This document shows positions 1 through 64,000 of a stretch of 64,000 bases of DNA, piece after piece. The position numbers were made by a program, and so were the translations under genes. This stretch comes from Pseudophaeobacter arcticus DSM 23566 (GTDB lineage Bacteria > Pseudomonadota > Alphaproteobacteria > Rhodobacterales > Rhodobacteraceae). The notes under the pieces were generated by a model. It had not been told where the DNA came from, made no database searches, and saw only the letters and a program-made list of their open reading frames with translations. Location of the stretch: the NCBI RefSeq assembly GCF_000473205.1, contig NZ_AXBF01000005.1, forward strand, positions 62,001 through 126,000. The letters run 5' to 3'. Position 1 is the stretch's first letter. The number at the start of each line of letters is the position of its first letter.

Positions 1-27
1 CGAAAAATGGGCGGGTGGAGAAACTGA
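1..27 (+). CDS. C-terminal end of an upstream gene (partial)
   Basis: Frame 1 is open from the window edge and ends in TGA at 25-27, encoding only eight residues before the stop (RKMGGWRN). The TGA overlaps the ATG of the next gene (TGATG), which indicates translational coupling. Because the next two genes are a biotin carrier and a carboxyltransferase, this is probably the end of a separate biotin carboxylase subunit. That identity is inferred from position only; eight residues cannot show it. Confidence 0.45.
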   Translation, partial: RKMGGWRN

Positions 28-530
28 TGCAGCGGATATTCCAGATCGACGGCGAAGAGGCCGAATGCTGGCTGTCACACGACGGCAACAACATGAATTT
101 GAACACGCCTGATGGCGTGATCCCCTGCCAGTTGGAGCCCACGGGGACACCGGGCGGCTATGTGCTGCGGGTGCGCGGACGCGCGCAAAACGTGCGGCTG
201 GCCGTTGGGCCCGACGCAACATTCGTGCATTTGAACGGCAAGACATATGCCGTCGGACGGGTCGATCCCGCCGAGCGGCTGGCCGGTAACGAAGGCGGCG
301 CAGCCGATGACCGTATCGTCGCGCCGATGCCCGGCGTGGTCGTGTCGGTGAACGCCAAACCCGGCGATCACGTCAAGGAAGGCCAGACTTTGCTTGTCAT
401 TGAAAGCATGAAACTCGAAACCAGCCTGATCGCACCACGCGACGGTGTGGTTGCTGAAATACCATTTGCCGCAGGTGACAGTTTTGGGCTCAAGGCCACG
501 CTCGCCCAGTTGGCTCCCGAGGAGGAATAA
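27..530 (+). CDS. Biotin carboxyl carrier protein of an acyl-CoA carboxylase
   Basis: A 167-residue protein that carries biotin between the carboxylase and carboxyltransferase sites of an acyl-CoA carboxylase in the cytoplasm. The C-terminal half is a biotinyl/lipoyl-attachment domain (from about residue 90) with the biotinylation motif VIESMKLET; the acceptor is Lys129. A GTG at 15 would add four residues, but the ATG at 27 overlaps the preceding stop and has the purine-rich GTGGAG just before it, so it is preferred. The carboxyltransferase gene starts 2 bp after the stop. The motif has ESMKL rather than the commoner AMKM, which is seen in acyl-CoA carboxylases. The substrate cannot be read from this subunit. 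Confidence 0.88.
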   Translation: MQRIFQIDGEEAECWLSHDGNNMNLNTPDGVIPCQLEPTGTPGGYVLRVRGRAQNVRLAVGPDATFVHLNGKTYAVGRVDPAERLAGNEGGAADDRIVAPMPGVVVSVNAKPGDHVKEGQTLLVIESMKLETSLIAPRDGVVAEIPFAAGDSFGLKATLAQLAPEEE

Positions 531-532
531 TC

Positions 533-2140
533 ATGCGCCGGATCGAAAGCCAGATCGACACCAATGCCCCCGACTACAAGGCAAATTACGCGGCCATGTC
601 CGAGCGGTTGAAAGAGTTCCACGCCCGCCAACAGGCGGCGCGTTTTGAACGCCCGCAACGTGACATCGACCGCCTTGCCCGCCAGAACAAGCTGGGCGTG
701 CGCGAACGTTTGAAACTGCTGCTGGACCCCGGCACGCCGTTTTTGGAGTTTTCCACTCTGGCCGCCTGCCGCGAATATGACGGCGCGGTGCCCGGCGCCG
801 CCGTGGTCACCGGTATCGGCATCGTGCAGGGCCGCGAAGTCGCCATCCACGCCAACGACGCCAGCGTCAAGGGCGGCGCATGGTATCCACATACCGTCAA
901 AAAAATCGTACGGCTTTTGGATGTCGCGCTGGAAAATCACTTACCGGTCATCCACATCTGCGACAGCGCTGGCGGCTTCTTGCCGCTGCAACACGGCGTC
1001 TTTCCCGACCGCTATCTCGGCGGGCGCGTCTTCCGCAATCAGGTCAAGCTGAGCCAAGCCAACATTCCGCAAATCGCGGTGGTCGGCGGGCATTGCACCG
1101 CTGGCGGCGCCTATGTGCCGACGCTGAGCGATTACAACATTATCATCGAAGGCACAGGTGCGATTTTCCTTGGCGGGCCGCCGCTGGTCAAGGCGGCCAC
1201 CGGCGAAGAGGTCGGCGTTCAGGAACTGGGCGGTGCGGTCATGCATACCTCGGTTTCGGGTACAGGCGATTATCGCGCCGCCACCGAAGAGCACGCCTTT
1301 TCACTGGCGCGCGAGATTGTCAGCCAATGGAAGCGCAAGCCGAAAACCATCATCGAAACCGCATCCTTTGAAGAGCCTTACTACGACCCCAAGGAACTCT
1401 ACGGGATCATCCCCAAGGACCGCAAAACCCAATTCGACATGCGCGAAGTTCTAGCGCGGATCGTCGATGGCTCGCGCTTCCATGAATACCAACCCGATTA
1501 TGGCACCACCATGATTTGTGGCTATGCCCATATCTGGGGCTACAAAGTGGGGATTTTGGCCAACAACGGGGTGCTGTTCAACGACAGCTCGCTGAAGGCG
1601 GCGCATTTCATCCAATTGTGCAACCAGAACCGCACGCCTTTGGTCTTCTTGCAAAACATCACCGGCTACATGGTGGGCCGCGAATACGAAGAGCGCGGCA
1701 TCGCCAAGGATGGCGCAAAAATGCTGATGGCGCAGGGTGGTTCGGTCGTGCCGAAATTCACCGTGATCGCCAATGCCTCTTATGGGGCCGGCAATTACGG
1801 CATGTGTGGACGGGCGTGGGATGCGCGCACGTTGTTCATGTGGCCGCAGGCCGAAATCGGCGTGATGGGCGCGGATCAGGCCGCCAATACCATGGCCGAC
1901 GTCAAGATCCGGCAGCTTCAGCGCGAAGGTAAGGAATTGACCGAAGAAGAAATCGCCGCAATCCGCGATCCGGTCTTGGAGAAATTCCGCCAGGATGTGG
2001 AAGCCTATACCTCGACTTCGGAGTTGTGGGATGACGGCATTCTCGACCCGGCTGATACGCGCAATGCGCTTGGTATGTCGATCTCTGCTTCGTTGAACGC
2101 CCCGATCGAAGATCCGCACTACGGTATTTTCCGGCTTTAA
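533..2140 (+). CDS. Acyl-CoA carboxylase, carboxyltransferase (beta) subunit, methylcrotonyl/geranyl-CoA type
   Basis: A 535-residue carboxyltransferase of the normal family length that transfers CO2 from carboxybiotin to an enoyl- or acyl-CoA. It has both crotonase-fold halves: an N-terminal half with DSAGGFLPLQ and GGHCTAGGAY, and a C-terminal half with ILANNGVLF, LQNITGYMVG and YGAGNYGMCGRAW. The last motif and MWPQAEIGVMG are typical of methylcrotonyl-CoA and geranyl-CoA carboxylase beta subunits rather than propionyl-CoA carboxylase. A strong ribosome site (GAGGAGGAAT) precedes the ATG, 2 bp after the carrier gene. A second, different carboxyltransferase lies at 6041-7639, so the window encodes two carboxylases. 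Exact substrate unknown. Confidence 0.88.
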   Translation: MRRIESQIDTNAPDYKANYAAMSERLKEFHARQQAARFERPQRDIDRLARQNKLGVRERLKLLLDPGTPFLEFSTLAACREYDGAVPGAAVVTGIGIVQGREVAIHANDASVKGGAWYPHTVKKIVRLLDVALENHLPVIHICDSAGGFLPLQHGVFPDRYLGGRVFRNQVKLSQANIPQIAVVGGHCTAGGAYVPTLSDYNIIIEGTGAIFLGGPPLVKAATGEEVGVQELGGAVMHTSVSGTGDYRAATEEHAFSLAREIVSQWKRKPKTIIETASFEEPYYDPKELYGIIPKDRKTQFDMREVLARIVDGSRFHEYQPDYGTTMICGYAHIWGYKVGILANNGVLFNDSSLKAAHFIQLCNQNRTPLVFLQNITGYMVGREYEERGIAKDGAKMLMAQGGSVVPKFTVIANASYGAGNYGMCGRAWDARTLFMWPQAEIGVMGADQAANTMADVKIRQLQREGKELTEEEIAAIRDPVLEKFRQDVEAYTSTSELWDDGILDPADTRNALGMSISASLNAPIEDPHYGIFRL

Positions 2141-2148
2141 TGGGTTAA

Positions 2149-2178
2149 GATCCGGCGCGCCGCTTTGGCGCCCGGATC
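2149..2178 (+). terminator. Hairpin after the carboxyltransferase gene
   Basis: Arms GATCCGG and CCGGATC, extended inward by CGCGCC/GGCGC pairing, begin 9 bp after the stop. There is no T-run, so it may be a transcript-stabilising structure or a weak terminator. It lies in the convergent gap before the paaY-like gene; nothing else was seen in 2179-2285. Confidence 0.5.
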
Positions 2179-2285
2179 GACCCGCGGGTCTTCAGTGCCA
2201 GTGCCCGCCCCCTTAAGGGTGCGATGCCTCCGGCGCGGCCCCCTCGGAATTTCGGGCCGCTCCCGATACATCTTTACGCGCAGCG

Positions 2286-2897
2286 TCAGGTGTCCTGCTG
2301 CCGCGCTTCTTGTATCGACACCACGTCAGAGGGCGCCACCTCGGGCCGGTCCGCCTCAACTTCGTGCAGCGGCTCGACGGGTTTCAATCCGGCCAGACAA
2401 TCGCGCGCCAACTGCTGATACTCGGCTGTTCCGCGGGTCTTCCACGCGACTTCCTTTTCGCTAACCTCGCGGATGATCTTTGCCGGTGATCCGACCACCA
2501 TCGAACGCGGCGGGATAACCGTTTCGCCCCGTATGAAGGCCTGTGCGCCGACGATCGATTCTGCGCCAAGATCAACGCCGTCCATGATGACGGCATTCAT
2601 ACCCACAAGCGCATTTCGACCCACGGTGCAGCCATGTAGAATCGCGCCGTGACCGATATGACCATCGACTTCCACCACCGCATCACGCCCCGGAAAGGAA
2701 TGCATGATGCAATTGTCCTGAACATTGGCACCGTCGCCAATCACGATCTTGCCGAAATCGCCCCGCAAGCTTGCCCCGGGTCCGATATAGCATCCTTTGC
2801 CAAGGATGACGTTTCCGATCAGCACGGCCTGAGGGTGAACAAATGTTCCTTCGGGCACCACGGGAACGAACCCTTTGAATTCATAGCAATAGGCCAT
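2286..2897 (-). CDS. paaY: PaaY/CaiE-type hexapeptide-repeat protein (gamma-carbonic anhydrase fold)
   Basis: A 203-residue left-handed beta-helix protein with repeated hexapeptides across roughly residues 10-130 ([33 protein letters not shown]). Histidines in CIMHSF and [11 protein letters not shown] are placed as the metal ligands of this family. Length and sequence fit PaaY, a thioesterase of phenylacetate degradation, and CaiE of the carnitine operon; PaaY is the closer match by eye ([19 protein letters not shown]). It may clear dead-end CoA thioesters for the neighbouring pathway. It is transcribed divergently from the thiolase/SDR pair. The assignment between PaaY and CaiE is not certain. 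Confidence 0.72.
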
Positions 2898-3091
2898 CTT
2901 TCAATTCCTTTCTTAGGCTGGCGCCTTCGGTGTCAAAACCACGCGCCGGATGTCTTCGACCGCCTGGACGGGACATACCCAGATCCGGAAGCCTGATCTG
3001 CGACATGCGCGGTCCTTCAAAGCTGGCGGCGCAAGCACCCAAGCACATGTCAGGAATTACGGCAAGCACCCCACGTCACAGCGCGTCCTTG

Positions 3092-3119
3092 TTGACAGTT
3101 CCGGGCACCGGGATATAAA
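3092..3119 (+). promoter_or_regulatory. Sigma-70-type promoter of the thiolase/SDR operon
   Basis: A perfect TTGACA (3092-3097) is followed after 16 bp by TATAAA (3114-3119). The predicted start of transcription is near 3126, inside the operator at 3122-3135 and about 60 bp before the thiolase ATG. The strength of both elements suggests a gene kept off by a repressor. Confidence 0.75.
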
Positions 3120-3121
3120 AT

Positions 3122-3135
3122 CTAACAAATGGTAG
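3122..3135 (+). promoter_or_regulatory. Operator matching the TetR-gene operator
   Basis: CTAACA-AA-TGGTAG is an inverted repeat with one mismatched pair, overlapping the predicted transcription start. It differs from the perfect repeat before the TetR gene (CTAACA-GG-TGTTAG, 5369-5382) by only one base in the arms. The shared site implies that the TetR protein at 5408-6037 represses this operon. Confidence 0.7.
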
Positions 3136-3188
3136 AAAATGGAATGGTGCTCAGTTCAAGTAGACCGGACCACTATAGGGAGAGAGAA

Positions 3189-4373
3189 ATGTCACAGAAA
3201 GCCTATGTCAGCGGTGTCGGGATGGTCCCATTCCAAAAGCCCGGAAAATCCGAAAGCTATGATGTCATGGCGGCCACCGCCACCCGTTCCGCCCTCAAGG
3301 ACGCGGGTCTGGATTACGACAAGATCCAACAGGCCTATGTTGGCTATGTCTATGGCGACAGCACCTGTGGCCAGCGCGCCTTGTATAATGTCGGCATGAC
3401 TGGCATCCCGGTTGTGAATGTGAACAACAACTGCTCGACCGGCTCATCAGCCCTGTTCCTTGCACGTCAGGCCGTTGAAAGCGGCGCGGTAGAATGTGCA
3501 TTGGCGCTTGGGTTTGAACAAATGCAACCCGGCGCCATCGGTGCGATGTTCCACGATCGGATCAGCCCGTTTGCATCATTCGACGAAGAAACCGATGATC
3601 TGGTCGGCAATTCGGACATCCCCTTGGCGCTTCGCTATTTCGGCGGCGCAGGCAAGGCGCATATGGACGAGTTTGGCACACCGATGGAAACCTTCGCCAA
3701 AATTCGCGCCAAGGCCAGCCGCCATGCTGCCAAAAATCCGGTTGCCCTGTTCCGGCAGGAAGTAACAGCCGATGACGTCATGGCAGCGCAGGTCGTTTGG
3801 CCCGGTATCATGACCAAATTGATGGCCTGCCCCCCGACGTGTGGCGCGGCGGCGGCCATTGTCTGCTCCAAAGAATTTGCTGACAAGCACGGTCTCGACA
3901 GCTCGGTGCGGATTTCGGCGCAAGCGATGACAACAGACGGACCGGAAACCTTTAATGCGCACGACATGCGCGAGGTTGTCGGCTTCTCGATGGCCAAAAA
4001 CGCTGCTGATCAAGTGTATGAGGCTGCGGGCATCGGACCGGAAGATGTGGACGTGGTCGAACTGCACGACTGTTTTGCCCATAACGAACTGATCACCTAT
4101 GAGGCGCTTGGCCTCTGTGCGCGCGGCGATGCGGCGAAATTCGTGGACGATGGCGACAACACCTATGGCGGCAAATATGTGACCAACCCGTCGGGCGGCC
4201 TGTTGTCCAAGGGTCATCCGCTTGGTGCAACCGGTCTCGCACAATGCACCGAGCTGGTTCAGCAGTTGCGCGGACAGGCCGATGCGCGTCAAGTCGACGG
4301 CGCACGACTGGCGCTCCAGCACAATCTCGGCCTCGGCGGAGCCTGTGTCACCACGCTTTATGAAAAAGTCTGA
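3189..4373 (+). CDS. Thiolase, SCP-x / lipid-transfer type
   Basis: A 394-residue thiolase-fold enzyme expected to cleave a 3-oxoacyl-CoA with free CoA. The nucleophile is Cys82 in NNNCSTGSS; the C-terminal half has HDCFAHNELITYE and GGLLSKGHPLGATG, with the catalytic histidine in GHP. These are hallmarks of the SCP-x branch, which often handles branched or bulky acyl groups. An in-frame ATG at 3129 would lie within the operator, so the ATG at 3189 with GGGAGAG before it is chosen. The SDR gene follows after 24 bp in the same transcript. It presumably carries out the last step of the pathway encoded by the TetR operon downstream. Confidence 0.88.
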   Translation: MSQKAYVSGVGMVPFQKPGKSESYDVMAATATRSALKDAGLDYDKIQQAYVGYVYGDSTCGQRALYNVGMTGIPVVNVNNNCSTGSSALFLARQAVESGAVECALALGFEQMQPGAIGAMFHDRISPFASFDEETDDLVGNSDIPLALRYFGGAGKAHMDEFGTPMETFAKIRAKASRHAAKNPVALFRQEVTADDVMAAQVVWPGIMTKLMACPPTCGAAAAIVCSKEFADKHGLDSSVRISAQAMTTDGPETFNAHDMREVVGFSMAKNAADQVYEAAGIGPEDVDVVELHDCFAHNELITYEALGLCARGDAAKFVDDGDNTYGGKYVTNPSGGLLSKGHPLGATGLAQCTELVQQLRGQADARQVDGARLALQHNLGLGGACVTTLYEKV

Positions 4374-4397
4374 TAGCGCCACTTGGAAGGACAGAAC

Positions 4398-5228
4398 ATG
4401 ACTGACAAACTCAACGGGCGCGTCGCACTGGTTTCCGGTTCCGGCCGGGGCATCGGACGCGAAATTGCACTTAAACTGGCCTCGGAAGGGGCCCGTTTGG
4501 TGATCAACGATCTGGATGCCGATCCGGCCAATGAAACCGCCGAGGCCATCCGCGCCGCTGGCGGCGAGGCTGTGGTTTGCGCAGGTAGCGTGACCGAAGA
4601 CGGCTTTGCCGAACGCTTCATCAAAACCGGCGTCGACAGCTTTGGCGGTCTGGACATCATTGTGAACAACGCTGGCTACACATGGGATAGCGTCGTTCAA
4701 AAGATGACCGACGAGCAATGGCAGGCAATCATTGACGTGCACCTGACCGCACCCTTCAAAATCCTGCGCGCCGCTCAACCCGTGATCAGCGCCAAGGCCA
4801 AAGAAGAAGCCGCCGCCGGGCAAGAAGTGTTCCGCAAGGTGGTGAATATTTCGTCCATCGCGGGCACCGGTGGTAACGCAGGTCAGATCAACTATGCCGC
4901 CGCCAAGTCCGGCATTTTGGGTGTCACCCGCACGATGGCCAAGGAATGGGGCCGCTACAAGGTCAACGTGAATGCCGTAGCCTTTGGCCCGATCCGCACC
5001 CGCCTGACCGAGGGCAGCGCCGATGGCGACAGCACGATCAAGGTCGAGGAAAAAGAGATCAAAGTCGGCGTGAACCCCGATCTTCTGACCCAGATGGAGC
5101 GCATGATCCCTCTGGGCCGGGTCGGCACACCGGAAGAGGCCGCAGGCGCGGTCTATTTGTTCTGTGCCCCGGAATCGAACTTCATCTCGGGTCAGCACAT
5201 TATCTGCGGTGGTGGCTTCGTCATCTGA
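4398..5228 (+). CDS. Short-chain dehydrogenase/reductase, probable 3-hydroxyacyl-CoA dehydrogenase
   Basis: A 276-residue classical SDR. It has the nucleotide-binding glycine motif GSGRGIG near residue 14, NNAG in the central sheet, and the catalytic Ser followed by YAAAKSG with the Tyr-Lys pair. It resembles FabG and the dehydrogenase domain of multifunctional beta-oxidation proteins. Next to the SCP-x thiolase, oxidation of a 3-hydroxyacyl-CoA is the likely reaction; this is inferred from context. An insert after the active site (about residues 208-225, rich in Glu/Lys) is longer than in typical FabG. The ATG at 4398 has GGAAGGA before it. A strong hairpin follows the gene. Confidence 0.82.
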   Translation: MTDKLNGRVALVSGSGRGIGREIALKLASEGARLVINDLDADPANETAEAIRAAGGEAVVCAGSVTEDGFAERFIKTGVDSFGGLDIIVNNAGYTWDSVVQKMTDEQWQAIIDVHLTAPFKILRAAQPVISAKAKEEAAAGQEVFRKVVNISSIAGTGGNAGQINYAAAKSGILGVTRTMAKEWGRYKVNVNAVAFGPIRTRLTEGSADGDSTIKVEEKEIKVGVNPDLLTQMERMIPLGRVGTPEEAAGAVYLFCAPESNFISGQHIICGGGFVI

Positions 5229-5275
5229 TCTGCGCCGCTTTGCTGCGCACTCCGGCCTTGGCCGTCGATCTGCAT

Positions 5276-5306
5276 ATCCGGGCAGCCATATTCTGGCTGC
5301 CCGGAT
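5276..5306 (+). terminator. Strong terminator hairpin after the SDR gene
   Basis: A perfect 13-bp stem (5276-5288 paired with 5294-5306) with a five-base loop TATTC, followed by GGCATTTTA. It closes the thiolase/SDR transcript before the TetR promoter. Confidence 0.8.
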
Positions 5307-5346
5307 GGCATTTTAAAATAAAGTTCACCCCAACAGGTTTGGACAA

Positions 5347-5382
5347 TTGACTCGTCCGCGCCCTCAAGCTAACAGGTGTTAG
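5347..5382 (+). promoter_or_regulatory. TetR operon promoter with perfect inverted-repeat operator
   Basis: CTAACA-GG-TGTTAG (5369-5382) is a perfect 6-bp-arm inverted repeat 25 bp before the TetR start codon. A TTGACT at 5347-5352 with a 17-bp spacer to TAACAG places the operator on the -10 region. This fits autorepression of the TetR-led operon, and the near-identical site at 3122-3135 extends the regulon. Confidence 0.72.
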
Positions 5383-5407
5383 TTAGGGATGCGATGAGAG
5401 AGACCCC

Positions 5408-6037
5408 ATGACGGATGACACAGTGAGCAAGGTTAAAGAAACACCGCGCAATCCCGTCGGACGGGAAGGCGTGCAGAACGTTGCTGCGCGGCTTTTTCGC
5501 GAACAAGGCTATGGATCCGTATCGCTGCGAAAAATCGCTGATGCTGCGGGGATAAAGGCGGGCAGCATATACTACCATTTCGGCTCCAAAGACGAAATCG
5601 TAGTGGCCATTTTGGATGTCGGCATTCAGGTCGTTCACGAGAAAATGCGCCAAGCTGTTTCGGCGCTGCCCGAAGACACCGACGCCGAAACAATCCTGCG
5701 AGCTGCAATCGGGACGCATCTGCGCGCGCTTCTTGACGTGAGCGATTATACCTCGGCCAATGTACGTATTTTCGGGCAAGTGCCACAATCCGTACGGGAC
5801 GCCAACCTGCCCACACGCCGCGCTTATGAGGCTGAATGGGATGCTTTACTGTCCCGACTTCAAGAGCGCGGCGCGCTTAAACCCGATGTCGACATTCGCC
5901 GCCTGCGCCTGATGTTGATCGGCGCATTGAACGCCACACTTGATTGGTTCGACCCGGACCGGGGCAGCGCCGAGGCACTGTCGCGCACCTATGCCGATGT
6001 GTTTCTCAACGGGATACTAGAAAGACAGGATAGCTGA
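5408..6037 (+). CDS. TetR-family transcriptional regulator
   Basis: A 209-residue repressor. The N-terminal helix-turn-helix spans about residues 20-65 (AARLFREQGYGSVSLRKIA, then GSIYYHFGSKDEIV). The C-terminal ligand domain is variable and cannot be assigned a ligand; an acyl-CoA of the pathway is the natural guess. It is the first gene of the operon 5408-11607, and the carboxyltransferase starts 3 bp after its stop. Matching inverted repeats before itself and before the thiolase/SDR operon define a two-transcript regulon. AtuR, the regulator of acyclic terpene degradation in Pseudomonas, is also of the TetR family, but equivalence is not shown here. Confidence 0.88.
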   Translation: MTDDTVSKVKETPRNPVGREGVQNVAARLFREQGYGSVSLRKIADAAGIKAGSIYYHFGSKDEIVVAILDVGIQVVHEKMRQAVSALPEDTDAETILRAAIGTHLRALLDVSDYTSANVRIFGQVPQSVRDANLPTRRAYEAEWDALLSRLQERGALKPDVDIRRLRLMLIGALNATLDWFDPDRGSAEALSRTYADVFLNGILERQDS

Positions 6038-6040
6038 TAC

Positions 6041-7639
6041 ATGGCACGACTTGAAACTGCGGTGATGACCGCATCCGAAACCTATACCCGCAACCACGCG
6101 GCGCAAAGCGAACGCGTCGAGACATTGCGCGCGCGGATTGCCGATGTCGCATCGGGCGGACGCCCCGACATGGTTGAGCGGCACCGCAAGCGCGGCAAGC
6201 TTCTGGTGCGCGAACGGATTGATCTTTTGGTCGATCCCGGCACCGCGTTTATGGAGCTGTCATCGCTGGCCGCCTATGGCCAATATGGCGGCGAGGTTCC
6301 CGGTTCCGGCATCGTGACCGGCATCGGCATCGTGCATGGTCAGCCCTGCGTCGTGATCGCCAATGATGCGACGGTCAAGGGCGGCTCATTTTATCACGAG
6401 ACGGTGCAAAAACACATCCGCGCGCAAGAGATTGCGGCGGAAAACCGGTTGCCCTGCCTGTATCTGGTGGATTGCGGCGGGGCCTTTTTGCCCGAACAGG
6501 ATCGGGTTTTTCCCGACGCCCGCCATTTCGGCAATTCCTTTTATCGTCAAACCAATATGTCGGCCAGCGGCTTGCCGCAGATCTCCGCCGTTTTCGGCGG
6601 CTGCACGGCGGGCGGGGCCTATATTCCCGCGCTGTCGGACGAGGTCATCATGGTGCGCGGCAACGCCCGTATTCATCTCGGCGGGCCGTCGATCGTCAAG
6701 GTGGCGATCAACGAAGAGGTCGATGGCGAAACGTTGGGCGGGGCCGAAATGCACACGCGCGTCTCCGGCGTGTCCGACCATCTGGCCGAAGACGAGCACC
6801 ATGCGCTGGCGCTGATGCGTGACATCGTGGCCGAATTGGGCCAATCGCGCCCGATGCAGCCCGACGCCGCCCCCGAAGCGCCCGCACATGATCCCGAAGA
6901 GCTGCTCGGCGTGATCAGCGCCGACCGCAAGGAACCCTATGACATGCGCGAGGTTCTGCTGCGCATGATCGACGCGGGCGAATTCCGCGAGTTCAAGCCC
7001 GGCTGGGGTGAAACGCTGGTCTGTGGCACGGCGCGCATCCACGGCTTCCGCGTCGGCATCCTTGCCAACAACGGCGCGCTTTTGTCCGACAGCGCCCTCA
7101 AGGGCGCGCAATTCGTGTCGATGTGCGATCAACGCAACATCCCGCTTTTGTTCCTGCATAATATTTCCGGCTTCATGGTCGGAACCGAGGCCGAACGCGG
7201 CGGCATCGCCAAAGACAGCGCCAAATTGGTCTATGCCATGTCGGTGGCCAAAGTGCCGCGCCTGTCGGTGCTTTTGGGCGGCTCTTACGGGGCCGGCAAC
7301 TACGGCATGTGCGGGCGCGGCTTTGCGCCGAATTTCCTCTTTGCATGGCCGACGGCAGAGCTGGCCACCATGTCCGCCGACATCGCCAGCAACGTGATGC
7401 TGGAACTGCGCCGCCAAAAGGGTGGCGATGAAGACAAGATGCAAGCCGACATGGAGCAGATCGAGGCGCAGGTCCGCGCCCAATATGGCGAACAGTCCGA
7501 TCCCTATTACGCCACTTCGCGGCTTTGGGATGACGGGCTGATCGAACCGGGTCAGACCCGCGATATTCTTGGCCTGTGTCTGGCCATTGTTTCTTCGGTG
7601 CCCGAGGCAGGGCGCCACACGCCCGTCTTCAGAATGTGA
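6041..7639 (+). CDS. Second acyl-CoA carboxylase carboxyltransferase (methylcrotonyl-CoA type)
   Basis: A 532-residue carboxyltransferase of full family length, related to but clearly different from the one at 533-2140. Visible motifs are CGGAFLPEQDRVFPD, GGCTAGGAYIPALSD, GNARIHLGGPS, ANNGALLSDSALK, LHNISGFMVG and YGAGNYGMCGRGF. These fit the methylcrotonyl/geranyl-CoA carboxylase beta group. It partners with the fused biotin carboxylase-carrier at 8441-10444, with an enoyl-CoA hydratase between them. A later ATG at 6065 is possible but would drop part of the N-terminal helix. Confidence 0.87.
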   Translation: MARLETAVMTASETYTRNHAAQSERVETLRARIADVASGGRPDMVERHRKRGKLLVRERIDLLVDPGTAFMELSSLAAYGQYGGEVPGSGIVTGIGIVHGQPCVVIANDATVKGGSFYHETVQKHIRAQEIAAENRLPCLYLVDCGGAFLPEQDRVFPDARHFGNSFYRQTNMSASGLPQISAVFGGCTAGGAYIPALSDEVIMVRGNARIHLGGPSIVKVAINEEVDGETLGGAEMHTRVSGVSDHLAEDEHHALALMRDIVAELGQSRPMQPDAAPEAPAHDPEELLGVISADRKEPYDMREVLLRMIDAGEFREFKPGWGETLVCGTARIHGFRVGILANNGALLSDSALKGAQFVSMCDQRNIPLLFLHNISGFMVGTEAERGGIAKDSAKLVYAMSVAKVPRLSVLLGGSYGAGNYGMCGRGFAPNFLFAWPTAELATMSADIASNVMLELRRQKGGDEDKMQADMEQIEAQVRAQYGEQSDPYYATSRLWDDGLIEPGQTRDILGLCLAIVSSVPEAGRHTPVFRM

Positions 7640-7649
7640 GGCCAATACC

Positions 7650-8444
7650 ATGACAACCACTTACGAAACCATCCTGCTTGAAACCGACGCGCGCGGCGTC
7701 GCCACCGTAACCTTGAACCGGCCGGACAAACATAATGCGCTGAACGGCACGCTGATCGCCGAGCTATACGACGTGGCCGAAAAACTGGCTGCGGATGATG
7801 CCGTGCGCATCGTGATTTTGACCGGCAACGGCAAAAGCTTCTGCGCCGGTGGGGATTTCAACTGGTTCTCCTCCAACATCGACAAAACCCGCGCCGAGCG
7901 GGTCGACCAAAGCGCCACGCTGGCGCATTTGCTGCGCCGGCTTGATACGCTGCCCAAACCGCTGATCGGACGGATCAACGGCCCGGCCTATGGCGGCGGT
8001 GTCGGCATGATTTCGGTCTGCGATTACACCATCGGGGCCGAAGGATCACGCTTTGGTCTGACCGAGGTAAAACTGGGCCTCTTGCCCGCCAATATCTCGC
8101 CCTATGTCGTGGCCCGCATCGGCAAGGTCCATTCGCGCGAAACCATGCTGTCGGGGGCGTTGTTCGACAGCACGCGCGCCGAACGGATCGGTTTGCTGAC
8201 CGAGGTCGTGAAAGCCGATGATCTGGACGCAGCCGTTGAGCGCGTCGTGCACGATCACCTGCAAGCCGCGCCGGGCGCTGTGGCCGACACCAAGGCGTTG
8301 ATCGCCTATGTCGCGGCGCACGATTTGGAAACCAACATGATCTACACCGCCGACCGTCTGGCCGACGCTTGGGAAACCGAAGAAGGCATCGAAGGCATTG
8401 GCAGCTTCCTCAACAAAAGCATCCCGTCATGGCGCGTGAAATGA
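7650..8444 (+). CDS. Enoyl-CoA hydratase, methylglutaconyl-CoA hydratase-like
   Basis: A 264-residue crotonase. CAGGDF near residue 70 and GGGVGMISVCD near residue 117 form the oxyanion hole, and the following helix carries the EVKLGLLPANIS segment. Lying between the two carboxylase genes, it most likely hydrates the carboxylated enoyl-CoA, as LiuC or AtuE do in leucine or terpene catabolism; this is inference from order. The ATG at 7650 follows the carboxyltransferase stop by 10 bp with GTGAGGCC before it. Its own stop overlaps the next start (ATGA). Confidence 0.84.
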   Translation: MTTTYETILLETDARGVATVTLNRPDKHNALNGTLIAELYDVAEKLAADDAVRIVILTGNGKSFCAGGDFNWFSSNIDKTRAERVDQSATLAHLLRRLDTLPKPLIGRINGPAYGGGVGMISVCDYTIGAEGSRFGLTEVKLGLLPANISPYVVARIGKVHSRETMLSGALFDSTRAERIGLLTEVVKADDLDAAVERVVHDHLQAAPGAVADTKALIAYVAAHDLETNMIYTADRLADAWETEEGIEGIGSFLNKSIPSWRVK

Positions 8445-10444
8445 ATTTTACCCGTATCCTGATCGCCAACCGGGGCGAAATCGCACTGCGCATCCAACGC
8501 GGGTGTCGCAAATTGGGGCTGGAAACGGTCGCCGTCTTTTCCGAGGCCGACCGCGACGCGCCCTTTGTGGCCGAGGCTGATCACGCCGTCTGCATCGGCG
8601 GGGCCGCACCAGCGGACAGCTATCTGAACGTCGAGGCCATTTTGGAGGCCGCGCGCGCGACCGGCGCGGGTGCGGTGCATCCCGGCTATGGTTTCTTGTC
8701 CGAAAACGCCGGTTTTGCCGCTGCGATCGAAGCGGCGGGGCTTGTCTTCATCGGGCCGGACGCGGACGCGATTGCCATGATGGGATCGAAGATCGAGGCC
8801 AAGGCCGCCGCCGAGGAAGCCGGCGTGCCCGTGCTGCCCGGCTATCGCGGTGCGGATCAGTCCGACGCGCGCTTGCTGGACGAGGCGCAGGCGCTTGGCG
8901 TGCCGCTTCTGGTCAAGGCCAGCGCGGGCGGCGGCGGGCGCGGCATGCGCCTTGTCACCGATCTGGCCGAGGCACCCGAAGCCATCACCTCGGCAAGGGC
9001 CGAGGCCAAAGGCGCCTTTGGCGATGCGGCGGTGTTCCTTGAACGCTATGCACCGCGCGCGCGCCATGTTGAGGTGCAGGTTCTGGGCGACAGCCACGGC
9101 AATGTTCTGCATCTGGGCGATCGCGACTGTTCGCTTCAACGCAACCACCAGAAGTTGATCGAAGAGGCTCCGGCCGCCGACCTGCCCGACGCGGTGCGCG
9201 ATGACATGCGCGCGGCGGCGGTGCGATTGGCGCAATCCATTGGCTATCGCTCGGCAGGGACGGTGGAATACCTTTATGATCCGGCGCGCGGGGAATACTA
9301 TTTTCTCGAAATGAACACCCGCCTTCAGGTGGAACATCCCGTGACCGAGGCCATCACCGGCATCGATCTGGTCGAATGGCAATTGCGTATCGCACGGGGC
9401 GAGGCCCTGACGCTGGCGCAAACGGATGTGCAGTTTAACGGCCATGCCATCGAAGTGCGCATCGCCGCCGAAAACCCCGCCGAAAATTTCCGCCCCGAAA
9501 CCGGCGAGATCACCCTTTGGGCTCCGCCCGCTGGCGTGCGGCTCGATAGCGGCGTCGCGGCAGGGTCAATCGTCGGCCACCATTACGATTCGATGTTGGC
9601 CAAATTGATCACCCATGCGCCGGACAGGGCAGGGGCAATCCGTCAGGCCATTGCCGCGATTGATGCCTTTGCGGTGGGCGGCGTCGGGCTGAACCTGTCT
9701 TATCAGCGGGCGCTGTTGAACCATCCTGATTTTCAGGCCTTCCGGCATCACACCTCGGGCCTTGCCGAATTGTTCCCCGATGGATGGGCCGAACCCGCGC
9801 CCGAAGCCGAAAACGCAGGCCTCGCGGCCATGGCGCTGCATCTGCATTTGACGCCGGCGGGCGCATCGCCTTGGGAAAGCCTTGGATCTTGGCGGCTCAC
9901 GGCCCCTGCGGGACGGCCCGGCGCGGCGTCCTATTGGACCACATCCGAGGATGATCCGATCCGCGTGACCGAAGCCGGAGCGAGGCTGACGGCCACATTG
10001 CCAGACGGCCAGAGCATCACAACCGAGGCCGGTGCCTTGACCGGTGACCGTTTGAGTGGGCGCATCGACGGCGTTCCCTTTTCGCGCGTGGCCCATATCG
10101 AGCGCAGTGGCAATTGTTGGCGGGTGCATTTACAAACGTCTGGCGGTATGCGCGTGACAGACCTGCGCGTTCTGGAAGATCAGCACCTTGCCCGTGCCAG
10201 CGGCGGATCGGGCGGCGCCGACCTGTTGACGGCGCCGATGCCAGGCGCCGTGGCCGAGGTGCGCGTTGCGCCCGGCGACCGCGTTGCCGCCGGTGATACG
10301 CTGGTGGTCCTTGAGGCGATGAAGCTCTTGCAAAGCCTGCCCGCGCCGATTGCGGGCGTGGTGACCGAAATTTATTGCGCGCCAGGCGATACCGTCGCCG
10401 GGCACGCCCCACTTGTCAAACTCGACCCGGAGGAAGAAACATGA
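8441..10444 (+). CDS. Acyl-CoA carboxylase alpha subunit: biotin carboxylase fused to biotin carrier
   Basis: A 667-residue protein. Biotin carboxylase N-terminal domain about 1-115 (RILIANRGEIALRI), ATP-grasp domain about 115-320 with the glycine-rich KASAGGGGRGMR and NTRLQVEHPVTE, C-terminal carboxylase domain to about 445, a linker, then the biotinyl domain in the last 75 residues with VVLEAMKLLQ (Lys acceptor). It carboxylates biotin using ATP and bicarbonate for the carboxyltransferase encoded at 6041. The acceptor motif reads AMKLL rather than AMKM, a modest departure. ATG at 8441 is preferred because it gives the ATGA overlap; ATG at 8429 would add four residues. Confidence 0.9.
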   Translation: MNFTRILIANRGEIALRIQRGCRKLGLETVAVFSEADRDAPFVAEADHAVCIGGAAPADSYLNVEAILEAARATGAGAVHPGYGFLSENAGFAAAIEAAGLVFIGPDADAIAMMGSKIEAKAAAEEAGVPVLPGYRGADQSDARLLDEAQALGVPLLVKASAGGGGRGMRLVTDLAEAPEAITSARAEAKGAFGDAAVFLERYAPRARHVEVQVLGDSHGNVLHLGDRDCSLQRNHQKLIEEAPAADLPDAVRDDMRAAAVRLAQSIGYRSAGTVEYLYDPARGEYYFLEMNTRLQVEHPVTEAITGIDLVEWQLRIARGEALTLAQTDVQFNGHAIEVRIAAENPAENFRPETGEITLWAPPAGVRLDSGVAAGSIVGHHYDSMLAKLITHAPDRAGAIRQAIAAIDAFAVGGVGLNLSYQRALLNHPDFQAFRHHTSGLAELFPDGWAEPAPEAENAGLAAMALHLHLTPAGASPWESLGSWRLTAPAGRPGAASYWTTSEDDPIRVTEAGARLTATLPDGQSITTEAGALTGDRLSGRIDGVPFSRVAHIERSGNCWRVHLQTSGGMRVTDLRVLEDQHLARASGGSGGADLLTAPMPGAVAEVRVAPGDRVAAGDTLVVLEAMKLLQSLPAPIAGVVTEIYCAPGDTVAGHAPLVKLDPEEET

Positions 10445-11607
10445 CCAAACAAGACACGATCACTGCGGCCAATGGCCCATTCAACGAAGATCTCGACATG
10501 ATCCGCGACCAGCTGCGCCGGTTCATCGCCACCGAAGTAACGGCCAAGGCCGACGCATGGGAAGAAACCGGCATGGTGCCCCGCGACGTGCTGCGCCAGA
10601 TGGGCGATTTGGGCGTTTTGGGCATGCGCTATGACGAAAAATATGGCGGCGCAGGATTGAATGTGATGTCCAGCGTGGTTCTGGCCGAAGAGGTCGGGCG
10701 CTCCACCTTTGGCGGTTTCGCGGCCACGGTGTTGGTGCATACCGACATGGCCTCGCCACATCTTGAAAATGCCGGAACGCCGGAACAAAAAGCCCGCTGG
10801 ATGCCCTCGATCGTCTCGGGCGAAAAAATCGCCGCCGTTGCGGTGACCGAACCGGGCGCCGGATCAGACGTGGCCGGTATGCGCACCCGCGCGGTGCAGG
10901 ACGGATCGGATTGGGTGCTGAACGGCACCAAGATGTTCATCACCAACGGCGTGCATGGCGACATCTATTTCGTCGGGGCCAAAACCGACCCGGATGCCAA
11001 GGGATCGCGCGGGATCACCATGTTCGCGGTTGAAAAGGGCACACCGGGTTTCTCGGTTGGGCGCGCGTTGAACAAGACCGGCTGGCTGTGCTCGGATACT
11101 GCCGAGCTGATCTTTGAAGATGTCCGCGTTCCTGCCGAAAACGTGCTGGGCGAGGTCAACAAAGGCTTCTACTCGGTGATGAAGAACTTCCAAAACGAAC
11201 GCATCGTTCTGGGCGCGATGGCCTGCGCTGAATCGCAAATCGCCCTCGACATGACGCTGGATTACGTCAAGCAGCGCAAAGCCTTTGGCGGCGTGCTTTG
11301 GGACAAACAGGCGATCCGCCAGCGGTTGGCCGATTGCCAGACCCGCATCGCCGCAGGTCGTCAGTTGGTTTATCAGGCCGCCGGTCTGGACGCTGCGGGG
11401 CGCGATTGCGTGAAAGAAGTTTCGATGGTCAAAGCCTATTGCGGCGAGCTGGTGAACTCTGTGCTTTACGATTGTGTGCAGTTCCACGGCGGCATGGGCT
11501 ATATGCGCGAAACCCCCGTTGAACGCATGTCGCGCGACGCCCGCGTGCAAGCGATCGGCGGCGGTGCCTCGGAGGTGATGCTCGAAGAAGTCGCCAAGCG
11601 CATGTGA
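10441..11607 (+). CDS. Acyl-CoA dehydrogenase with isovaleryl/long-chain-type catalytic base
   Basis: A 388-residue FAD-dependent acyl-CoA dehydrogenase of normal length. The signatures VTEPGAGSDVAGM (flavin/substrate) and QFHGGMGYMRE are clear. The C-terminal position that holds the catalytic Glu in short/medium-chain enzymes reads GGASEVM, with no Glu at the usual place. Glu253 in FQNERIVLG aligns with the alternative base of isovaleryl- and long-chain acyl-CoA dehydrogenases. It therefore probably forms the alpha,beta double bond of a branched or long acyl-CoA before carboxylation. It is ATGA-coupled to the carboxylase alpha gene and is the last gene of the TetR operon. Confidence 0.87.
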   Translation: MTKQDTITAANGPFNEDLDMIRDQLRRFIATEVTAKADAWEETGMVPRDVLRQMGDLGVLGMRYDEKYGGAGLNVMSSVVLAEEVGRSTFGGFAATVLVHTDMASPHLENAGTPEQKARWMPSIVSGEKIAAVAVTEPGAGSDVAGMRTRAVQDGSDWVLNGTKMFITNGVHGDIYFVGAKTDPDAKGSRGITMFAVEKGTPGFSVGRALNKTGWLCSDTAELIFEDVRVPAENVLGEVNKGFYSVMKNFQNERIVLGAMACAESQIALDMTLDYVKQRKAFGGVLWDKQAIRQRLADCQTRIAAGRQLVYQAAGLDAAGRDCVKEVSMVKAYCGELVNSVLYDCVQFHGGMGYMRETPVERMSRDARVQAIGGGASEVMLEEVAKRM

Positions 11608-11724
11608 CCAGACCCGGCAGAGGGCTGGCGTTAGACGTTCCAGTGATGGGAGACATCTTGCGCCCGCCCTCGCCAAGGCTGATCGAAGAGGGGGTCGGTC
11701 CTCATTGGACAGCGCCCTCACCGC

Positions 11725-11747
11725 AGGGTGCGCCTAAGGCGCCCTTT
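11725..11747. terminator. Hairpin between convergent genes
   Basis: GCGCC-TAA-GGCGC with outer GG/CC pairs and one bulge, followed by TTT, lies between the acyl-CoA dehydrogenase and the convergent IclR gene. It could serve either strand. Confidence 0.45.
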
Positions 11748-11764
11748 CGGACAGGCCTTTGTCG

Positions 11765-12565
11765 CTAATCCGCTGACGTAGATTTTTGCGCGCCCTTGGC
11801 GGATCGACAAAACACACCGCGTTCGATCTGTTGTCCTGCCTCGGCCAAAGCCGCCGCCACGCGTTTCAGGCTATCATCATCATGCTGGCCGGCGATGCTG
11901 ATGCTGCTCATGCCGATCTGCGGCACACCGCCGGCATCGCGAGCCAGCGCCGCCACGACATCAAGCCCCCTGAACAATTGGCCGCGATCCTGCGCCGTCC
12001 CGGTTTCGCGCGCGGCGACCACATCGCGCCAGTAATTATCGAAACCCGGTTCATCCTGCCAACGTACAGTTGCGTAACCCTCTTGTGTGGCGGCCTTATC
12101 AAGTCCCACCGCCGCCGCATAACAACGCCCGATAGCCCCCGCAAATACCGGCAGGCGACTGTTGCGCGCGATAGCCGCCTGCACGATATTGGGCGCCGTA
12201 AAACGGTCAATCAACACAACGCGTTGGTTTGACGTGATCTGCCAAAGGCCAATCACCACCTCATATTCCTGCGCAAGGGCCGTCATCGTTGGCCGGATAA
12301 GATCAAACGGATTCGCGCCCAAAAGCGGCGCGGCGAATTCCATAAGCCCCATCCCCACTGTGTAGGTTTTGGTGTCAGGATCAAAACCGAGAAGGCCTTC
12401 GTTGTGCAAGGTGCGTAAAATGTTAAAGGCCGAAGACACATTCAAACCGGTTTCGCGCGCAATCTGCGTCGCCCCCATCGGACGGCCCGCCGCAGCCAGA
12501 AGCCGCAGGATGCGTATGGCATTTTGCACCGCAGGCACAAGTTTCTGACTCGCTTCGATCGTCAC
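11765..12565 (-). CDS. IclR-family transcriptional regulator
   Basis: A 266-residue regulator. The N-terminal winged helix-turn-helix is at about residues 10-70 (AVQNAIRILRLLA, then GLNVSSAFNILRTLHNEGLL), and the C-terminal effector domain follows. It starts with GTG, preceded by AGGGGA. It is divergent from the operon beginning at 12655 and so is its likely regulator; a near-identical pair of repeats lies in the shared promoter region. The effector is probably a pathway intermediate but cannot be named. Confidence 0.88.
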   Translation of the reverse strand: MTIEASQKLVPAVQNAIRILRLLAAAGRPMGATQIARETGLNVSSAFNILRTLHNEGLLGFDPDTKTYTVGMGLMEFAAPLLGANPFDLIRPTMTALAQEYEVVIGLWQITSNQRVVLIDRFTAPNIVQAAIARNSRLPVFAGAIGRCYAAAVGLDKAATQEGYATVRWQDEPGFDNYWRDVVAARETGTAQDRGQLFRGLDVVAALARDAGGVPQIGMSSISIAGQHDDDSLKRVAAALAEAGQQIERGVFCRSAKGAQKSTSAD

Positions 12566-12613
12566 AATATTCCCCTGATAGAATTACATTTACTATACAG
12601 AATATTCCTGATA
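12566..12613. promoter_or_regulatory. Divergent promoter region with direct repeats
   Basis: AATATTCCCCTGATA (12566-12580) and AATATTCCTGATA (12601-12613) are direct repeats 35 bp apart, start to start. The second copy contains the palindrome GAATATTC when its flanking G is counted. They sit between the IclR gene and the acyl-CoA dehydrogenase operon; the first copy overlaps the ribosome site of the IclR gene. They are candidate IclR binding sites. Confidence 0.5.
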
Positions 12614-12654
12614 CCTCAAGTGACATCTGACGTAGGTTTGAGGAGACAACCAGA

Positions 12655-13821
12655 ATGGCAACAGGTGTGGACAGTGACGTTTTCGAGCAGCTTGTGACAA
12701 CCGTCGACCGCTTCGCCCGTGAACGTCTGATCCCGGCGGAACGCCGCGTTGAAGACGAAGACGATATTCCCGAAGAAATCGTCGCCGAGATGAAGGAAAT
12801 GGGCCTCTTCGGCCTGTCCACCCCCGAAGACTTCGGTGGCATCGGCATCAATGTTCCGCAAGAAGCACGGCTGATCGAAACGCTATGCTATGCCTCGCTG
12901 ACCTTTCGCTCTTTGATTGGCACCAATGTGGGCATCGGCTCGCAAGGGATCGTGATGGACGGCACCCTTGAGCAGAAACAACAATGGCTGCCGGGTGTTG
13001 CGAGCGGCGATATCATCGCATCTTTTGCTCTGACGGAACCTGATAACGGCTCGGATGCAGGCGGCATTCGCACCTCGGCCCGCCGTGACGGGTCGGATTT
13101 TATCATCAACGGGACCAAGCGATATATCACCAACGCGGTGCGGGCCGGGGTCTTTACCGTCTTTGCGCGCACCGATCCCGATACGCCCGGCGCAGAGGGT
13201 GTTTCGGCCTTCATCGTTCCGGCGGACACCCCCGGCATCACCGTCGCCACACCGGACCGCAAGTTGGGTCAGCGCGGGACCAAAACTTCGGATGTGATTT
13301 TCGAAGACGTTCGTGTGCCAGAAACCGCAATCCTTGGCGGCCCCGAACGATTGAATCTGGGGTTCCGGACCGCGATGAAGGTGCTGGACCGCGGACGCAT
13401 TCATGTCGGCGCCATGGCCGTTGGCCAAAGCCAGCGCATGTTGGACATCGCCACCGACTATGCATTGGAGCGCAAGCAGTTCGGCAAACCGATTGGTGAA
13501 CACCAATTGGTACAGGGCCTCTTGGCCGATTGTCAGGCGGACCTCCATGCGGCCCGTGCATTGGTGCGCGCCACGGCAGAAACCTTTGACCGCGATGGGA
13601 AGGCCATTCTTGAGGCCTCCTGCACCAAATATTTTTGCACCGAGGCGGCGGGCCGTATCGCAGACCGCGCGTTGCAGGTACACGGCGGCGCCGGATATAT
13701 GGCCGAATATGATATCGAACGGCTGTACCGCGATATCCGGTTGCTGCGAATTTACGAAGGGACGAGTCAAATCCAACAGCTTGTCATCGCGCGCCGCACC
13801 TTGGCGCAAAGGGCGGGTTGA
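12655..13821 (+). CDS. Acyl-CoA dehydrogenase (medium/short-chain catalytic type)
   Basis: A 388-residue FAD enzyme. Motifs are LTEPDNGSDAGG, KRYITNA, GQRGTKTSDVIFEDVRVP, ALQVHGGAGYMAEYD and the C-terminal RIYEGTSQIQ, whose Glu368 is the standard catalytic base. It therefore belongs to a different branch from the dehydrogenase at 10441-11607. First gene of an eight-gene operon divergent from iclR, with TTTGAGGAGA before the ATG. It probably introduces the double bond that the MaoC-type hydratase further down then hydrates. Substrate not determinable. Confidence 0.88.
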   Translation: MATGVDSDVFEQLVTTVDRFARERLIPAERRVEDEDDIPEEIVAEMKEMGLFGLSTPEDFGGIGINVPQEARLIETLCYASLTFRSLIGTNVGIGSQGIVMDGTLEQKQQWLPGVASGDIIASFALTEPDNGSDAGGIRTSARRDGSDFIINGTKRYITNAVRAGVFTVFARTDPDTPGAEGVSAFIVPADTPGITVATPDRKLGQRGTKTSDVIFEDVRVPETAILGGPERLNLGFRTAMKVLDRGRIHVGAMAVGQSQRMLDIATDYALERKQFGKPIGEHQLVQGLLADCQADLHAARALVRATAETFDRDGKAILEASCTKYFCTEAAGRIADRALQVHGGAGYMAEYDIERLYRDIRLLRIYEGTSQIQQLVIARRTLAQRAG

Positions 13822-13823
13822 TC

Positions 13824-14249
13824 ATGGCGCGCCCAACGACACGCAGCCTGGAAGACATGCCGGCACCTTCGAATTTCTCAAATCTTCTGGGCATCGAGGT
13901 TGTGCGCTGCACCCCCGAGGAAGTGATCTGCCACATGACGGTCACGCCCGAAATGTCGAATCGCAACGGCGTCTTGCATGGTGGGGCATTGATGACGCTA
14001 TCCGATACCGCAGCGGGCACATTGGCCTTTATCAACAGCGCGGCCGAATTTTCAAACACCACCGTCGAGGCCAAGACAAATTTCATGCGCCCGGTGCACG
14101 TCGGCGATACGCTGGTCGCACATAGCGTGCCGTTGCATGTCGGGCGCACGACGCTGGTGCTGCAGGTCACGATGACACGTGGCGACGGTAAAGTCGCTGG
14201 CGTGACCTCTCAGACGCATTTGCTTCTGGGGTGGAAGGACGAAAAATAA
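13824..14249 (+). CDS. PaaI-family hotdog thioesterase
   Basis: A 141-residue single hotdog domain with the family signature NRNGVLHGGALMTLSDTAAG (about residues 48-67) and the later NFMRPVHVGD strand. Such enzymes hydrolyse acyl-CoAs as tetramers. It starts 2 bp after the dehydrogenase stop; a TTG two codons earlier is possible but less likely. In this operon it could release CoA from stalled intermediates. Confidence 0.82.
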   Translation: MARPTTRSLEDMPAPSNFSNLLGIEVVRCTPEEVICHMTVTPEMSNRNGVLHGGALMTLSDTAAGTLAFINSAAEFSNTTVEAKTNFMRPVHVGDTLVAHSVPLHVGRTTLVLQVTMTRGDGKVAGVTSQTHLLLGWKDEK

Positions 14250-14261
14250 GGGGGAGACAAC

Positions 14262-14642
14262 ATGACCACATCTGACATGACCGAACTGGGACCGCAGGCC
14301 GCCTATGAGGCCCATCTGGCGGCGGGCCGTTTCATGATTCAGCACGCCAAGAGCACCGGTGAATACCTGTTCTGGCCACGGGTGGTGACCCCCTCGGGTG
14401 CAATGGATCTGGAATGGGTGGCCGCCAAAGGCACCGGCACGCTTTATGCGATTACTGTCAACCGGGCCCGCAGCGGATCGCACAATATCGCGCTTATCGA
14501 ATTGGACGAAGGCGTGCGCATGATGTCCACACTCCCCGACGTAGAAACCGCCGCCATCGGCGCGCGCGTCAAGGCGCGCATCGAAGCATCCGAAAGTGGC
14601 CCGCGGGTCGTCTTTGACCTGCTACAGGAGCGCACAGCATGA
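14262..14642 (+). CDS. DUF35 OB-fold protein lacking its zinc-ribbon cysteines
   Basis: A 126-residue DUF35 protein of the kind that pairs with thiolase-fold aldolases (ChsH2-Ltp2) or acyltransferases. The usual N-terminal zinc ribbon carries four Cys; here the equivalent stretch (about residues 25-50, MIQHAKSTGEY then WPRVVTPSG) has none, so zinc should not bind. The OB-fold part is recognisable from LEWVAAKGTGTLYAITVNR onward. GGGGGAGAC precedes the ATG, and the stop overlaps the next start by ATGA, coupling it tightly to the thiolase-like gene. The two products are expected to form a complex. Confidence 0.75.
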   Translation: MTTSDMTELGPQAAYEAHLAAGRFMIQHAKSTGEYLFWPRVVTPSGAMDLEWVAAKGTGTLYAITVNRARSGSHNIALIELDEGVRMMSTLPDVETAAIGARVKARIEASESGPRVVFDLLQERTA

Positions 14643-15793
14643 GCCATAAAGATATCCGCGGAAAATCCGCAATCGTTGGCATGGCGATGGCCGGTGTCGG
14701 GGCCGCGCCCGGATTTTCCGCAATCGAACTTTTGGGACAGGCCGCCGTGGCCGCCGTCAATGACGCGGGACTGGCGCTTTCAGATATTGATGGCGTGTTC
14801 GCAGCAACCAGCAGCCATGCCTTTCCAACCATGAGCGTTGTGGAGCATCTGGGCTTGAAACCCACGTTCTTTGAAGCCACCAATGTCGGTGGCTCCAGTT
14901 TCGAGCTGCACCTGTTGCAGGCGACATTGGCGTTGCAGGCCGGCCTGTGTAATGCGGCCCTGGTCTGCTATGGTTCGAACCAACGCACCGCCGGCGGACG
15001 GCTTGTGTCGATGAGCGAACCGCAATGGCACGAAACGCCTTACAATCCGCGCCATCCCATTACCGCATACGCCTTGGCCACCAGCCGCCACATGGCGGAG
15101 TATGGCACGACCCGGGAACAGCTTGCCGATGTGACCTTGGCGGCGCGTGGTTGGGCCAATCTGAACCCCGATGCTTTTGCCCGTGGTCCGCTAACAAAGG
15201 ATGAGGTTCTATCGTCGCGGATGATCTCCGATCCGCTGACGAAGGCAGATTGCTGTCTGGTGACCGATGGCGCGGCGGCTGTTGTATTGGTCCGTGCGGA
15301 TCGCGCCAAGGATCTCTCGGCCAAGCCTGTGTATTTTCTTGGCGCGGGCGCTGCGAATTATCACCGGTCAATCGTGGCGATGCCGGATCTGACCACAACC
15401 GCCGCCGCCGACAGCGGCCCACGCGCATTGAAAATGGCCGGGGTCACACGTGCGGATCTGGATCTGGTGATGCTCTATGACGCTTTTACCATTAACACGA
15501 TCCTCTTTCTTGAGGATCTCGGCTTTTGCCCCAAAGGTGAGGGCGGCCGGTTTGTCGAAGACGGCCGCATCGCGCCAGGCGGTGATTTGGCCGTGAATAC
15601 CAATGGCGGCGGGCTGTCCTGTGTGCATCCGGGCATGTACGGATTGTTCCTGATTACCGAGGCCGTCGCCCAAATTCGCGGCGAAGCCGGAGAGCGCCAG
15701 ATCGACAGCTGTGATCTGGCGCTGTGTCATGGCAATGGCGGCACGCTCTCGAGCCAATGCACGGCCATTTTGGGATCGGAGGCCACACTATGA
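14639..15793 (+). CDS. Thiolase-fold protein without nucleophilic Cys; Ltp2-like aldolase candidate
   Basis: A 384-residue thiolase-superfamily protein. Where the SCP-x thiolase of this window has NNNCSTGSS, this one has TNVGGSS, so the nucleophile is replaced (Asn82 by hand alignment). The C-terminal half reads YDAFTINTILFLEDLGF and KGEGGRFVEDG, typical of the lipid-transfer-protein group that includes the retro-aldolase Ltp2, which also lacks the Cys and works with a DUF35 partner. Here the DUF35 gene is immediately upstream. The GHP motif is changed to CVHPG. Retro-aldol cleavage of a 3-hydroxyacyl-CoA is therefore more likely than thiolysis; the actual substrate is unknown. Confidence 0.75.
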   Translation: MSHKDIRGKSAIVGMAMAGVGAAPGFSAIELLGQAAVAAVNDAGLALSDIDGVFAATSSHAFPTMSVVEHLGLKPTFFEATNVGGSSFELHLLQATLALQAGLCNAALVCYGSNQRTAGGRLVSMSEPQWHETPYNPRHPITAYALATSRHMAEYGTTREQLADVTLAARGWANLNPDAFARGPLTKDEVLSSRMISDPLTKADCCLVTDGAAAVVLVRADRAKDLSAKPVYFLGAGAANYHRSIVAMPDLTTTAAADSGPRALKMAGVTRADLDLVMLYDAFTINTILFLEDLGFCPKGEGGRFVEDGRIAPGGDLAVNTNGGGLSCVHPGMYGLFLITEAVAQIRGEAGERQIDSCDLALCHGNGGTLSSQCTAILGSEATL

Positions 15794-17898
15794 CCAGTCT
15801 TCCACATATTGATAATTTGATTGCGCCTCGCTCCGTTGCCGTGATCGGTGCCTCGGATGATGTCACACGCATTGGCGGACGACCGATCGCCGCGATGCTC
15901 AAGGCGGGCTATCAGGGCCGTATTTTGCCCGTCAATCCGAAACGCGACACTGTGCAGGGCCTGCGCTGCTATAGCAGCGTAGACGATTTGCCCGAAGTGC
16001 CCGATGCGGCGCTGATCGCGGTGCCCGCCAAACTGGTGGCCGAAACGATTGAGGCGCTTGGGCGCAAAGGTTGCACCGCAGCCACGCTGTTTTCCGCCGG
16101 CTTTGCCGAGGTCGGCGCCGAAGGCGAAGCCGCACAGCGTGAACTTGTCGAACTTGCCCGCGAACACGGTATGCGCCTTCTGGGTCCGAACACGCTGGGG
16201 GTCTATAATGTAGATATCGGGTATTACGGGACATTTTCTTCGTCTCTGGATACGGGCCACCCGTTTCCCGGCAACATCGGAATCGCAAGCCAGTCCGGTG
16301 CGTTTGGGGCGCATCTCGGGGCGCTGGCGCGGGATCGGGGGCTGGGCTGTTCGATATTGATCACCACCGGCAACGAAGCCGATATCACCGTCGCCGAAGC
16401 CATTCGATGGATGGCCGAAAGCGACACCACCGATGTGATCTGCGCCTATATGGAAGCGATCAATGATGCGCCCGCTCTGTTGGCGGCGCTCGATGCCGCA
16501 CGCGCGGCAGGCAAACCCGTGCTCGCGTTGAAATCCGGACGTTCGGCCGTAGGCGCACGCGCCGCCGCATCGCATACCGCATCGTTGACAGGTGATGCCG
16601 TGGTGGCAGATGCTGTTCTCTCCGATCACGGTGCGATTATCCTGCGCGATCCCGAAACGATGATGGATATTGCCTATGCGGCCTCCAAGAAGGTCTTCCC
16701 GGCGCACCATTCTTTGGGCGTCATCACCGTCAGTGGCGGGGCGGGTATCGTCGCCAGCGACGAGGCAGAACGCGTTGGCCTTCCGATGCCCCCCATGCCC
16801 GACGCCGCGCAGGCCAAGTTGAAGGCTCTGCTGCCCTATGCCTCGCCGGTCAATCCGCTGGACTGTACGGCGCAGGCGCTGAACGATCCTTCGCTTCTGG
16901 AAAGTTTCACACAGGCCGCTCTGGAAGAGGGTGGATATGGCGCAGTGCTGTGTTTCCTGACCTATGTCGCCGGCAGTGATGCAATGTCCGAAGTGATCCT
17001 CAAGGCGATGGTGCCGCTGCGCCGCGCCTATCCCGATCGCATCATCGCCTTTTGTGCCTTGGGCGATCCCGAGATTCTGCGCCAATACGATGACGCGGGC
17101 ATCCTGATTTTCAATGACCCGTGTCGCGCGGTGCGCGCGCTTGATGCAATATTGAGGCTCGGCGGCGCGCGGAACAAAGATGCCCGACCTGCGCTGCCAT
17201 CGCATGGACCGGTGATCTTGCCCGCAACAAGCCCCGACGAAGCCCAAGCCAAAACACTCCTCACCACCGCCGGCATTTGCGCCGCCCCCGAACAGGCCGT
17301 CAGCAGCGCCGAAGAGGCGGTGACAGCCGCCGCCGCCTTTGGATATCCGGTGGTGATGAAAATCCTGTCGCCGGAGATTGTGCACAAATCCGATATCGGC
17401 GCTGTCAAATTGGACATTCAGGATGCGAAGGCCGTGCGCACCGCCTATGACGACATTTTGGCAGCGGCGGCCAAGCACGCGCCAGAGGCCACAGTCACCG
17501 GCGTACTTGTGGCCAAGCAACTGTCGGGCGGTGTGGAATGTCTGATGGGGATTAACCGCGACCCAACCTTTGGGCCCGTGGCCGTATTCGGGCTTGGCGG
17601 TATTTTTGTCGAACTGCTGAATGATGTGGCTGTACGGGCTTGCCCGTTTGATCCCGAAACCGCCCGCGACATGATCTTGTCGATCCGCAGCGCCGCCATT
17701 CTGCAAGGGGCGCGCGGGACACCGCCGGCAGATATTGATGCGCTGTCACATATGCTGTCGCGCCTGTCGGCCTTTGCCGCCAGTGCGGGAGAGCGTCTTG
17801 CCTCCGTCGATCTCAATCCGGTTCTGGCCATGCCAAGCGGGCAGGGCGCCTACGCTCTGGATGCGGTTATTGAACTGACCCCTCACGAGGACCCTTGA
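15790..17898 (+). CDS. NDP-forming acyl-CoA synthetase, fused alpha-beta
   Basis: A 702-residue protein with all domains of the ADP-forming acetate/acyl-CoA ligases: CoA-binding Rossmann domain about 10-140 (VIGASDDVTRIGG), succinyl-CoA-ligase-like domains about 150-460 with SQSGAFG and the phosphohistidine segment AASHTASLTGD (His262), and a C-terminal ATP-grasp domain about 480-700 (VVMKILSPEIVHKSDIGAV). It would activate a free acid to its CoA ester at low energy cost, or run in reverse to make ATP. It is ATGA-coupled to the aldolase-like gene and TGATG-coupled to the hydratase gene. Substrate is probably the acid that starts this operon's pathway. Confidence 0.87.
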   Translation: MTSLPHIDNLIAPRSVAVIGASDDVTRIGGRPIAAMLKAGYQGRILPVNPKRDTVQGLRCYSSVDDLPEVPDAALIAVPAKLVAETIEALGRKGCTAATLFSAGFAEVGAEGEAAQRELVELAREHGMRLLGPNTLGVYNVDIGYYGTFSSSLDTGHPFPGNIGIASQSGAFGAHLGALARDRGLGCSILITTGNEADITVAEAIRWMAESDTTDVICAYMEAINDAPALLAALDAARAAGKPVLALKSGRSAVGARAAASHTASLTGDAVVADAVLSDHGAIILRDPETMMDIAYAASKKVFPAHHSLGVITVSGGAGIVASDEAERVGLPMPPMPDAAQAKLKALLPYASPVNPLDCTAQALNDPSLLESFTQAALEEGGYGAVLCFLTYVAGSDAMSEVILKAMVPLRRAYPDRIIAFCALGDPEILRQYDDAGILIFNDPCRAVRALDAILRLGGARNKDARPALPSHGPVILPATSPDEAQAKTLLTTAGICAAPEQAVSSAEEAVTAAAAFGYPVVMKILSPEIVHKSDIGAVKLDIQDAKAVRTAYDDILAAAAKHAPEATVTGVLVAKQLSGGVECLMGINRDPTFGPVAVFGLGGIFVELLNDVAVRACPFDPETARDMILSIRSAAILQGARGTPPADIDALSHMLSRLSAFAASAGERLASVDLNPVLAMPSGQGAYALDAVIELTPHEDP

Positions 17899-18761
17899 TG
17901 GCCATTGACTATGATCATCTGATGCATGTCGAGATCCCGGACGTGCGGCAAACCTACGGGCCGGCGGAAGTGGGGCTTTATGGTCTTTCTGTCGGCCTCG
18001 GACAGGATCCGATGGACCTGCGCCAGATGTCATATGTCGGTGCGCTTGCACATGATCAACCTGCGATACCCGCCATCGCCAACATATTGGGCCATCCGGG
18101 ATTTTGGATGAGCAAGCCGGAAACGGGCGTCAACGCGCTTAAGCCTATGCATGGCGAAGAGGGCATGACGATCCACAACCGCATTCACGCCAAAGGTGCC
18201 GGGGCGGCCAAGACCCGCGTGACGGGCCTTATCGACAAAGGCGCCGGAAAAGATGCCTTGCGCTATTCCGAGAAAGACCTGCACGACGCCGGCACCGGTG
18301 TGCATCTGGCCACGTGCCGGGGGACCACATTTTTGCGTGGGGAGGGTGGGTTTGGCGGCCCCAGCGGGCCGTTAAAAACCCCACATCCTCTCCCTGAAAC
18401 TGCGCCGGATCATGTTTTTGAAACTCCCACGCGACCAGAGCAAGCCTTGCTCTATCGTTGGAACGGTGATCCCAATCCGTTGCATCTTGACCCGCGCGCC
18501 GTGCATGAGGCAGGCTTCGAACGACCCATTTTGCACGGTCTATGCAGCTTTGAATGCGCCGCCCATGCGCTGCTTGCGGTTTTATGCGACTATGATGACA
18601 CGGCATTTGGGTCAATGGATGCACGGTTCACCGCGCATGTATTCCCCGGCGAAACGCTGCGGACCGAAATTTGGCAAGACGGATCATTCCGCACCCGCGC
18701 CATTGAGCGCGGTAAAATCGTCATTGGCAATGAGTTGTTCCGGCACAGGAGTGCAAAATGA
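17898..18761 (+). CDS. MaoC / hydratase-2 family enoyl-CoA hydratase
   Basis: A 287-residue double-hotdog protein resembling the hydratase-2 part of peroxisomal multifunctional enzyme 2. The N-terminal half is a degenerate hotdog; the C-terminal half has the catalytic motif YRWNGDPNPLHLDPRAV (Asp and His dyad) near residue 190 and HGLCSFECAAHAL. It adds water to a 2-enoyl-CoA to give the (R)-3-hydroxy product. In the steroid side-chain system a MaoC protein feeds its hydroxyacyl-CoA to the DUF35-Ltp2 aldolase, and the same order of chemistry is plausible here. Start overlaps the previous stop (TGATG). Confidence 0.85.
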   Translation: MAIDYDHLMHVEIPDVRQTYGPAEVGLYGLSVGLGQDPMDLRQMSYVGALAHDQPAIPAIANILGHPGFWMSKPETGVNALKPMHGEEGMTIHNRIHAKGAGAAKTRVTGLIDKGAGKDALRYSEKDLHDAGTGVHLATCRGTTFLRGEGGFGGPSGPLKTPHPLPETAPDHVFETPTRPEQALLYRWNGDPNPLHLDPRAVHEAGFERPILHGLCSFECAAHALLAVLCDYDDTAFGSMDARFTAHVFPGETLRTEIWQDGSFRTRAIERGKIVIGNELFRHRSAK

Positions 18762-19519
18762 GCGTCACAACAGAGCATCACGACGATGGCCTTTTGATCA
18801 TCACACTCAATGACCCCGAGCGCCGCAATCCCATCGGGCATGAACGACGCAAAGCGCTACGGGCCCGGCTGTCGGAGGCCGAAGCAGACCCCGCCGTGCG
18901 CGCCGTCGTATTAACCGGCGCGGGCGGGCATTTTTCAGCCGGCGGGGATGTGCGTGAGCAAAAAGACCGCAGCATCTGCGAACATCGTGAACGGTTTGCC
19001 CTGATCAAGGATTTGGTCGGCCGGATGGCCCGGTTTTCAAAACCACTTGTTGCAGGGGTCGAAGGATGGGCCGCCGGGGGCGGTTTTTCACTGGCACTGG
19101 CGTGCCCGACGGTGGTCGCCTCGCGGAATGCCCGATTTGTCGCCAGTTTTACCAAGGTCGGGCTGATGCCTGATATGGGGTTATTTGCCACCCTTCCGGC
19201 GCGGGTCGGTCCCGCACGCGCGCGGCGATTGTTGCTGACCGGCCGTGTGATCGATGCCCCCGAAGCGTTGACATTGGGCGTGGTCGATGAATTGACCGAC
19301 CCCGGCGATGCCGCGCGCTTGGCCGGGGTGCTGGCGCTTGAGGAAGCCAAAACGGCGCCGCTGCCGCGTCAATTTATTGTGGACTGGTTTGCCCGTGATC
19401 TCGGTGCGGCGCTTGATTATGAGCAAACGCTTCAGCCCGCTTTGGTGAACAGCTCCGATGCCGCCGAAGGTCGGGCTGCCTTTGCCGAAAAGAGGCCACC
19501 CAGATTTCGCGGATGTTGA
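18758..19519 (+). CDS. Enoyl-CoA hydratase/isomerase (crotonase family)
   Basis: A 253-residue crotonase with FSAGGDVRE (oxyanion hole, about residue 65) and EGWAAGGGFSLALACP (about residue 105). The segment FTKVGLMPDMGLFATLP lies where the second catalytic Glu usually is, and that Glu is replaced by Asp, so isomerase or another crotonase reaction is possible. It is ATGA-coupled to the hydratase-2 gene and overlaps the following membrane-protein gene by 7 bp. Its role in the pathway is undefined. Confidence 0.82.
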   Translation: MSVTTEHHDDGLLIITLNDPERRNPIGHERRKALRARLSEAEADPAVRAVVLTGAGGHFSAGGDVREQKDRSICEHRERFALIKDLVGRMARFSKPLVAGVEGWAAGGGFSLALACPTVVASRNARFVASFTKVGLMPDMGLFATLPARVGPARARRLLLTGRVIDAPEALTLGVVDELTDPGDAARLAGVLALEEAKTAPLPRQFIVDWFARDLGAALDYEQTLQPALVNSSDAAEGRAAFAEKRPPRFRGC

Positions 19520-20973
19520 CCAAGGATCACACCAATGCACCCGCACCCTCCCATCCGGTTTTACAGACCGGCAGGATGGTGCTGCTGCGGGGGCTGTTGG
19601 CCTTCGTCATGCTGGTGGCGGTTGTGCTTATCTTTGCCGATGCAAAGGGGCTGACATTGGCCGGAATGGCGGCTTTGGGGCTGTACCTGATTTTGACCCT
19701 GCGCCAGTTCAGTGCTGGCACCTGGGTGCCGGTCCTGCTGTCTCTTTTGACCCTGATCGTTGCATTGTTTCGCGGAGTGCCTGCTGCCGTTCTGTGGCAA
19801 GCCTCCGACCGCATGCTTTTCCTATCGGCCTTGATCGCGTTTCTGGGCACATTGCGGTCGTCCGCCGCATTGGCGCCCGAAGTGCACCGCGCCGGTCAAT
19901 ATGTGACAAATCAACCGGCCTCACGCCGGTATCTGGCAATGACCTTTGGCGGGCATCTTTTTGGTGTGCTGATCAATTTCGGCGGGCTTGCGGTGCTACT
20001 GGATATGGCCAAACGCGCGATATCCACCGAAGCCGCCGCACAAATGACCCAAGAGGCCCGGAACCTGCGTGAAAAACGCATGACCTTGGCGGTGATCCGG
20101 GGGTTTTCGCTGATTGCGCTCTGGTCGCCTTTCGGGTTTGCCACCAATGCCATCCTGATCACCTTGCCCGGTATTTCCTATTTCGATTTCGGGCCGATCG
20201 GGTTTGCGATGTCTTTCGTATTCATCGCCGTCGGCTGGAGCATGGATCGATGGGAGGGGCGGCGGTATCGGCGCATGGGCCTTCCGCCGCCAAGCCCCCC
20301 GCCCAGAAGTTGGGCCGGGGCGGCGTTGCTGTTGTGCCATGTGGGGGCTTTGGGGGCGGCGGTGTTCATCGTGCATGACCTCAGCCGCCTTAATTTTCAG
20401 CAAGCCCTGATCCTTGTGGTGCCCTGTTATTCAATCTTTTGGGCCGCCATAGCGACACGGCGCACGCCGGGCGGATCGGTCGCCGGTGTCAAGACCGCCA
20501 CCCGCACAAGCTGGCAACGGCTGTCCGGGGTCGGCGGTGAAATCGGGGTCTTCGCATCGGCCGGATTTTTGCCGGTTGTCTTATTGGCGTTGATCCCGTC
20601 CGAAGCCTTACGCGATGCCATTGCCGCACTTGGGTTTGGCCCACTCATATTGGCGTTGGGATTGCTGCTGATGATGGTGGTGATCGGGCTTCTTGGGGTG
20701 AACCCGATTGTGGTGGGCTCGGTTCTGGGAACCATCGCCACACAGTTGGAGGTTCCGGGACTCAACGACACGATTATTGCCTTAGCAATCAGCGGGGGAT
20801 GGGCGGCTGTGATGGGGTTTTCGCCTTTCATAACCACCGTCATCATCGGGGCGGCCATAATGGGGCGCTCACCCGCACGTCTTGGCCTGTTCTGGAACGG
20901 GCCTTACTGTATCGCGATCCTGGCGGTATGGGCCGTGCTGCTGACCGCGCTGATACAAACCGGCCTGATCTAA
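19513..20973 (+). CDS. Unrecognised polytopic membrane protein, possible transporter
   Basis: A 486-residue very hydrophobic protein with about 11-12 predicted membrane segments, a charged cytoplasmic-looking loop near residues 178-195 (RAISTEAAAQMTQEARNLRE) and a Pro-rich loop near 255-265 (PPPSPPPRSW). The overall look is that of the ion-transporter superfamily (DctM-like or citrate-type permeases), but I recognise no family signature. It overlaps the crotonase gene by 7 bp and is the last gene of the operon, so uptake of the operon's substrate or export of a product is the likely job. That function is inferred from context only. Confidence 0.7.
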   Translation: MLTKDHTNAPAPSHPVLQTGRMVLLRGLLAFVMLVAVVLIFADAKGLTLAGMAALGLYLILTLRQFSAGTWVPVLLSLLTLIVALFRGVPAAVLWQASDRMLFLSALIAFLGTLRSSAALAPEVHRAGQYVTNQPASRRYLAMTFGGHLFGVLINFGGLAVLLDMAKRAISTEAAAQMTQEARNLREKRMTLAVIRGFSLIALWSPFGFATNAILITLPGISYFDFGPIGFAMSFVFIAVGWSMDRWEGRRYRRMGLPPPSPPPRSWAGAALLLCHVGALGAAVFIVHDLSRLNFQQALILVVPCYSIFWAAIATRRTPGGSVAGVKTATRTSWQRLSGVGGEIGVFASAGFLPVVLLALIPSEALRDAIAALGFGPLILALGLLLMMVVIGLLGVNPIVVGSVLGTIATQLEVPGLNDTIIALAISGGWAAVMGFSPFITTVIIGAAIMGRSPARLGLFWNGPYCIAILAVWAVLLTALIQTGLI

Positions 20974-21094
20974 AAAATTTAGCGGTGCACATGGATCCGC
21001 AAAGTCAACGCCCGCACCATCCGCCGGATGTGAAAATCATATCTGTGTAAAATCTCCAAACCACATTTCAGACCAAGATCGGATGGCACAGCCG

Positions 21095-22021
21095 TCACAG
21101 GGTGACGCCCGGCCATTGTCCCGATGCAACCATCTTATGCACTTCAGCGATCAGGAAATCGGCAAAGCTGCTGGTCAAACGCGAACCGGGGCGGTTCAAC
21201 GGCGTCATCAAAACCAATGTGCGGTCGATGCTGCGCCTCTCGATCGGACGTGCAATCAACCGTCCTACACGCACCTGATTGATCACGCTGACCAGAGGCA
21301 GGATCGTGCTGCCCAAACCTCGCTCCACAAAGGCGAGCATGGTTGGCAATATGTCAACTTCCAGGATCACGTTCAGGTCGATCTGTGCGTCGCTGGCGAT
21401 GTTTTCGATACATCCGCGCAACCCGTGTTCGCGATTGGGCAAAATCAGATCCTGCTTCAATGCCTCACCGGAACGGATTGGAACGCCATCATCCGCCGAT
21501 GCGTGTTGAGCAGATTGAACCAAGAAAAGCTTTTCTATAATAATAGGTTGCAATGTAATTGCAGGGGGTCTTTGCCCCTCATACGCCACCCCGAGATCAA
21601 TCTTGTCGCGCACAAGCCAGTCCTGCACATGGCCACTAAAACCGGAAATGACCCGCAGGTTCACATCCGGATAGACGTGCAACGCCTGTTCAATCAAATG
21701 CGTCGCCAAAATTTCCGCGACGGTCGGGGGCAGGCCAAGCGTCACCGTGCCCGAAAGGGGCGCAAGGTTGCCCGAAATTTCGCCCGCTAAATCCTCGACA
21801 TCTTCCAAAATAACCTTGGCCCGGCGCGCCAATCTGATGCCTTCTTCTGTCGGCATCACCCCACGGCCGTGGCGCCGCAACAGCTGCACATTCAATTCTG
21901 TCTCTAACGATTTGACCTGTCGGCTGAGCACAGGTTGCGCAATGTTCAAACGCTCTGCGGCGGCGGTGATGCTGCTCAGCTCAACCACATGGATAAAATT
22001 ACGAAGTTGGCGAAAGTCCAT
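21095..22021 (-). CDS. LysR-family transcriptional regulator
   Basis: A 308-residue LysR regulator. The N-terminal winged helix is at about residues 1-60 (MDFRQLRNFIHVVELSSITAAAERLNIAQPVLSRQVKSLE, split here by its helices), followed by a periplasmic-binding-like effector domain from residue 90. It is divergent from the TAXI-TRAP/CoA-transferase genes and therefore probably controls them. It converges on the membrane-protein gene across a 121-bp gap (20974-21094) in which I see no clear terminator. Confidence 0.87.
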   Translation of the reverse strand: MDFRQLRNFIHVVELSSITAAAERLNIAQPVLSRQVKSLETELNVQLLRRHGRGVMPTEEGIRLARRAKVILEDVEDLAGEISGNLAPLSGTVTLGLPPTVAEILATHLIEQALHVYPDVNLRVISGFSGHVQDWLVRDKIDLGVAYEGQRPPAITLQPIIIEKLFLVQSAQHASADDGVPIRSGEALKQDLILPNREHGLRGCIENIASDAQIDLNVILEVDILPTMLAFVERGLGSTILPLVSVINQVRVGRLIARPIERRSIDRTLVLMTPLNRPGSRLTSSFADFLIAEVHKMVASGQWPGVTL

Positions 22022-22023
22022 TC

Positions 22024-22054
22024 ATACCTCATTGGTATAGCTGATATATCTATA
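22024..22054. promoter_or_regulatory. LysR-type boxes in the divergent promoter
   Basis: ATACC-N5-GGTAT (22024-22038) contains a T-N11-A LysR core, 3 bp before the LysR start codon. An overlapping second repeat, TATAG-N9-CTATA, spans 22036-22054. The arrangement fits autoregulation and control of the TAXI receptor gene 150 bp away. The rest of the gap (22055-22203) shows nothing distinctive. Confidence 0.55.
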
Positions 22055-22203
22055 ATACACTTGCAACATGGCTTCCATATCATGCACTGTTTACTTCAAG
22101 GAACGTCTTTGTCCGGTGTCTTGGTGTTTTCATATACACCACAGCGCCGCCGCCGGTGGAGGATCGGCGGTTCGAGACGCTTCCATTTGACAGGGAGAGC
22201 TAC

Positions 22204-23334
22204 ATGAAAACCAGAACGCATATTGCAGCTGCCGTTAGCGGCTTGATGACACTATCGGCCTTTTCGGCCTCGGCGCAGGACCTGCCGGATACCATGATCT
22301 GGACGTCCTATGACGTTGGGTCGGCCGGTTACGCCGAAGCCTCGGCCATCGCGGACGCCTTTGGCAAGAAATTCGGCACCCGCGTGCGGATACAACCTTC
22401 CGGCAGCGGGATCGGGCGGCTTCAACCCTTGCTTCAGGGGCGCGCCGATTACGCATTTCTCGCCACCGAAGCTTTCTTCCTTTCCGAAGGCGCCTATGAC
22501 TTTGCAACGCCTGACTGGGGACCAAAAGAGCTGCGTGCCATTGCCGGACGTCCGGCAGGCCTCACTTTGGTTGCGGCGGCGGACGCCGGAATTGAAACCG
22601 TGGCCGATGCACGCGGAAAACGCATTGCCTTTGTCGCCGGGAACCCCTCTGTGAACGTGAAATGTGAGGCGATCCTTGCCTTTGGCGGGCTGACGCTTGA
22701 CGATGTCAAAGTGGTAACCTTCCCGACATATGCAGCCGCGATGTCGTCCATGACACGCAACGAGTCGGACGCAACCTGCACGACTCCGACCACCAGCCAG
22801 CTCTACGAACTGGCCGAAAGCCCGCGTGGCATTCATTACGCCCCGCTTGAAGCGGACAATGCGGAAGGTTGGAAACAGCTTTTGGAGGTTCTGCCAATCA
22901 TGAGCCCCTCTAACGAGGATGTCGCCGCCGGTCTCGCCGAAGGCGAAGTCGCCAAAATGGGTGCCTATCGTTATCCGATCATCACCACGACCGTGGATAA
23001 ATCGGCAGATGATGTTTATGCCTTTATCAAGGCTCTGGATGAAACCTATGATCTTTACAAAGATGGCACCGCCGCCATGAAACGGTGGGCGCTCGAAAGG
23101 TCCGGCAAACCGGCCATCGACGTACCCTTCCACGAAGGCGCCATCCGCTACCTGAAAGAAAAAGGGATCTGGACCGCCGAAGATGACGCCTGGAATGCAA
23201 AGCGTACCGAACGGATGGATGCGCTGATTGCCGCCTGGGCCGAATTCAAACCTCAGAATGCAGACATGTCCGAGGAAGAATTCGCCGCCGCTTGGATGGC
23301 CCGGCGCGCAGAGGTTGCTGCCAGCCTGAACTGA
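22204..23334 (+). CDS. TAXI-family TRAP transporter substrate-binding protein
   Basis: A 376-residue periplasmic receptor. The signal peptide covers about residues 1-26 (MKTRTHIAAAV to SASA). The mature part has features of the TAXI family: MIWTSYDVGSAGYAEASAIA near the N-terminus, then RVRIQPSGSGIGRLQPLLQG. It captures a solute, usually a small carboxylate, for the permease at 23411. GGGAGAGC precedes the ATG at 22204. A stem-loop separates it from the permease gene, consistent with making more receptor than permease. Confidence 0.87.
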   Translation: MKTRTHIAAAVSGLMTLSAFSASAQDLPDTMIWTSYDVGSAGYAEASAIADAFGKKFGTRVRIQPSGSGIGRLQPLLQGRADYAFLATEAFFLSEGAYDFATPDWGPKELRAIAGRPAGLTLVAAADAGIETVADARGKRIAFVAGNPSVNVKCEAILAFGGLTLDDVKVVTFPTYAAAMSSMTRNESDATCTTPTTSQLYELAESPRGIHYAPLEADNAEGWKQLLEVLPIMSPSNEDVAAGLAEGEVAKMGAYRYPIITTTVDKSADDVYAFIKALDETYDLYKDGTAAMKRWALERSGKPAIDVPFHEGAIRYLKEKGIWTAEDDAWNAKRTERMDALIAAWAEFKPQNADMSEEEFAAAWMARRAEVAASLN

Positions 23335-23349
23335 GCCGCGCGTTTTTGC

Positions 23350-23383
23350 TTCCCCCGGTGCGCTTGATCTGCCGCCGGGGGAA
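23350..23383 (+). promoter_or_regulatory. Intercistronic hairpin between TRAP receptor and permease
   Basis: TTCCCCCGG pairs perfectly with CCGGGGGAA across a 16-base loop, 15 bp after the receptor stop and 27 bp before the permease start. It could stabilise the receptor mRNA or attenuate read-through. It has no T-run, so full termination is unlikely. Confidence 0.6.
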
Positions 23384-23410
23384 TAAACATTGCCAGGTCG
23401 GGATTAAACA

Positions 23411-25363
23411 ATGGTATCCGAAGACAAGAACGAGGCTCCGACCGCAGCACATGCGGCGGAGGTCAGTGCCGATGCACCGACCGGACAGCGCATAATGCGC
23501 GTGGCGGTCATGGGGCTTGGCGCCCTTGGCGTCGCTATGGCTATCAACCAACAGTTTCTTTTAAACATCCTCGGGTTTCAGCCCTTGGGAAACGCCTATC
23601 TGTATTACCTGATCGGGATTTTTCTCGCGATTGCCTTTCTCACCATGCCCGTCAGCAGATTGCACCCGCAGCGGCTTCAATGGCTGAACCCGGTTCTCGC
23701 AATTGCCGCATTGGTCAGTGCCGGATGGCTTGGGCGGCATGGGCTCGATATCATCCAACGCGGATGGGAATATGACGCGCCGCTGATGGCCGATGTGATG
23801 GCCTCAATCCTGATCATTCTGGTTCTTGAGGGCGTGCGCCGTGCAGGCGGTCCCATCCTTTTGTTCACCGCAATTCTATTTGGCACCTATCCGCTTTACG
23901 CCGGCTACATGCCGGGTTTTTTGTGGGGCACAGAATATTCGTTGATCGGGACAATACGGGCCCATGTGCTTGGGGTTGAATCCATCATTGGCATCCCGAT
24001 GCAAGTGGTGGCCGAATTGGTCATTGGCTTTGTCATCTTCGGCTCGGTCTTGGTCATCACCAAGGGCAGCGATTTTTTCATGGAACTGGCGTCGGCCCTT
24101 CTTGGGCACAGCCGCGGCGGCCCCGCCAAAGTCGCGGTCATGGGGTCCGGCATTTTGGGATCTTTGTCAGGCAGCGTCATATCGAACATTCTGACATCAG
24201 GGCCATTTTCCATCCCGACAATGCGCCGCGTGGGTTACCCCGCCAGCTATGCCGCCGCGATTGAGGCCTGTGCCTCCACGGGGGCGACGCTGATGCCTCC
24301 CGTCATGGGGACTGTGGCGTTTGTCATGGCCTCGTTTTTGGGGGTGCAATATTCGACAATTGTGATTGCGGCGGTCATTCCGGCCTTGCTATTTTATGTG
24401 GCTTTGCTTTTGCAAGTGGATATGTATGCGGCCCGACGTGGGCTCAAAGGCCTGCCTCGCACCGAAATCCCCGCCATTTGGCCGGTGCTGAAATCCGGCT
24501 GGCCCTACCTGTTGAGCCTCGCGGTATTGATCTTTGTCCTGATGGGCCTGCGGATGGAGGCCCGTTCGCCTTACTACGCCTCCCTTGTCATGTTGATCGC
24601 CACCTCGTTCAAAAAAGAAACCCGGCTGTCGCTTCGCCGTGCGAAAGACCTGCTTCTGGATGTTTCTAAGAACATTGCGAGCCTTGTTGCGGTTCTGGCG
24701 GGGATCGGTCTTGTGGTCGGCGGGCTCTCCTACACCGGTGTGGCGGGCGCCTTCGCGCGAGAATTGCTTCTCTATGCCGGAGGCAACACCGCATTGATGC
24801 TGATTGCCGGGGCCGTGACCAGCTTTGTTCTTGGCATGGGGATGACTGTAACCGCCTGCTATATCTTCCTGTCGATCTTGCTTGCCCCCGCGTTGGTTCA
24901 AGCAGGCCTGAACCCGATCGCCAGTCACCTTTTCATTCTATATTGGGGCATGCTGTCCTACATCACCCCACCTGTTGCGCTCGCAGCGATCACAGCGGCC
25001 AATCTGGCCGGATCGCGCCCGATGCAAACCGGGTTCCATGCCATGCGCCTTGGAATGCCGCTGTTCGTGCTGCCGTTTATTTTCGTCTATGATCCGGCGT
25101 TGATCATGGATGGCACGTGGCCGCAGATCATCGAACGCATATCCCTGACATTGATCGCGATCTGGGCAGTCACTTCGGCTTTTGAAAGCTGGATCTACAA
25201 GGTCGGCAGGATCGGCACGGTCAGTCGCATTGCCTTTGGCGCCGGTGGTATTCTGATCATCTTCCCCGAACTGGCGACCAGCCTCATTGGCGGCGCGATC
25301 CTCACCGCCGTGATCGTGGTCAATTTGGGGATTGGACGCCGTAACAGCGCCACCGGAACCTAA
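23411..25363 (+). CDS. TRAP transporter fused permease (4TM/12TM)
   Basis: A 650-residue inner-membrane protein combining the small (DctQ-like, about residues 30-160) and large (DctM-like, about 170-620) TRAP subunits, as usual for TAXI systems. GSGILGSLSGSVISNILTSG (about 236-255) and ASTGATLMPPVMGTVAF are typical large-subunit helices. It imports the ligand of the TAXI receptor with an ion gradient. Its position before the CoA-transferase genes suggests that the solute is a carboxylic acid that is then activated by CoA transfer. Confidence 0.88.
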   Translation: MVSEDKNEAPTAAHAAEVSADAPTGQRIMRVAVMGLGALGVAMAINQQFLLNILGFQPLGNAYLYYLIGIFLAIAFLTMPVSRLHPQRLQWLNPVLAIAALVSAGWLGRHGLDIIQRGWEYDAPLMADVMASILIILVLEGVRRAGGPILLFTAILFGTYPLYAGYMPGFLWGTEYSLIGTIRAHVLGVESIIGIPMQVVAELVIGFVIFGSVLVITKGSDFFMELASALLGHSRGGPAKVAVMGSGILGSLSGSVISNILTSGPFSIPTMRRVGYPASYAAAIEACASTGATLMPPVMGTVAFVMASFLGVQYSTIVIAAVIPALLFYVALLLQVDMYAARRGLKGLPRTEIPAIWPVLKSGWPYLLSLAVLIFVLMGLRMEARSPYYASLVMLIATSFKKETRLSLRRAKDLLLDVSKNIASLVAVLAGIGLVVGGLSYTGVAGAFARELLLYAGGNTALMLIAGAVTSFVLGMGMTVTACYIFLSILLAPALVQAGLNPIASHLFILYWGMLSYITPPVALAAITAANLAGSRPMQTGFHAMRLGMPLFVLPFIFVYDPALIMDGTWPQIIERISLTLIAIWAVTSAFESWIYKVGRIGTVSRIAFGAGGILIIFPELATSLIGGAILTAVIVVNLGIGRRNSATGT

Positions 25364-25379
25364 GTCAGGAGATCTGCGA

Positions 25380-26045
25380 ATGGACAAAAGCGCCCCCAAT
25401 TTGCGCGATGCGGTCGCCCCAATCCCCGACGGCGCATCCGTGATGATCGGCGGATTTGGGTCCTCCGGCATACCCTTCGGTTTGATCGATGCTCTGCTGG
25501 AACAGGGGGCCACAGGATTGACCGTGATCTCGAACAACGCCGGTTCCGGCGAAACCGGGATTGCAAAACTTCTGAAGGCGGGGCGGTTGGCGAAAGTCAT
25601 CTGCTCTTACCCGCGCACACCTGGATCAATCTGGTTCGAAAAACGGTACAAAGCCGGCGAAATCGGCCTTGAAGTGGTGCCTCAAGGCACGCTTGCCGAA
25701 CGTATCCGCGCTGCGGGGGCAGGGTTGGGCGGTTTTCTCACACCGACAGGCTATGGAACGCTCCTCGCCGAGGGCAAGGAAACACGCATGATCGATGGTC
25801 GCGGTTACGTGCTTGAGGCGCCGCTGCATGCCGATTTCGCACTTTTGCGCGCGGAGAATGGCGACAAATATGGAAATTTGAACTTTCATGCGACAGCGCG
25901 CAATTTCAATCCCGTGATGGCAATGGCGGCCCGCCATGCCATTGCCGAAGTCCGGCACCTGTCCGAAACCCCACTGGAGCCCGAGCAGGTCGTAACACCG
26001 GGCATTTTTGTACAAAGCGTCGTGGAATACGGGGTCCGGCCATGA
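25380..26045 (+). CDS. 3-oxoacid CoA-transferase subunit A
   Basis: A 221-residue family I CoA-transferase alpha subunit with the N-terminal signature DGASVMIGGFGSSGIPFGL and SNNAGSGETGIAKLL. It forms a complex with the beta subunit encoded next (ATGA overlap) and moves CoA from succinyl- or acetyl-CoA to an incoming acid. The ATG at 25380, with CAGGAGATC before it, is preferred over an earlier in-frame GTG or ATG at 25332, which lies inside the permease gene. The acceptor is not known; the PcaIJ, ScoAB and AtoDA groups all look similar. Confidence 0.86.
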   Translation: MDKSAPNLRDAVAPIPDGASVMIGGFGSSGIPFGLIDALLEQGATGLTVISNNAGSGETGIAKLLKAGRLAKVICSYPRTPGSIWFEKRYKAGEIGLEVVPQGTLAERIRAAGAGLGGFLTPTGYGTLLAEGKETRMIDGRGYVLEAPLHADFALLRAENGDKYGNLNFHATARNFNPVMAMAARHAIAEVRHLSETPLEPEQVVTPGIFVQSVVEYGVRP

Positions 26046-26677
26046 ATTCACTGACAGATACGCAGCTCGCGGCGCGGGTCGCGCAAGACATTCCAGACGG
26101 CTCCTATGTCAATCTTGGCATCGGAAAGCCCGCGCATGTCGCCAGCCACGTCCCCGAAGGCCGCGAAGTGATCTACCATTCCGAAAACGGGATTTTAGGC
26201 GTCGGCCCGGTACCGCCCGCAGGCACCGAAGACCCCGAGCTGATCGACGCAAGCAAACGATATGTGACCGCCGCGCCCGGAGCCGCCTTTTTCGAACATT
26301 CCGACAGCTTTGCAATGATGCGCGGCGGGCATATAGATATTGCGGTTTTGGGGGCCTATCAGGTGGCAGAAAATGGCGATCTGGCCAATTGGGCAACGCT
26401 TGACGATTCATTTCCACCGGCCGTGGGCGGGGCAATGGACCTTGTCGCGGGGGTGCCAAAGATTCTGGTGATGATGCGGCATGTGAACCGCGACGGCAGC
26501 CCCAAAATTTTGAAAAAATGCACCTATCCATTGACCGGTCTGGGCGTGGTCAGCACGGTTTATACCGATCTTGCGGTGCTTGATGTGACGCCGGAGGGTT
26601 TCAAACTGGTGGAATTGGCACCGGGCAACAGTTTTGAAGAGGTTCAATCCCTGACTGACGCCGAGATCCTGACGTAA
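26042..26677 (+). CDS. 3-oxoacid CoA-transferase subunit B
   Basis: A 211-residue beta subunit. The active-site glutamate is Glu48 in YHSENGILGVGP, which forms the covalent CoA thioester. The central YVTAAPGAAFFEHSDSFAM and KKCTYPLTGLGVVSTVYTD segments are typical. It is coupled to subunit A by ATGA. A 459-bp non-coding stretch follows, so it may end the TRAP/CoA-transferase transcript. Confidence 0.87.
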   Translation: MNSLTDTQLAARVAQDIPDGSYVNLGIGKPAHVASHVPEGREVIYHSENGILGVGPVPPAGTEDPELIDASKRYVTAAPGAAFFEHSDSFAMMRGGHIDIAVLGAYQVAENGDLANWATLDDSFPPAVGGAMDLVAGVPKILVMMRHVNRDGSPKILKKCTYPLTGLGVVSTVYTDLAVLDVTPEGFKLVELAPGNSFEEVQSLTDAEILT

Positions 26678-27136
26678 AGGAAAAGGGGCGAGCATGCGAA
26701 AGCCCAAAGACCGCCTGTCCGACAGGCCTGAAAGCGCGCTCAGGAGCGCCGGGGATCGCGTGAGGGCAAGCGCCAGACCGCAGCGCGGCGCCGGTCGGAC
26801 CCGCCGCCGACATCGGGACATCGCCTCAGACGCAGGCCATGCCCGCATGGGGGAATGCCGGCCGCATTGCGATACGATCGGCCCCGCGCGCGGAGGGTCA
26901 TGGGAGAGGATTGTCATGGCGATTTTTGATGAAATCCTGTATATATCCCGCGCGGGCCGAGGCTCTTGCAGCCCCCTGTGGCCAAGCGAGGAAAGATCTC
27001 GGAAGCGCAGGGCCCTCCGGCACGCCGCGCAGCGACATATCGCCAAAGCCGGACATCGCCGCGCCGCTTGGGCGGGCATAGCGCGCCGTCAAAACCGCAC
27101 TGTTGCGCTGAGACGACAGCAGAAAGGCAGGAGCAC
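26678..27136. other. 459-bp GC-rich gap without a convincing gene
   Basis: Short open frames here have Arg/Ala-rich, low-information translations and are probably chance. CCTGTC-C-GACAGG at about 26713-26725 is a perfect 6-bp palindromic pair with a one-base gap. A short AT-rich segment (GATGAAATCCTGTATATAT, about 26928-26946) could be a promoter for the dehydrogenase. I see no terminator with a T-run. The stretch may be decayed coding sequence. Confidence 0.4.
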
Positions 27137-28873
27137 ATGAACGATCTGGCCCATACAAACGTCCCCGACAGTCGGGGCCTGAACGCATTTCGGACAGATC
27201 CGGCGTTTGCGGCGCTGTTGACCGTGTACCTGCCCAAGGCCCTGCATCCGGTTTTGGAACCACAACTTGACCGGATGGGCCAATTGGTGGGCGACAGATT
27301 GGAACAACTTGCCCTGACATCGGATAAAAATCCGCCACGGCTCTTGCTGCGCGACCGCACCGGAGAACCCTGCCAGCAGATCGAAAAACACCCCGCCTAT
27401 GAGGAGCTTGAACGCGTTGCCTTTGGCGAATTCGGGCTGGCCGCCATGTCGCATCGGGGCGGGGTCTTTGATCAGGCGGACAAACTGCACCCCTTGGCGA
27501 AATATGCACTGGTTTATCTTTTTGTGCAGGCAGAGTTTGGGCTGTGCTGTCCGCTGAGCATGACCGACTCGTTGACGCGCACCCTATGTAAATTCGGCTC
27601 GAACGCGTTGATCGACCGCTATCTTGACCGGCTGACCAGCCAAGACATGAACGAGCTGTTCCAAGGGGCAATGTTCATGACCGAACAAGCCGCAGGGTCC
27701 GATGTTGGCGCGGTTGACACCATGGCCCGCCACGAGAACGGCACATGGAAACTCTATGGGGACAAATGGTTCTGCTCAAATCCGGATGCGGCGCTGGCGA
27801 TGGTGCTGGCGCGGCCTGAAGGCGGCGGAGCGGGCACCCGCGGGCTGTCGCTTTTCCTGCTGCCCCGCCACCTTTCAGATGGCAGCCTGAACGCCTATCG
27901 GATCATACGGCTGAAGGATAAATTGGGCACCCGTTCAATGGCATCGGGGGAAATCACCCTTGAAGGGGCCGAAGCCTATCTGGTTGGCGAGGCCGGGCAG
28001 GGGTTCAAGCAGATGACCGACATGATCAACATGTCACGGCTTGCCAATGGTGTCCGCAGCGCCGGGCTGATGCGGCGCGCCACCTCGGAGGCGTTGTTCA
28101 TCTCTCGCCACCGCACCGCGTTTGGCAAACGCTTGATCGACATGCCACTGATGCGCCGTCAGTTGGCGAAAATGCTTTTGCCGACGGAACAAGGGCGCAG
28201 CATGGTGTTCCACACCGCACGGGTTTTGGACGCGGCGGACCGGGGCGATGCCACGATGGCAAAGGTTTTGCGGATCCTGACACCCCTTGTGAAATTTCGG
28301 ACCTGTCGGGATGCGCGCAAGGTTGCCGGAGATGCCATGGAGGTGCGCGGCGGGTGCGGCTACATCGAGGAATGGTCGGATGCCCGGGTGCTGCGCGATG
28401 CACATCTTGGATCGATCTGGGAAGGCACAAGCAATATCGTCGCACTCGATGTCGGACGCGCGGTGCGCCGTGAAGGCGCGTTGGAGGCTCTGACAGACTA
28501 TCTGATTGCCTGCCTTTCAGAGGTCGAGGACGCGCTGACCTCTCCGATTGCGCAGGCGATTGAAGAGGTCAGCATTTTGATACAGGCCGCCGCAGGAGAG
28601 CATCAATCCGCGCAGGAAGCAGAAACACGCCGCGCGGCCAGCGCGCTTTATAACGTGACATCGGCTGTCTTTCTTGCGTGGGAAAGCGCCCGACTGACCG
28701 CAACAGATCCGGTTGCGGCCACGGATCGCGCGCTGCTGGCGCGTATGGTTTTGTCAGAACGCTTGACGACACGCGATCCGCTTGCCCCCGCCGAACCCGA
28801 ACCGGCCTGGCTGCCCGACCTGTTGCTGCGCGCAGGTCGCGATGCAGTCGCCACACCACACTCCACAAAATGA
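27137..28873 (+). CDS. Large acyl-CoA dehydrogenase, AidB-like
   Basis: A 578-residue acyl-CoA-dehydrogenase-fold protein, longer than the usual 380-400 residues. It has an N-terminal extension to about residue 150, then FMTEQAAGSDVGAVDT, KWFCSNPDA and GTRSMASGEITLEGA, and the catalytic-type WEGTSNIVALD with Glu429. A helical tail follows. The layout resembles AidB and related long family members rather than chain-length-specific dehydrogenases. GGCAGGAGC precedes the ATG at 27137. The MmgE/PrpD gene follows in the same direction, suggesting both act on the acid activated by the CoA-transferase; the substrate is unknown. Confidence 0.82.
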   Translation: MNDLAHTNVPDSRGLNAFRTDPAFAALLTVYLPKALHPVLEPQLDRMGQLVGDRLEQLALTSDKNPPRLLLRDRTGEPCQQIEKHPAYEELERVAFGEFGLAAMSHRGGVFDQADKLHPLAKYALVYLFVQAEFGLCCPLSMTDSLTRTLCKFGSNALIDRYLDRLTSQDMNELFQGAMFMTEQAAGSDVGAVDTMARHENGTWKLYGDKWFCSNPDAALAMVLARPEGGGAGTRGLSLFLLPRHLSDGSLNAYRIIRLKDKLGTRSMASGEITLEGAEAYLVGEAGQGFKQMTDMINMSRLANGVRSAGLMRRATSEALFISRHRTAFGKRLIDMPLMRRQLAKMLLPTEQGRSMVFHTARVLDAADRGDATMAKVLRILTPLVKFRTCRDARKVAGDAMEVRGGCGYIEEWSDARVLRDAHLGSIWEGTSNIVALDVGRAVRREGALEALTDYLIACLSEVEDALTSPIAQAIEEVSILIQAAAGEHQSAQEAETRRAASALYNVTSAVFLAWESARLTATDPVAATDRALLARMVLSERLTTRDPLAPAEPEPAWLPDLLLRAGRDAVATPHSTK

Positions 28874-28881
28874 GACATAAC

Positions 28882-30204
28882 ATGACCCTTGCCCACACCC
28901 TTGGCACATTCGCAACAGGCCCCATCACCCCCGACACGCGCATGACCCGCTTCGTGCATTGCTCTTTATATGACTGGGCCACGGTCGGCCTTGCAGGGCG
29001 CGATGAACCCGTGGCCCGCGCGGCACGCGCGATGGCGCTTCAAACCGCAGGGACCAAAAACAGTGCCACTGTATTTGGCTCCGGTCGTGCGTCACCCGCC
29101 GCCGCCGCACTTGCCAATGGCGCGGCCAGTCATGCGCTTGATTATGATGATACGCATTTCGGGTATCTCGGACATCCAAGCGTTGCGGTGGTCCCCGCAG
29201 CGCTTGCGCTGGCCGAGGCCAAAGCCGCCACAGGCGCGGATTTCATCGAAGCATTGACCGTTGGTCTGGAAACGGCCTGCCGGGTTGGTGCGTGGATGGG
29301 CCGACCGCATTACGAAGCAGGATTTCACCAGACCGGCACATCCGGCGCATTTGGTGCAACCGCAGCAGCGGGGCGGATACTTGGGTTGAACGCGGACCAG
29401 ATGGCACAGGCCTTAAGCCTGACGGCCACACGTGCCGCTGGGTTGAAAAGTCAATTCGGCACAATGGGCAAACCGCTGCATGCAGGGTTTGCCGCCGAAG
29501 TCGGGGTGACCACCGCGCTGCTGGCGCAGATGGGTGCCACTTCGGCCCCCGATGCTCTTGAGGGTCCGCAAGGGTTTGGTCCCACCCATTCCGGCGCGGC
29601 GGAAATTTCTGCCCTGCACAACATCGGTCAGGAGTGGCTGTTTTCGGGAGTGTCCTATAAATTCCACGCCTGCTGTCATGGTCTTCATTCGATGTTGGAA
29701 GCCTTGCGCTCCATCGACCTCACGGACATCCCTGCAAGCGCGATCGACACCGTGTCGATCAACACACATCCGCGTTGGCTCAACGTGTGCAACCAACCCG
29801 CCCCCGAAACCGGCCTGCAGGCGAAGTTTAGTTATCGCCTGACCGCCGCAATGGTGCTCGGCGGGCTCGATACCGCTGCGCTGGACGTCTATAGCGCCGA
29901 AACCTGCGCACGCGGCGACATTTGCGCCCTCCGCGATCGGGTCACGGTAATCCCCGATGACACATTGTCGGACAGCGAAGCACAGGTCTGCATCACTGCC
30001 GGTGAAACGGTGCGCAGCGCACGCCATGATATTCTTACCACCAACGACCCCGACGCGATCAAACTTCGACTGCAAGACAAGTCGGAAACCTTGCTCGGTC
30101 GGGATCTCAGCGCTGCCCTGTGGGAAGACATCTGTTATATAGATAAACCTGACGGGCCTGCCGTGCTTGCGGCGCGCATTGGCACGACGACGCCAAACGG
30201 CTGA
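28882..30204 (+). CDS. MmgE/PrpD-family protein
   Basis: A 440-residue protein of the family of 2-methylcitrate dehydratase, cis-aconitate decarboxylase and iminodisuccinate epimerase. Signature segments are SHALDYDDTHFGYLGHPSV near residue 85 and YKFHACCHGLHSMLEAL near residue 260. There is no prpB or prpC here, so methylcitrate is not implied; a dehydratase or isomerase step on a di- or tricarboxylic acid is a reasonable guess. It starts 8 bp after the dehydrogenase stop and is followed by a hairpin. Confidence 0.83.
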   Translation: MTLAHTLGTFATGPITPDTRMTRFVHCSLYDWATVGLAGRDEPVARAARAMALQTAGTKNSATVFGSGRASPAAAALANGAASHALDYDDTHFGYLGHPSVAVVPAALALAEAKAATGADFIEALTVGLETACRVGAWMGRPHYEAGFHQTGTSGAFGATAAAGRILGLNADQMAQALSLTATRAAGLKSQFGTMGKPLHAGFAAEVGVTTALLAQMGATSAPDALEGPQGFGPTHSGAAEISALHNIGQEWLFSGVSYKFHACCHGLHSMLEALRSIDLTDIPASAIDTVSINTHPRWLNVCNQPAPETGLQAKFSYRLTAAMVLGGLDTAALDVYSAETCARGDICALRDRVTVIPDDTLSDSEAQVCITAGETVRSARHDILTTNDPDAIKLRLQDKSETLLGRDLSAALWEDICYIDKPDGPAVLAARIGTTTPNG

Positions 30205-30224
30205 CGGCTCTGCGTGGCGCAAAG

Positions 30225-30241
30225 AACCGTGAGGCACGGTT
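30225..30241 (+). terminator. Hairpin after the MmgE/PrpD gene
   Basis: AACCGTG-AGG-CACGGTT is a perfect 7-bp stem with a three-base loop, 21 bp after the stop. An imperfect longer hairpin (TGGTCG to CGACCA, about 30256-30302) and the repeat ACATAAG/CTTATGT (30327-30353) follow before the IS30 element. Confidence 0.6.
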
Positions 30242-30367
30242 TGCTTCACATATTTGGTCGTGGCATGCTGGCCTTTCGGATATGGCCGATACCGCGACCA
30301 CCATAGAGCAGGCGCCCCCGTTATTTACATAAGATAGATTATTGGCCTTATGTGGTTGATAAAGCGG

Positions 30368-31471
30368 GTTCCATTTTGGATTGCATCACTGGATAAATTT
30401 CTGATGCAGATCAGGAGGATGTGATGAGACGACCCTACCGCAAATTGAACTTAGATGAACGCAGAATCTTGGCGACAATGCTCCAAGCGAAAGCCACGAA
30501 GACGAAGATCGCAGAAACGCTTGGTCGAGATCGCTCAACGATCCACCGCGAGATCAAGCGCAACTGGTGGCACGACGAGGAAGTTCCGCAGGCTGATGGC
30601 TATTGGCATGTGACAGCGCAAACGCTCGCAGATCGGCGTTACCTGAAGCGCCGTAAATTGGAACGGCACGAGGATTTACGCAACGAAGTGATCGGCAAAT
30701 TGAAGAACGGCTGGTCGCCCGAACAAATCGCAGGTCGGCTTAGAATCGAACCGTGTCCTCCTTACCGGATTTGCCACGAGACAATCTATCAGTACGTCTA
30801 TTCTGAAAGCGGCCAGTCTCAGGAACTTGGCCGGTATCTGCCCGAGCGCCAGAGGAAGCGCAAACCACGCTACGCCCGCAAGGCCCGTGATCGTGTGTTC
30901 CCCTTGGAAATAAGCATTCACAACCGCCCCGACGAGATCAACAACCGTAGCCAGTTTGGCAACTGGGAAGGCGACTTGATGATCTTTGAACGCGCTCAAG
31001 GCAATGCCAACGTGGCGACTTTGATAGAACGTAAGACCCGCTACACGCTGCTGCTGCGCAACAACGACCGCAAGTCACGCCCTCTCATGAACAAGCTGAT
31101 CAACGAGATGTCGCCCCTGCCCGCTGACGCCCGTCGCAGCATTACGTTCGACCGTGGGTTTGAGTTCACATCCTGGCGCGAACTGCACAAAGGCATGGGA
31201 ACCAAATCTTGGTTCTGTGATCCACAGGCCCCGTGGCAGAAAGGATCAGTCGAGAATATGAACAAACGGATTCGCAGATACCTGCCACGAGACACTGCTC
31301 TGCTGGCGCTCCCAAGTCGATATATGAAGTCGATTTGCGACCGCCTGAACGCGACACCGCGCAAATGCCTCGGTTATCGAACCCCGGCCGAAGCGTTTCG
31401 AGATGAACTGATGAAACTGGAGCGGGGATGAAGTACCCTACCCACGCAAACCGATGCAATCAGAATGGAAC
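30368..31471 (+). mobile_element. IS30-family insertion sequence, apparently complete
   Basis: About 1.1 kb, bounded by imperfect inverted repeats: GTTCCATTTTGGATTGCATC at 30368-30387 and, reading inward on the other strand, GTTCCATTCTGATTGCATC at 31453-31471. They enclose one transposase gene. No clear 2-3-bp target duplication flanks it, so the original insertion may have been rearranged. It sits directly beside an IS6-type remnant. Confidence 0.8.
30424..31431 (+). CDS. IS30-family transposase
   Basis: A 335-residue transposase of normal IS30 length. The N-terminal helix-turn-helix is at about residues 8-45 (LNLDERRILATMLQ, then KIAETLGRDRSTIHREIKRN). The catalytic core has GNWEGDLMIFER near residue 178 (first Asp), ITFDRGFEFTSWREL near 240 (second Asp) and the Glu in QKGSVENMNKRIRRY near 275. 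The frame is intact, so the element may be active. An AGGAGG site lies 5 bp before GTGATG; the ATG at 30424 is chosen. Confidence 0.9.
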   Translation: MRRPYRKLNLDERRILATMLQAKATKTKIAETLGRDRSTIHREIKRNWWHDEEVPQADGYWHVTAQTLADRRYLKRRKLERHEDLRNEVIGKLKNGWSPEQIAGRLRIEPCPPYRICHETIYQYVYSESGQSQELGRYLPERQRKRKPRYARKARDRVFPLEISIHNRPDEINNRSQFGNWEGDLMIFERAQGNANVATLIERKTRYTLLLRNNDRKSRPLMNKLINEMSPLPADARRSITFDRGFEFTSWRELHKGMGTKSWFCDPQAPWQKGSVENMNKRIRRYLPRDTALLALPSRYMKSICDRLNATPRKCLGYRTPAEAFRDELMKLERG

Positions 31472-31478
31472 TCACATA

Positions 31479-31830
31479 ATGCCGCGTAGCTCCCCCTTCA
31501 ACCATCATCATTTTTCAGGTGATATCATTCTCCGTGCTGCGTTAGCACTTGCGCTATTCGCTTTCCTGCCAAGATGTTGCCGATCTTCCGGTCGGGCGCG
31601 CATCGACTTATTACATGTGGATGAGACCTGCATACGCGTTGGCAGAAATGGCGCGGCGTGGGATCGATGCAAATGGTCCGTTGGTTGATTACCGTTTGAC
31701 AGCACGGCGGGGTACTAACGCGGCTAAGGCCCTCCTGCGCAAAACTATTCTTCGTGTAGGGCTGCACCGACCCGCATCGATTTGCACGGACGGGACGCCA
31801 ACTTACCGCAAGGGAATCCGGGACGAAAAG
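31479..31830 (+). pseudogene. IS6-family transposase remnant
   Basis: Pieces of an IS6-type transposase occur in shifting frames: SSPFNHHHFSGDIILRA, then RYSLSCQDVADLP, then LHVDETCIRVGRNG, then ANGPLVDYRLTARRGTNAA to ICTDGTPTYRKGIRDE. About 35 residues between the second and third pieces are missing, and at least three frameshifts are needed. The 3' part is cut off at the left end of the Tn3 element. No IS6 terminal repeats were found. Confidence 0.78.
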
Positions 31831-31869
31831 GGGGTAGATTCCGGTAGGGGGCAGGATCGTATCACAAGG
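31831..31869 (+). repeat. Left terminal inverted repeat of the Tn3-family transposon
   Basis: 39 bp starting GGGGTAGATTCCGG and ending CGTATCACAAGG. It pairs with 35584-35622 with one mismatch (A here, G at the other end). Confidence 0.92.
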
Positions 31870-31984
31870 CCCTGACACCCCCTTCTTTCCTCCATTTTGA
31901 ACTCTGTGCCGCCTTTGTGGTGGCGATGATCGCGGTGCGTCCGTTTGGGAGCCGTGACGGTGGCAAGAAATAGGGCTGATTACT

Positions 31985-34888
31985 TCACAAGCTGGCCCCG
32001 GTTTGCCGCCGCCACCGGTATTCGCCAGTGAGCAGGATGTGTGCCCAGCCGAGCGGCGAGATATGCGCCAGTAAATTGGGCGCACAATTCAACCCGGCCC
32101 GCTGACGCGCGGCGACGGCCTGACCGAGATGCTTGGTGTTCCAGTAGATGATGATGGCAGCGAGCAGGTTGAGGCCGGCCATGCGGTAGTGCTGCCCCTC
32201 GGCGGTGCGATCACGGATTTCGCCCTGTCGCCCGATGCGCAGGGCGTTTTTCAGGGCGTGATGGGCCTCGCCCTTGTTCAAGCCGATCTGGGCCCGGCGC
32301 TGCATGTCGGCGTCGAGTAGCCACTCGATGATGAAGAGGGTGCGTTCGATGCGGCCGATTTCGCGGAGCGCCACGGCCAGCTCGTGCTGGCGCGGATAGG
32401 CGGCGAACTTTTTGAGCAACTGACTGGGCGGCAGGACGCCCGTCGCCATGGTGGCCACGGCACGCAGGACGCCAGGCCAGTTCTGGACGATGACGCCTTC
32501 GCGGATCTTGCTGCCGATCAAGCCGCGCAACTCGTTCGGCGCGGTGGCGGGATCGAAGAGATAGAGCCGCGTTGACGGCAGATCCCGGATGCGCGGAATG
32601 AACCGGTAGGACAGCAGCGCGGTCACGGCAAAGACCTGGTCTGTAAAGCCACCGGTGTCGGCATACTGCTCCGAGATCTTTTGTCCGGCCTCGTTCATCA
32701 GCAGCCCGTCCAGAATGTAGGGCGCCTCGCTCACGGTGGCCGGAATGTTCTGGGTGGCAAAGGGGCCGAACTGGTCGGAGACATGGGTATAGGCCTTGAG
32801 GCCTGGCTCGGAGCCGTATTTCGCGTTGATGAGGTTCATGGCTTCGCCCTGCCGGGCGGCGGGGAAGAATTGCCCGTCACTGGACGCGGTGACGCCCCCG
32901 CCCCAGAATTGGGCCATGGGCAGCCGGGCCTGTGCCTCAATTACCAAGGCGAGGGCCTGGTTGATGGCATCGCTCTCCATATGCCATCGCGACAAGCGGG
33001 AGAGTTGGAAGTAGTCATGTGTGCTGGTCGCTTCGGCCATCTTGCTGAGCCCAAGATTCAAACCTTCAGCCAACAGCACGGTCAGCATCCCGATCTGGTC
33101 TTTGCAGGGCGCGCCGGTCTGCAGATGTGTGAAGGCTTCCGTGAAGCCAATATCTGCATCGACCTCCTGCAGCAGTTCGGTGATCCGTATGGTCGGCAAC
33201 CGGTCGTAGAGATCGAGCACCAGCTCGTCCGCCTCTTGCGGCACCGCCGCACTCAGGCGGTCAGTTTTCAAGACGCCATTCTCGATCGACCCGCCCGGGA
33301 TCGCCCCTGCGCGAGCCGCCTTGGCCAGTCGCGCCAGCCCGTCGGTCATGCGCGCCTTGCGATCGGCAAGCCAGGTTTCCGGGTCGAGCGGCACCGTCAG
33401 CCTTGGCGCGCCCTCTACCGCCTCCGCAGGAACCAGGGCCTGCTTCAGATCAGCGTAGCGCCGGGAATGGAGGAGCCAGATGTCACCCGACCGGAACGCC
33501 TCCCGCAAATGAAACAGCACCGCAACCTCCCAGAGCCGATGGCCGTCACCGGCGGCAGCGTTCAGATGGCGGTGCCATTTCGAGCCGCGCCGCAGAAAGC
33601 CAACTGGGCGGGTTTCGGGCTTTTCATCGTCTGCGATCAGCGCGGTCGCCTGCAGCAAGGGAGCTGCGATACCCGCCGCCTCGATATCGAGAACGCGCAG
33701 CATGCGCGGGGCATAGCGCCGGAACCGAAGATAACCTTGGCCAACATGGGTCAATGGGTCTGCGGCCATCGTGTGCGTCAACTCGGCGGCGGTGGCGACC
33801 AGCCCTTCGAGCCGACCCCACCCGCAAGCCAGCTCTGTCGCCTGATCCAAGGAAGACCCATCGCTTCTGGCGTCCAGCAGGGCCGACCCGAGAGATTTGA
33901 AGGCGCGCAGGGTGTCCTGCACCGCCGCCTTTGCGTCGGCGATTTTGGCGTCGCACAGCCTCTTCGCGCCCTGCCAGGTCTTGCCGACGATCCGGTCATG
34001 GGTCTCGACCACCGCGTCGGAAATCGCGGCACACCACTCGACGGCGCAAACCGCGAGAATGGCCAGGCGGCGGTCGCTGCTGATGTCACGCAGACCATCG
34101 GCAAAGTAGCGTTCGCCCTGACGCCGCAGGCCGGTCACCCGATGGGGTGGAATGCCCGCGAGGATATCTAGCGAGATGTTCAGATCCCGCAGAACCTCCA
34201 GCCGATCGAGGAGGCGGCCAACATCGGCCGAGTTCTGACCAACCTCGAATTGGCGCAGCCAGACGAACCGGCTGACCGTGCCATCGACCATCTCCGTGAG
34301 CAGGGTGTCCAGGCGGGCCTTTCTATCCTCATCCAGCCGGTTCACGATGGCGCTTTCGATCCGGCGTTCCGCCGCCACGAGTGCATCCGCGCAGAGGCGC
34401 TCGATCACGGACACACCCGGCAAGATCGTCTGGGTCCGGCGACACTCTTCGACAAACCGGCGGGCCAGATCATGGTTGGAGGTTGCCACCTCCGCCTCGC
34501 CTGCCAGCCAGGCCTTCAGTTCCCGCGCGCGATGCCCGGAGAACATCTTGAAGCCATAGAGCTGGCGCAAGTCGACCAAATGCCTGCGCCGCGTTACGTC
34601 GGTCTCGGCGTATCGGCAAAGCTCATCCATCTCTTCGCCAAGCTGTGCTGCGATGAAGCTGCTGATGGCCTCTGGAATGACCTCACCCGACGCCAACAGT
34701 CGGCCAGGATATCGGAAAGCACAAAGCTGAAGGGCGAAGCCGAGGCGATTGCGTGCATGGCGACGGGTTCGAATGAATTCGAGGTCATCGTCCGCCAGTG
34801 TGTAGTGGTAGAGGATGGTGGCTTCGTCTGTCGGCAGATCGAACAGCGCCGCGCGCTGGCGCGCGGTCAGGATAGAGCGTCTTGGCAT
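31985..34888 (-). CDS. tnpA: Tn3-family transposase
   Basis: A full-length 967-residue Tn3 transposase. The N-terminus (MPRRSILTARQRAALFDLP) and the DUF4158-like first domain are typical. The catalytic DDE core is in the C-terminal third: SSDGQFFPAARQGE with the first Asp, YTHVSDQFGPF with the second Asp, and a downstream Glu region near RIGRQGEIRDRT. No stop or frameshift is visible. It promotes replicative transposition of the 3.8-kb element and is transcribed away from tnpR. Confidence 0.93.
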   Translation of the reverse strand: MPRRSILTARQRAALFDLPTDEATILYHYTLADDDLEFIRTRRHARNRLGFALQLCAFRYPGRLLASGEVIPEAISSFIAAQLGEEMDELCRYAETDVTRRRHLVDLRQLYGFKMFSGHRARELKAWLAGEAEVATSNHDLARRFVEECRRTQTILPGVSVIERLCADALVAAERRIESAIVNRLDEDRKARLDTLLTEMVDGTVSRFVWLRQFEVGQNSADVGRLLDRLEVLRDLNISLDILAGIPPHRVTGLRRQGERYFADGLRDISSDRRLAILAVCAVEWCAAISDAVVETHDRIVGKTWQGAKRLCDAKIADAKAAVQDTLRAFKSLGSALLDARSDGSSLDQATELACGWGRLEGLVATAAELTHTMAADPLTHVGQGYLRFRRYAPRMLRVLDIEAAGIAAPLLQATALIADDEKPETRPVGFLRRGSKWHRHLNAAAGDGHRLWEVAVLFHLREAFRSGDIWLLHSRRYADLKQALVPAEAVEGAPRLTVPLDPETWLADRKARMTDGLARLAKAARAGAIPGGSIENGVLKTDRLSAAVPQEADELVLDLYDRLPTIRITELLQEVDADIGFTEAFTHLQTGAPCKDQIGMLTVLLAEGLNLGLSKMAEATSTHDYFQLSRLSRWHMESDAINQALALVIEAQARLPMAQFWGGGVTASSDGQFFPAARQGEAMNLINAKYGSEPGLKAYTHVSDQFGPFATQNIPATVSEAPYILDGLLMNEAGQKISEQYADTGGFTDQVFAVTALLSYRFIPRIRDLPSTRLYLFDPATAPNELRGLIGSKIREGVIVQNWPGVLRAVATMATGVLPPSQLLKKFAAYPRQHELAVALREIGRIERTLFIIEWLLDADMQRRAQIGLNKGEAHHALKNALRIGRQGEIRDRTAEGQHYRMAGLNLLAAIIIYWNTKHLGQAVAARQRAGLNCAPNLLAHISPLGWAHILLTGEYRWRRQTGASL

Positions 34889-34894
34889 ACGAGT

Positions 34895-34928
34895 TTGTCC
34901 TTGTTAGTCATTAGTCTGTTCAGGACAA
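34895..34928. promoter_or_regulatory. Res-like site between tnpA and tnpR
   Basis: TTGTCC-N22-GGACAA forms a 34-bp dyad in the 94-bp gap between the divergent tnpA and tnpR starts, where Tn3 elements carry the resolvase recombination site and both promoters. The gap is shorter than the roughly 120-bp res of Tn3, so part of the site may reach into the genes. Confidence 0.55.
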
Positions 34929-34982
34929 TTCCCGCACCAGCAAAACCAACGACTTGCAAGGCCCGATTCAAAGGGGGTTCAA

Positions 34983-35591
34983 ATGGGACAGCGCGCCGCT
35001 ATCTATGCCCGGGTTTCCACGTTCGACCAGTCCTGCGAGCGGCAGGTCACGGAGCTCACCGCGTTCGCCGAGCGCGGCGGGTATGACGTGGTGGGAGTGT
35101 TCAAGGAAAAAGCCTCTGGCGCGTCCGACAATCGCGTTGCGCGCAACCGGGTACTCGACCTGGCGCAGGCACGACAAATCGACGCCATCCTGGTCAGCGA
35201 ACTTTCTCGGTGGGGGCGGTCCACTCAGGACCTGCTGGATACCCTGAACAGGCTCGCCGGCTGGAAAGTCTCCGTTGTAGCCATGAGCGGCATGACCTTC
35301 GAAGTAGAGACGCCACATGGTCGAATGATGGCCACCATGCTGGCCGGGATTGCTCAGTTTGAACGCGATCTGCTCAGCGAAAGGGTGAAATCCGGGCTCG
35401 CCGCCGCAAGGGCGCGAGGAAAGAAGCTCGGTCGCCAGCCAGGACAACGCCCAAAATCCGACAAGCTCGCGCCAAAGGTCATTCAAGCCGTGGAAGACGG
35501 TCGATCATACCGATGGATCGCCCGCGACCTTGGGATCAGCAAAAATACTGTGCTCGATATTATGAAGCGGCAGCGACAGAGTTCCTTGTGA
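34983..35591 (+). CDS. tnpR: Serine resolvase
   Basis: A 202-residue serine recombinase. The nucleophile is Ser12 in IYARVSTFDQ; ELSRWGRSTQDLL and the LAGIAQFERDLLSERVKSGLA helix follow, and the C-terminal helix-turn-helix is near residues 165-198 (GRSYRWIARDLGISKNTVLD). It resolves transposition cointegrates at res. The last codons and stop (35589-35591) lie inside the right terminal repeat, an economical arrangement that leaves no spare DNA at that end. Confidence 0.92.
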   Translation: MGQRAAIYARVSTFDQSCERQVTELTAFAERGGYDVVGVFKEKASGASDNRVARNRVLDLAQARQIDAILVSELSRWGRSTQDLLDTLNRLAGWKVSVVAMSGMTFEVETPHGRMMATMLAGIAQFERDLLSERVKSGLAAARARGKKLGRQPGQRPKSDKLAPKVIQAVEDGRSYRWIARDLGISKNTVLDIMKRQRQSSL

Positions 35592-35622
35592 TACGATCCT
35601 GCCCCCTACCGGAATCCACCCC
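35584..35622 (-). repeat. Right terminal inverted repeat of the Tn3-family transposon
   Basis: 39 bp; read on the minus strand it starts GGGGTGGATTCCGG. It matches the left repeat at 38 of 39 positions and overlaps the end of tnpR. Confidence 0.92.
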
Positions 35623-35663
35623 GACAATGCGCATCAGGAGGCGCAGGTGTTCGGACACCGCTC

Positions 35664-36221
35664 ATGACGATTGCCCAAGGCATACTAGTGGTCGTAGGCC
35701 TGCTGTCCGGTCTGGTTTTGATTGGTGCGCTCCTTTGGTCGATCGTCCGCCCGTCCAAGCGCATCTGGCCTCCAAACAGAGAGCATTCAGTCATACCAAT
35801 CATTGCATGGGGCCTCACATTGGCCGTGTTTGGGGCGGTGATCGGTTTGGGCATCGTGGATTGGAAATCCGCTTCTATGCCCAACGCGCTCCGTTGGGCA
35901 GTCGGGCCGTTCTTGATCGCAATCGGAAATCTGATCGCCTGGTGGGGGGCATTCATCATTGGACTGAAAGCCACCAGTGGGGTGAGAGACGAGCTGATCA
36001 CTTCGGGTCTCTACCGTTTCTCTCGGAATCCGCAGTATCTTGCCGACATGGCCATCCTAATAGGTTTGGGTCTTCTCTTCGCCTCACCTTGGGTTTGGCC
36101 TGTCGTCATCGTTGGAGTTGCCGCGCTGGCCCTTGCCCCGCTCGCAGAAGAGCCATGGCTGTGCGAACAATACGGCACCAAGTATCGCAACTATTGCGCT
36201 GAAACACGTAGATATCTCTAG
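35664..36221 (+). CDS. Isoprenylcysteine methyltransferase-like (ICMT/PEMT) membrane protein
   Basis: A 185-residue integral membrane protein with about five membrane segments. The C-terminal signature LITSGLYRFSRNPQYLADM and APLAEEPWLCEQYGTKYRNY marks the ICMT/phospholipid methyltransferase fold, where the RNPxY and EE segments bind S-adenosylmethionine. Bacterial members near metal-resistance genes have no settled function. It begins 41 bp after the Tn3 end. A MerR-type promoter follows 35 bp after its stop. Confidence 0.75.
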   Translation: MTIAQGILVVVGLLSGLVLIGALLWSIVRPSKRIWPPNREHSVIPIIAWGLTLAVFGAVIGLGIVDWKSASMPNALRWAVGPFLIAIGNLIAWWGAFIIGLKATSGVRDELITSGLYRFSRNPQYLADMAILIGLGLLFASPWVWPVVIVGVAALALAPLAEEPWLCEQYGTKYRNYCAETRRYL

Positions 36222-36256
36222 TCTCGCCGCCTCACGAGAACGTCATCAATTTTCGG

Positions 36257-36287
36257 TTGAAGCTCTAGCAGCTAGAGGTCGTATCCG
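36257..36287 (+). promoter_or_regulatory. MerR-type promoter (PbrR/CadR-like dyad)
   Basis: TTGAAG (36257-36262), a 19-bp spacer and TATCCG (36282-36287). The spacer begins with the perfect dyad CTCTAG-CAG-CTAGAG (36263-36277). The long 19-bp spacer with a central dyad is the hallmark of promoters twisted open by MerR-family metal sensors. It points toward the broken L,D-transpeptidase gene. The dyad differs from the TTCC/GGAA dyads of the CueR-like sites on the right, so a different sensor is expected; no such gene is in the window. Confidence 0.65.
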
Positions 36288-36361
36288 TTCATCAACAAAA
36301 GGGCGAGGCAAAGTATATTACTGATTCAAAGAAAACACGGTGCCAGTTCGTCTCGACAACT

Positions 36362-36821
36362 ATGATCGGACTTCTGGGAACACCTTCCCTTCTCCGTGCT
36401 CAGGAGCAGGAGCCCTCGGCGGTACGCAGAAATATTTCTGTCCTTCAGTGCGGATCCCTGGCAAGACCACTTCGATAACCTTCAGCACGGTGCAATTATG
36501 TGCGACATTGACTCGCGTGCAGTCCAGTACTGGTCGGAAGACGAAAGTGTTTACAAACTCTACCCTTCAAGTGTCCCCGCCTCGGAAGAGCTGACCCGCC
36601 GAGGATATACAGAGGTTATAAGGAAGGTGGAGAGGCCCAGTTGGCGGCCCACTCCATCAATGAAAGAGCGCAACCCCGAATGGCCTGACTATTGGCCGCC
36701 GGGTCCTGACAACCCGCTTGGAACCCACGTGCTTTATTTGTCGTGGCTGTATTACCGGGTGCACGGGACCGGGGACACACGCAAGATCGGGCGCCAGTCA
36801 TCAAACGGTTGTGTCGCGTAG
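36362..36821 (+). pseudogene. Broken L,D-transpeptidase gene, frameshifted and truncated
   Basis: Homologous to the intact gene at 54559-55119. One frame gives the end of a signal peptide and RRNIS; after a frameshift near 36450 another frame continues with DPWQDHFDNLQ, PTPSMKERNPEWP, YLSWLYYRVHGTGDTRKIG and SSNGC. Translation ends just after the catalytic Cys where the ISL3-type element begins, so about 20 C-terminal residues are lost. It probably came from a second metal-responsive locus like that on the right, given the MerR-type promoter before it. Confidence 0.78.
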
Positions 36822-38538
36822 CCTTTAATTGGGCTCTGCCTCAATCTGTGTGGCGGAACGGTAGCATTCTCGCCCGCAACAATTCTGGACCGGCTCGGCC
36901 GTACATGGCGCGCTTGAGGGTTTTCAGGCGGTTGATCTGACCTTCCGCCTGGCCGTTGTTACAGGGCATCTCGATCGCCTTTTTGACCACATTGAAGTCC
37001 CGGTTCAAGGTGCGGGCGAAGCGCACAATGGGCGTCAGGCCGGTTTCGATGGCGTCGTCGATCCATGCAGGGAGCGGACCCGCTTGGCGGCCACGCATGA
37101 TACCGTTGAAACGCATGGCGAGGCTGCGCATCGTTGTGAAGGCGGGAGAACCGGCTTTGAGCGTGTCGACTTTCCGCGCCTGATCCGAGGTGAGCTTTCC
37201 GCTGGGTTTGATGCACAGCGCGGCCGCAATGACCGGAGAGATCGCATGCCCCGTTTCCGGGCCCCGGACCGGCTCCAGGATCTGGTGCTCCACGGCGGGG
37301 CCCTTCGTTTGCTTTTCGGCTCTGCGCCCGCCCGCCAGCAGCCGCTTTTAATGCGACTGACTCCCCTCGTAACCACGCTCTTGGATCATACGGTACAGGG
37401 CGCTGCCTGTTCGAATGCCGTCCTTCCAGCTTTGGCTCAGGAATTCTTCAAAGTACCACGGCGAAGTCGGTTTCAAAGCGGCCTGTTTGCGGTCCGGTGG
37501 CGTCTCGAACTGCAGCCATTTCGCGATGCTGCGGCGCGGGAACCCTGTTCGTCGCCCGATCTCGCTACAGTTAAGCCCCTGATTTCGGAGCGCATGGATG
37601 GTGGTGAAAATCTCTTCCCGAGATGTCCTGTGCGCAAGGCGTGACTTCAGAAGGCTGCCGGCTGCGGTGATATTGTCGGCGTCGGCCAGCAGCGCTCTGC
37701 CGGTCTCAGGGCCGTGGAGGTTCATTTGCTCCTCAATGGCCTGCCGCAGGTTTTGCACGATATGGAACCGATCAGCGACCTGCTTCGCCTGCGGTGCCCC
37801 TTGCCGTGCAGTCTAGGCGTAGAGACCACACCGATCTCTGCTAATCACTTTCACCTCGGGGTGTCGCTTGAGCCAGTTGGTGCAGGTGACGACATCTCGA
37901 TCCTCAAGAATGTCGATCACCACGCGACGCTCCAGATCCACAATGATCGTGCCGTAGGTTTGCGACTTCCGCCAGCTCCAGTCGTCAATCCCGATGACCG
38001 TCGGCGGCTTGGCGGTGCCCTGAGCACGCTTTTTCAACTGCCTGAGCACCGTGTAATCGCTGACCCCAAGGCCCAAACGGTGCAAGAGCCGTTCGGCAGG
38101 CCGTCCGCCGGTTGCATGCCCAAGATGACTGACAATCTCCCCGACACGCGAAGTGCTACGTGCAAACGGATGCGCAATCGAGGTGAGTTGGTCTGCGAAA
38201 GTCCGGCGTGGGCAAGCGGGTGCCAAACATCGCCAACGGCAAATCGCGAGATCAACCGTTACCTCCTCTCCATGGGCGGGATAATCCTGCAACCGCCGAC
38301 GCCGCCAGCCGTGACGTCGGCGTGAATGCAATCCACAGTCTGGGCAGATGCCGCTTGGTGTCAGACTGCCCGATACGATCCACCCGCCGAAATCACTTCG
38401 CTCAACGCATTGAACCGAAACTTCGGCCCCGGGCGACCAGTGCTTCTTCGAGCTCACAACCATCCCTCCTGAATTTTCCTGTTTCAGGATAGTTGCGCCA
38501 CACAAAGTGAGGCAGAGCCCAATTAAGGGCTACGCGAC
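36813..38538. mobile_element. ISL3-family insertion sequence with degenerate transposase
   Basis: Bounded by imperfect inverted repeats matching at 40 of 43 positions (36813-36855 and 38496-38538). Canonical-looking ends GGGCTCTGCCTCA start at 36831 and end at 38520, but the symmetry runs 18 bp further outward on both sides (GTCGCGTAGCC). No direct target repeat is present with either boundary. The left flank is an L,D-transpeptidase gene and the right flank is a Rieske gene; these are unrelated, so the element marks a recombination junction. Confidence 0.75.
36841..38505 (-). pseudogene. ISL3-family transposase with two in-frame stops
   Basis: One continuous frame of about 555 codons reads as an ISL3 transposase: a Cys-rich zinc-finger N-terminus (CPDCGLHSRRRHG and CLAPACPRRTF), VIGIDDWSWRKSQTYGTIIVDL, QVADRFHIVQNLRQ, and the C-terminal INRLKTLKRAMYGRAG. 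Two in-frame stops break it: TAG at about 37813 (after CGLYA) and TAA at about 37348 (after GSQSH). Both look like single-base changes, so decay is recent. The element cannot move by itself. Confidence 0.82.
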
Positions 38539-38876
38539 GCCAGCGCATCGGCGGGCAGATTGGGGTTGCGCGCCTTGCCGTCAGGCTGGTCAGAGACCGC
38601 CTCTGCCCGAGCCTGAGCCATTTCTGCCTCTGTGCGATGACGGATAAAGACAGGTTTTCCGCGCCAGTTGACGGTCAATTGCGTTCCAGGCGCGAGATCG
38701 GAAATGTCGACAGTGATCTGTGCCAAGGCGCGGACATCGGCGGAAGGGTTCATCTGGTTCACCAGTGGCCAGAGCGCGGCCCCTGCGGCCACGACCCCCG
38801 CCCCGGCCGTTGCGTAATACAGGAAATCCCTGCGCGCGGTATCCTCTGACGCTTCCATCACGGGACATGTGTCCAT
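38523..38876 (-). pseudogene. petA: Truncated Rieske iron-sulfur subunit of cytochrome bc1
   Basis: 117 codons covering only the N-terminal part of the ubiquinol-cytochrome c reductase Rieske protein: [28 protein letters not shown] (Tat-type anchor helix, broken here by its ends) and the [10 protein letters not shown] segment. The reading then runs into the ISL3-type end (ASRSP stop). The 2Fe-2S domain is missing, so it cannot work. The start may be ATG 38876 or 38858. No petB or petC lies nearby, so this is a stray copy. Confidence 0.78.
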
Positions 38877-38964
38877 GTCTCCCGCGCGGGAAGGTCAACA
38901 CGCGAGATGTAACGTTTTGTCAGTGCACCTCTCTACGGATCAACAAACAAGCCGTGTCGGCGCG

Positions 38965-39489
38965 TCAATGGTGCGGGGCTGCGCCTTTTGCCATCATGAG
39001 GTGGTGCTCCTGGTGATGCGCCCCGATGGTCATCAGGCCAAAGAAACCAAGTCCCTGAATCTGAGCGGCATCGCCATCGACACTGAGCGCCACGCCATCT
39101 TCGAGTTCCTCCGTGACAACGTCCCAGCCGGTTTCAGCCGCAAGAAAGGGCGCATGGGCGGGCACCATGGCGCGGATGGCTTCGAGAACACGGGGGGTGC
39201 CCCGAATCTCGAACCGGGCCCCTTCCGGCCGCAGGGTGCGGGTGACCACGGCCTCTTGGGTCAGAAGGTCCATATCGACCAGATGGCGGCGCAATCCGTC
39301 GATATCGACCCGCTCCCAATCTGTCTCGGGATCGGCCTGCAGGATCGCAACGATCTCCGCCAGGGCGGCAAAGGCCGATTGCCCGGTTTCCTGCGGTCCA
39401 CCCATGTCATGGCCAGTCGCGGAATGGGCGTGCTGAGCGGCCACGGGTGCGGCCATCACTATGGCAAGGACGAAGGGAATGAGACGCAT
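38965..39489 (-). CDS. Secreted His-rich protein of unknown function
   Basis: A 174-residue protein with a signal peptide (MRLIPFVLAIVMAAPVAA, about 1-18). The mature protein starts with a His/Met-rich stretch (QHAHSATGHDMGG) and ends with HHQEHHLMMAKGAAPHH, both suited to binding copper or another metal in the periplasm. The middle (IVAILQADPETDWERVDIDGLRRHL) is soluble and unrecognised. An upstream TTG at 39504 is in frame, but ATG 39489 has AAGGA at good spacing. It is divergent from the Crp/Fnr gene, with an FNR-like box between them. Confidence 0.7.
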   Translation of the reverse strand: MRLIPFVLAIVMAAPVAAQHAHSATGHDMGGPQETGQSAFAALAEIVAILQADPETDWERVDIDGLRRHLVDMDLLTQEAVVTRTLRPEGARFEIRGTPRVLEAIRAMVPAHAPFLAAETGWDVVTEELEDGVALSVDGDAAQIQGLGFFGLMTIGAHHQEHHLMMAKGAAPHH

Positions 39490-39516
39490 GGACGGATCCT
39501 TCAATGGGGTGATGTC

Positions 39517-40131
39517 ATGTTTACGCTAGCAGGGGCGGATGCATCGCAATATGATTTCAATCATATGTTGCCAGGCCCCTATGATCTTATCCCGAGCTCA
39601 GCCCTGCGCCCACTCTCCGGCGCGGTTGGCGATGTGGTGTTTCATCAAGGTGGATCCACCCATGGTCTCTATGTCGTGCAAACCGGACGCGTGCATCTCG
39701 AGCGGGTCGGCCCAGATGGCGAGCGGTTCATCATTCACCGTGCCCAAGCCGGAACAAGCTTTGCCGAAGCTTCGGTGTTTTCAGAGGTCTATCATTGCGA
39801 TGCGGTCTGTGTTGAGGCCGGAGCGCTGATCCGGATCGACAAGGCTGCCGTCTTGGCCGCCTTTGCCGACCCGGCATTTGCCCGCGCCTATGGCCGTCAG
39901 GCCGCTCAACAGATACAGGCGCAGCGACAGATGCTCGAGATCGTCGGAATTCGGCTTGCAGAAGACCGGGTGATGGCGGGTCTGGTCGCGGGCCTGCTCG
40001 AAGGCTCCGTGGTCGAGTTCGCCGCCCGGTTACAGCTGAGCCATGAGGCGACCTACAGGGCGCTGCGAAAGCTTGTGCAGGACGGGCGGGTCAAAAACCC
40101 CGCCCGCGGGATTTATCACCTGCGCCCATGA
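39517..40131 (+). CDS. Crp/Fnr-family transcriptional regulator
   Basis: About 204 residues. A cyclic-nucleotide-binding-like beta-barrel spans roughly 20-130 (GDVVFHQGGSTHGLYVVQTG, then GTSFAEASVF), and the C-terminal winged helix-turn-helix is near 165-200 (FAARLQLSHEATYRALRKLVQDG). It has no N-terminal Cys cluster for an iron-sulfur centre, so it is not a classic Fnr. The start is uncertain: ATG 39517 or 39565. A TGAT-N4-ATCA box lies between these two starts. Confidence 0.82.
   Translation: MFTLAGADASQYDFNHMLPGPYDLIPSSALRPLSGAVGDVVFHQGGSTHGLYVVQTGRVHLERVGPDGERFIIHRAQAGTSFAEASVFSEVYHCDAVCVEAGALIRIDKAAVLAAFADPAFARAYGRQAAQQIQAQRQMLEIVGIRLAEDRVMAGLVAGLLEGSVVEFAARLQLSHEATYRALRKLVQDGRVKNPARGIYHLRP
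39551..39564. promoter_or_regulatory. FNR/Dnr-like box at the Crp-family gene
   Basis: ATGAT-TTCA-ATCAT lies within an 8-bp-arm inverted repeat (39549-39566). The TGAT-N4-ATCA core matches the FNR/Dnr consensus. It is centred about 69 bp before the start codon of the divergent His-rich gene and at the 5' end of the Crp/Fnr gene, which suits regulation of either one by the encoded protein. Confidence 0.55.
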
Positions 40132-40136
40132 CCCGA

Positions 40137-40589
40137 TCAGCTGTGGCTCGCGAAGACCGAGGTCACCCCGTCGGAGCCGACAAGCAAGGTATCAAAAGTG
40201 TCACCAGCCCCGGGACCGCCCATGCCGGGCGAACTCATCGGCATGCCGGGAACCGTCAACCCGCGCGCCACCGGTTGTTCTGCCAGCAGCCGCGTGATGT
40301 CCGCGGCAGGCACGTGGCCCTCGATAAAATAGTCACTTATGATCGCCGTGTGACATCCAGCAAGTTCCGGAGCGATTTGTAGCCGGTCTTTGAACGCATA
40401 AAGCGCATCCTGATCGACATCCTGCGCCTCGACCGTGAAGCCCGCTTGCCGGACATGATCGACCCAGGCGGTACAGCACCCGCAGGTGGGGGTTTTCAGG
40501 ACTTTAATGACCGGTTCTGTGTTGGCCAGTGCTCGCAGGGGGAGTGTGGCAGCCGCTCCGGCCAGCAAAAATGTGCGTCTTTTCATCAT
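40137..40589 (-). CDS. DUF411 periplasmic metal-binding protein
   Basis: 150 residues. A twin-Arg-like or Sec signal (MMKRRTFLLAGAAATLPLRALA, residues 1-22 in two parts) is followed by the DUF411 domain: LKTPTCGCCTAW with Cys36, Cys38 and Cys39, and APELAGCHTAIISDYFIEGHVPA. The tail is Met/Gly-rich (GMPMSSPGMGGPGAG), another likely copper ligand. DUF411 proteins are often near copper-resistance genes. AAAAGGAAC precedes the ATG. Last gene of the five-gene CueR-type operon; start overlaps the upstream stop by 4 bp. Confidence 0.83.
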   Translation of the reverse strand: MMKRRTFLLAGAAATLPLRALANTEPVIKVLKTPTCGCCTAWVDHVRQAGFTVEAQDVDQDALYAFKDRLQIAPELAGCHTAIISDYFIEGHVPAADITRLLAEQPVARGLTVPGMPMSSPGMGGPGAGDTFDTLLVGSDGVTSVFASHS

Positions 40590-41500
40590 GTGTTCCTTTT
40601 TGAAGTATCCGAGACCGTAGAACTGTGTGTTTGAGAGTCCAGAGGCTGTTCCTGCTCTGTCGGCGAGAGGGCGGGTGCATCCAGGGCGTGCCCGCTTGCC
40701 GGCCCGCGAAGGGGCTGGATCAACATCTTGTCGACCCAGAGGTCGCGCGTCGTGCGAAACTGCTCGATGCCGATCGTCATTCCCTCGTGGCCCTTCGCGG
40801 GCTGGGCAACGTAAGTACCCATGAGGCGGTCCCACCACGGCAGGTTGAAGCCGTAGTTTGAGTTGGTTTCGCGCGGATCGACAGAATGATGCACGCGGTG
40901 CATGTCGGGTGTGACGACGATCCATCTGAGCCACCGGTCGACTGGTCTCGGCAGGTTGATGTTGGCATGGTTGAAGAGTGCCGTGGCGTTGAGGATGATC
41001 TCGAACAACAAAACCGCGACGGCGGGCGGACCAAGCGCTGCGACCAAGCTTAGCTTGATCGCCATCGAGATAAGGATCTCAATCGGGTGAAAGCGCAATC
41101 CCGTTGTGGCGTCGAACTCGAGGTCCGCGTGGTGCATCCGGTGCAGACGCCACAACGTAGGGACGGCATGGAACATGACGTGTTGCAAATAGATGGCCAG
41201 ATCGAGAAGCAGCATGGACAGGACAACGGCCAACCAATACGGCGCGCCGATAGTGTTGAATAAACCCCAACCCCGCTCCTCGCCCATGACCGCCAGACCA
41301 ACGGCCAGGATTGGGAAAGACAACCGCAGGATCGCCGTATCGATCACGACAAGAGCCAGATTGTTCGACCAACGGATGACACGCGGAATGTCACGCCGCC
41401 GACGCGGGGCGGCGAGTTCCCAAAGCGCCATGGCGGCCAGCACACTCAAAAACGCCGTCAGACGAATCTCCGGCTCTGCGGCAAGTATCGTGTCCATCAC
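40586..41500 (-). CDS. Sterol desaturase / fatty-acid hydroxylase family membrane protein
   Basis: A 304-residue integral membrane protein with the diiron His clusters of the family: LQHVMFH, HRMHHADLEFD, FNHANIN and MHRVHHSVDP, about residues 120-230. Three to four membrane segments precede and surround them. Enzymes of this family hydroxylate or desaturate lipids using O2. Its presence between a CDF transporter and a DUF411 protein in a metal-type operon suggests membrane-lipid modification as part of the response; that link is inference. It starts 3 bp after the CDF stop. Confidence 0.82.
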   Translation of the reverse strand: MMDTILAAEPEIRLTAFLSVLAAMALWELAAPRRRRDIPRVIRWSNNLALVVIDTAILRLSFPILAVGLAVMGEERGWGLFNTIGAPYWLAVVLSMLLLDLAIYLQHVMFHAVPTLWRLHRMHHADLEFDATTGLRFHPIEILISMAIKLSLVAALGPPAVAVLLFEIILNATALFNHANINLPRPVDRWLRWIVVTPDMHRVHHSVDPRETNSNYGFNLPWWDRLMGTYVAQPAKGHEGMTIGIEQFRTTRDLWVDKMLIQPLRGPASGHALDAPALSPTEQEQPLDSQTHSSTVSDTSKRNT

Positions 41501-41503
41501 AGT

Positions 41504-42490
41504 CTATGGCCCTTCTGTGTTAGGGCTTGGGTGCGGATGCGCATCTCGCACATCAGTCTTTTCTTGCGCAGCCTTTGCAGCCGCTATCTGGACTATATCA
41601 ACATCCAGCGCGTGGCGCTCGTCGAGACACGCGGTTTCGAGCTGCAGCGTGACCATGTGAAACCCATACTGTTCCGTCAGCCGCCGATAGGCCCTGTTCA
41701 GCAAGTCCGCGGCCTCGGCGGGTGACTGATGGCGGATATGGGCGGAAAACGCATGTTTGCCGCTGGTCAGCGTCCAGGCATGCACATGGTGAACATCCAG
41801 AACCCCGTCCTGGCCGTTCAGGTCCGCCGTCACAGCATCGAGATCCGTTCCCTCGGGCGTGCCCTCCATGAGAATGTAGACCGCTTCCTTGATTACGCCC
41901 ACAGAGGCCCAGAGGAGAACCACTCCGAACGCCATGCCGAGGATCGGGTCAATTGCCAGAAAGCCGGTGAACTCGATCACGAGAGCGGTGACGATGATCA
42001 GGAGGCTGCCGACAAAGGTCTGGATGATGTGCCAGAGCGCGCCACGGGCATTCAGATCGTCTTTGCTCGATTGCCACATCAGCGCCAGAGAGACCACTTC
42101 CGTGACCAGGCCCCCGAAGGCGACCCAAAGCATGGGGCCTGTGGCCAGGTGGATCGGATTTCCGAGCCGCATCGCGCCCATCCAGATCACGAGAATCGCC
42201 ATGCCGAGAAGAAACCCGCCATTCACCAGCGCGCCGATGATCTCGGCGCGGTACCAGCCGAAACTGCGCGCCGAATCCGCTGGACGGCGCGCAATCCGCT
42301 GCGCGGTGATGGCCACGAGAACGCCGCCAACCGCCGACAGGGTGTGAAACGCATCCGACAGGACGGCAATCGAGCCAGTCCAGAGCCCGACGGCCAGTTC
42401 AATCACGAAGTAGACGCCGGTGAGCCAGGCCGAAATCACAAGGGCCTTGCCGGAGGTGGGCATGTGCCCGGCGTGAGAATGATTGGCCAT
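41504..42490 (-). CDS. Atypical cation diffusion facilitator (CDF) transporter
   Basis: A 328-residue CDF protein. The His-rich N-terminus (MANHSHAGHMP), six membrane segments and C-terminal cytoplasmic domain (about 215-300, with HHVHAWTLTSGKHAFSAHI) are all present. The transport-site motifs are changed. Helix 2 reads SDAFHTLSA where CzcD/ZitB have DAGHMLTD, so His49 is kept but Asp becomes Ala53. Helix 5 reads LWHIIQT where they have LHVLGD, so His154 is kept but Asp becomes Thr158. Standard Zn/H+ exchange is therefore doubtful and a different metal is likely. GGGAGTAG precedes ATG 42490. It is in an operon with a CueR-type promoter. Confidence 0.85.
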   Translation of the reverse strand: MANHSHAGHMPTSGKALVISAWLTGVYFVIELAVGLWTGSIAVLSDAFHTLSAVGGVLVAITAQRIARRPADSARSFGWYRAEIIGALVNGGFLLGMAILVIWMGAMRLGNPIHLATGPMLWVAFGGLVTEVVSLALMWQSSKDDLNARGALWHIIQTFVGSLLIIVTALVIEFTGFLAIDPILGMAFGVVLLWASVGVIKEAVYILMEGTPEGTDLDAVTADLNGQDGVLDVHHVHAWTLTSGKHAFSAHIRHQSPAEAADLLNRAYRRLTEQYGFHMVTLQLETACLDERHALDVDIVQIAAAKAAQEKTDVRDAHPHPSPNTEGP

Positions 42491-42497
42491 ATCAGCT

Positions 42498-43154
42498 CTA
42501 CTCCCGTTGCGCGCCGGTCTTTCGCGTCGCGGCGAAGAGAACCGACAGGCCGGTAAAGCCACCTAGCGCAAGCGCGGTCCATGTGGCGGTGCGGGCATCT
42601 CCGTTCATCGCCTGGCTGCCCATGTGAGCGAGCAAAAAACTCGCTGGAATAATCCCGGCCAACGTGGCCAGCGCGAACCTCCAAAGATGCAGCTTGCTCA
42701 GACCTGCGGCGTAGCTGATCATATCGAAGGACAGAAACGGCAGTAGGCGACTGCCGAAGACTAGGAAGGTCAGAGTGTTCTGCGACCCAAACAGGCCCGC
42801 GTTTATCTTCTGACCGAGATGACGCTCAACGAAGGGACGACCCAGGCCGCGGGCCAGACCAAAGGCGGCAAGCGCACCGAGTTCCGCGCCAAGAACGACA
42901 AAGAGTGTCCCGAACGTGTGTCCATAAGCCGCTCCGGCGGCGAGTGCGATCGGCGCGGAGGGCAGGGGGCTTGCGACAATAGCGATTGTCATAAGCGCCA
43001 CGATAACAATTGGTCCGGCAAGACCTGCCGCCTCGATCCAGCGGTCAATTTCCGCACGATCCGGCAGGCGAATGTCGACGCCAAGGACGTCGGGGAAGGC
43101 CAATGCGACGACTCCCATCAAGATCACCGCAAGAAGAAGAATGCGCATCATCAT
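42498..43154 (-). CDS. TVP38/TMEM64-family (VTT/DedA-like) membrane protein
   Basis: 218 residues with about six membrane segments. The VTT-domain features are visible: ASPLPSAPIALAAGAAYG (about 61-78), LGAELGALAAFGLARGLGR and FGSRLLPFLSFDMISYAAGL (about 130-150). The family has been tied to lipid scrambling and ion or selenite transport; the role here is open. It lies 3 bp after the first operon gene and 7 bp before the CDF gene. Confidence 0.83.
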   Translation of the reverse strand: MMMRILLLAVILMGVVALAFPDVLGVDIRLPDRAEIDRWIEAAGLAGPIVIVALMTIAIVASPLPSAPIALAAGAAYGHTFGTLFVVLGAELGALAAFGLARGLGRPFVERHLGQKINAGLFGSQNTLTFLVFGSRLLPFLSFDMISYAAGLSKLHLWRFALATLAGIIPASFLLAHMGSQAMNGDARTATWTALALGGFTGLSVLFAATRKTGAQRE

Positions 43155-43157
43155 GGT

Positions 43158-43607
43158 TCAAAACACGGCATAGAGCAGAACGAAGAATGCCGCTGCCAAA
43201 AGGTCAAAGGCCACGCAGAATGGAATATACCAGTTCGGAATCCGGGCGAGACGATAAGAATTGTGGTGTGACATGTCCCAAAGGGCGTGCAGGGCCAAGC
43301 CCAAGGGGAGGAAGGCCCAATGCCATATCAGCCCCAGGAAGGCTGCCGAGCCGAACAAAAGGGCCACGGCGAGCTCTGCCCAGAACACGCGCGCTCTGCC
43401 GTCCGCGGCGCCAAAGCCGATATAGGCACCGCCAATCAAAGCAAGCGTGATCGAAGCAAGAGCTATCGAGCTCTTTTCATCCAAAAACAAGTGAGCCGGC
43501 ATTGAGAGCAAGACAATCAACACGCCAACCCATACGGGAAATTTCAAGATATCCCCGTGTCGATGGTGCGATAAGTGATCGCCTGTCTTTTTGAAAATCT
43601 GTGCCAT
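43158..43607 (-). CDS. Small polytopic membrane protein, first gene of the CueR-type operon
   Basis: 149 residues with four to five membrane segments (FPVWVGVLIVLLSMPAHLF, SIALASITLALIGGAYIGFG, LAVALLFGSAAFLGLIWHW, FCVAFDLLAAAFFVLLYAVF). His residues cluster at the N-terminus (GDHLSHHRHGD) and in HALWDMSHHNSY, which resembles DUF6010-type proteins. Function unknown; the His clusters fit metal binding. The predicted transcription start of the CueR-type promoter falls on or next to its ATG, so its mRNA may be leaderless. Confidence 0.68.
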   Translation of the reverse strand: MAQIFKKTGDHLSHHRHGDILKFPVWVGVLIVLLSMPAHLFLDEKSSIALASITLALIGGAYIGFGAADGRARVFWAELAVALLFGSAAFLGLIWHWAFLPLGLALHALWDMSHHNSYRLARIPNWYIPFCVAFDLLAAAFFVLLYAVF

Positions 43608-43614
43608 GGCTTGG

Positions 43615-43645
43615 TACCTAGGGATTCCAGCAACTGGAAGGTCAA
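43615..43645 (-). promoter_or_regulatory. CueR-type promoter of the five-gene membrane operon
   Basis: On the minus strand TTGACC is followed by a 19-bp spacer containing TTCC-AGTTGCT-GGAA and then TAGGTA. The -35, the start of the spacer and the dyad closely follow the E. coli copA promoter recognised by CueR. The same layout occurs before copZ and copA in this window. The -10 lies only 7 bp before the ATG at 43607. Confidence 0.82.
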
Positions 43646-43768
43646 GGGTTATTCATCCACGCGCGCAACGCGGCGCTCACTCAACCGTTCCACGGGGAGG
43701 TCAAAGGACCGATATCAGGACGCATTTGACGCTGACGCCCGGTTCATGTCCGACGCGCGTGGCGATTT

Positions 43769-44206
43769 TCAGTCATCTTTCGCCTTCTGCCAGACTTGCT
43801 GGCAGGCTGAGTAAAGAAACGTCGCTGACCAGGTCAGCAACATGAAGCCCAAAAGCGATTGCAGCATCAGCAACAGTCGAAAGGGCCCGACCACCTCTAT
43901 GGACGAATAGCCAAGGGTCGAGAACGAGATGCCCGTAACATAGAGAACATCCTGAAACATCGGCGGGTTGTTGCTGAACGATTGCGGCAGAACGCTTGCC
44001 ACCACCATCGTGTTGAACACGGCGAGCGTCACAAGTTCCAATACGTGCAGCAACAGCAACGCGGAAAACGTCAGGATGATCCGAAAGCCGGAGCCATCCG
44101 ACCGCTGCGGGGAAAACTTCAGAATGCCCGACAACGCATAATGATGGACAATTCCCATCAGGATCGCCGCGCATATTCCGACAAACATGGCCATCAACTC
44201 GGTCAT
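43769..44206 (-). CDS. Two-TM ion channel domain protein
   Basis: 145 residues with three or four membrane segments. A pore-loop-like segment YVTGISFSTLGYSSIEVV precedes the last helix. The filter reads TLGYS instead of the potassium-channel TVGYG. There is no regulatory domain. Upstream lies the inverted repeat GGTCA-ATC-TGACC (44236-44248), a possible operator. Related small channels often accompany metal or stress genes, but the ion is unknown. Confidence 0.7.
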   Translation of the reverse strand: MTELMAMFVGICAAILMGIVHHYALSGILKFSPQRSDGSGFRIILTFSALLLLHVLELVTLAVFNTMVVASVLPQSFSNNPPMFQDVLYVTGISFSTLGYSSIEVVGPFRLLLMLQSLLGFMLLTWSATFLYSACQQVWQKAKDD

Positions 44207-44295
44207 ACCCCCAAACCCGTCTTCCTATTCAAACAGGTCAATCTGACCATACATCAGGCTTTTTAGCACAACTGGACCGATTGATTCTTCACAGG

Positions 44296-44769
44296 TCAGG
44301 CCAACGCGGGGGGCAACCCGTTCAGGGCGACATCCACCGGAACGGTCGGCAAGTTCGATGCGATCCAGCCAGGCCCTTCGCCTGATCCCAACATCCCTTC
44401 CGAGATATCGGCGTAGCCCGAATAACCAGCTTGTCTTAACGCTCGAAGCAGCGATGCGGAGCGTCCGCCAGTGGCGCAGATCAGTCCAACGGTGCGATCA
44501 CCGCTCAGTTCCTTCGCCCTGAACAATCGGTCCGGAAAACCGGACGCGTGCATGCTTATCGGCCATACACCAGCACCTACGCCGGTTTCTTGCCACTCTT
44601 CGCGCGTTCTGACATCGATGATCCGCGCCGTATCCGATAGAAGCGCGTCAAAGGCATTCTCTGCCGACCAGACAGATCGGCTCTGCGCCAGCAGCGGTGA
44701 CGCCGTGACGGTCAGCACCGTCATATGAGCACCCATAACGAAACGGCGCCGGTTCAAATCAAGAGCCAT
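44296..44769 (-). CDS. Exported rhodanese-like protein
   Basis: 157 residues. The N-terminus has a Tat-type signal (LNRRRFVMGAHM), giving a periplasmic protein. The single rhodanese domain has ARIIDVRTREEWQETG and the active-site loop ICATGGRSASLLRAL with Cys near residue 105. It may transfer sulfur or bind copper through the Cys. It is divergent from the two-component system, with paired response-regulator boxes in the shared promoter region. Confidence 0.8.
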   Translation of the reverse strand: MALDLNRRRFVMGAHMTVLTVTASPLLAQSRSVWSAENAFDALLSDTARIIDVRTREEWQETGVGAGVWPISMHASGFPDRLFRAKELSGDRTVGLICATGGRSASLLRALRQAGYSGYADISEGMLGSGEGPGWIASNLPTVPVDVALNGLPPALA

Positions 44770-44866
44770 ATTCGAAAACCTCATCCTTTGATCGGTTGCG
44801 ATCCCAAAGGTCACATAACATGCCGGCGACGCTACCCGGGAGCACGACACGGTGCAGGCACAGATT

Positions 44867-44911
44867 TGTATCCATCTGTAGCAAGGGAATGACCTGATAC
44901 AAATGGCTACA
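44867..44911. promoter_or_regulatory. Paired TGTA-N6-TGTA boxes, likely response-regulator sites
   Basis: TGTA-TCCATC-TGTA (44867-44880) and, on the opposite strand, TGTA-GCCATT-TGTA (44898-44911) form an inverted pair. Each box has half-sites spaced 10 bp apart, as OmpR-class regulators prefer. A third match (TGTA-TCCATT-TGTA on the minus strand) is at 54466-54479 before the L,D-transpeptidase. The pair lies between the rhodanese and response-regulator genes. Confidence 0.72.
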
Positions 44912-44957
44912 ATTCTGCCCATGAAACACGATGCAACGATGATTTAGGAAAGACACC

Positions 44958-45680
44958 ATGGGACCGCCACCTCATATCCTTATCGTGGATGACCACGCAC
45001 AGATACGTGAAAGCGTCGCGCGCTTTCTGGAGAAGAACGGAATGCGCACGACCGTCGCCAGGGATGCCGTGGAGATGGATGCCAAGCTGGCCACCGGTCA
45101 CTTCGACCTCCTCGTGCTCGATGTCATGATGCCGGGCGAGGACGGCTTGTCGGTCTGCCGCAGACTTGCGCCAGAGGGTGATCTTCCGATCATCATGCTG
45201 ACGGCGCTTGGTGAGGAAACGGATCGGATCGTGGGGCTGGAAATCGGTGCGGACGATTATCTCGCCAAGCCGTTCAATCCACGAGAACTGCTGGCCCGCA
45301 TCAAGTCGGTACTCCGGCGAAGCAACCGCGATGAACCCGTGGCCGGAACCCTGGCTGGGAGGAAGGTTTGTTTTGCGCATTGGGTACTGGATACCGACCG
45401 ACAGGTACTGATTGACGAGGCCGCAACCGAAACGCCTTTGACGACTTCTGAGTTCAAATTACTGGCGGTCCTGCTGGAACGCGCGAGGATGGTGCTCAGT
45501 CGTGACCAGTTGCTTGACCTGACCGCTGGTCGGACCGCTGGCCCGATGGACCGCACCATCGACAATCAAATCAGCCGTCTCCGCCGCAAGATCGAGCCGG
45601 ATGTATTGCGACCGAGTGTCATCAAGACTGTGCGGAATGGCGGATACTGTTTGGCTGCCGACGTCGAGGATGCGACATGA
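44958..45680 (+). CDS. OmpR-family response regulator
   Basis: 240 residues. The receiver domain is at about 5-120, with ILIVDDHAQIRESV, phospho-acceptor Asp55 in LLVLDVMMPGEDG and the switch Lys in DYLAKPFNPRE. The C-terminal winged-helix DNA-binding domain is at about 135-235 (LTTSEFKLLAVLLE, ISRLRRKIEPD). It is coupled by ATGA to the histidine kinase gene. Given the surrounding cytochrome, thiol and copper genes, a metal or envelope redox signal is likely. The paired TGTA boxes in its promoter suggest autoregulation. Confidence 0.88.
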   Translation: MGPPPHILIVDDHAQIRESVARFLEKNGMRTTVARDAVEMDAKLATGHFDLLVLDVMMPGEDGLSVCRRLAPEGDLPIIMLTALGEETDRIVGLEIGADDYLAKPFNPRELLARIKSVLRRSNRDEPVAGTLAGRKVCFAHWVLDTDRQVLIDEAATETPLTTSEFKLLAVLLERARMVLSRDQLLDLTAGRTAGPMDRTIDNQISRLRRKIEPDVLRPSVIKTVRNGGYCLAADVEDAT

Positions 45681-47146
45681 TGTGGCGTGCGATGAGCTCT
45701 CTCAGCGGACAATTGATCCTGCTTGTGGTCGCGGCGCTTGTCGTGGCCCAAGCAATCAGCCTGTTCCTCTTCGCTGACGAGCGCAGCCTCGCCATCCGTG
45801 CTGCTTTGGGGTTCGAGGCTGCTGGACGCGCAGCGAATGTGGCGCGGTTGATCGAAGAGGCCCCGTTGGACCTGCAGGACTCCATCCTTCGCGCAGCAAA
45901 TTCACCACTTATCCGGTTTGATCTGTCAGACGCTCCGAGTGTGGAACACACCAGTCATTCGCATGGCGACCTTGTTGAAGGGCGTATCCGTGCGCTAATG
46001 GACGATAGCTACAGCCGCGATATTCGCGTTGAACTGCACGAGATCGAGGGCGAATTGAGGCCCTTGCCCAATCTTTCTGACGAAATGACGGAAATGCATC
46101 TCGCGATGATGCGCGGAGAGTTGACAGCGGTTGAAATGAACCTGTCGATCGCGATCAAGGGGGCGCGTTGGCTAAATGTCGGAACGCGGTTCGAGCGTCC
46201 GCCGATCCAATGGCCATTCTACTCGATGCTGACCTTCGGGATTTCCGCCGGACTGCTTTTGGTGGCGATTTTCTGGTTTGTCATGACGCGCCTGACGCGT
46301 CCTTTGCGGCACCTATCGAAGGCCGCGGACCATCTTGGCCGGGGCGAGGACGTGCCTGAATTGACCGTCGCGGGGCCGACCGAGGTCAGGGATCTGACCG
46401 TTGCCTTCAACCGCATGCAACGACGGCTGACCCGGTTCGTCAGTGATCGGACACGTATGCTCGCAGCCCTTGGCCACGATTTACGCTCGCCGTTGACTGC
46501 TATGCGTGTCCGCGCGGAGCTGGTTGACGAAGAAGAGACGCGGGACAGCCTCATCGCATCGGTCGAAGAGATGCAGAGTATGGTCGAAGCGACGCTCACC
46601 TTTGCACGCGGCCTTACCGGATCCGAGGGTGCTGAAGTGGTCGATCTGCGCAATTTTCTGGACAGCTTGTGCAGCGATATGGCGGCACACTGCACCTTTG
46701 CCCCGAGTGATGATGTTGCCGTGCGGCTTCGACCCAACGCGTTCCGAAGGGCACTGAGGAACTTGCTTGAGAACGCCGTTCGCTACGGTGGTGCCGCAAA
46801 AGTCAGCTGGGCGACCCACGGTTCGAACCTCGTACTCAACATCGATGACAATGGGCCCGGCATTCCCGTCGACCAGTTGGAAAAGGTCTTCGATCCCTTC
46901 TATCGCCTCGAGCAATCGAGGTCTCTGGAAACGGGCGGTTATGGGCTTGGGCTCTCAATCGCGAGGACAATCGTCCAATCCCATGGTGGCGATATCCAGC
47001 TGGTCAACCATAACAGCGCGGGTTTGCGGGCCATTGTCACCATCCCACTGGATGAAAGCGAACTAATCGAAGGAGAAACAGATGAAACTGAAAACGCTCA
47101 TTCCAACGTTGCTGGCCAGCTTGCCCGCCAGCATGGCGCGAGCTGA
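45677..47146 (+). CDS. Sensor histidine kinase
   Basis: 489 residues. An N-terminal membrane helix (LILLVVAALVVAQAISLFLF), a periplasmic sensor region about 35-180 with HTSHSHGD (possible metal ligands), a second helix near 185-205, HAMP (RLTRPLRHLSKAADHLG), HisKA with His267 in LGHDLRSPLTAM, and HATPase with NLLENAVRYGG, DDNGPGIP and GGYGLGLSIAR. The last 65 bp overlap the next gene in another frame, so its C-terminal tail is longer than needed for the kinase core. Confidence 0.87.
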   Translation: MMWRAMSSLSGQLILLVVAALVVAQAISLFLFADERSLAIRAALGFEAAGRAANVARLIEEAPLDLQDSILRAANSPLIRFDLSDAPSVEHTSHSHGDLVEGRIRALMDDSYSRDIRVELHEIEGELRPLPNLSDEMTEMHLAMMRGELTAVEMNLSIAIKGARWLNVGTRFERPPIQWPFYSMLTFGISAGLLLVAIFWFVMTRLTRPLRHLSKAADHLGRGEDVPELTVAGPTEVRDLTVAFNRMQRRLTRFVSDRTRMLAALGHDLRSPLTAMRVRAELVDEEETRDSLIASVEEMQSMVEATLTFARGLTGSEGAEVVDLRNFLDSLCSDMAAHCTFAPSDDVAVRLRPNAFRRALRNLLENAVRYGGAAKVSWATHGSNLVLNIDDNGPGIPVDQLEKVFDPFYRLEQSRSLETGGYGLGLSIARTIVQSHGGDIQLVNHNSAGLRAIVTIPLDESELIEGETDETENAHSNVAGQLARQHGAS

Positions 47147-47387
47147 TGGTCCAGGCTCCTGGACAGGTCACATGTGGGGCGGAGGCTATGGCTTTATGGG
47201 CGGCTTCATGATGCTCGCCTTCTGGGGCGCCGTGATCGCATTGATCGTGTTTCTGGTACTCAGGCTGCGGGACAATGGCACCCGTCCCCCGGACTCGGAC
47301 GCGCAGGAAGCGCTCCGGCGCCGCTTTGCGAATGGGGAAATCGACGAAGAAGAGTTTCGCCGACTGAAAGCAACGCTCGACGAATAG
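47082..47387 (+). CDS. Small membrane protein with C-terminal SHOCT motif
   Basis: 101 residues: a signal-like start (MKLKTLIPTLLASLPASMARA), a Gly/Met/Trp-rich patch (WTGHMWGGGYGFMGGFMM), one membrane helix, then the SHOCT motif ALRRRFANGEIDEEEFRRLKA (in two halves). Its ATG has GAAGGAGA before it and lies inside the end of the kinase gene. Such small proteins are frequent in copper clusters; function unknown. Confidence 0.72.
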   Translation: MKLKTLIPTLLASLPASMARADGPGSWTGHMWGGGYGFMGGFMMLAFWGAVIALIVFLVLRLRDNGTRPPDSDAQEALRRRFANGEIDEEEFRRLKATLDE

Positions 47388-47451
47388 TCCACATTGCGGA
47401 TTTGAACTCCGTACCACGCGACGCCACCAACCTTAGATAGGAAAGAACGCC

Positions 47452-49464
47452 ATGGTCCCGGAAATCGGTCACTTCGCACTGGCCCTCGCGCTGGCCCTCG
47501 CACTTGTTCAAAGTGTTCTGCCGATTGCGGGGGCGTCACGCGGAAATACCGTCTGGATGAAATCCGCCCAGGCGACAGCCCTTGGTCAGGTGCTGTTTGT
47601 GAGCATTGCCTTCGCAGCGCTGATGCAGGCTTTCATCGTCAGCGATTTCACCGTCAGGAACGTCGTCGAGAATTCCCATTCGCTAAAGCCGATGCTTTAC
47701 AAGGTTGCGGGAACCTGGGGCAGCCATGAAGGATCGCTTCTGCTCTGGATTTTGATCCTTGCGGTATTCGGCGCGGGGGTTGCCTGGTTCGGATCGAATA
47801 TCCCGGCCGAAACCAAGGCGCGCACCCTGTCGGTTCAGGCGTGGATCAGTGTCGGCTTCCTGACGTTTCTGCTGCTGACGTCGAACCCGTTCGATCGGGT
47901 GTTCCCGCCGCCGCTCGATGGCAATGACCTGAACCCGTTGCTTCAGGACATGGGTCTCGCCATGCACCCGCCGCTCTTGTATTTCGGGTATGTCGGTTTC
48001 TCCATCGTGTTTTCCTTTGCCGTTGCGGCTCTTCTGGAAGGGCGCGTCGATCCAGCCTGGGCCAGATGGGTCCGCCCGTGGACATTGGCCGCGTGGGTCA
48101 GCCTTACGGCAGGTATCGCTCTTGGATCGTGGTGGGCCTATTATGAACTGGGCTGGGGCGGCTGGTGGTTCTGGGATCCGGTCGAGAATGTAAGCTTCAT
48201 GCCCTGGCTTCTGGGCACGGCGCTGCTGCATTCCGCCATCGTCACCGAAAAGCGCGACGCGTTCAAAAGCTGGACCATCCTGCTTGCCATCCTGCTTGCC
48301 ATCCTGACTTTCTCGCTTTCACTGCTCGGGACGTTCATCGTCCGATCCGGCCTGCTGACATCCGTGCATGCCTTCGCCGTCGATCCGGAGCGCGGGCTTT
48401 ACATTCTGGGTCTGCTGGCCGTGTCCATCGGTGGGTCGCTGGCGCTCTACGCCTGGCGGGCGCCCGAAATGGAGCCGGGTGGTCTGTTTCGCCCGATCAG
48501 CCGCGAAGCCGGGCTGCTCGTGAACAACCTCATTCTGGCCGCCGCTACGGGAACGGTCCTGTTCGGGACGCTTTATCCGCTGATCCTAGAGGCTGTCACG
48601 GGGGACAAGATCTCGGTGGGTCCACCTTTCTTCAACGCGGCCTTCATTCCGATGATGCTGGCGCTGGTCGTGTTCATGGGTCTTGGTCCATTCCTGTCAT
48701 GGAAGCGGGCTGATATCGCCGGTTTGCTCGATCGCATTCGGTTCGTGGCCGTGCTGGCGGTCATCGCAGCCTCGGCCGCGTGGTATCTTCTGAATGGCGG
48801 GCCGATCATGGCCTATCTTGCCATCCTCGGCGCAGCGTGGCTGCTTTTTGCGACCCTACGGGAATGGGCGCTACGCATCCGTCTGTTCGAGGTTTCCCTT
48901 GCGGAGAGCGCGAGACGCGCGCGCAACTTGCCACGCGCCTCTCACGGTATGACGCTTGCCCATGCCGGCGTCGCTGTGTTGATGATGGGGATGATCGGCT
49001 CGACCGGATGGAAGAGTGAGGAGATCGTCTTTGCCGCCCCCGGGACCGAAGTCACGATCGCCGGGTTCGACATCACCTTCGAAGGGGCCGCAAAGGTTCA
49101 AGGGCCGAACTACATCGCGGATCGCGGCACCCTTGTGGTGCGTCGGGATGGCGAATTGGTCACGACACTTTTCCCGGAACGCCGGTATTACCCGGTCGCG
49201 GAAAGTCAGACGACGGAGTCGGCCATCCGGTCCACATTGGCGGGTGATCTCTATACGTCGATTGCAACGCCAGCCTCCGATCAAGTGAACAACGCCGGAG
49301 CCTGGACCCTGCGGATCCTCTATGAACCGCTCGTCAACCTGATCTGGATCGGCTCGATCTTGCTGGTGATCGGTGGCTGTTTGTCCTTGTCGGATCGCCG
49401 TTTGAGGGTCGGGGCGCCGCGCCGCGCCAAACAGCCAGCCAGCGATGCTGTTCCTGCCGAGTAG
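47452..49464 (+). CDS. ccmF: Cytochrome c heme lyase subunit CcmF
   Basis: A 670-residue polytopic protein of normal CcmF length. The heme-handling WWD segment WGGWWFWDPVEN is near residue 240. His residues in the GSHEGSLLLW segment (about 90-100) and in later loops are typical. It attaches heme to apocytochromes c in the periplasm with CcmH and CcmI, which are encoded just downstream. Heads a ccmFGHI run; ccmABCDE are not in the window. It presumably serves the four c-type cytochromes encoded at 55-59 kb. Confidence 0.93.
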   Translation: MVPEIGHFALALALALALVQSVLPIAGASRGNTVWMKSAQATALGQVLFVSIAFAALMQAFIVSDFTVRNVVENSHSLKPMLYKVAGTWGSHEGSLLLWILILAVFGAGVAWFGSNIPAETKARTLSVQAWISVGFLTFLLLTSNPFDRVFPPPLDGNDLNPLLQDMGLAMHPPLLYFGYVGFSIVFSFAVAALLEGRVDPAWARWVRPWTLAAWVSLTAGIALGSWWAYYELGWGGWWFWDPVENVSFMPWLLGTALLHSAIVTEKRDAFKSWTILLAILLAILTFSLSLLGTFIVRSGLLTSVHAFAVDPERGLYILGLLAVSIGGSLALYAWRAPEMEPGGLFRPISREAGLLVNNLILAAATGTVLFGTLYPLILEAVTGDKISVGPPFFNAAFIPMMLALVVFMGLGPFLSWKRADIAGLLDRIRFVAVLAVIAASAAWYLLNGGPIMAYLAILGAAWLLFATLREWALRIRLFEVSLAESARRARNLPRASHGMTLAHAGVAVLMMGMIGSTGWKSEEIVFAAPGTEVTIAGFDITFEGAAKVQGPNYIADRGTLVVRRDGELVTTLFPERRYYPVAESQTTESAIRSTLAGDLYTSIATPASDQVNNAGAWTLRILYEPLVNLIWIGSILLVIGGCLSLSDRRLRVGAPRRAKQPASDAVPAE

Positions 49465-49472
49465 GAGAGAAA

Positions 49473-50039
49473 ATGAAACGTCTCATTGCCGGGCTGCCGT
49501 TTATTGCGGCGGTCATATTCGGGGGGTTTTTTCTCTGGGGGCTCAATCCCGAGCGGGATCCCAACGAGATCCCTTCCGTCCTGATCTCGCAACCCGCCCC
49601 GGCGTTCGACCTCGATCCCGTGCCAGGGTTGGAGACACCCGGCCTGGCCCGAAGCGATCTTGTCGGCAACGAACGACCGGTCGTGGTCAATGTCTTTGCG
49701 TCCTGGTGCGTGCCCTGCCGCGCGGAGCATGCCGTGTTGACACGCTTTGTCGAACGCGAGGGAATGCGGTTGTTCGGCATCAACTACAAAGACAAACCAG
49801 AGGATGCCGTGAAGTGGCTCAAAGACCTCGGCAATCCCTACGAGCGGATCGGGTCCGACCTGTCGGGCCGCACCGGGATCGAATGGGGCCTGTCGGGCGT
49901 GCCGGAAACCTTCATCGTCGATGGCGATGGCACCGTTTTGTTTCGCTATGTCGGGCCGGTCGTGGGTCCGGACGCCGTCGAACGGTTCACGCAAGCCCTG
50001 AAGCAGGCAGGCGCACTGCCAAATGGAGCAGCATCATGA
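49473..50039 (+). CDS. ccmG: Thiol:disulfide interchange protein CcmG/DsbE
   Basis: 188 residues: an N-terminal membrane anchor (LIAGLPFIAAVIFGGFFLWG), then a periplasmic thioredoxin fold with the active site FASWCVPCRAEH near residue 82, and the family-typical cis-Pro loop SGVPETFIVDGDG. It keeps the CXXCH cysteines of apocytochrome reduced. Its electrons probably come from the DsbD/ScsB-like protein at 51686-53815. GAGTAGGAGAG precedes the ATG; the stop overlaps ccmH by ATGA. Confidence 0.92.
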   Translation: MKRLIAGLPFIAAVIFGGFFLWGLNPERDPNEIPSVLISQPAPAFDLDPVPGLETPGLARSDLVGNERPVVVNVFASWCVPCRAEHAVLTRFVEREGMRLFGINYKDKPEDAVKWLKDLGNPYERIGSDLSGRTGIEWGLSGVPETFIVDGDGTVLFRYVGPVVGPDAVERFTQALKQAGALPNGAAS

Positions 50040-50509
50040 GACAGTTGATTTTCGCATTTTGCATCGGGCTCTTTCCCTTTGCCGCCAATGCGGTGGAACC
50101 GGACGAAATGCTGACCGACCCGGTATTGGAACAGCGTGCGCGGGGGATTTCCAAGGATCTGCGATGCGTCGTCTGTCAAAATCAGGACATCGACAGCTCG
50201 AACGCGGGTGTGGCGCGGGACTTGCGTCTGCTCGTACGCGAGCGCTTGGTCGCCGGAGACAGTGACACCGAGGTGATCGAATATATTCGGGCGCGGTACG
50301 GGGATTACGTGCTGCTCAAACCGCCTCTGGAGCCTGCGACCTACGCGCTTTGGTTTGCGCCGATCGCTTTCGTTCTGGTCGGGGTTTTCGTTGGTGGTGG
50401 GGTACTGATGAGTCGGCGAAAGCAAGAGCCATTTGAAGATTTGGGCTCAGAGGATGAGAACACCGTTTCCGAAATTCTCAGACAAAACGAAGCGGGGGAT
50501 GCGCCATGA
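50036..50509 (+). CDS. ccmH: Cytochrome c maturation protein CcmH
   Basis: 157 residues: signal peptide (LIFAFCIGLFPFAANA), the helical domain with the redox motif RCVVCQNQDIDSSNA near residue 43, then a single C-terminal membrane helix (WFAPIAFVLVGVFVGGGVL). It interacts with apocytochrome thiols and CcmF. Overlaps both neighbours by ATGA. Confidence 0.93.
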   Translation: MRQLIFAFCIGLFPFAANAVEPDEMLTDPVLEQRARGISKDLRCVVCQNQDIDSSNAGVARDLRLLVRERLVAGDSDTEVIEYIRARYGDYVLLKPPLEPATYALWFAPIAFVLVGVFVGGGVLMSRRKQEPFEDLGSEDENTVSEILRQNEAGDAP

Positions 50510-51657
50510 TCTGGGGTATTTTCGGTTTTTTGACGCTGCTCGCGATCGGAATAGTCCTCTACCCGCTGCTGCTGTCCAAATCGAACACTCTCACCAGAGG
50601 AGATGCGGTACCGGCCATCCTCGCCGATCAGATGCAGGAAATCGAACGAGACATGGACCGCGGTTTGATTTCTGAACAAGAAGCTCAAGCAGCCAGACTC
50701 GAGATCAAGAAACGGATCCTCGCGACGACCCGCAATTCGGAAGAAAAAGCCGGATCGTCCCGTAGTGGTGGCAGAGTCACTCTCGTTGTCGCGTCGGTCC
50801 TCGCGCCGGTTATTGCCGCGGGCTACTATCTGACAATGGGATCGCCGGAGGTGCCTTCAATGGCCTTCGCTGCCCGTGCAGAGGAGCGCGCACAGACTGA
50901 TGAAGTGACGGCGCTTGCAATACAACTTCGCGAAAGGCTTGTATCCGATCCGACCGGCGGCCCCAGCGAAGGGTGGATGCTGTTAGGCCAGACCTATCAG
51001 CGCATGGGCAGAGCAGCCGATGCCGTCGCAGCCTTCGAAGTGGTCGCCGAACGGGAGGATGCCACCTCCGCGACATTCTCCATGCTGGCAGAGGCCGTCG
51101 CGGTTGCCAATGACGGCGTTGTTATTCCACGGGCAAAATTGGCCATTGATCGCGCTTTGGACCTTGACCCATCCAATCCTGCGGCAACCTACTTCGAGTC
51201 TCTGTATTATCTCCAGAAAGAAGAGACGCGTAGGGCCTACGAGTTGCTGGTTTCCCGGCTGGATCAGGAAGAGGCTTACGTTCCATGGATGGAAACCTAC
51301 GCTTTGCAGATCAACCGGATCGCCGCCGCCGCAGATCTTCCGATCGTCGATCTACCCAGCGCGCCGACATCCCCACCCGGCCCGAGTGCGGCAGATGTCG
51401 CGGCGGCATCGGAGATGAGTGGCGCGGATCGCGCGGAGTTCATCCGCTCGATGGTCTCGCGCCTGGCCGAGCGACTTGAGGATGAACCGGTGGATCTGGA
51501 TGGTTGGATGCGGCTGGCAAACGCCTACGCCGTCCTTCAGGAAGAGGATCGCGCCATTGAGGCCTACCGTAAGGTTGAAGCGCTGTTGGAGCAGCAGCCC
51601 GCCAATGATCCTCGGCGTGCTGCGGTCCGTGACGCGCTCGAGCGGCTCGGCGGCTGA
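50506..51657 (+). CDS. ccmI: Cytochrome c maturation chaperone CcmI
   Basis: 383 residues: an N-terminal membrane helix (MIWGIFGFLTLLAIGIVLYP), a charged cytoplasmic loop with QMQEIERDMDRGLIS, a second helix near residues 88-105, and a periplasmic TPR domain (GWMLLGQTYQRMGRAADAVA and later MRLANAYAVLQEEDRAIEAY). It delivers apocytochromes to CcmF/H. ATGA-coupled to ccmH. Convergent with the DsbD-like gene after only 28 bp. Confidence 0.9.
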   Translation: MIWGIFGFLTLLAIGIVLYPLLLSKSNTLTRGDAVPAILADQMQEIERDMDRGLISEQEAQAARLEIKKRILATTRNSEEKAGSSRSGGRVTLVVASVLAPVIAAGYYLTMGSPEVPSMAFAARAEERAQTDEVTALAIQLRERLVSDPTGGPSEGWMLLGQTYQRMGRAADAVAAFEVVAEREDATSATFSMLAEAVAVANDGVVIPRAKLAIDRALDLDPSNPAATYFESLYYLQKEETRRAYELLVSRLDQEEAYVPWMETYALQINRIAAAADLPIVDLPSAPTSPPGPSAADVAAASEMSGADRAEFIRSMVSRLAERLEDEPVDLDGWMRLANAYAVLQEEDRAIEAYRKVEALLEQQPANDPRRAAVRDALERLGG

Positions 51658-51685
51658 CTGCTGGTCGGTGTCCCGCCCGGGCAGG

Positions 51686-53815
51686 TCACTCCTGTTCGGC
51701 AACCTTTGCGGAAACATCCCGACCGCTGGCTTGCGCCAAGGCGTCCATCACGTCCTCGGTCGTCAGCAATTCGGACAGCACAATGCCCTCCGGTGCCGAC
51801 GGTCCATAGACGGCATTGAAGGGGATGCCATATCTACCGAAACTCTCAAGGTAACGGGAAATGCGCGCGTCCGGACGTGTCCAATCTGCCCGCATCGGCG
51901 TGACACCTGGCGTGTCCAGCGCACTGCGGACTGGCTCAGGGTCGATCACAAGTGCCTTGTTCGCTTTGCAAGTCAGGCACCAGTCAGCGGTCACATCGAC
52001 AAAGACGACCTCTCCCTCTGACACACGTTTCGCTATGTCCGACCGGTCAAATGCGATCCAAGCCAATGCCGATTGCGACTCTGAACGGGCCGGCGCGGAC
52101 TGCTGCAGGAGAGGACCTGCGGCAAGAGCCAGGACAAGGCTGGCTGTGGCAATAGACCACCTGAATTGGGACTGCACATTCGGGAGGGATAGTATCAGAA
52201 CGGCGAGACCGGACAACGCCGCGACCGCGATGACGGAGGCCAGCCCGGCGACACCGTCGAGCGCCCAGAACAGCCACACGGCGGTAGCAAGCAGCAAGAC
52301 CCCCATGACGCTTTTGATGATCAGCATCCACCGACCAGGCTTGGGCATGAACGCGACCAGACGCGGGAACGCGGCGATGACGAGATAGGGCAGCGCGAGG
52401 CCGAGGCCGAGGCTCGTAAAGACTATGAGGATGTCCAAGCCACGCCCGGCCAAAGCAAAGGCCACAGCGGTGCCGAGGAACGGTGCCGAGCAGGGCGTTG
52501 CCATGACGGCACCAAACATGCCAGTGAAAAAGTCGGCGGAATACCCGTTGCGTCCTCCGGCCCCTGCAAGCCGCGTCTGCATGCCGTGTGGAAGGGCGAA
52601 CTCGAACGCTCCGAACAGATTTGCCGAAAAGACGAGCAGAACAGCGATCATCACCGCAAGAAACAGCGGGCTTTGAAACTGCAGACCCCACCCGACGCTG
52701 AGGCCTGCCGTCTGGAGCGCCCAGAGGACGAGCGCCAGACCCCACATGAACATCATGATGCCAGCGGCGGCTGCGACGAAGCCGAACCGGACACGGGTTG
52801 TGTCGTGATCGGTGTGTTTGAGCACGGACGACACCTTGATAGACAGCACCGGCAGTACACAGGGCATCACATTCAGAATCAATCCGCCCAGCAGCGCGAT
52901 CGCGGCAATCCAGATCAGTTCCAACATGTCCGGTGTCGTGGCGGCCAGTTCAAAGGGCGGTGCGATGCCTTGCGCCACGCGATCCGCGATGATCGTGAAG
53001 GCCCGGTTCTCGCCGTCGGTGACGGTAATCGACGGCACCACCGTCACATCCGTATTCGACGAGAGGATCGGCAAGCGCGCCCACAGCAAACGATCCTCTT
53101 CTCCCAAACGGATATCGGGTTTGCCAAGCGCAACACCCATACCCAGTTCGGGAAACACATCCGGCGACTGGAGTGGTTCATCGACGCGCAGACTGACGAT
53201 CAACTCCGTGAGGTCTTCGTCGATGAAGGCATTTGCCTCGCTGACGCCACCCGCCTCGGCTCCTTCGGGGACGCGCTCGGAAAACGTGCCAATCAGCCCA
53301 GCCGCAGTGCTGTCGATGCCGTTGCCGCGTCCGAGGCGAAGTGACAGGTCAAACTCTTCCGGGACACAGACATTGGAGCACACCAGCAGTTTGACCTGCG
53401 CGGAAAGAGTCACAGGTGCGCCGGGATCTTTGAGCGTTATGCGCAGCGGAAAGACGACTTCACCCGCATAACCAAAATTTTCGATGCCGAAGGCGGTGAA
53501 GCGTGTCGGGAAAGGCCACATGAATTCGACATCTGCGACGTTTTCGGAACCGGTCCATTCGACCGAAGGCGGTATTCCCACCTCTCCTGGCGACCGCCAA
53601 TAGGTCTTCCAGTTTTCGTTCAGTTGAAGATGAAGCCCGGCCGACAGAGTCAGTGTGTTCTCGGGAACGCCTTCCTGTGCACTAATGAGATGCGCGGTGA
53701 GTGGCGCACTCTGGTATTCAGCAGAGGTTGCTGCCGCGACACTTCCAGAGACAAGGGCCAGGAGCACGAAGGGAATAAGCAAAACCCGTCGCAGGATCAA
53801 AAGGCAGTCGATCAA
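51686..53815 (-). CDS. DsbD/ScsB-like transmembrane disulfide reductase
   Basis: 709 residues. N-terminal periplasmic domain about 30-280 with NENWKTYWRSPGEVGIPPS and CSNVCVPEEF; membrane core about 300-560 with MPCVLPVLSIKV and ATPCSAPFLGTA, whose two Cys pass electrons; and a C-terminal thioredoxin domain with DVTADWCLTCKANKAL. It carries reducing power from cytoplasmic thioredoxin to periplasmic partners, here probably CcmG and the ScsC-like protein at 59411. The long N-domain with YWRSPGE suits ScsB, linked to copper tolerance. It starts with TTG, preceded by GGAAGGAAG; no ATG fits. Confidence 0.88.
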   Translation of the reverse strand: MIDCLLILRRVLLIPFVLLALVSGSVAAATSAEYQSAPLTAHLISAQEGVPENTLTLSAGLHLQLNENWKTYWRSPGEVGIPPSVEWTGSENVADVEFMWPFPTRFTAFGIENFGYAGEVVFPLRITLKDPGAPVTLSAQVKLLVCSNVCVPEEFDLSLRLGRGNGIDSTAAGLIGTFSERVPEGAEAGGVSEANAFIDEDLTELIVSLRVDEPLQSPDVFPELGMGVALGKPDIRLGEEDRLLWARLPILSSNTDVTVVPSITVTDGENRAFTIIADRVAQGIAPPFELAATTPDMLELIWIAAIALLGGLILNVMPCVLPVLSIKVSSVLKHTDHDTTRVRFGFVAAAAGIMMFMWGLALVLWALQTAGLSVGWGLQFQSPLFLAVMIAVLLVFSANLFGAFEFALPHGMQTRLAGAGGRNGYSADFFTGMFGAVMATPCSAPFLGTAVAFALAGRGLDILIVFTSLGLGLALPYLVIAAFPRLVAFMPKPGRWMLIIKSVMGVLLLATAVWLFWALDGVAGLASVIAVAALSGLAVLILSLPNVQSQFRWSIATASLVLALAAGPLLQQSAPARSESQSALAWIAFDRSDIAKRVSEGEVVFVDVTADWCLTCKANKALVIDPEPVRSALDTPGVTPMRADWTRPDARISRYLESFGRYGIPFNAVYGPSAPEGIVLSELLTTEDVMDALAQASGRDVSAKVAEQE

Positions 53816-53874
53816 GATACCCGCTTCCTTCCCTTATTTTTACCGCAGATTTCGCCAAGACGGCGGAGGTTGCC

Positions 53875-54099
53875 TCAACGAATACCCACGGCAAAACCCT
53901 GACGACCGTCCGCGCAGTCAACTCGCGCGACGCCTGTCCCAGAAGTTGAAAGATACCGACACCCCTCCGGCAGAAGGTCTGACGCTTGTTTCGTGGAAAC
54001 GATAGCGCTGCGATCTAAGCAGTCTGCAAGGTTTACCGCACATCCCCCAAGCAACAAACCCGCCAAAAGCAATGTGCTTACCCGTGCCTTCCTCCGCAC
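53875..54099 (-). CDS. Small predicted lipoprotein
   Basis: 74 residues with a lipoprotein signal (VSTLLLAGLLLGGCAVNLAD; lipobox LGGC, Cys20). The mature part has three further Cys (ADCLDRS, PEGCRYL, RVDCADG) and is unrecognised. It starts with GTG one base after the stop of the upstream membrane-protein gene, consistent with coupling. Short and without a family match, so it could be a chance frame, though the signal is good. Confidence 0.5.
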   Translation of the reverse strand: MRRKARVSTLLLAGLLLGGCAVNLADCLDRSAIVSTKQASDLLPEGCRYLSTSGTGVARVDCADGRQGFAVGIR

Positions 54100-54100
54100 A

Positions 54101-54403
54101 TCACTGCCTGTTCCGCACGACGACTGGAATCGCGGAGGTCATCGGCTCGGGCGTTTCCTCGATAGAATCATTTGCCTTGTCGGAATGGCACGATTTCCCC
54201 ATGAATTTGTGCATCGCAAGATGCGCCCCAACGCACAGCAGGAGCGGGGCGAAAGCCGCTGCATTGCCCCACACGCCCGCCAATGTGCCGCCGGCAAGAA
54301 AAAACCCCGCAAAGGGCAGCAGCATGACGACGCAACACGCCATCATACCGTAATGCATGAGCCTGTCCGTGATCGGCTTTTTTCTATGGTTCTGGTGGTC
54401 CAT
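54101..54403 (-). CDS. Small two-helix membrane protein, DUF2933-like
   Basis: 100 residues: a His/Lys-rich N-terminus (MDHQNHRKKPITDRLMHYG), two membrane helices (MACCVVMLLPFAGFFLAGG and AAAFAPLLLCVGAHLAMH) and a tail with KSCHSDKAN. The Cys pair and Met/His content fit copper clusters where DUF2933 proteins occur. AAAGAGGGC precedes the ATG at 54403. A possible MerR-type promoter (54432-54462) and a TGTA box lie upstream. Confidence 0.65.
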   Translation of the reverse strand: MDHQNHRKKPITDRLMHYGMMACCVVMLLPFAGFFLAGGTLAGVWGNAAAFAPLLLCVGAHLAMHKFMGKSCHSDKANDSIEETPEPMTSAIPVVVRNRQ

Positions 54404-54431
54404 GTCGCCCTCTTTGTCTCGTTCCACGCGT

Positions 54432-54479
54432 CATTTGCGGCCCTCCAGCAGGGTAAGGTCAAGGATACAAATGGATACA
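54432..54479. promoter_or_regulatory. Divergent control region: TGTA box plus weak MerR-type promoter
   Basis: TACA-AATGGA-TACA (54466-54479) is the same box, on the minus strand, as the pair before the response-regulator gene, so this region is probably its second target. On the minus strand TTGACC (54457-54462) with a 19-bp spacer and CAAATG also resembles a CueR-type promoter, but the dyad (CCCT-GCTGG-AGGG) is one base short of the layout of the other sites. That second assignment is weak. Confidence 0.55.
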
Positions 54480-54558
54480 CTTCTCGCGGTCTTGTCAGGT
54501 TGCCTGATGCCGGGTCTCCCGTAAAAGACATGTACAAACCGAAGGCTAGGAGTGTGTC

Positions 54559-55119
54559 ATGACGACTTCGCGAAACAACAAGATCAATCGACGAAGCCTA
54601 TTGGGGTATGCGGCTGTCGCTTTGGTTGCACCAAGCGTGGTTCGAGCCGAAACCATTCGCCGCAACATTTCTTCTTTCCGAGTTCATGACTGGCAAGATC
54701 ACTTCGACGCACTTGGAAAGGGGGTCATCATCTCAGACACCGTGACGATGGCGCTCCAGCATTGGACATCAGATGGCGAGATGCGGATCTACCCAACTTC
54801 CGTTCCTCTGACCGACGAACTCACAAAACGCGGTTATACCGAAGTCGTGGAAAAGCGCAAAAAACCCAGCTGGGCGCCGACGCCCTCCATGCGGGAACGC
54901 AATCCAGAATGGCCGGCACGTGTCGAGGGAGGCGATCCTGCCAACCCTCTGGGTACCCGCGCATTGTATCTGTCCTGGCAATACTACCGTATCCACGGAA
55001 CACAGGACACGCGAAAGATCGGTCGTCGGTCGTCAAATGGCTGCATCGGTTTGTTCAACGAACAGGTTGAAGAGCTTTACGAGCGGGTGCCCGTCGGCAC
55101 TCAAGTCAAACTCATCTGA
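54559..55119 (+). CDS. L,D-transpeptidase (YkuD domain)
   Basis: 186 residues with a Tat-like signal (INRRSLLGYAAVALVAPSVV). The YkuD catalytic region is HGTQDTRKIGRRSSNGCIG near residues 140-160, with the catalytic His and Cys of this fold. The family makes 3-3 cross-links or attaches proteins in peptidoglycan. A broken copy is at 36362-36821. The TGTA box before it puts it under the two-component system. AGGCTAGGAG precedes the ATG. Confidence 0.85.
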   Translation: MTTSRNNKINRRSLLGYAAVALVAPSVVRAETIRRNISSFRVHDWQDHFDALGKGVIISDTVTMALQHWTSDGEMRIYPTSVPLTDELTKRGYTEVVEKRKKPSWAPTPSMRERNPEWPARVEGGDPANPLGTRALYLSWQYYRIHGTQDTRKIGRRSSNGCIGLFNEQVEELYERVPVGTQVKLI

Positions 55120-55147
55120 CCCAAGAGACAAGGCGGAAGATACAGGC

Positions 55148-55606
55148 ATGGATAAATTGACCGCACTTATCGCAGCCGTAGTTATAGCTGGCGGGGGAGT
55201 TGCAACTTGGCAGTTCATTTCTGCGGAAGATACAGCGATGGGTCATTCCATGACGCCTCCTGACACAAGTAGGATAGAGGCAGGCGACCCAATCGTTCAG
55301 GTCCAACTGCCAGCAGAATTCTCGGAGCAAGCCACGATTGGGAAGACCATATTCGAGGCTAAGTGTTCCGAGTGCCATGGAGCAAACGCAGCGGGACAGA
55401 ACGGGATTGCGCCACCTCTTGTGCACAAGATTTACGAGCCAAGCCACCATTCAGACATGGCCTTTGTTCTAGCCGCTCAAAATGGCGTGCGTGCGCATCA
55501 CTGGAAATTCGGTAATATGCCCAAGATCGAGGGGCTGACCCAAGGAGAAGTCAAGATGGTTGCCGCCTATGTTCGCGAACTTCAGCGGGCCAACGGGATC
55601 GACTGA
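55148..55606 (+). CDS. Periplasmic or membrane-anchored mono-heme cytochrome c
   Basis: 152 residues. The N-terminal helix (LTALIAAVVIAGGGVATW) may be an uncleaved anchor. The heme site is CSECH near residue 76 (FEAKCSECHGANAAGQ), and NMPKIEGLTQGEV carries the probable axial Met near 122. The stop overlaps the next ATG (TGATG). It likely passes electrons from copper or thiol oxidation to the respiratory chain. Confidence 0.85.
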   Translation: MDKLTALIAAVVIAGGGVATWQFISAEDTAMGHSMTPPDTSRIEAGDPIVQVQLPAEFSEQATIGKTIFEAKCSECHGANAAGQNGIAPPLVHKIYEPSHHSDMAFVLAAQNGVRAHHWKFGNMPKIEGLTQGEVKMVAAYVRELQRANGID

Positions 55607-55935
55607 TGCGTTGGACCCGGATCAGCAGATGGATCCTGTCGCTCGTTTTCGGCCTTTTCCTCGTGGTTCTGGGAATGCCTGAGGCACCAGTACATCATGG
55701 TGAAGTGTCCTTGGAGCAAGAATTCCACAATCATGAAGATGTAGGGTCACCCTCGAACGAGGCCTCTGGCCACTGTCATCCAGGACTCGATTGTTCTGTC
55801 ACGGTAGCGGTGTTGCTCCAGACAAACGTGGTTTACGAGCCTCACTTTCTGAAGGCCGTCATGCAAGACGGCGCGACCCAACGAACCGAGTTGCGCCCCA
55901 CCAGCGATCCTCCACCGCCGCGACGGTGGCTCTGA
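55606..55935 (+). CDS. Small exported protein with His-rich segment, unknown
   Basis: 109 residues. N-terminal hydrophobic signal or anchor (ILSLVFGLFLVVLGMPEA). The next stretch is His/Glu-rich (PVHHGEVSLEQEFHNHED, SGHCHPGLDCSV), which suits metal binding. The C-terminus is Pro/Arg (DPPPPRRWL). No family recognised. Start is coupled to the cytochrome stop (TGATG). Confidence 0.6.
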   Translation: MRWTRISRWILSLVFGLFLVVLGMPEAPVHHGEVSLEQEFHNHEDVGSPSNEASGHCHPGLDCSVTVAVLLQTNVVYEPHFLKAVMQDGATQRTELRPTSDPPPPRRWL

Positions 55936-55978
55936 TTTCACATCGCTCGAAAAGCAGACCCAAAGAAGGATCGAAGAC

Positions 55979-56572
55979 ATGAAAAAGACAACTATCGCAG
56001 CGGCAGTGTTGATTGCAGGTACTGCGGTCACGGCATTCGCGCATAGCGGTGCCACCGGCATCGTGAAAGAGCGCATGGACGCCATGCTTGCAATGGGGAA
56101 GGCGGTCAAGACCGTGGCCCCGATGATGCGGGGCGAAACGGCCTATGAAGCAGGGGCTGTGGGCGATGCAGCGCGCCTGTTCCAGCAGCACGCCGGTGAG
56201 AGCATGACAAAGCTGTTCCCAGAGGGCACAGGGGGCATGCCCTCGGAAGCCAAAGGCGAAGTGTGGACCGACTGGGACCGCTTCGCAGCATTGGCAAATC
56301 AGCTGGAAGAATACTCTGAGGGCCTGGAACGCGCAGCCGACAATGGATTGGGCGGCATGGGCGGCAATACCTCCATGGGTGGCACCTCGATGATGGGCGG
56401 TGGGTCCATGATGGGAAGCGATACAACCATGATGGGCGGGAGCACGATGATGGGCGGAGGCGGCATGATGGATGCTGCCGCCATTGCCGAAATGCCCGCC
56501 GACGCGGCTTTCACGATGACGACCCAGGTCTGTTCCGCGTGCCATGAACGCTTCCGGGCGGAAGAAGACTAA
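55979..56572 (+). CDS. Cytochrome c-prime/c556-type protein with Met/Gly-rich insert
   Basis: 197 residues with a signal peptide (TTIAAAVLIAGTAVTAFA). A four-helix cytochrome c'/c556 body starts at KERMDAMLAMGKAVK and ends with the C-terminal heme site VCSACHERFRAEE. Between helices 3 and 4 (about residues 124-164) is a repeat rich in MGG, MMGG and SMMGG, giving about 40 residues beyond the usual 150. Met-rich loops of this kind bind Cu(I) in proteins such as CueO and CopA-type oxidases. It is immediately followed by a diheme cytochrome. Confidence 0.85.
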   Translation: MKKTTIAAAVLIAGTAVTAFAHSGATGIVKERMDAMLAMGKAVKTVAPMMRGETAYEAGAVGDAARLFQQHAGESMTKLFPEGTGGMPSEAKGEVWTDWDRFAALANQLEEYSEGLERAADNGLGGMGGNTSMGGTSMMGGGSMMGSDTTMMGGSTMMGGGGMMDAAAIAEMPADAAFTMTTQVCSACHERFRAEED

Positions 56573-56574
56573 CC

Positions 56575-57492
56575 ATGCGCCGGTTTTTGACACTCGTCAG
56601 CGGGGTCGCCGTGCTGGGCACGGCCGGCCTCGGCGCGGTGATTGCATGGCCTGTCGGCAGTACAGTGTCTCCGATTGCAACAGAGGGCAATGTCGACCGG
56701 GGCGCGTATCTGGCGCGCGCCAGTGGGTGCATTGCATGTCATACCAATTTTGAAGCGGGCGGCGCACCACTTGCCGGAGGGGCGCCGCTCGAAACCCCGT
56801 TCGGAACGTTCTATCCGCCCAACCTGACGACAGACCCCGAACATGGCATGGGCGAATGGACGGCAGAACAGTTCGCAAAAGCCGTGCGGCAGGGCATCGG
56901 TCCCGATGGAACGCCGTACTATCCGTCTTTCCCGTATACCTTCTATGCGGATTTTTCCGACCAGGATATCGCTGACCTATGGGCAGCATTTCAAACCGTG
57001 CCGCCCGTGGACGAGCCTGCACCAGAAAACGATGTCAGCTTCCCATTCGACCAACGATGGGGGCTGAAGCTTTGGCGAGCGGCGTTCTTCTACGATCCGG
57101 ATACAGAGCCGGTTGAAAGGCGAAGCGACGCATGGAATCGCGGACGGGAATTGGTGCGCGGTGCGGCACATTGCGGAGCCTGCCATACGCCGCGCAATCT
57201 TGCGGGAGGCCGCGATATCGGTGCTTCCTTTGCAGGCAACGCCCAGCTTCCCGGTGGCAGCAAGGCACCCGCGATACGGCCAAAAGACCTGGCCAAAAAT
57301 GACTGGACGGTTTCAAACCTCGCTTATGCGCTCCAGACCGGCATCACCCCTTCGGGCGATGCTTTCGGCGGCAGCATGGCGGAAGTGGTTCGCGAGGGAA
57401 CTCGGTTTCTGACACCTGCCGATCGCGAAGCGATTGCGCTTTTCCTGCTGAACAAGGACACGGTCGAGGCGGAGAACTCCGCTTCGAACTAA
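56575..57492 (+). CDS. Diheme cytochrome c
   Basis: 305 residues. An N-terminal helix (VSGVAVLGTAGLGAVIAWP) anchors or exports it. There are two heme sites: SGCIACHTNFEAGG near residue 52 and CGACHTPRNLAGG near residue 200. The layout matches cytochrome subunits of alcohol or aldehyde dehydrogenases and c-type electron carriers. It starts 2 bp after the cytochrome c'-like gene. A hairpin follows. Confidence 0.85.
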   Translation: MRRFLTLVSGVAVLGTAGLGAVIAWPVGSTVSPIATEGNVDRGAYLARASGCIACHTNFEAGGAPLAGGAPLETPFGTFYPPNLTTDPEHGMGEWTAEQFAKAVRQGIGPDGTPYYPSFPYTFYADFSDQDIADLWAAFQTVPPVDEPAPENDVSFPFDQRWGLKLWRAAFFYDPDTEPVERRSDAWNRGRELVRGAAHCGACHTPRNLAGGRDIGASFAGNAQLPGGSKAPAIRPKDLAKNDWTVSNLAYALQTGITPSGDAFGGSMAEVVREGTRFLTPADREAIALFLLNKDTVEAENSASN

Positions 57493-57498
57493 CATCAC

Positions 57499-57519
57499 GC
57501 GGGGGCGACACGCCCCCGC
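57499..57519 (+). terminator. Terminator hairpin after the diheme cytochrome gene
   Basis: GCGGGGGC-GACAC-GCCCCCGC, a perfect 8-bp stem followed by TTTCT. It separates the cytochrome genes from the multicopper oxidase, although both are on the same strand. Confidence 0.75.
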
Positions 57520-57535
57520 TTTCTCGAGGATCGAA

Positions 57536-58930
57536 ATGAAACAAACACGTAGGGATTTCTTGCGCAATGCAACTCTGGCGGCCTGTGCGGCCGTCATCCC
57601 GCGGTCGGCCTATGCCGCAACCCCGTTCGAGGACGTGGTTGCCAAGGTTGCGCGTCGACAACTTCTTCCGGACACCTACCCGGAAACAGAGATCTGGGGC
57701 TATGATGGTCTTGTTCCGGCCCCGGAAATCCGGGTTGCACAAGGCGATCGGGTGCGTCGCAGGTTCCGCAACGAGGTACCCGATCCCAGTTCGGTTCACT
57801 GGCACGGAATCCGGATCGATAACGCGATGGATGGCGTTTCAGGACTGACCCAGAAAGCCGTGGCACCAGGTGAAACCTTTGACTACGACTTCGTCGTACC
57901 GGACGCGGGCACCTATTGGTATCACGCGCATAATCGCTCGTACGAACAAGTCGCGCGTGGTCTGCGCGGCGCCTTAATCGTCGAAGAGGCCGACAGGCCG
58001 GACATCGACCGCGAGGAAGTCATCGTTCTGGAGGACTGGTTGCTCGACCCTGAGAGCGGGCAGCTGTTCGACAATTTCGAACAGCCCATGATGATGAGCC
58101 ACGGTGGACGCATCGGCAACTTTATCACGACCAATGGGCGCTATGACCTGACCTTGTCCGCGAAGCGCAACGAACGCATTCGCTTGCGGATCATCAACGC
58201 AGCAAGCGCGCGAATTTTCCCGCTGACGCTCTCGGGGTTGAGTGGCTGGACGGTGGCCGTCGATGGAATGCCAATCGGCCAACCCCAGCAGATTGACGGC
58301 GAGTTGATCCTCGGCCCGGCACAGCGCGTCGACTTAATTGTCGATGTGACCGAAGACGAAGGCGGCACCGCCCAGTTGCTTCGCATCGGCGATGATGATC
58401 AACTGACCCCGTTGGTGAGTTTTCTGGTCAACGGCACAGCCAGTTCAGTACCAAGAGGCAAGCCACTGCCGTTGCCGCCGAACCCCGCGGCACACGCCCC
58501 GGACCTTGCCGATGCGCGTGATTTGCGACTGGTCATGTCCGGCGGTGCAATGGGGCGGATGCAGTCCGCGTTGCTCGGCGGGGAACGTCTTGGATTCCGT
58601 CAGCTTGCCCAAGCGGGCAAATTCTGGGCCCTGAATGATGTCGCCGAAATGACCGACACGCCACTGGCCGATCTATCCCTGAACGAGCCGGTGCGCCTGA
58701 AGATCGAGAACCAGACCGTTTTCCCGCATGCGATGCACCTGCACGGGATGCATTTCCGCGAGCTGCGCCCCGACGGCGCATTCGGGCCGATGCGGGACAC
58801 GATCCTGTTGGCCGGCAACGAGTCCCGGGAGATCGCCTTTACGGCAGACAATCCCGGCAAGTGGCTGTTCCATTGCCACATGCTCAGCCACGCCGCATCT
58901 GGCATGACAACCTGGATACGGGTCACATGA
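57536..58930 (+). CDS. Multicopper oxidase (Tat-exported)
   Basis: 464 residues. The Tat signal QTRRDFLRNATLAACAAV is at the N-terminus. Three cupredoxin domains carry the copper ligands: HWHGIRID near residue 86, WYHAHN near residue 127, HAMHLHGMHF near residue 400 and HCHMLSHAASGM near residue 447 (type 1 and trinuclear sites). It oxidises Cu(I) or organic substrates at the cost of O2 in the periplasm. It lacks the long Met-rich region of CueO/CopA; the neighbouring cytochrome carries such a region instead. ATGA-coupled to the next cytochrome gene. Confidence 0.9.
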   Translation: MKQTRRDFLRNATLAACAAVIPRSAYAATPFEDVVAKVARRQLLPDTYPETEIWGYDGLVPAPEIRVAQGDRVRRRFRNEVPDPSSVHWHGIRIDNAMDGVSGLTQKAVAPGETFDYDFVVPDAGTYWYHAHNRSYEQVARGLRGALIVEEADRPDIDREEVIVLEDWLLDPESGQLFDNFEQPMMMSHGGRIGNFITTNGRYDLTLSAKRNERIRLRIINAASARIFPLTLSGLSGWTVAVDGMPIGQPQQIDGELILGPAQRVDLIVDVTEDEGGTAQLLRIGDDDQLTPLVSFLVNGTASSVPRGKPLPLPPNPAAHAPDLADARDLRLVMSGGAMGRMQSALLGGERLGFRQLAQAGKFWALNDVAEMTDTPLADLSLNEPVRLKIENQTVFPHAMHLHGMHFRELRPDGAFGPMRDTILLAGNESREIAFTADNPGKWLFHCHMLSHAASGMTTWIRVT

Positions 58931-59409
58931 GGTATCTCGTTTGGTCCGTTCCGATCACTGTCGCAGCAGCCGCCTTCATGTATTGGCTCTCGACCAGTGC
59001 ATCCTCGGATGTCGGCAGCGCGTCCAAGGCGGAGAGCTACGACATCGAAGAAGGCGCGTTGCTCTACGCAGAAAACTGCGCGTCTTGTCATGGCGCGGGT
59101 CTGGAAGGCCAGCCGGAATGGCGAACGCCCGGCGCGGATGGGCGCCTGCCAGCACCACCGCATGATGAGACGGGTCACACCTGGCATCATCCTGACAGCC
59201 TGCTCTTCGATTACACAAAACTGGGGGGTGCGGCGCTTCTGGCGCGTCAGGGCGTCGAATTCGACAGTGGCATGCCCGGTTTCGCAGACGTGCTGACCGA
59301 CCAGCAAATTCACAACATCCTGGCCTTCATCCGGTCCACCTGGCCAGACCGCATCCGCGAAGTCCAGGCCGCGCGGACAGAAGCCGACGAACAACGGGGA
59401 GAGAACTAA
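58927..59409 (+). CDS. Membrane-anchored cytochrome c
   Basis: 160 residues. N-terminal helix (MRYLVWSVPITVAAAAFMYW), one heme site NCASCHGAGLEGQ near residue 56, and FDSGMPGFADVLTD with the likely axial Met. It is coupled by ATGA to the multicopper oxidase gene, so electron exchange between the two is plausible. The DsbA-like gene starts 1 bp after its stop. Confidence 0.86.
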   Translation: MRYLVWSVPITVAAAAFMYWLSTSASSDVGSASKAESYDIEEGALLYAENCASCHGAGLEGQPEWRTPGADGRLPAPPHDETGHTWHHPDSLLFDYTKLGGAALLARQGVEFDSGMPGFADVLTDQQIHNILAFIRSTWPDRIREVQAARTEADEQRGEN

Positions 59410-59410
59410 A

Positions 59411-60142
59411 ATGCGTTTCAGACAAGCCTTCACGACGGTCGCGATAGCTGCCTTGCTTCCGATACCGGCACTCGCCGACGAACTGTCAGAGTCCCGGGTC
59501 AAGGAACTTGTGCTCGAGGCAATCCGCGAGAAACCGGAGATTGTCATGGAGGCCGTGGCGATCCTCGAACAAAGGCAGGCGCAAGCGCAGGAGCTCAGTC
59601 AGGCCCAAGTTCTGAATGACCAGCGCGATCTGATCGAGAACGATCCGAATGCGCCGGTTCTCGGCAACGCGGAAGGGGACGTCACCGTTGTGGAATTTTT
59701 CGACTACAACTGTCCCTATTGTCGGCGGGTCAAACCCGAGGTGCGGGCTTTGATCGAAGAGGATCCAAACATTCGCCTCGTCTATCGTGAATGGCCCATT
59801 CTCGGAGACGGATCGGTGTTCGCCGCGAAAGCGGCCTTGGCAGCGCGCAAGCAGGACAAATACGAAGAGTTTCACTGGGCTATGATGGGGCTGGAAGGCC
59901 GCGCGGAAGAGGCGTCCGTGCTGCGCGTGGCCGAGGAGATCGGCCTGGATATCGCGCAGTTGCGCAAGGACATGGAGGCCCCCGAGGTCGAAGAGCACAT
60001 TGCGACATCCATGCAACTGACCCAAGCTCTGGGCTTTAACGGCACGCCGTCTTTCGTGATCGGTGACGCGCTGGTGCCTGGCTTTGTCGAAAAGGCGCAG
60101 CTTGCCGACTTGGTCGAAGAAGCCCGCAAAGACGAAGACTGA
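59411..60142 (+). CDS. DsbA-family thiol protein, ScsC-like
   Basis: 243 residues. Signal peptide (AFTTVAIAALLPIPALA), an N-terminal helix about 22-70 rich in Gln/Glu (VAILEQRQAQAQELSQAQVL) like the oligomerisation stalk of ScsC, then the thioredoxin fold with active site DYNCPYCRRVKPEV near residue 100. ScsC proteins act with ScsB in copper tolerance; the DsbD/ScsB-like gene is 6 kb upstream. A generic DsbA-type oxidase is the alternative. Confidence 0.83.
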   Translation: MRFRQAFTTVAIAALLPIPALADELSESRVKELVLEAIREKPEIVMEAVAILEQRQAQAQELSQAQVLNDQRDLIENDPNAPVLGNAEGDVTVVEFFDYNCPYCRRVKPEVRALIEEDPNIRLVYREWPILGDGSVFAAKAALAARKQDKYEEFHWAMMGLEGRAEEASVLRVAEEIGLDIAQLRKDMEAPEVEEHIATSMQLTQALGFNGTPSFVIGDALVPGFVEKAQLADLVEEARKDED

Positions 60143-60148
60143 AATTCT

Positions 60149-60180
60149 GTGCCCGGACCGCCCTTGGGTGGCCCGGGCAC
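60149..60180. terminator. Bidirectional terminator between the DsbA-like gene and copZ
   Basis: GTGCCCGG pairs with CCGGGCAC, with an inner CCGCCC/GGGTGG stem. It fills the 42-bp convergent gap. Confidence 0.7.
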
Positions 60181-60184
60181 TGCA

Positions 60185-60385
60185 TCAAGCGGCCGCAGGT
60201 TCCACGTCGTAGCCCTCATCCCGAATGATCGCTTGGACCTGATCGGCTGGTAACACGCTGTCGACACGCACTTGTCGGGCAGAAAGGTCACATTCTACGC
60301 CTGCATTCGGATCTGCGGTTTTCACTGCGCTTTCGATCGCTGCGGTGCAATGTCCACAGCTCATGTCCGGAACGCTGAACTTCAT
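60185..60385 (-). CDS. copZ: Copper chaperone CopZ (HMA domain)
   Basis: 66 residues, a single heavy-metal-associated domain with the Cu(I) motif MSCGHC (Cys10 and Cys13) and the usual beta-alpha-beta layout. It hands Cu(I) to CopA, encoded divergently. GAAGGAGTG precedes the ATG. A CueR-type promoter (60418-60448) is 33 bp upstream. Confidence 0.9.
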   Translation of the reverse strand: MKFSVPDMSCGHCTAAIESAVKTADPNAGVECDLSARQVRVDSVLPADQVQAIIRDEGYDVEPAAA

Positions 60386-60417
60386 TGGAACCACTCCTTC
60401 ATCTGATTTCCGTCGGT

Positions 60418-60448
60418 GACATGGGGTTTCCCCCCGCTGGAAGGTCAA
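60418..60448 (-). promoter_or_regulatory. CueR-type promoter of copZ
   Basis: Minus strand: TTGACC, a 19-bp spacer with TTCC-AGCGGGG-GGAA, then CATGTC. The predicted start gives a leader of about 25 bases with a ribosome site. Confidence 0.8.
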
Positions 60449-60473
60449 GAGAAGAAATTTTACTGCTTCTCGG

Positions 60474-60504
60474 TTGACCTTCCGGTAACTGGAAGCCCCA
60501 TATT
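60474..60504 (+). promoter_or_regulatory. CueR-type promoter of copA
   Basis: TTGACC, a 19-bp spacer with TTCC-GGTAACT-GGAA, then CATATT. It is divergent from the copZ promoter; the two -35 boxes are 25 bp apart. The predicted start is near 60511, before both candidate start codons of copA. Confidence 0.83.
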
Positions 60505-60533
60505 CACCTTGAATGGAAAAACAGGTGACACAT

Positions 60534-63044
60534 ATGCCCGAACCCAAACAGATCAGCCTGCCGATCGAAGGCATGTCATGTGCGTCCTGCGTTGGCAGGG
60601 TCGACCGCGCATTGAATGCAATCGACGGCGTAGAGGATGTGTCGGTTAATCTTGCTTCCGAAACCGCACGTATGAGCGTGGACGCGCTCAAGCGCATTCC
60701 GGACATCATCGAAACCCTTCGCGAGCTGGGCTACCCCGCGCGGACGGCCAAGGCCGAACTCACGATTGCAGCGATGTCCTGTGCCTCTTGCGTCGGGCGG
60801 GTCGACAAGGCGCTTTCCGCGGTGCCTGGAGTGGTCGAGGTGAACGTCAACCTCGCCTCCGAGACGGCAACGGTGGTTTACGTCGAAGGTCTTGTCACGA
60901 CATCCGATCTGGAAAATGCAAGCGGCGCGGCAGGGTATCCAGCAACCGTGGCAACGGCCCAAGCCGGTGACGACAGGGTTGCGCGCAAGGAGGAAGAGGC
61001 TCAGGCGCTTGCCAAACGGGTCACCTTTGCAGCCATCCTCGCCTTGCCGGTCTTTTTGATCGAGATGGGTGGCCACGTCATTCCGGCCGTTCATATGCTT
61101 ATCGAGACCACGATTGGTCAGCAGACGAGTTGGCTTCTTCAATTCGTTCTCACGACAATCGTTCTCTTCGGCCCGGGCCGGACGTTTTACACCAAGGGTT
61201 TCCCGGCCCTATTCCGGGGCGCGCCCGACATGAACAGCCTCGTCGCGGTCGGCACCGGGGCGGCTTACTTCTATTCCGTAGTTGCGACATTCGTACCATC
61301 GGCCTTGCCTGACACGCTGCGCTCTGTCTACTTCGAGGCGGCAGCGGTCATCGTCGTCCTCATCTTGCTGGGGCGTTTTCTTGAAGCGCGCGCTAAGGGG
61401 AGAACGGGCGCGGCCATCCAGAAGCTGCTGGGGCTTCAGGCGCGGACCGCGCGAGTGATGCGCGATGGTGAAAGCATTGAGATCGAGATCGATGCGCTGG
61501 TTCAGGGTGACATCGTCATCGTGCGCCCCGGCGAACGCATCGCGGTCGATGGCGAGGTCATCGAGGGGACCAGCCGCGTCGACGAAAGCATGCTGACAGG
61601 CGAGCCGATTCCCGCTGAAAAGGGTGCCGGAGATCCGGTGACCGGCGGGACGGTCAACGGCGCCGGAAGTCTGCAATTCCGCGCCACGCGGGTCGGCGCC
61701 GACACGACCCTGGCGCAGATCATTCGCATGGTCGAAGAGGCCCAAGGCGCCAAGCTGCCGATCCAGGGATTGGTCAACCGGATCACGCTTTGGTTTGTGC
61801 CTGCCGTCATGGCAATCGCGGCGGCGACCGTGCTGGTCTGGCTGGTTTTCGGACCTGATCCGGCCCTGACAATGGCCCTTGTCGCCGGTGTGTCGGTGTT
61901 GATCATCGCGTGCCCCTGCGCGATGGGGCTTGCGACGCCGACCTCCATCATGGTCGGGACGGGACGTGCTGCGGAAATGGGTGTCCTGTTCCGTAAAGGT
62001 GACGCCTTGCAGCAACTTGATTCCGTTGATGTGGTCGCCCTCGACAAAACAGGCACGGTGACCGAGGGGCGACCTGCACTGACCGACCTGGTGCTGGCGG
62101 AAGGGTTTGATCGTCCAACGACGCTTTCGAAGATCGCCGCCGTGGAGTCGCTCTCCGAGCATCCTGTCGCGGACGCGATCGTGCGCGCAGCCCGGGCCGA
62201 GGGCGCACCTCTTGTGGGGGCCGAAGGCTTTCAATCGGTCACCGGTTACGGCGTGCGCGCCTTGGTCGAAGATGTGGAGGTATTGGTTGGGGCCGACCGA
62301 TACATGGCGCGGCAAGGCGTTGACGTCTCGGCGTTGGCACAAGAGGAAACGAATATCGCAAGCAAGGGCCGGACGGCGCTTTACGCTGCCATAGATGGAC
62401 GTGTCGCCGCCGTGATCGGCGTTGCCGACCCGGTCAAACCGGCAAGCCGCGCAGCCATCGCAGCGCTGCACGAAAAGGGTCTTGCGGTTGCGATGATCAC
62501 AGGGGACAAACGCGAAACCGCCGAAGCCATCGCCCGCGAAACCGGCATTGATCACGTCGTCGCGGGCGTTCTGCCAGACGGCAAGGTCGCGGCGCTCGAT
62601 ACGTTGCGTGAGGGCGGCAAGCGCATCGCCTTTGTCGGCGACGGTATCAATGACGCCCCGGCGCTGGCGCATGCCGATGTGGGTATCGCCATTGGCACCG
62701 GCACCGATGTGGCCATCGAGTCCGCGGATGTCGTCCTGATGTCCGGCGATTTGCGCGGCGTGGTGAATGCCTTCGAGGTGTCCCGCCGGACCATGCGCAA
62801 CATCCGGCAGAACCTGTTCTGGGCCTTTGCCTACAATGTCGCGCTGATTCCGGTCGCCGCCGGGGTGCTTTATCCCGCCTTTGGGCTGCTCCTGTCACCA
62901 ATTCTCGCGGCGGGCGCGATGGCTTTGTCCTCGGTGTTCGTTCTGACCAATGCCCTGCGCCTGCGAGGCATCGCGCCGGCGATGGACGAGCAGCGCGCAA
63001 TCCCGGCAGAGATGGCAGCCGCCACTCCTGCTCCAGCAGAATAA
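60534..63044 (+). CDS. copA: Cu(I)-exporting P1B-type ATPase
   Basis: 836 residues. Two N-terminal HMA domains (Cys16/Cys19 in GMSCASC and Cys83/Cys86 in AMSCASC), then eight membrane helices with the intramembrane [12 protein letters not shown] (Cys460, Cys462), the phosphorylation site DKTGTVTEG (Asp504), [10 protein letters not shown] in the nucleotide domain, and [10 protein letters not shown]. These define the Cu(I)-type PIB-1 pump exporting copper to the periplasm. ATG 60513 is also in frame, but it would be about 2 bases from the predicted transcription start; ATG 60534 has AGGTGA before it. Confidence 0.95.
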
Positions 63045-63056
63045 CGGAGGTCCGAC

Positions 63057-63455
63057 ATGAACATCGGAGACGTTGCCCGACAATCGGGTGTGCCCCCAAA
63101 AACAATCCGCTACTACGAGGACATCGGGCTGATCCGCCCGAACCGTAGCGAGAACGGCTATCGCGCGTTCACCGAGAACCACGTTCACAAGCTGGCGTTT
63201 CTGGGTCGCGCACGGGCCTTGGGGTTCACCATCGAAGATTGCAGGACGCTTCTGGCTCTCTACGAGGATGAAAACCGCGAAAGCGTTCAGGTGAAGGCGG
63301 TGGCGGAAGAGCATCTTCGCCAGATCGAGGAAAAGATCGAGAAGCTGCAATCCATGAGAACGACGCTTACCGAACTTGTGGAGAAATGTGCCGGGGATCA
63401 TCGTCCGGATTGTCCGATCCTCGCAGATCTCTCACCTATACGAATGTCCGAATGA
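63057..63455 (+). CDS. cueR: Copper-responsive MerR-family activator CueR
   Basis: 132 residues. N-terminal winged helix (MNIGDVARQSGVPPKTIRYY), a long dimerisation helix (VKAVAEEHLRQIEEKIEKLQ), and the metal loop with Cys111 and Cys119 (KCAGDHRPDCPI), equivalent to the Cu(I)-binding pair of E. coli CueR (Cys112 and Cys120). It starts 12 bp after copA. It is the likely regulator of the three strong TTGACC-N19 promoters in this window. Confidence 0.93.
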   Translation: MNIGDVARQSGVPPKTIRYYEDIGLIRPNRSENGYRAFTENHVHKLAFLGRARALGFTIEDCRTLLALYEDENRESVQVKAVAEEHLRQIEEKIEKLQSMRTTLTELVEKCAGDHRPDCPILADLSPIRMSE

Positions 63456-63476
63456 ACGGGGCCGGTTCGGCGCGAT

Positions 63477-64000
63477 TCAGAACCAGATTGCGCGGACCGG
63501 CATCCAGATACCCATGAAGATCATCATCAGGTTTTCCGTCAGCGAAATGAACCCCAGCCGGACGGAACTGTCACCGCCGACGCAGGCGCATTTCAGCTCT
63601 CTCTTGTCGATATAAACAGCCTTGAAAACGCTGACAGCACCAACCGTGCCGATAAACAAGGCGACAGGCGCCGAGAGCCACAGCAGCGCGCCGGCAGTCA
63701 TCAGGATACCTGCCAACGCTTCGCCGAACGGGTAGACCTTGCCGTATCGCACCCATTTGCGCGCCAGCAGGTCGTAATTGAGGAACATCGTCGAGAACCC
63801 TTCGACATCCTGCAATTTCTGGATCGCGAGAATGGTCATGGACAGCGAAATGAACCATTCGAACCCGCGCAAGGTGAGAACCGACCCGTACTGGTGCCAC
63901 GACAGGCCCAGTGCCAACAGCGCGGCGACGGAAAAGATCGCAATGACCGGCTGGTAGGTCGTGTCGCTTTGCTCTTCCTCGGGTGGGTCGATGTCGAAGA
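63477..64000 (-). CDS. MauE/DoxX-like membrane protein (partial, 5' end outside window)
   Basis: The frame stays open to the window edge, so the N-terminus is missing; at least 174 residues remain. The visible part starts with an acidic stretch (DIDPPEEEQSDTTY) and has four membrane segments, including FEWFISLSMTILAIQKLQD, PFGEALAGILMTAGALLWLS and LIGTVGAVSVFKAVY-like helices. KCACVGGDS carries two Cys in a loop, as in MauE-type redox-linked proteins. It converges on cueR. Likely in the periplasmic thiol network; function not established. Confidence 0.72.
   Translation of the reverse strand, partial: FDIDPPEEEQSDTTYQPVIAIFSVAALLALGLSWHQYGSVLTLRGFEWFISLSMTILAIQKLQDVEGFSTMFLNYDLLARKWVRYGKVYPFGEALAGILMTAGALLWLSAPVALFIGTVGAVSVFKAVYIDKRELKCACVGGDSSVRLGFISLTENLMMIFMGIWMPVRAIWF

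Follow-up and report, generated by a model that had tools for sequence, protein, structure and literature searches.

A plasmid of the marine Roseobacter-type bacterium Pseudophaeobacter arcticus DSM 23566 carries, within a copper-resistance island, a conserved operon that is preceded by a CueR-type promoter, shares its plasmid with a cueR gene and encodes a CDF protein in which the canonical metal site (A-site) has been rewritten. A copper-sensing CueR-type switch probably controls this set of membrane-protein genes. We explain the whole as a CueR-switched accessory Cu(I)-tolerance operon of the plasmid copper island, with the CDF protein as the metal mover, and judge the chances of this explanation to be evenly balanced. 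The CDF protein itself could represent a type of copper pump without earlier description.

The window, by which we mean the whole stretch of DNA analysed, comprised 64,000 nucleotides (positions 62,001 to 126,000 of contig NZ_AXBF01000005.1). All five genes of the operon lie on the minus strand, in the order DUF6010 (43158..43607; 149 aa; Pfam DUF6010 score 34.9, gathering threshold 27.3), a VTT-domain (TVP38/DedA-type) membrane protein (42498..43154; 218 aa; VTT 73.7 against 33.9), the CDF protein (41504..42490, with its ATG at 42490; Cation_efflux 114.4 against 26.6 and ZT_dimer 46.4 against 26.7), a sterol-desaturase-fold or fatty-acid hydroxylase (FAH; 40586..41500; FA_hydroxylase 103.1 against 31) and a DUF411/CopG-family protein with a CGCC motif (40137..40589; DUF411 88.4 against 27). 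Gaps of 3 and 7 bp separate DUF6010 from VTT and VTT from CDF, respectively; the CDF/FAH gap is 3 bp if FAH starts at GTG and 6 bp if it starts at the ATG at 41497, and FAH and DUF411 overlap by 4 bp. The preliminary description of five genes, spaced by 7 bp or less behind a CueR-type box, agreed with these coordinates and with the Pfam domains. Its wording "mostly uncharacterised" was not supported as it stood, because it passes over DUF411, the CopG family, for which structures have been solved.

The promoter (43615..43645, minus strand) consists of a -35 TTGACC at 43645-43640, a 19-bp spacer containing TTCC-N7-GGAA and a -10 TAGGTA at 43620-43615, which lies 7 nt from the DUF6010 ATG at 43607. 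It had been described as laid out like that of copA, and the box at 60474..60504 (plus strand), in front of the gene for a CopA-type P1B ATPase (60513..63044, plus strand), indeed matches it in layout. The box search also found a CueR-type promoter on the copZ side (60418..60448, minus strand). Within the window, ACCTTCC-N7-GGAA matched four times at up to one mismatch, where 0.84 matches were expected, and the three exact matches were those of this operon, the copZ side and the copA side. An exact TTGACCNTCCN7GGA occurs five times in the 5.05-Mb genome: ahead of this operon, ahead of copZ and ahead of three genes for copper-type ATPases. At one mismatch, 24 matches were obtained both for this pattern and for the reversed-pattern control; the genome count alone is therefore not proof of CueR sites.

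We then scored the best site upstream of DUF6010 at 80 loci, which are not independent and contain 24 distinct 31-nt promoters. The score was at least 12/14 at 77 of these loci and at least 13/14 at 75, whereas single-letter shuffles of the same upstream stretches (20 each) averaged 8.5 and never exceeded 12. This score covers the -35 and the dyad in fixed register. The -10 at 19 bp, examined outside the score, is a weak one that agrees with TATAAT at 1-4 of 6 positions, including at several distant loci. A weak -10 is usual for activator-dependent promoters. The box persists down to 47% protein identity, and DUF6010 loci that carry it extend far beyond this strain, which bears out the conservation on which the preliminary description depended. 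No box was found at three of the 80 loci (L015, L107 and L109). The surroundings of L015 read, in our own interpretation, like a cobalamin gene cluster. An in-frame ATG lies 6-7 nt past the -10 at 59 of the 77 boxed loci and is absent from the other 18. For the first gene, DUF6010, translation from a leaderless mRNA is likely.

The island also encodes its own CueR, CopA, CopZ and multicopper oxidase. The probable regulator (63057..63455, plus strand) resides on the same plasmid as the operon and passes the CueR model TIGR02044 (164.1 bits, cut-off 147.4); a second CueR copy, 75% identical, lies on C6. The CopZ-like HMA-domain protein is encoded at 60185..60391 (minus strand) and the multicopper oxidase at 57536..58930 (plus strand). 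Genes for lgt and an L,D-transpeptidase are also present in copper islands. The CueR-type control that had been claimed, with a CueR gene on the same plasmid, and the claimed copper setting are both supported by sequence. CueR responds to Cu(I), Ag(I) and Au(I), as given in PMC1526738.

The CDF protein, previously noted as atypical, proved to be more so than that. It belongs to the family by its Cation_efflux and ZT_dimer domains, the TIGR01297 superfamily and the ZnT/YiiP fold. Its identification with a named equivalog (ZitB, DmeF or FieF) was rejected, as all fell below the NCBIfam cut-offs, the closest being ZitB (162 against 408) and DmeF (81 against 250). The canonical divalent A-site has an Asp in both TM2 and TM5, and both are gone here. 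With residues numbered without the start Met, the key positions are H48/A52 in TM2, H153/T157 in TM5, and M96, M103, M106 and M119. The change from HD-HD to HA-HT was found in 120 of 121 clade sequences, the remaining one being gapped in TM2. M96 is present in 121/121 and M103 in 120/121, M106 and M119 are also near-fixed, and His48 and His153 each have at most one exception among the sequences. Among other CDFs of the same and related genomes (32 loci examined, of which 27 yielded an aligned CDF), M96/M103 occurred in none of the 27 and the TM5 Asp was kept in every one. The HA-HT sequences form one clade (SH-aLRT 100, from a quick tree with long-branch warnings for single rows), whose named members come from Rhodobacterales and Gammaproteobacteria.

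We propose that the HA-HT clade forms a subfamily of CDF proteins that handle Cu(I)/Ag(I). A further suggestion is that it represents the first CDF subfamily for monovalent metals, Cu(I)/Ag(I). Its members would be secondary Cu(I) exporters that arose on a zinc-transporter scaffold when the A-site carboxylates were removed and methionines were added; they occur in both Alpha- and Gammaproteobacteria, in many cases on copper plasmids, and in this operon the gene is placed under CueR. This reading is tentative, and we lean somewhat against it. CDF proteins are described as divalent-only in PMC1868760, and the string "HA-HT" had no occurrence in the main text of PMC5703985.

The main rival reading is that the lost aspartates may mark a CDF that does not transport, a paralogue deprived of its transport site that serves as a sensor, partner subunit or membrane scaffold for CopA or CopG in a CueR-controlled copper operon. 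Ala mutants at such Asp residues were inactive or impaired in the canonical CDFs tested, with function lost in seven and hypersensitivity in one, and CDFs with a non-matching TM5 pattern, such as the Zrg17-like TxxxS/T, exist (both from PMC1868760). The HA-HT CDF gene directly follows a P-type ATPase gene in several plasmids. However, the pattern is unlike decay, with His48, His153, Met96 and Met103 kept in at least 120 of 121 sequences across Rhodobacterales and Gammaproteobacteria, and the cytoplasmic domain retains H233, H234, H236 and H250. We regard a non-transporting CDF as possible but rather unlikely.

The proposal of a copper-handling clade was compared with its gene surroundings. A copper marker was found near the clade CDF at 14 of 16 loci and near other CDFs at 1 of 20 (p = 4.3e-7), in a comparison whose control loci were unmatched for plasmid versus chromosome and whose marker queries had been drawn from this island and related ones. 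Clade loci were picked by TM5 pattern alone; 24 places were found and 15 fetched, the nine unfetched being DUF6010 operons already seen, and the 16th locus came from a separate DNA-pattern search that matched 3 of 398 genomes. L195 and L197 had scored solely through a DsbA/ScsC-like match of 34-37%, and a recount without this marker gave 12/16 against 1/20 (p = 1.6e-5). L199, L200, L201 and L206 are promoter-linked versions of this operon without a detected DUF6010; leaving these out gave 10/12 against 1/20 (p = 1.0e-5), and the strictest recount, with both cuts, gave 8/12 against 1/20 (p = 3.6e-4). The lone marker-positive control, L208, was on the same kind of island. CueR-type boxes were present at 8/16 clade loci compared with 0/20 loci of other CDFs, and at 4/12 clade loci when the same four were omitted. 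None of the listed copper markers was found at clade loci L194 and L207, and no clear copper gene adjoined the Qipengyuania clade locus L126. L207 has two CueR-type boxes and, by our own reading, a gene for an RND-type pump. The copper link of the clade is partly hitch-hiking on shared islands.

These results also bear on whether this is a general divalent-metal (Zn/Co/Ni/Cd) operon that is merely located on a copper plasmid. The nearest CDF equivalogs would fit such an operon, although both are far under cut-off; the CueR-type promoter, the loss of the A-site carboxylates and the ties of the CDF clade to copper genes all argue against it, and we consider it highly improbable.

The gene set of the operon is modular, as judged from its neighbours at 53 named DUF6010 loci. 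VTT follows DUF6010 at 52 of these, CDF is present at 35 and the hydroxylase at 17, all lower bounds, as contig ends cut L079, L082, L089, L094 and L107. The complete set occurred at 14 of the 53, all in near relatives (DUF6010 89-100% identical), and the strict five-gene set was therefore rejected as the key unit. CDF is absent beside DUF6010 at 18/53 loci, so the operon can manage without it there. A diverged copy was found in S. mediterraneus (L018), where the annotation treats DUF6010 and VTT as a single gene.

The hydroxylase belongs to its fold family, with intact His boxes (H107xxxH111, H120xxHH124 and H201xxHH205). Its identification as OlsE was rejected, since this best NCBIfam match (NF052566) scored 89.2 against a cut-off of 475. 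Export and membrane-lipid chemistry had been put forward as a combined design, but the combination is not a fixed one, given the low frequency of the hydroxylase and the finding that its relatives on four of five other plasmids adjoin an ArsR/SmtB regulator gene. The same two observations weigh against envelope remodelling under copper, in which VTT would move a lipid carrier, the hydroxylase would modify a lipid in an OlsE-like way and the CDF would be secondary. VTT accompanies DUF6010 more steadily than CDF does, the closest match of the hydroxylase is OlsE, and lgt and L,D-transpeptidase genes occur in copper islands, all in keeping with remodelling, but VTT too can be absent, as at L199. 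We regard envelope remodelling as improbable.

DUF6010 is a helical membrane protein in which H39, E78, H107 and H114 are invariant and D111 nearly so, a pattern that hints at a possible metal site. Its predicted model was good (pLDDT 90.6) but yielded no informative structural match in the PDB, and thus no function from fold; DUF6010 was not mentioned in the open PMC text searched. The VTT protein was rejected as the undecaprenyl-phosphate transporter UptA (NF052604, 28.9 against a cut-off of 250). The last protein is a DUF411 member by domain and Cys motif, with a Tat signal match below cut-off, and has a relative with PDB entries 6wis and 6wje, presumably V. cholerae CopG. No report joining DUF411, TVP38 and copper was found in open PMC text.

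In the mechanism that we favour, cytoplasmic Cu(I), and by the known specificity of CueR also Ag(I) or Au(I), would cause CueR to distort the 19-bp-spacer promoter into use. The transcript would begin at or beside the ATG, allowing leaderless translation of DUF6010. The His/Met set of the CDF would be a good match for the soft monovalent ions Cu(I) and Ag(I), and the protein would export these to the periplasm alongside CopA. There, CopG/DUF411 may bind or cycle copper. DUF6010 and VTT would act as helper membrane proteins, the former with a possible metal site in the membrane and the latter as a putative DedA-type lipid-carrier transporter, and the hydroxylase would be an optional add-on. Induction, substrate, direction and the roles of DUF6010, VTT and the hydroxylase are what we infer here.

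CDFs are a widespread metal-exporter family, and the HA-HT clade would offer a natural test of metal choice in this scaffold. Names such as "cobalt-zinc-cadmium efflux system protein", under which some clade members (P0027, P0035, P0045, P0054 and P0075) stand in databases, may mislead. A CueR operon also gives DUF6010 its first testable role, in copper tolerance. The VTT, DUF411 and hydroxylase proteins correspond to COG0398, COG3019 and COG3000, respectively. Like the known CueR/HmrR regulon (copA-cueR, cueO), the operon has the HmrR signal ACCTTCCAG-(3)-CTGGAAGG in a promoter with a 19-bp spacer and has CueR and CopA on its plasmid, whereas these three COGs have no occurrence in the main text of PMC1526738. 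The island is of the type of the Roseobacter plasmid heavy-metal islands of R. litoralis (pRLO149_83) and D. shibae (pDSHI01/pDSHI03); pRLO149_83 has DUF6010 with a CueR box, and pDSHI03 has the DUF6010-VTT-CDF-hydroxylase-DUF411 sequence. Copper, Zn and CDF genes are listed on pRLO149_83, with orthologues in D. shibae, in PMC3141670, where Table 2 enters one CDF under the name CzcD, with Zn, and contains no DUF6010-VTT-CDF type of operon. With the CDF family (ZitB, YiiP, ZnT1, DmeF) our protein shares domains, superfamily and fold, but the A-site of those proteins is HD-HD, DD-HD or EN-HD rather than HA-HT, and they have aliphatic or small residues and E/Q in place of Met96/Met103. Finally, the DUF411 protein is homologous to CopG (6wis, 6wje) over residues 28-148, including the CGCC motif, and differs in that its gene here closes a CueR-type operon.

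The five genes of the operon (DUF6010, VTT, CDF, hydroxylase and DUF411; 40137..43607, - strand) were closely packed at the positions assigned in the preliminary description. All five fell within their Pfam families, each exceeding the gathering score. The 5.05-Mb genome is held in six contigs, with the window at C2:62001-126000 of a plasmid contig, C2, of 228,923 bases. Operon DNA was 94-97% identical to plasmid copies in Phaeobacter, Leisingera and Dinoroseobacter (e.g. pDSHI03).

The promoter (43615..43645) also proved to have the layout described earlier: TTGACC, 19 bp containing TTCC-N7-GGAA, and TAGGTA, with an ATG seven nucleotides further. Five exact CueR sites were present in the genome. 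Three lie in the window, at the operon, copZ and copA; of the other two, one is found on C2 at a second copper-type P1B ATPase and one at the chromosomal copA that adjoins the other cueR gene. When one mismatch was permitted the genome count equalled that of the reversed control, and therefore exactness and gene context matter. The second ATPase, with its own CueR box, lies at 7785-10190 of L065 (C2:126001-142000); this plasmid also carries oxidases, a DUF302-like protein and, by reading only, lgt and an amino-acid permease. The MerR-type regulator of the window exceeded the CueR equivalog cut-off, and the promoter signal agrees with the HmrR signal reported in PMC1526738.

The box was retained 5' of DUF6010 at 77 of the 80 loci and down to 47% protein identity, the retained copies representing 24 distinct 31-nt sequences. 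With the -35 and dyad register fixed by the scoring scheme, 75 loci scored at least 13/14, a value reached by none of the shuffled upstream sequences. The hexamer 19 bp on was TAGGTA or CAT-like in closer relatives and weak at some of the distant loci. Phylogenetic conservation is the strongest evidence that this predicted promoter is real. In 59 of the 77 loci with a box, among them lineages whose N-termini differ considerably, an in-frame ATG followed the -10 by 6-7 nt; for the copA box of the window the distance to the ATG was 8 nt. The simplest reading is a leaderless transcript, and database starts placed further downstream (e.g. in the relative locus L019) are thus probably wrong.

The five-gene order does occur beyond this strain, but all five genes were present in only 14 of 53 named DUF6010 loci, all from close relatives. 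VTT came next in 52 of these loci, with CDF in 35, DUF411 in 27 and the hydroxylase in 17, counts that include some loci ending at contig ends. Divergent versions read box-VTT-CDF-DUF411 (L200, L206), box-VTT-CDF-hydroxylase-DUF411 (L201) and box-CDF-hydroxylase-DUF411 (L199), and DUF6010 was not found in any of these four loci. Because of the modular gene counts and the divergent versions lacking DUF6010, the CueR promoter appears to feed an interchangeable gene set. Neither hydroxylase nor DUF411 was found after the CDF in ten relatives, three of which end at contig ends; in L085, the one of them that was read, the CDF is followed by sequence resembling the transposase-like fragments of the window.

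All His boxes of the hydroxylase are intact. Among its relatives on five other plasmids, four adjoin an ArsR/SmtB gene, and copper genes occur in three of the five stretches. The case for membrane-lipid chemistry is therefore weak. In plasmid loci L137, L138, L139 and L141, hydroxylase relatives are each divergent from an ArsR/SmtB regulator gene (~220 aa), and this pair is a separate small unit.

Aligned with ZnT1, the operon CDF differs at the A-site, where HxxxD of TM2 is HxxxA and HxxxD of TM5 is HxxxT (HA-HT). The same Asp pair is reportedly the one hit in ZnT8 and ZnT4 double mutants. The ZnT1 counterparts, D47 and D255, are both Asn in PDB entry 8j2g. Seven copper-island homologues carry the identical change, as do 120 of 121 sequences comprising the query and the best 120 matches of a longer database list; the remaining sequence shows a gap in TM2, with H and T present in TM5. 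Named members among the matches listed include Chromohalobacter, Wenzhouxiangella, Halofilum, Jannaschia and Roseovarius, and HA-HT is also kept at 53-57% identity in Sphingobium and Qipengyuania, as well as in one genome from a different family. Four methionines (numbered without the start Met) accompany it: M96 in 121/121, M103 and M119 each in 120/121, and M106 in 115/121. Among 27 other CDFs from this and related genomes (27 of the 32 loci examined yielded a CDF for alignment, many of these proteins being near-copies of each other), M96 and M103 never occurred, M106 and M119 occurred three times each, and the TM5 Asp was always kept, the sites being mostly HD-HD, DD-HD or EN-HD. The HA-HT clade formed a single branch with SH-aLRT 100 (quick tree, 15/42 rows), and the predicted model had a ZnT/YiiP fold (pLDDT 81). 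A further short CDF match on the same plasmid (G000:C2:213887-214411; 221 aa frame, 55.8 bits) lies outside the aligned set.

Sought by its TM5 DNA pattern alone, the clade appeared in 21 of 285 family genomes (24 places) and 3 of 398 across the phylum. We compared 16 clade loci outside known DUF6010 operons (15 from the family search, one from the phylum search) with 20 other-CDF loci from relatives, over ~7 kb each side where the contig permitted. Copper markers were found in 14/16 versus 1/20 (Fisher p = 4.3e-7), four of the 16 being DUF6010-less versions of the same operon and two counting by a weak DsbA/ScsC-like match; with those four loci removed and the weak match no longer counted as a marker, the result was 8/12 versus 1/20 (p = 3.6e-4). 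The only control locus with a marker came from an island of the same kind. CueR-type boxes accompanied 8/16 clade loci versus 0/20 others. Annotated plasmids agree with this copper link, pairing the CDF with a P-type ATPase in Aliiroseovarius, Sulfitobacter and Salipiger, an oxidase in Nitratireductor and DsbD in Martelella, and showing SCO-CDF-oxidase-DUF411 in Sphingobium and Sphingomonas; Qipengyuania is the exception.

In canonical CDFs, such Asp-to-Ala changes abolished function in seven cases of a published table and gave hypersensitivity in one (PMC1868760). Since this substitution abolishes or impairs function there, the clade is unlikely to act as a normal divalent exporter. A non-transporting partner or sensor is the main alternative, somewhat less likely than Cu(I)/Ag(I) export, and other roles take up what probability remains. 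The change does not look like decay, because the His pair and Met set are retained. From established metal chemistry, and assuming the methionines lie near the His residues, we infer that two His and Met would suit Cu(I)/Ag(I); Cu(I)/Ag(I) export is tentatively proposed as the clade function.

The DUF411 protein belongs to the CopG family and is related to PDB entry 6wis. The VTT protein is DedA-like by domain only. DUF6010 is predicted to have five helices, with invariant H39, E78, H107 and H114 and nearly invariant D111 in 63 sequences; a structural search with the model gave no informative fold match, and no mention of DUF6010 was found in the open PMC text searched. A distant DUF6010 (40% identical) in L015 lacks a CueR box and apparently lies among cobalamin-synthesis genes, a hint of a wider metal role.

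Beside the island are transposase-like fragments (36841-38505, by reading only), together with a 967-aa transposase of the Tn3 type (31985-34888). At 38523-38898 (- strand), a Rieske-type protein (UCR Fe-S N-terminal) just 117 aa long is preceded at 38898 by a CueR-like box whose centre is 6-bp rather than 7-bp; a similar box lies directly before petA in L021 (9704), and others occur at L028 (9918) and L017 (25611). Beside the operon, a two-component pair (44958-47146; best match OmpR/EnvZ-like, under the cut-offs of all models shown) is accompanied by CcmF and other cytochrome-c-assembly genes (47452-51657), assigned through the annotation of D. shibae. A set resembling these neighbours occurs in Martelella.

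What had been observed in the preliminary description thus stands, and its interpretation is supported in part. The operon very probably serves copper tolerance under CueR control. CueR-driven plasmid copper genes are of a known general kind, but the CDF clade stands out as an unusual variant and allows a clear test.
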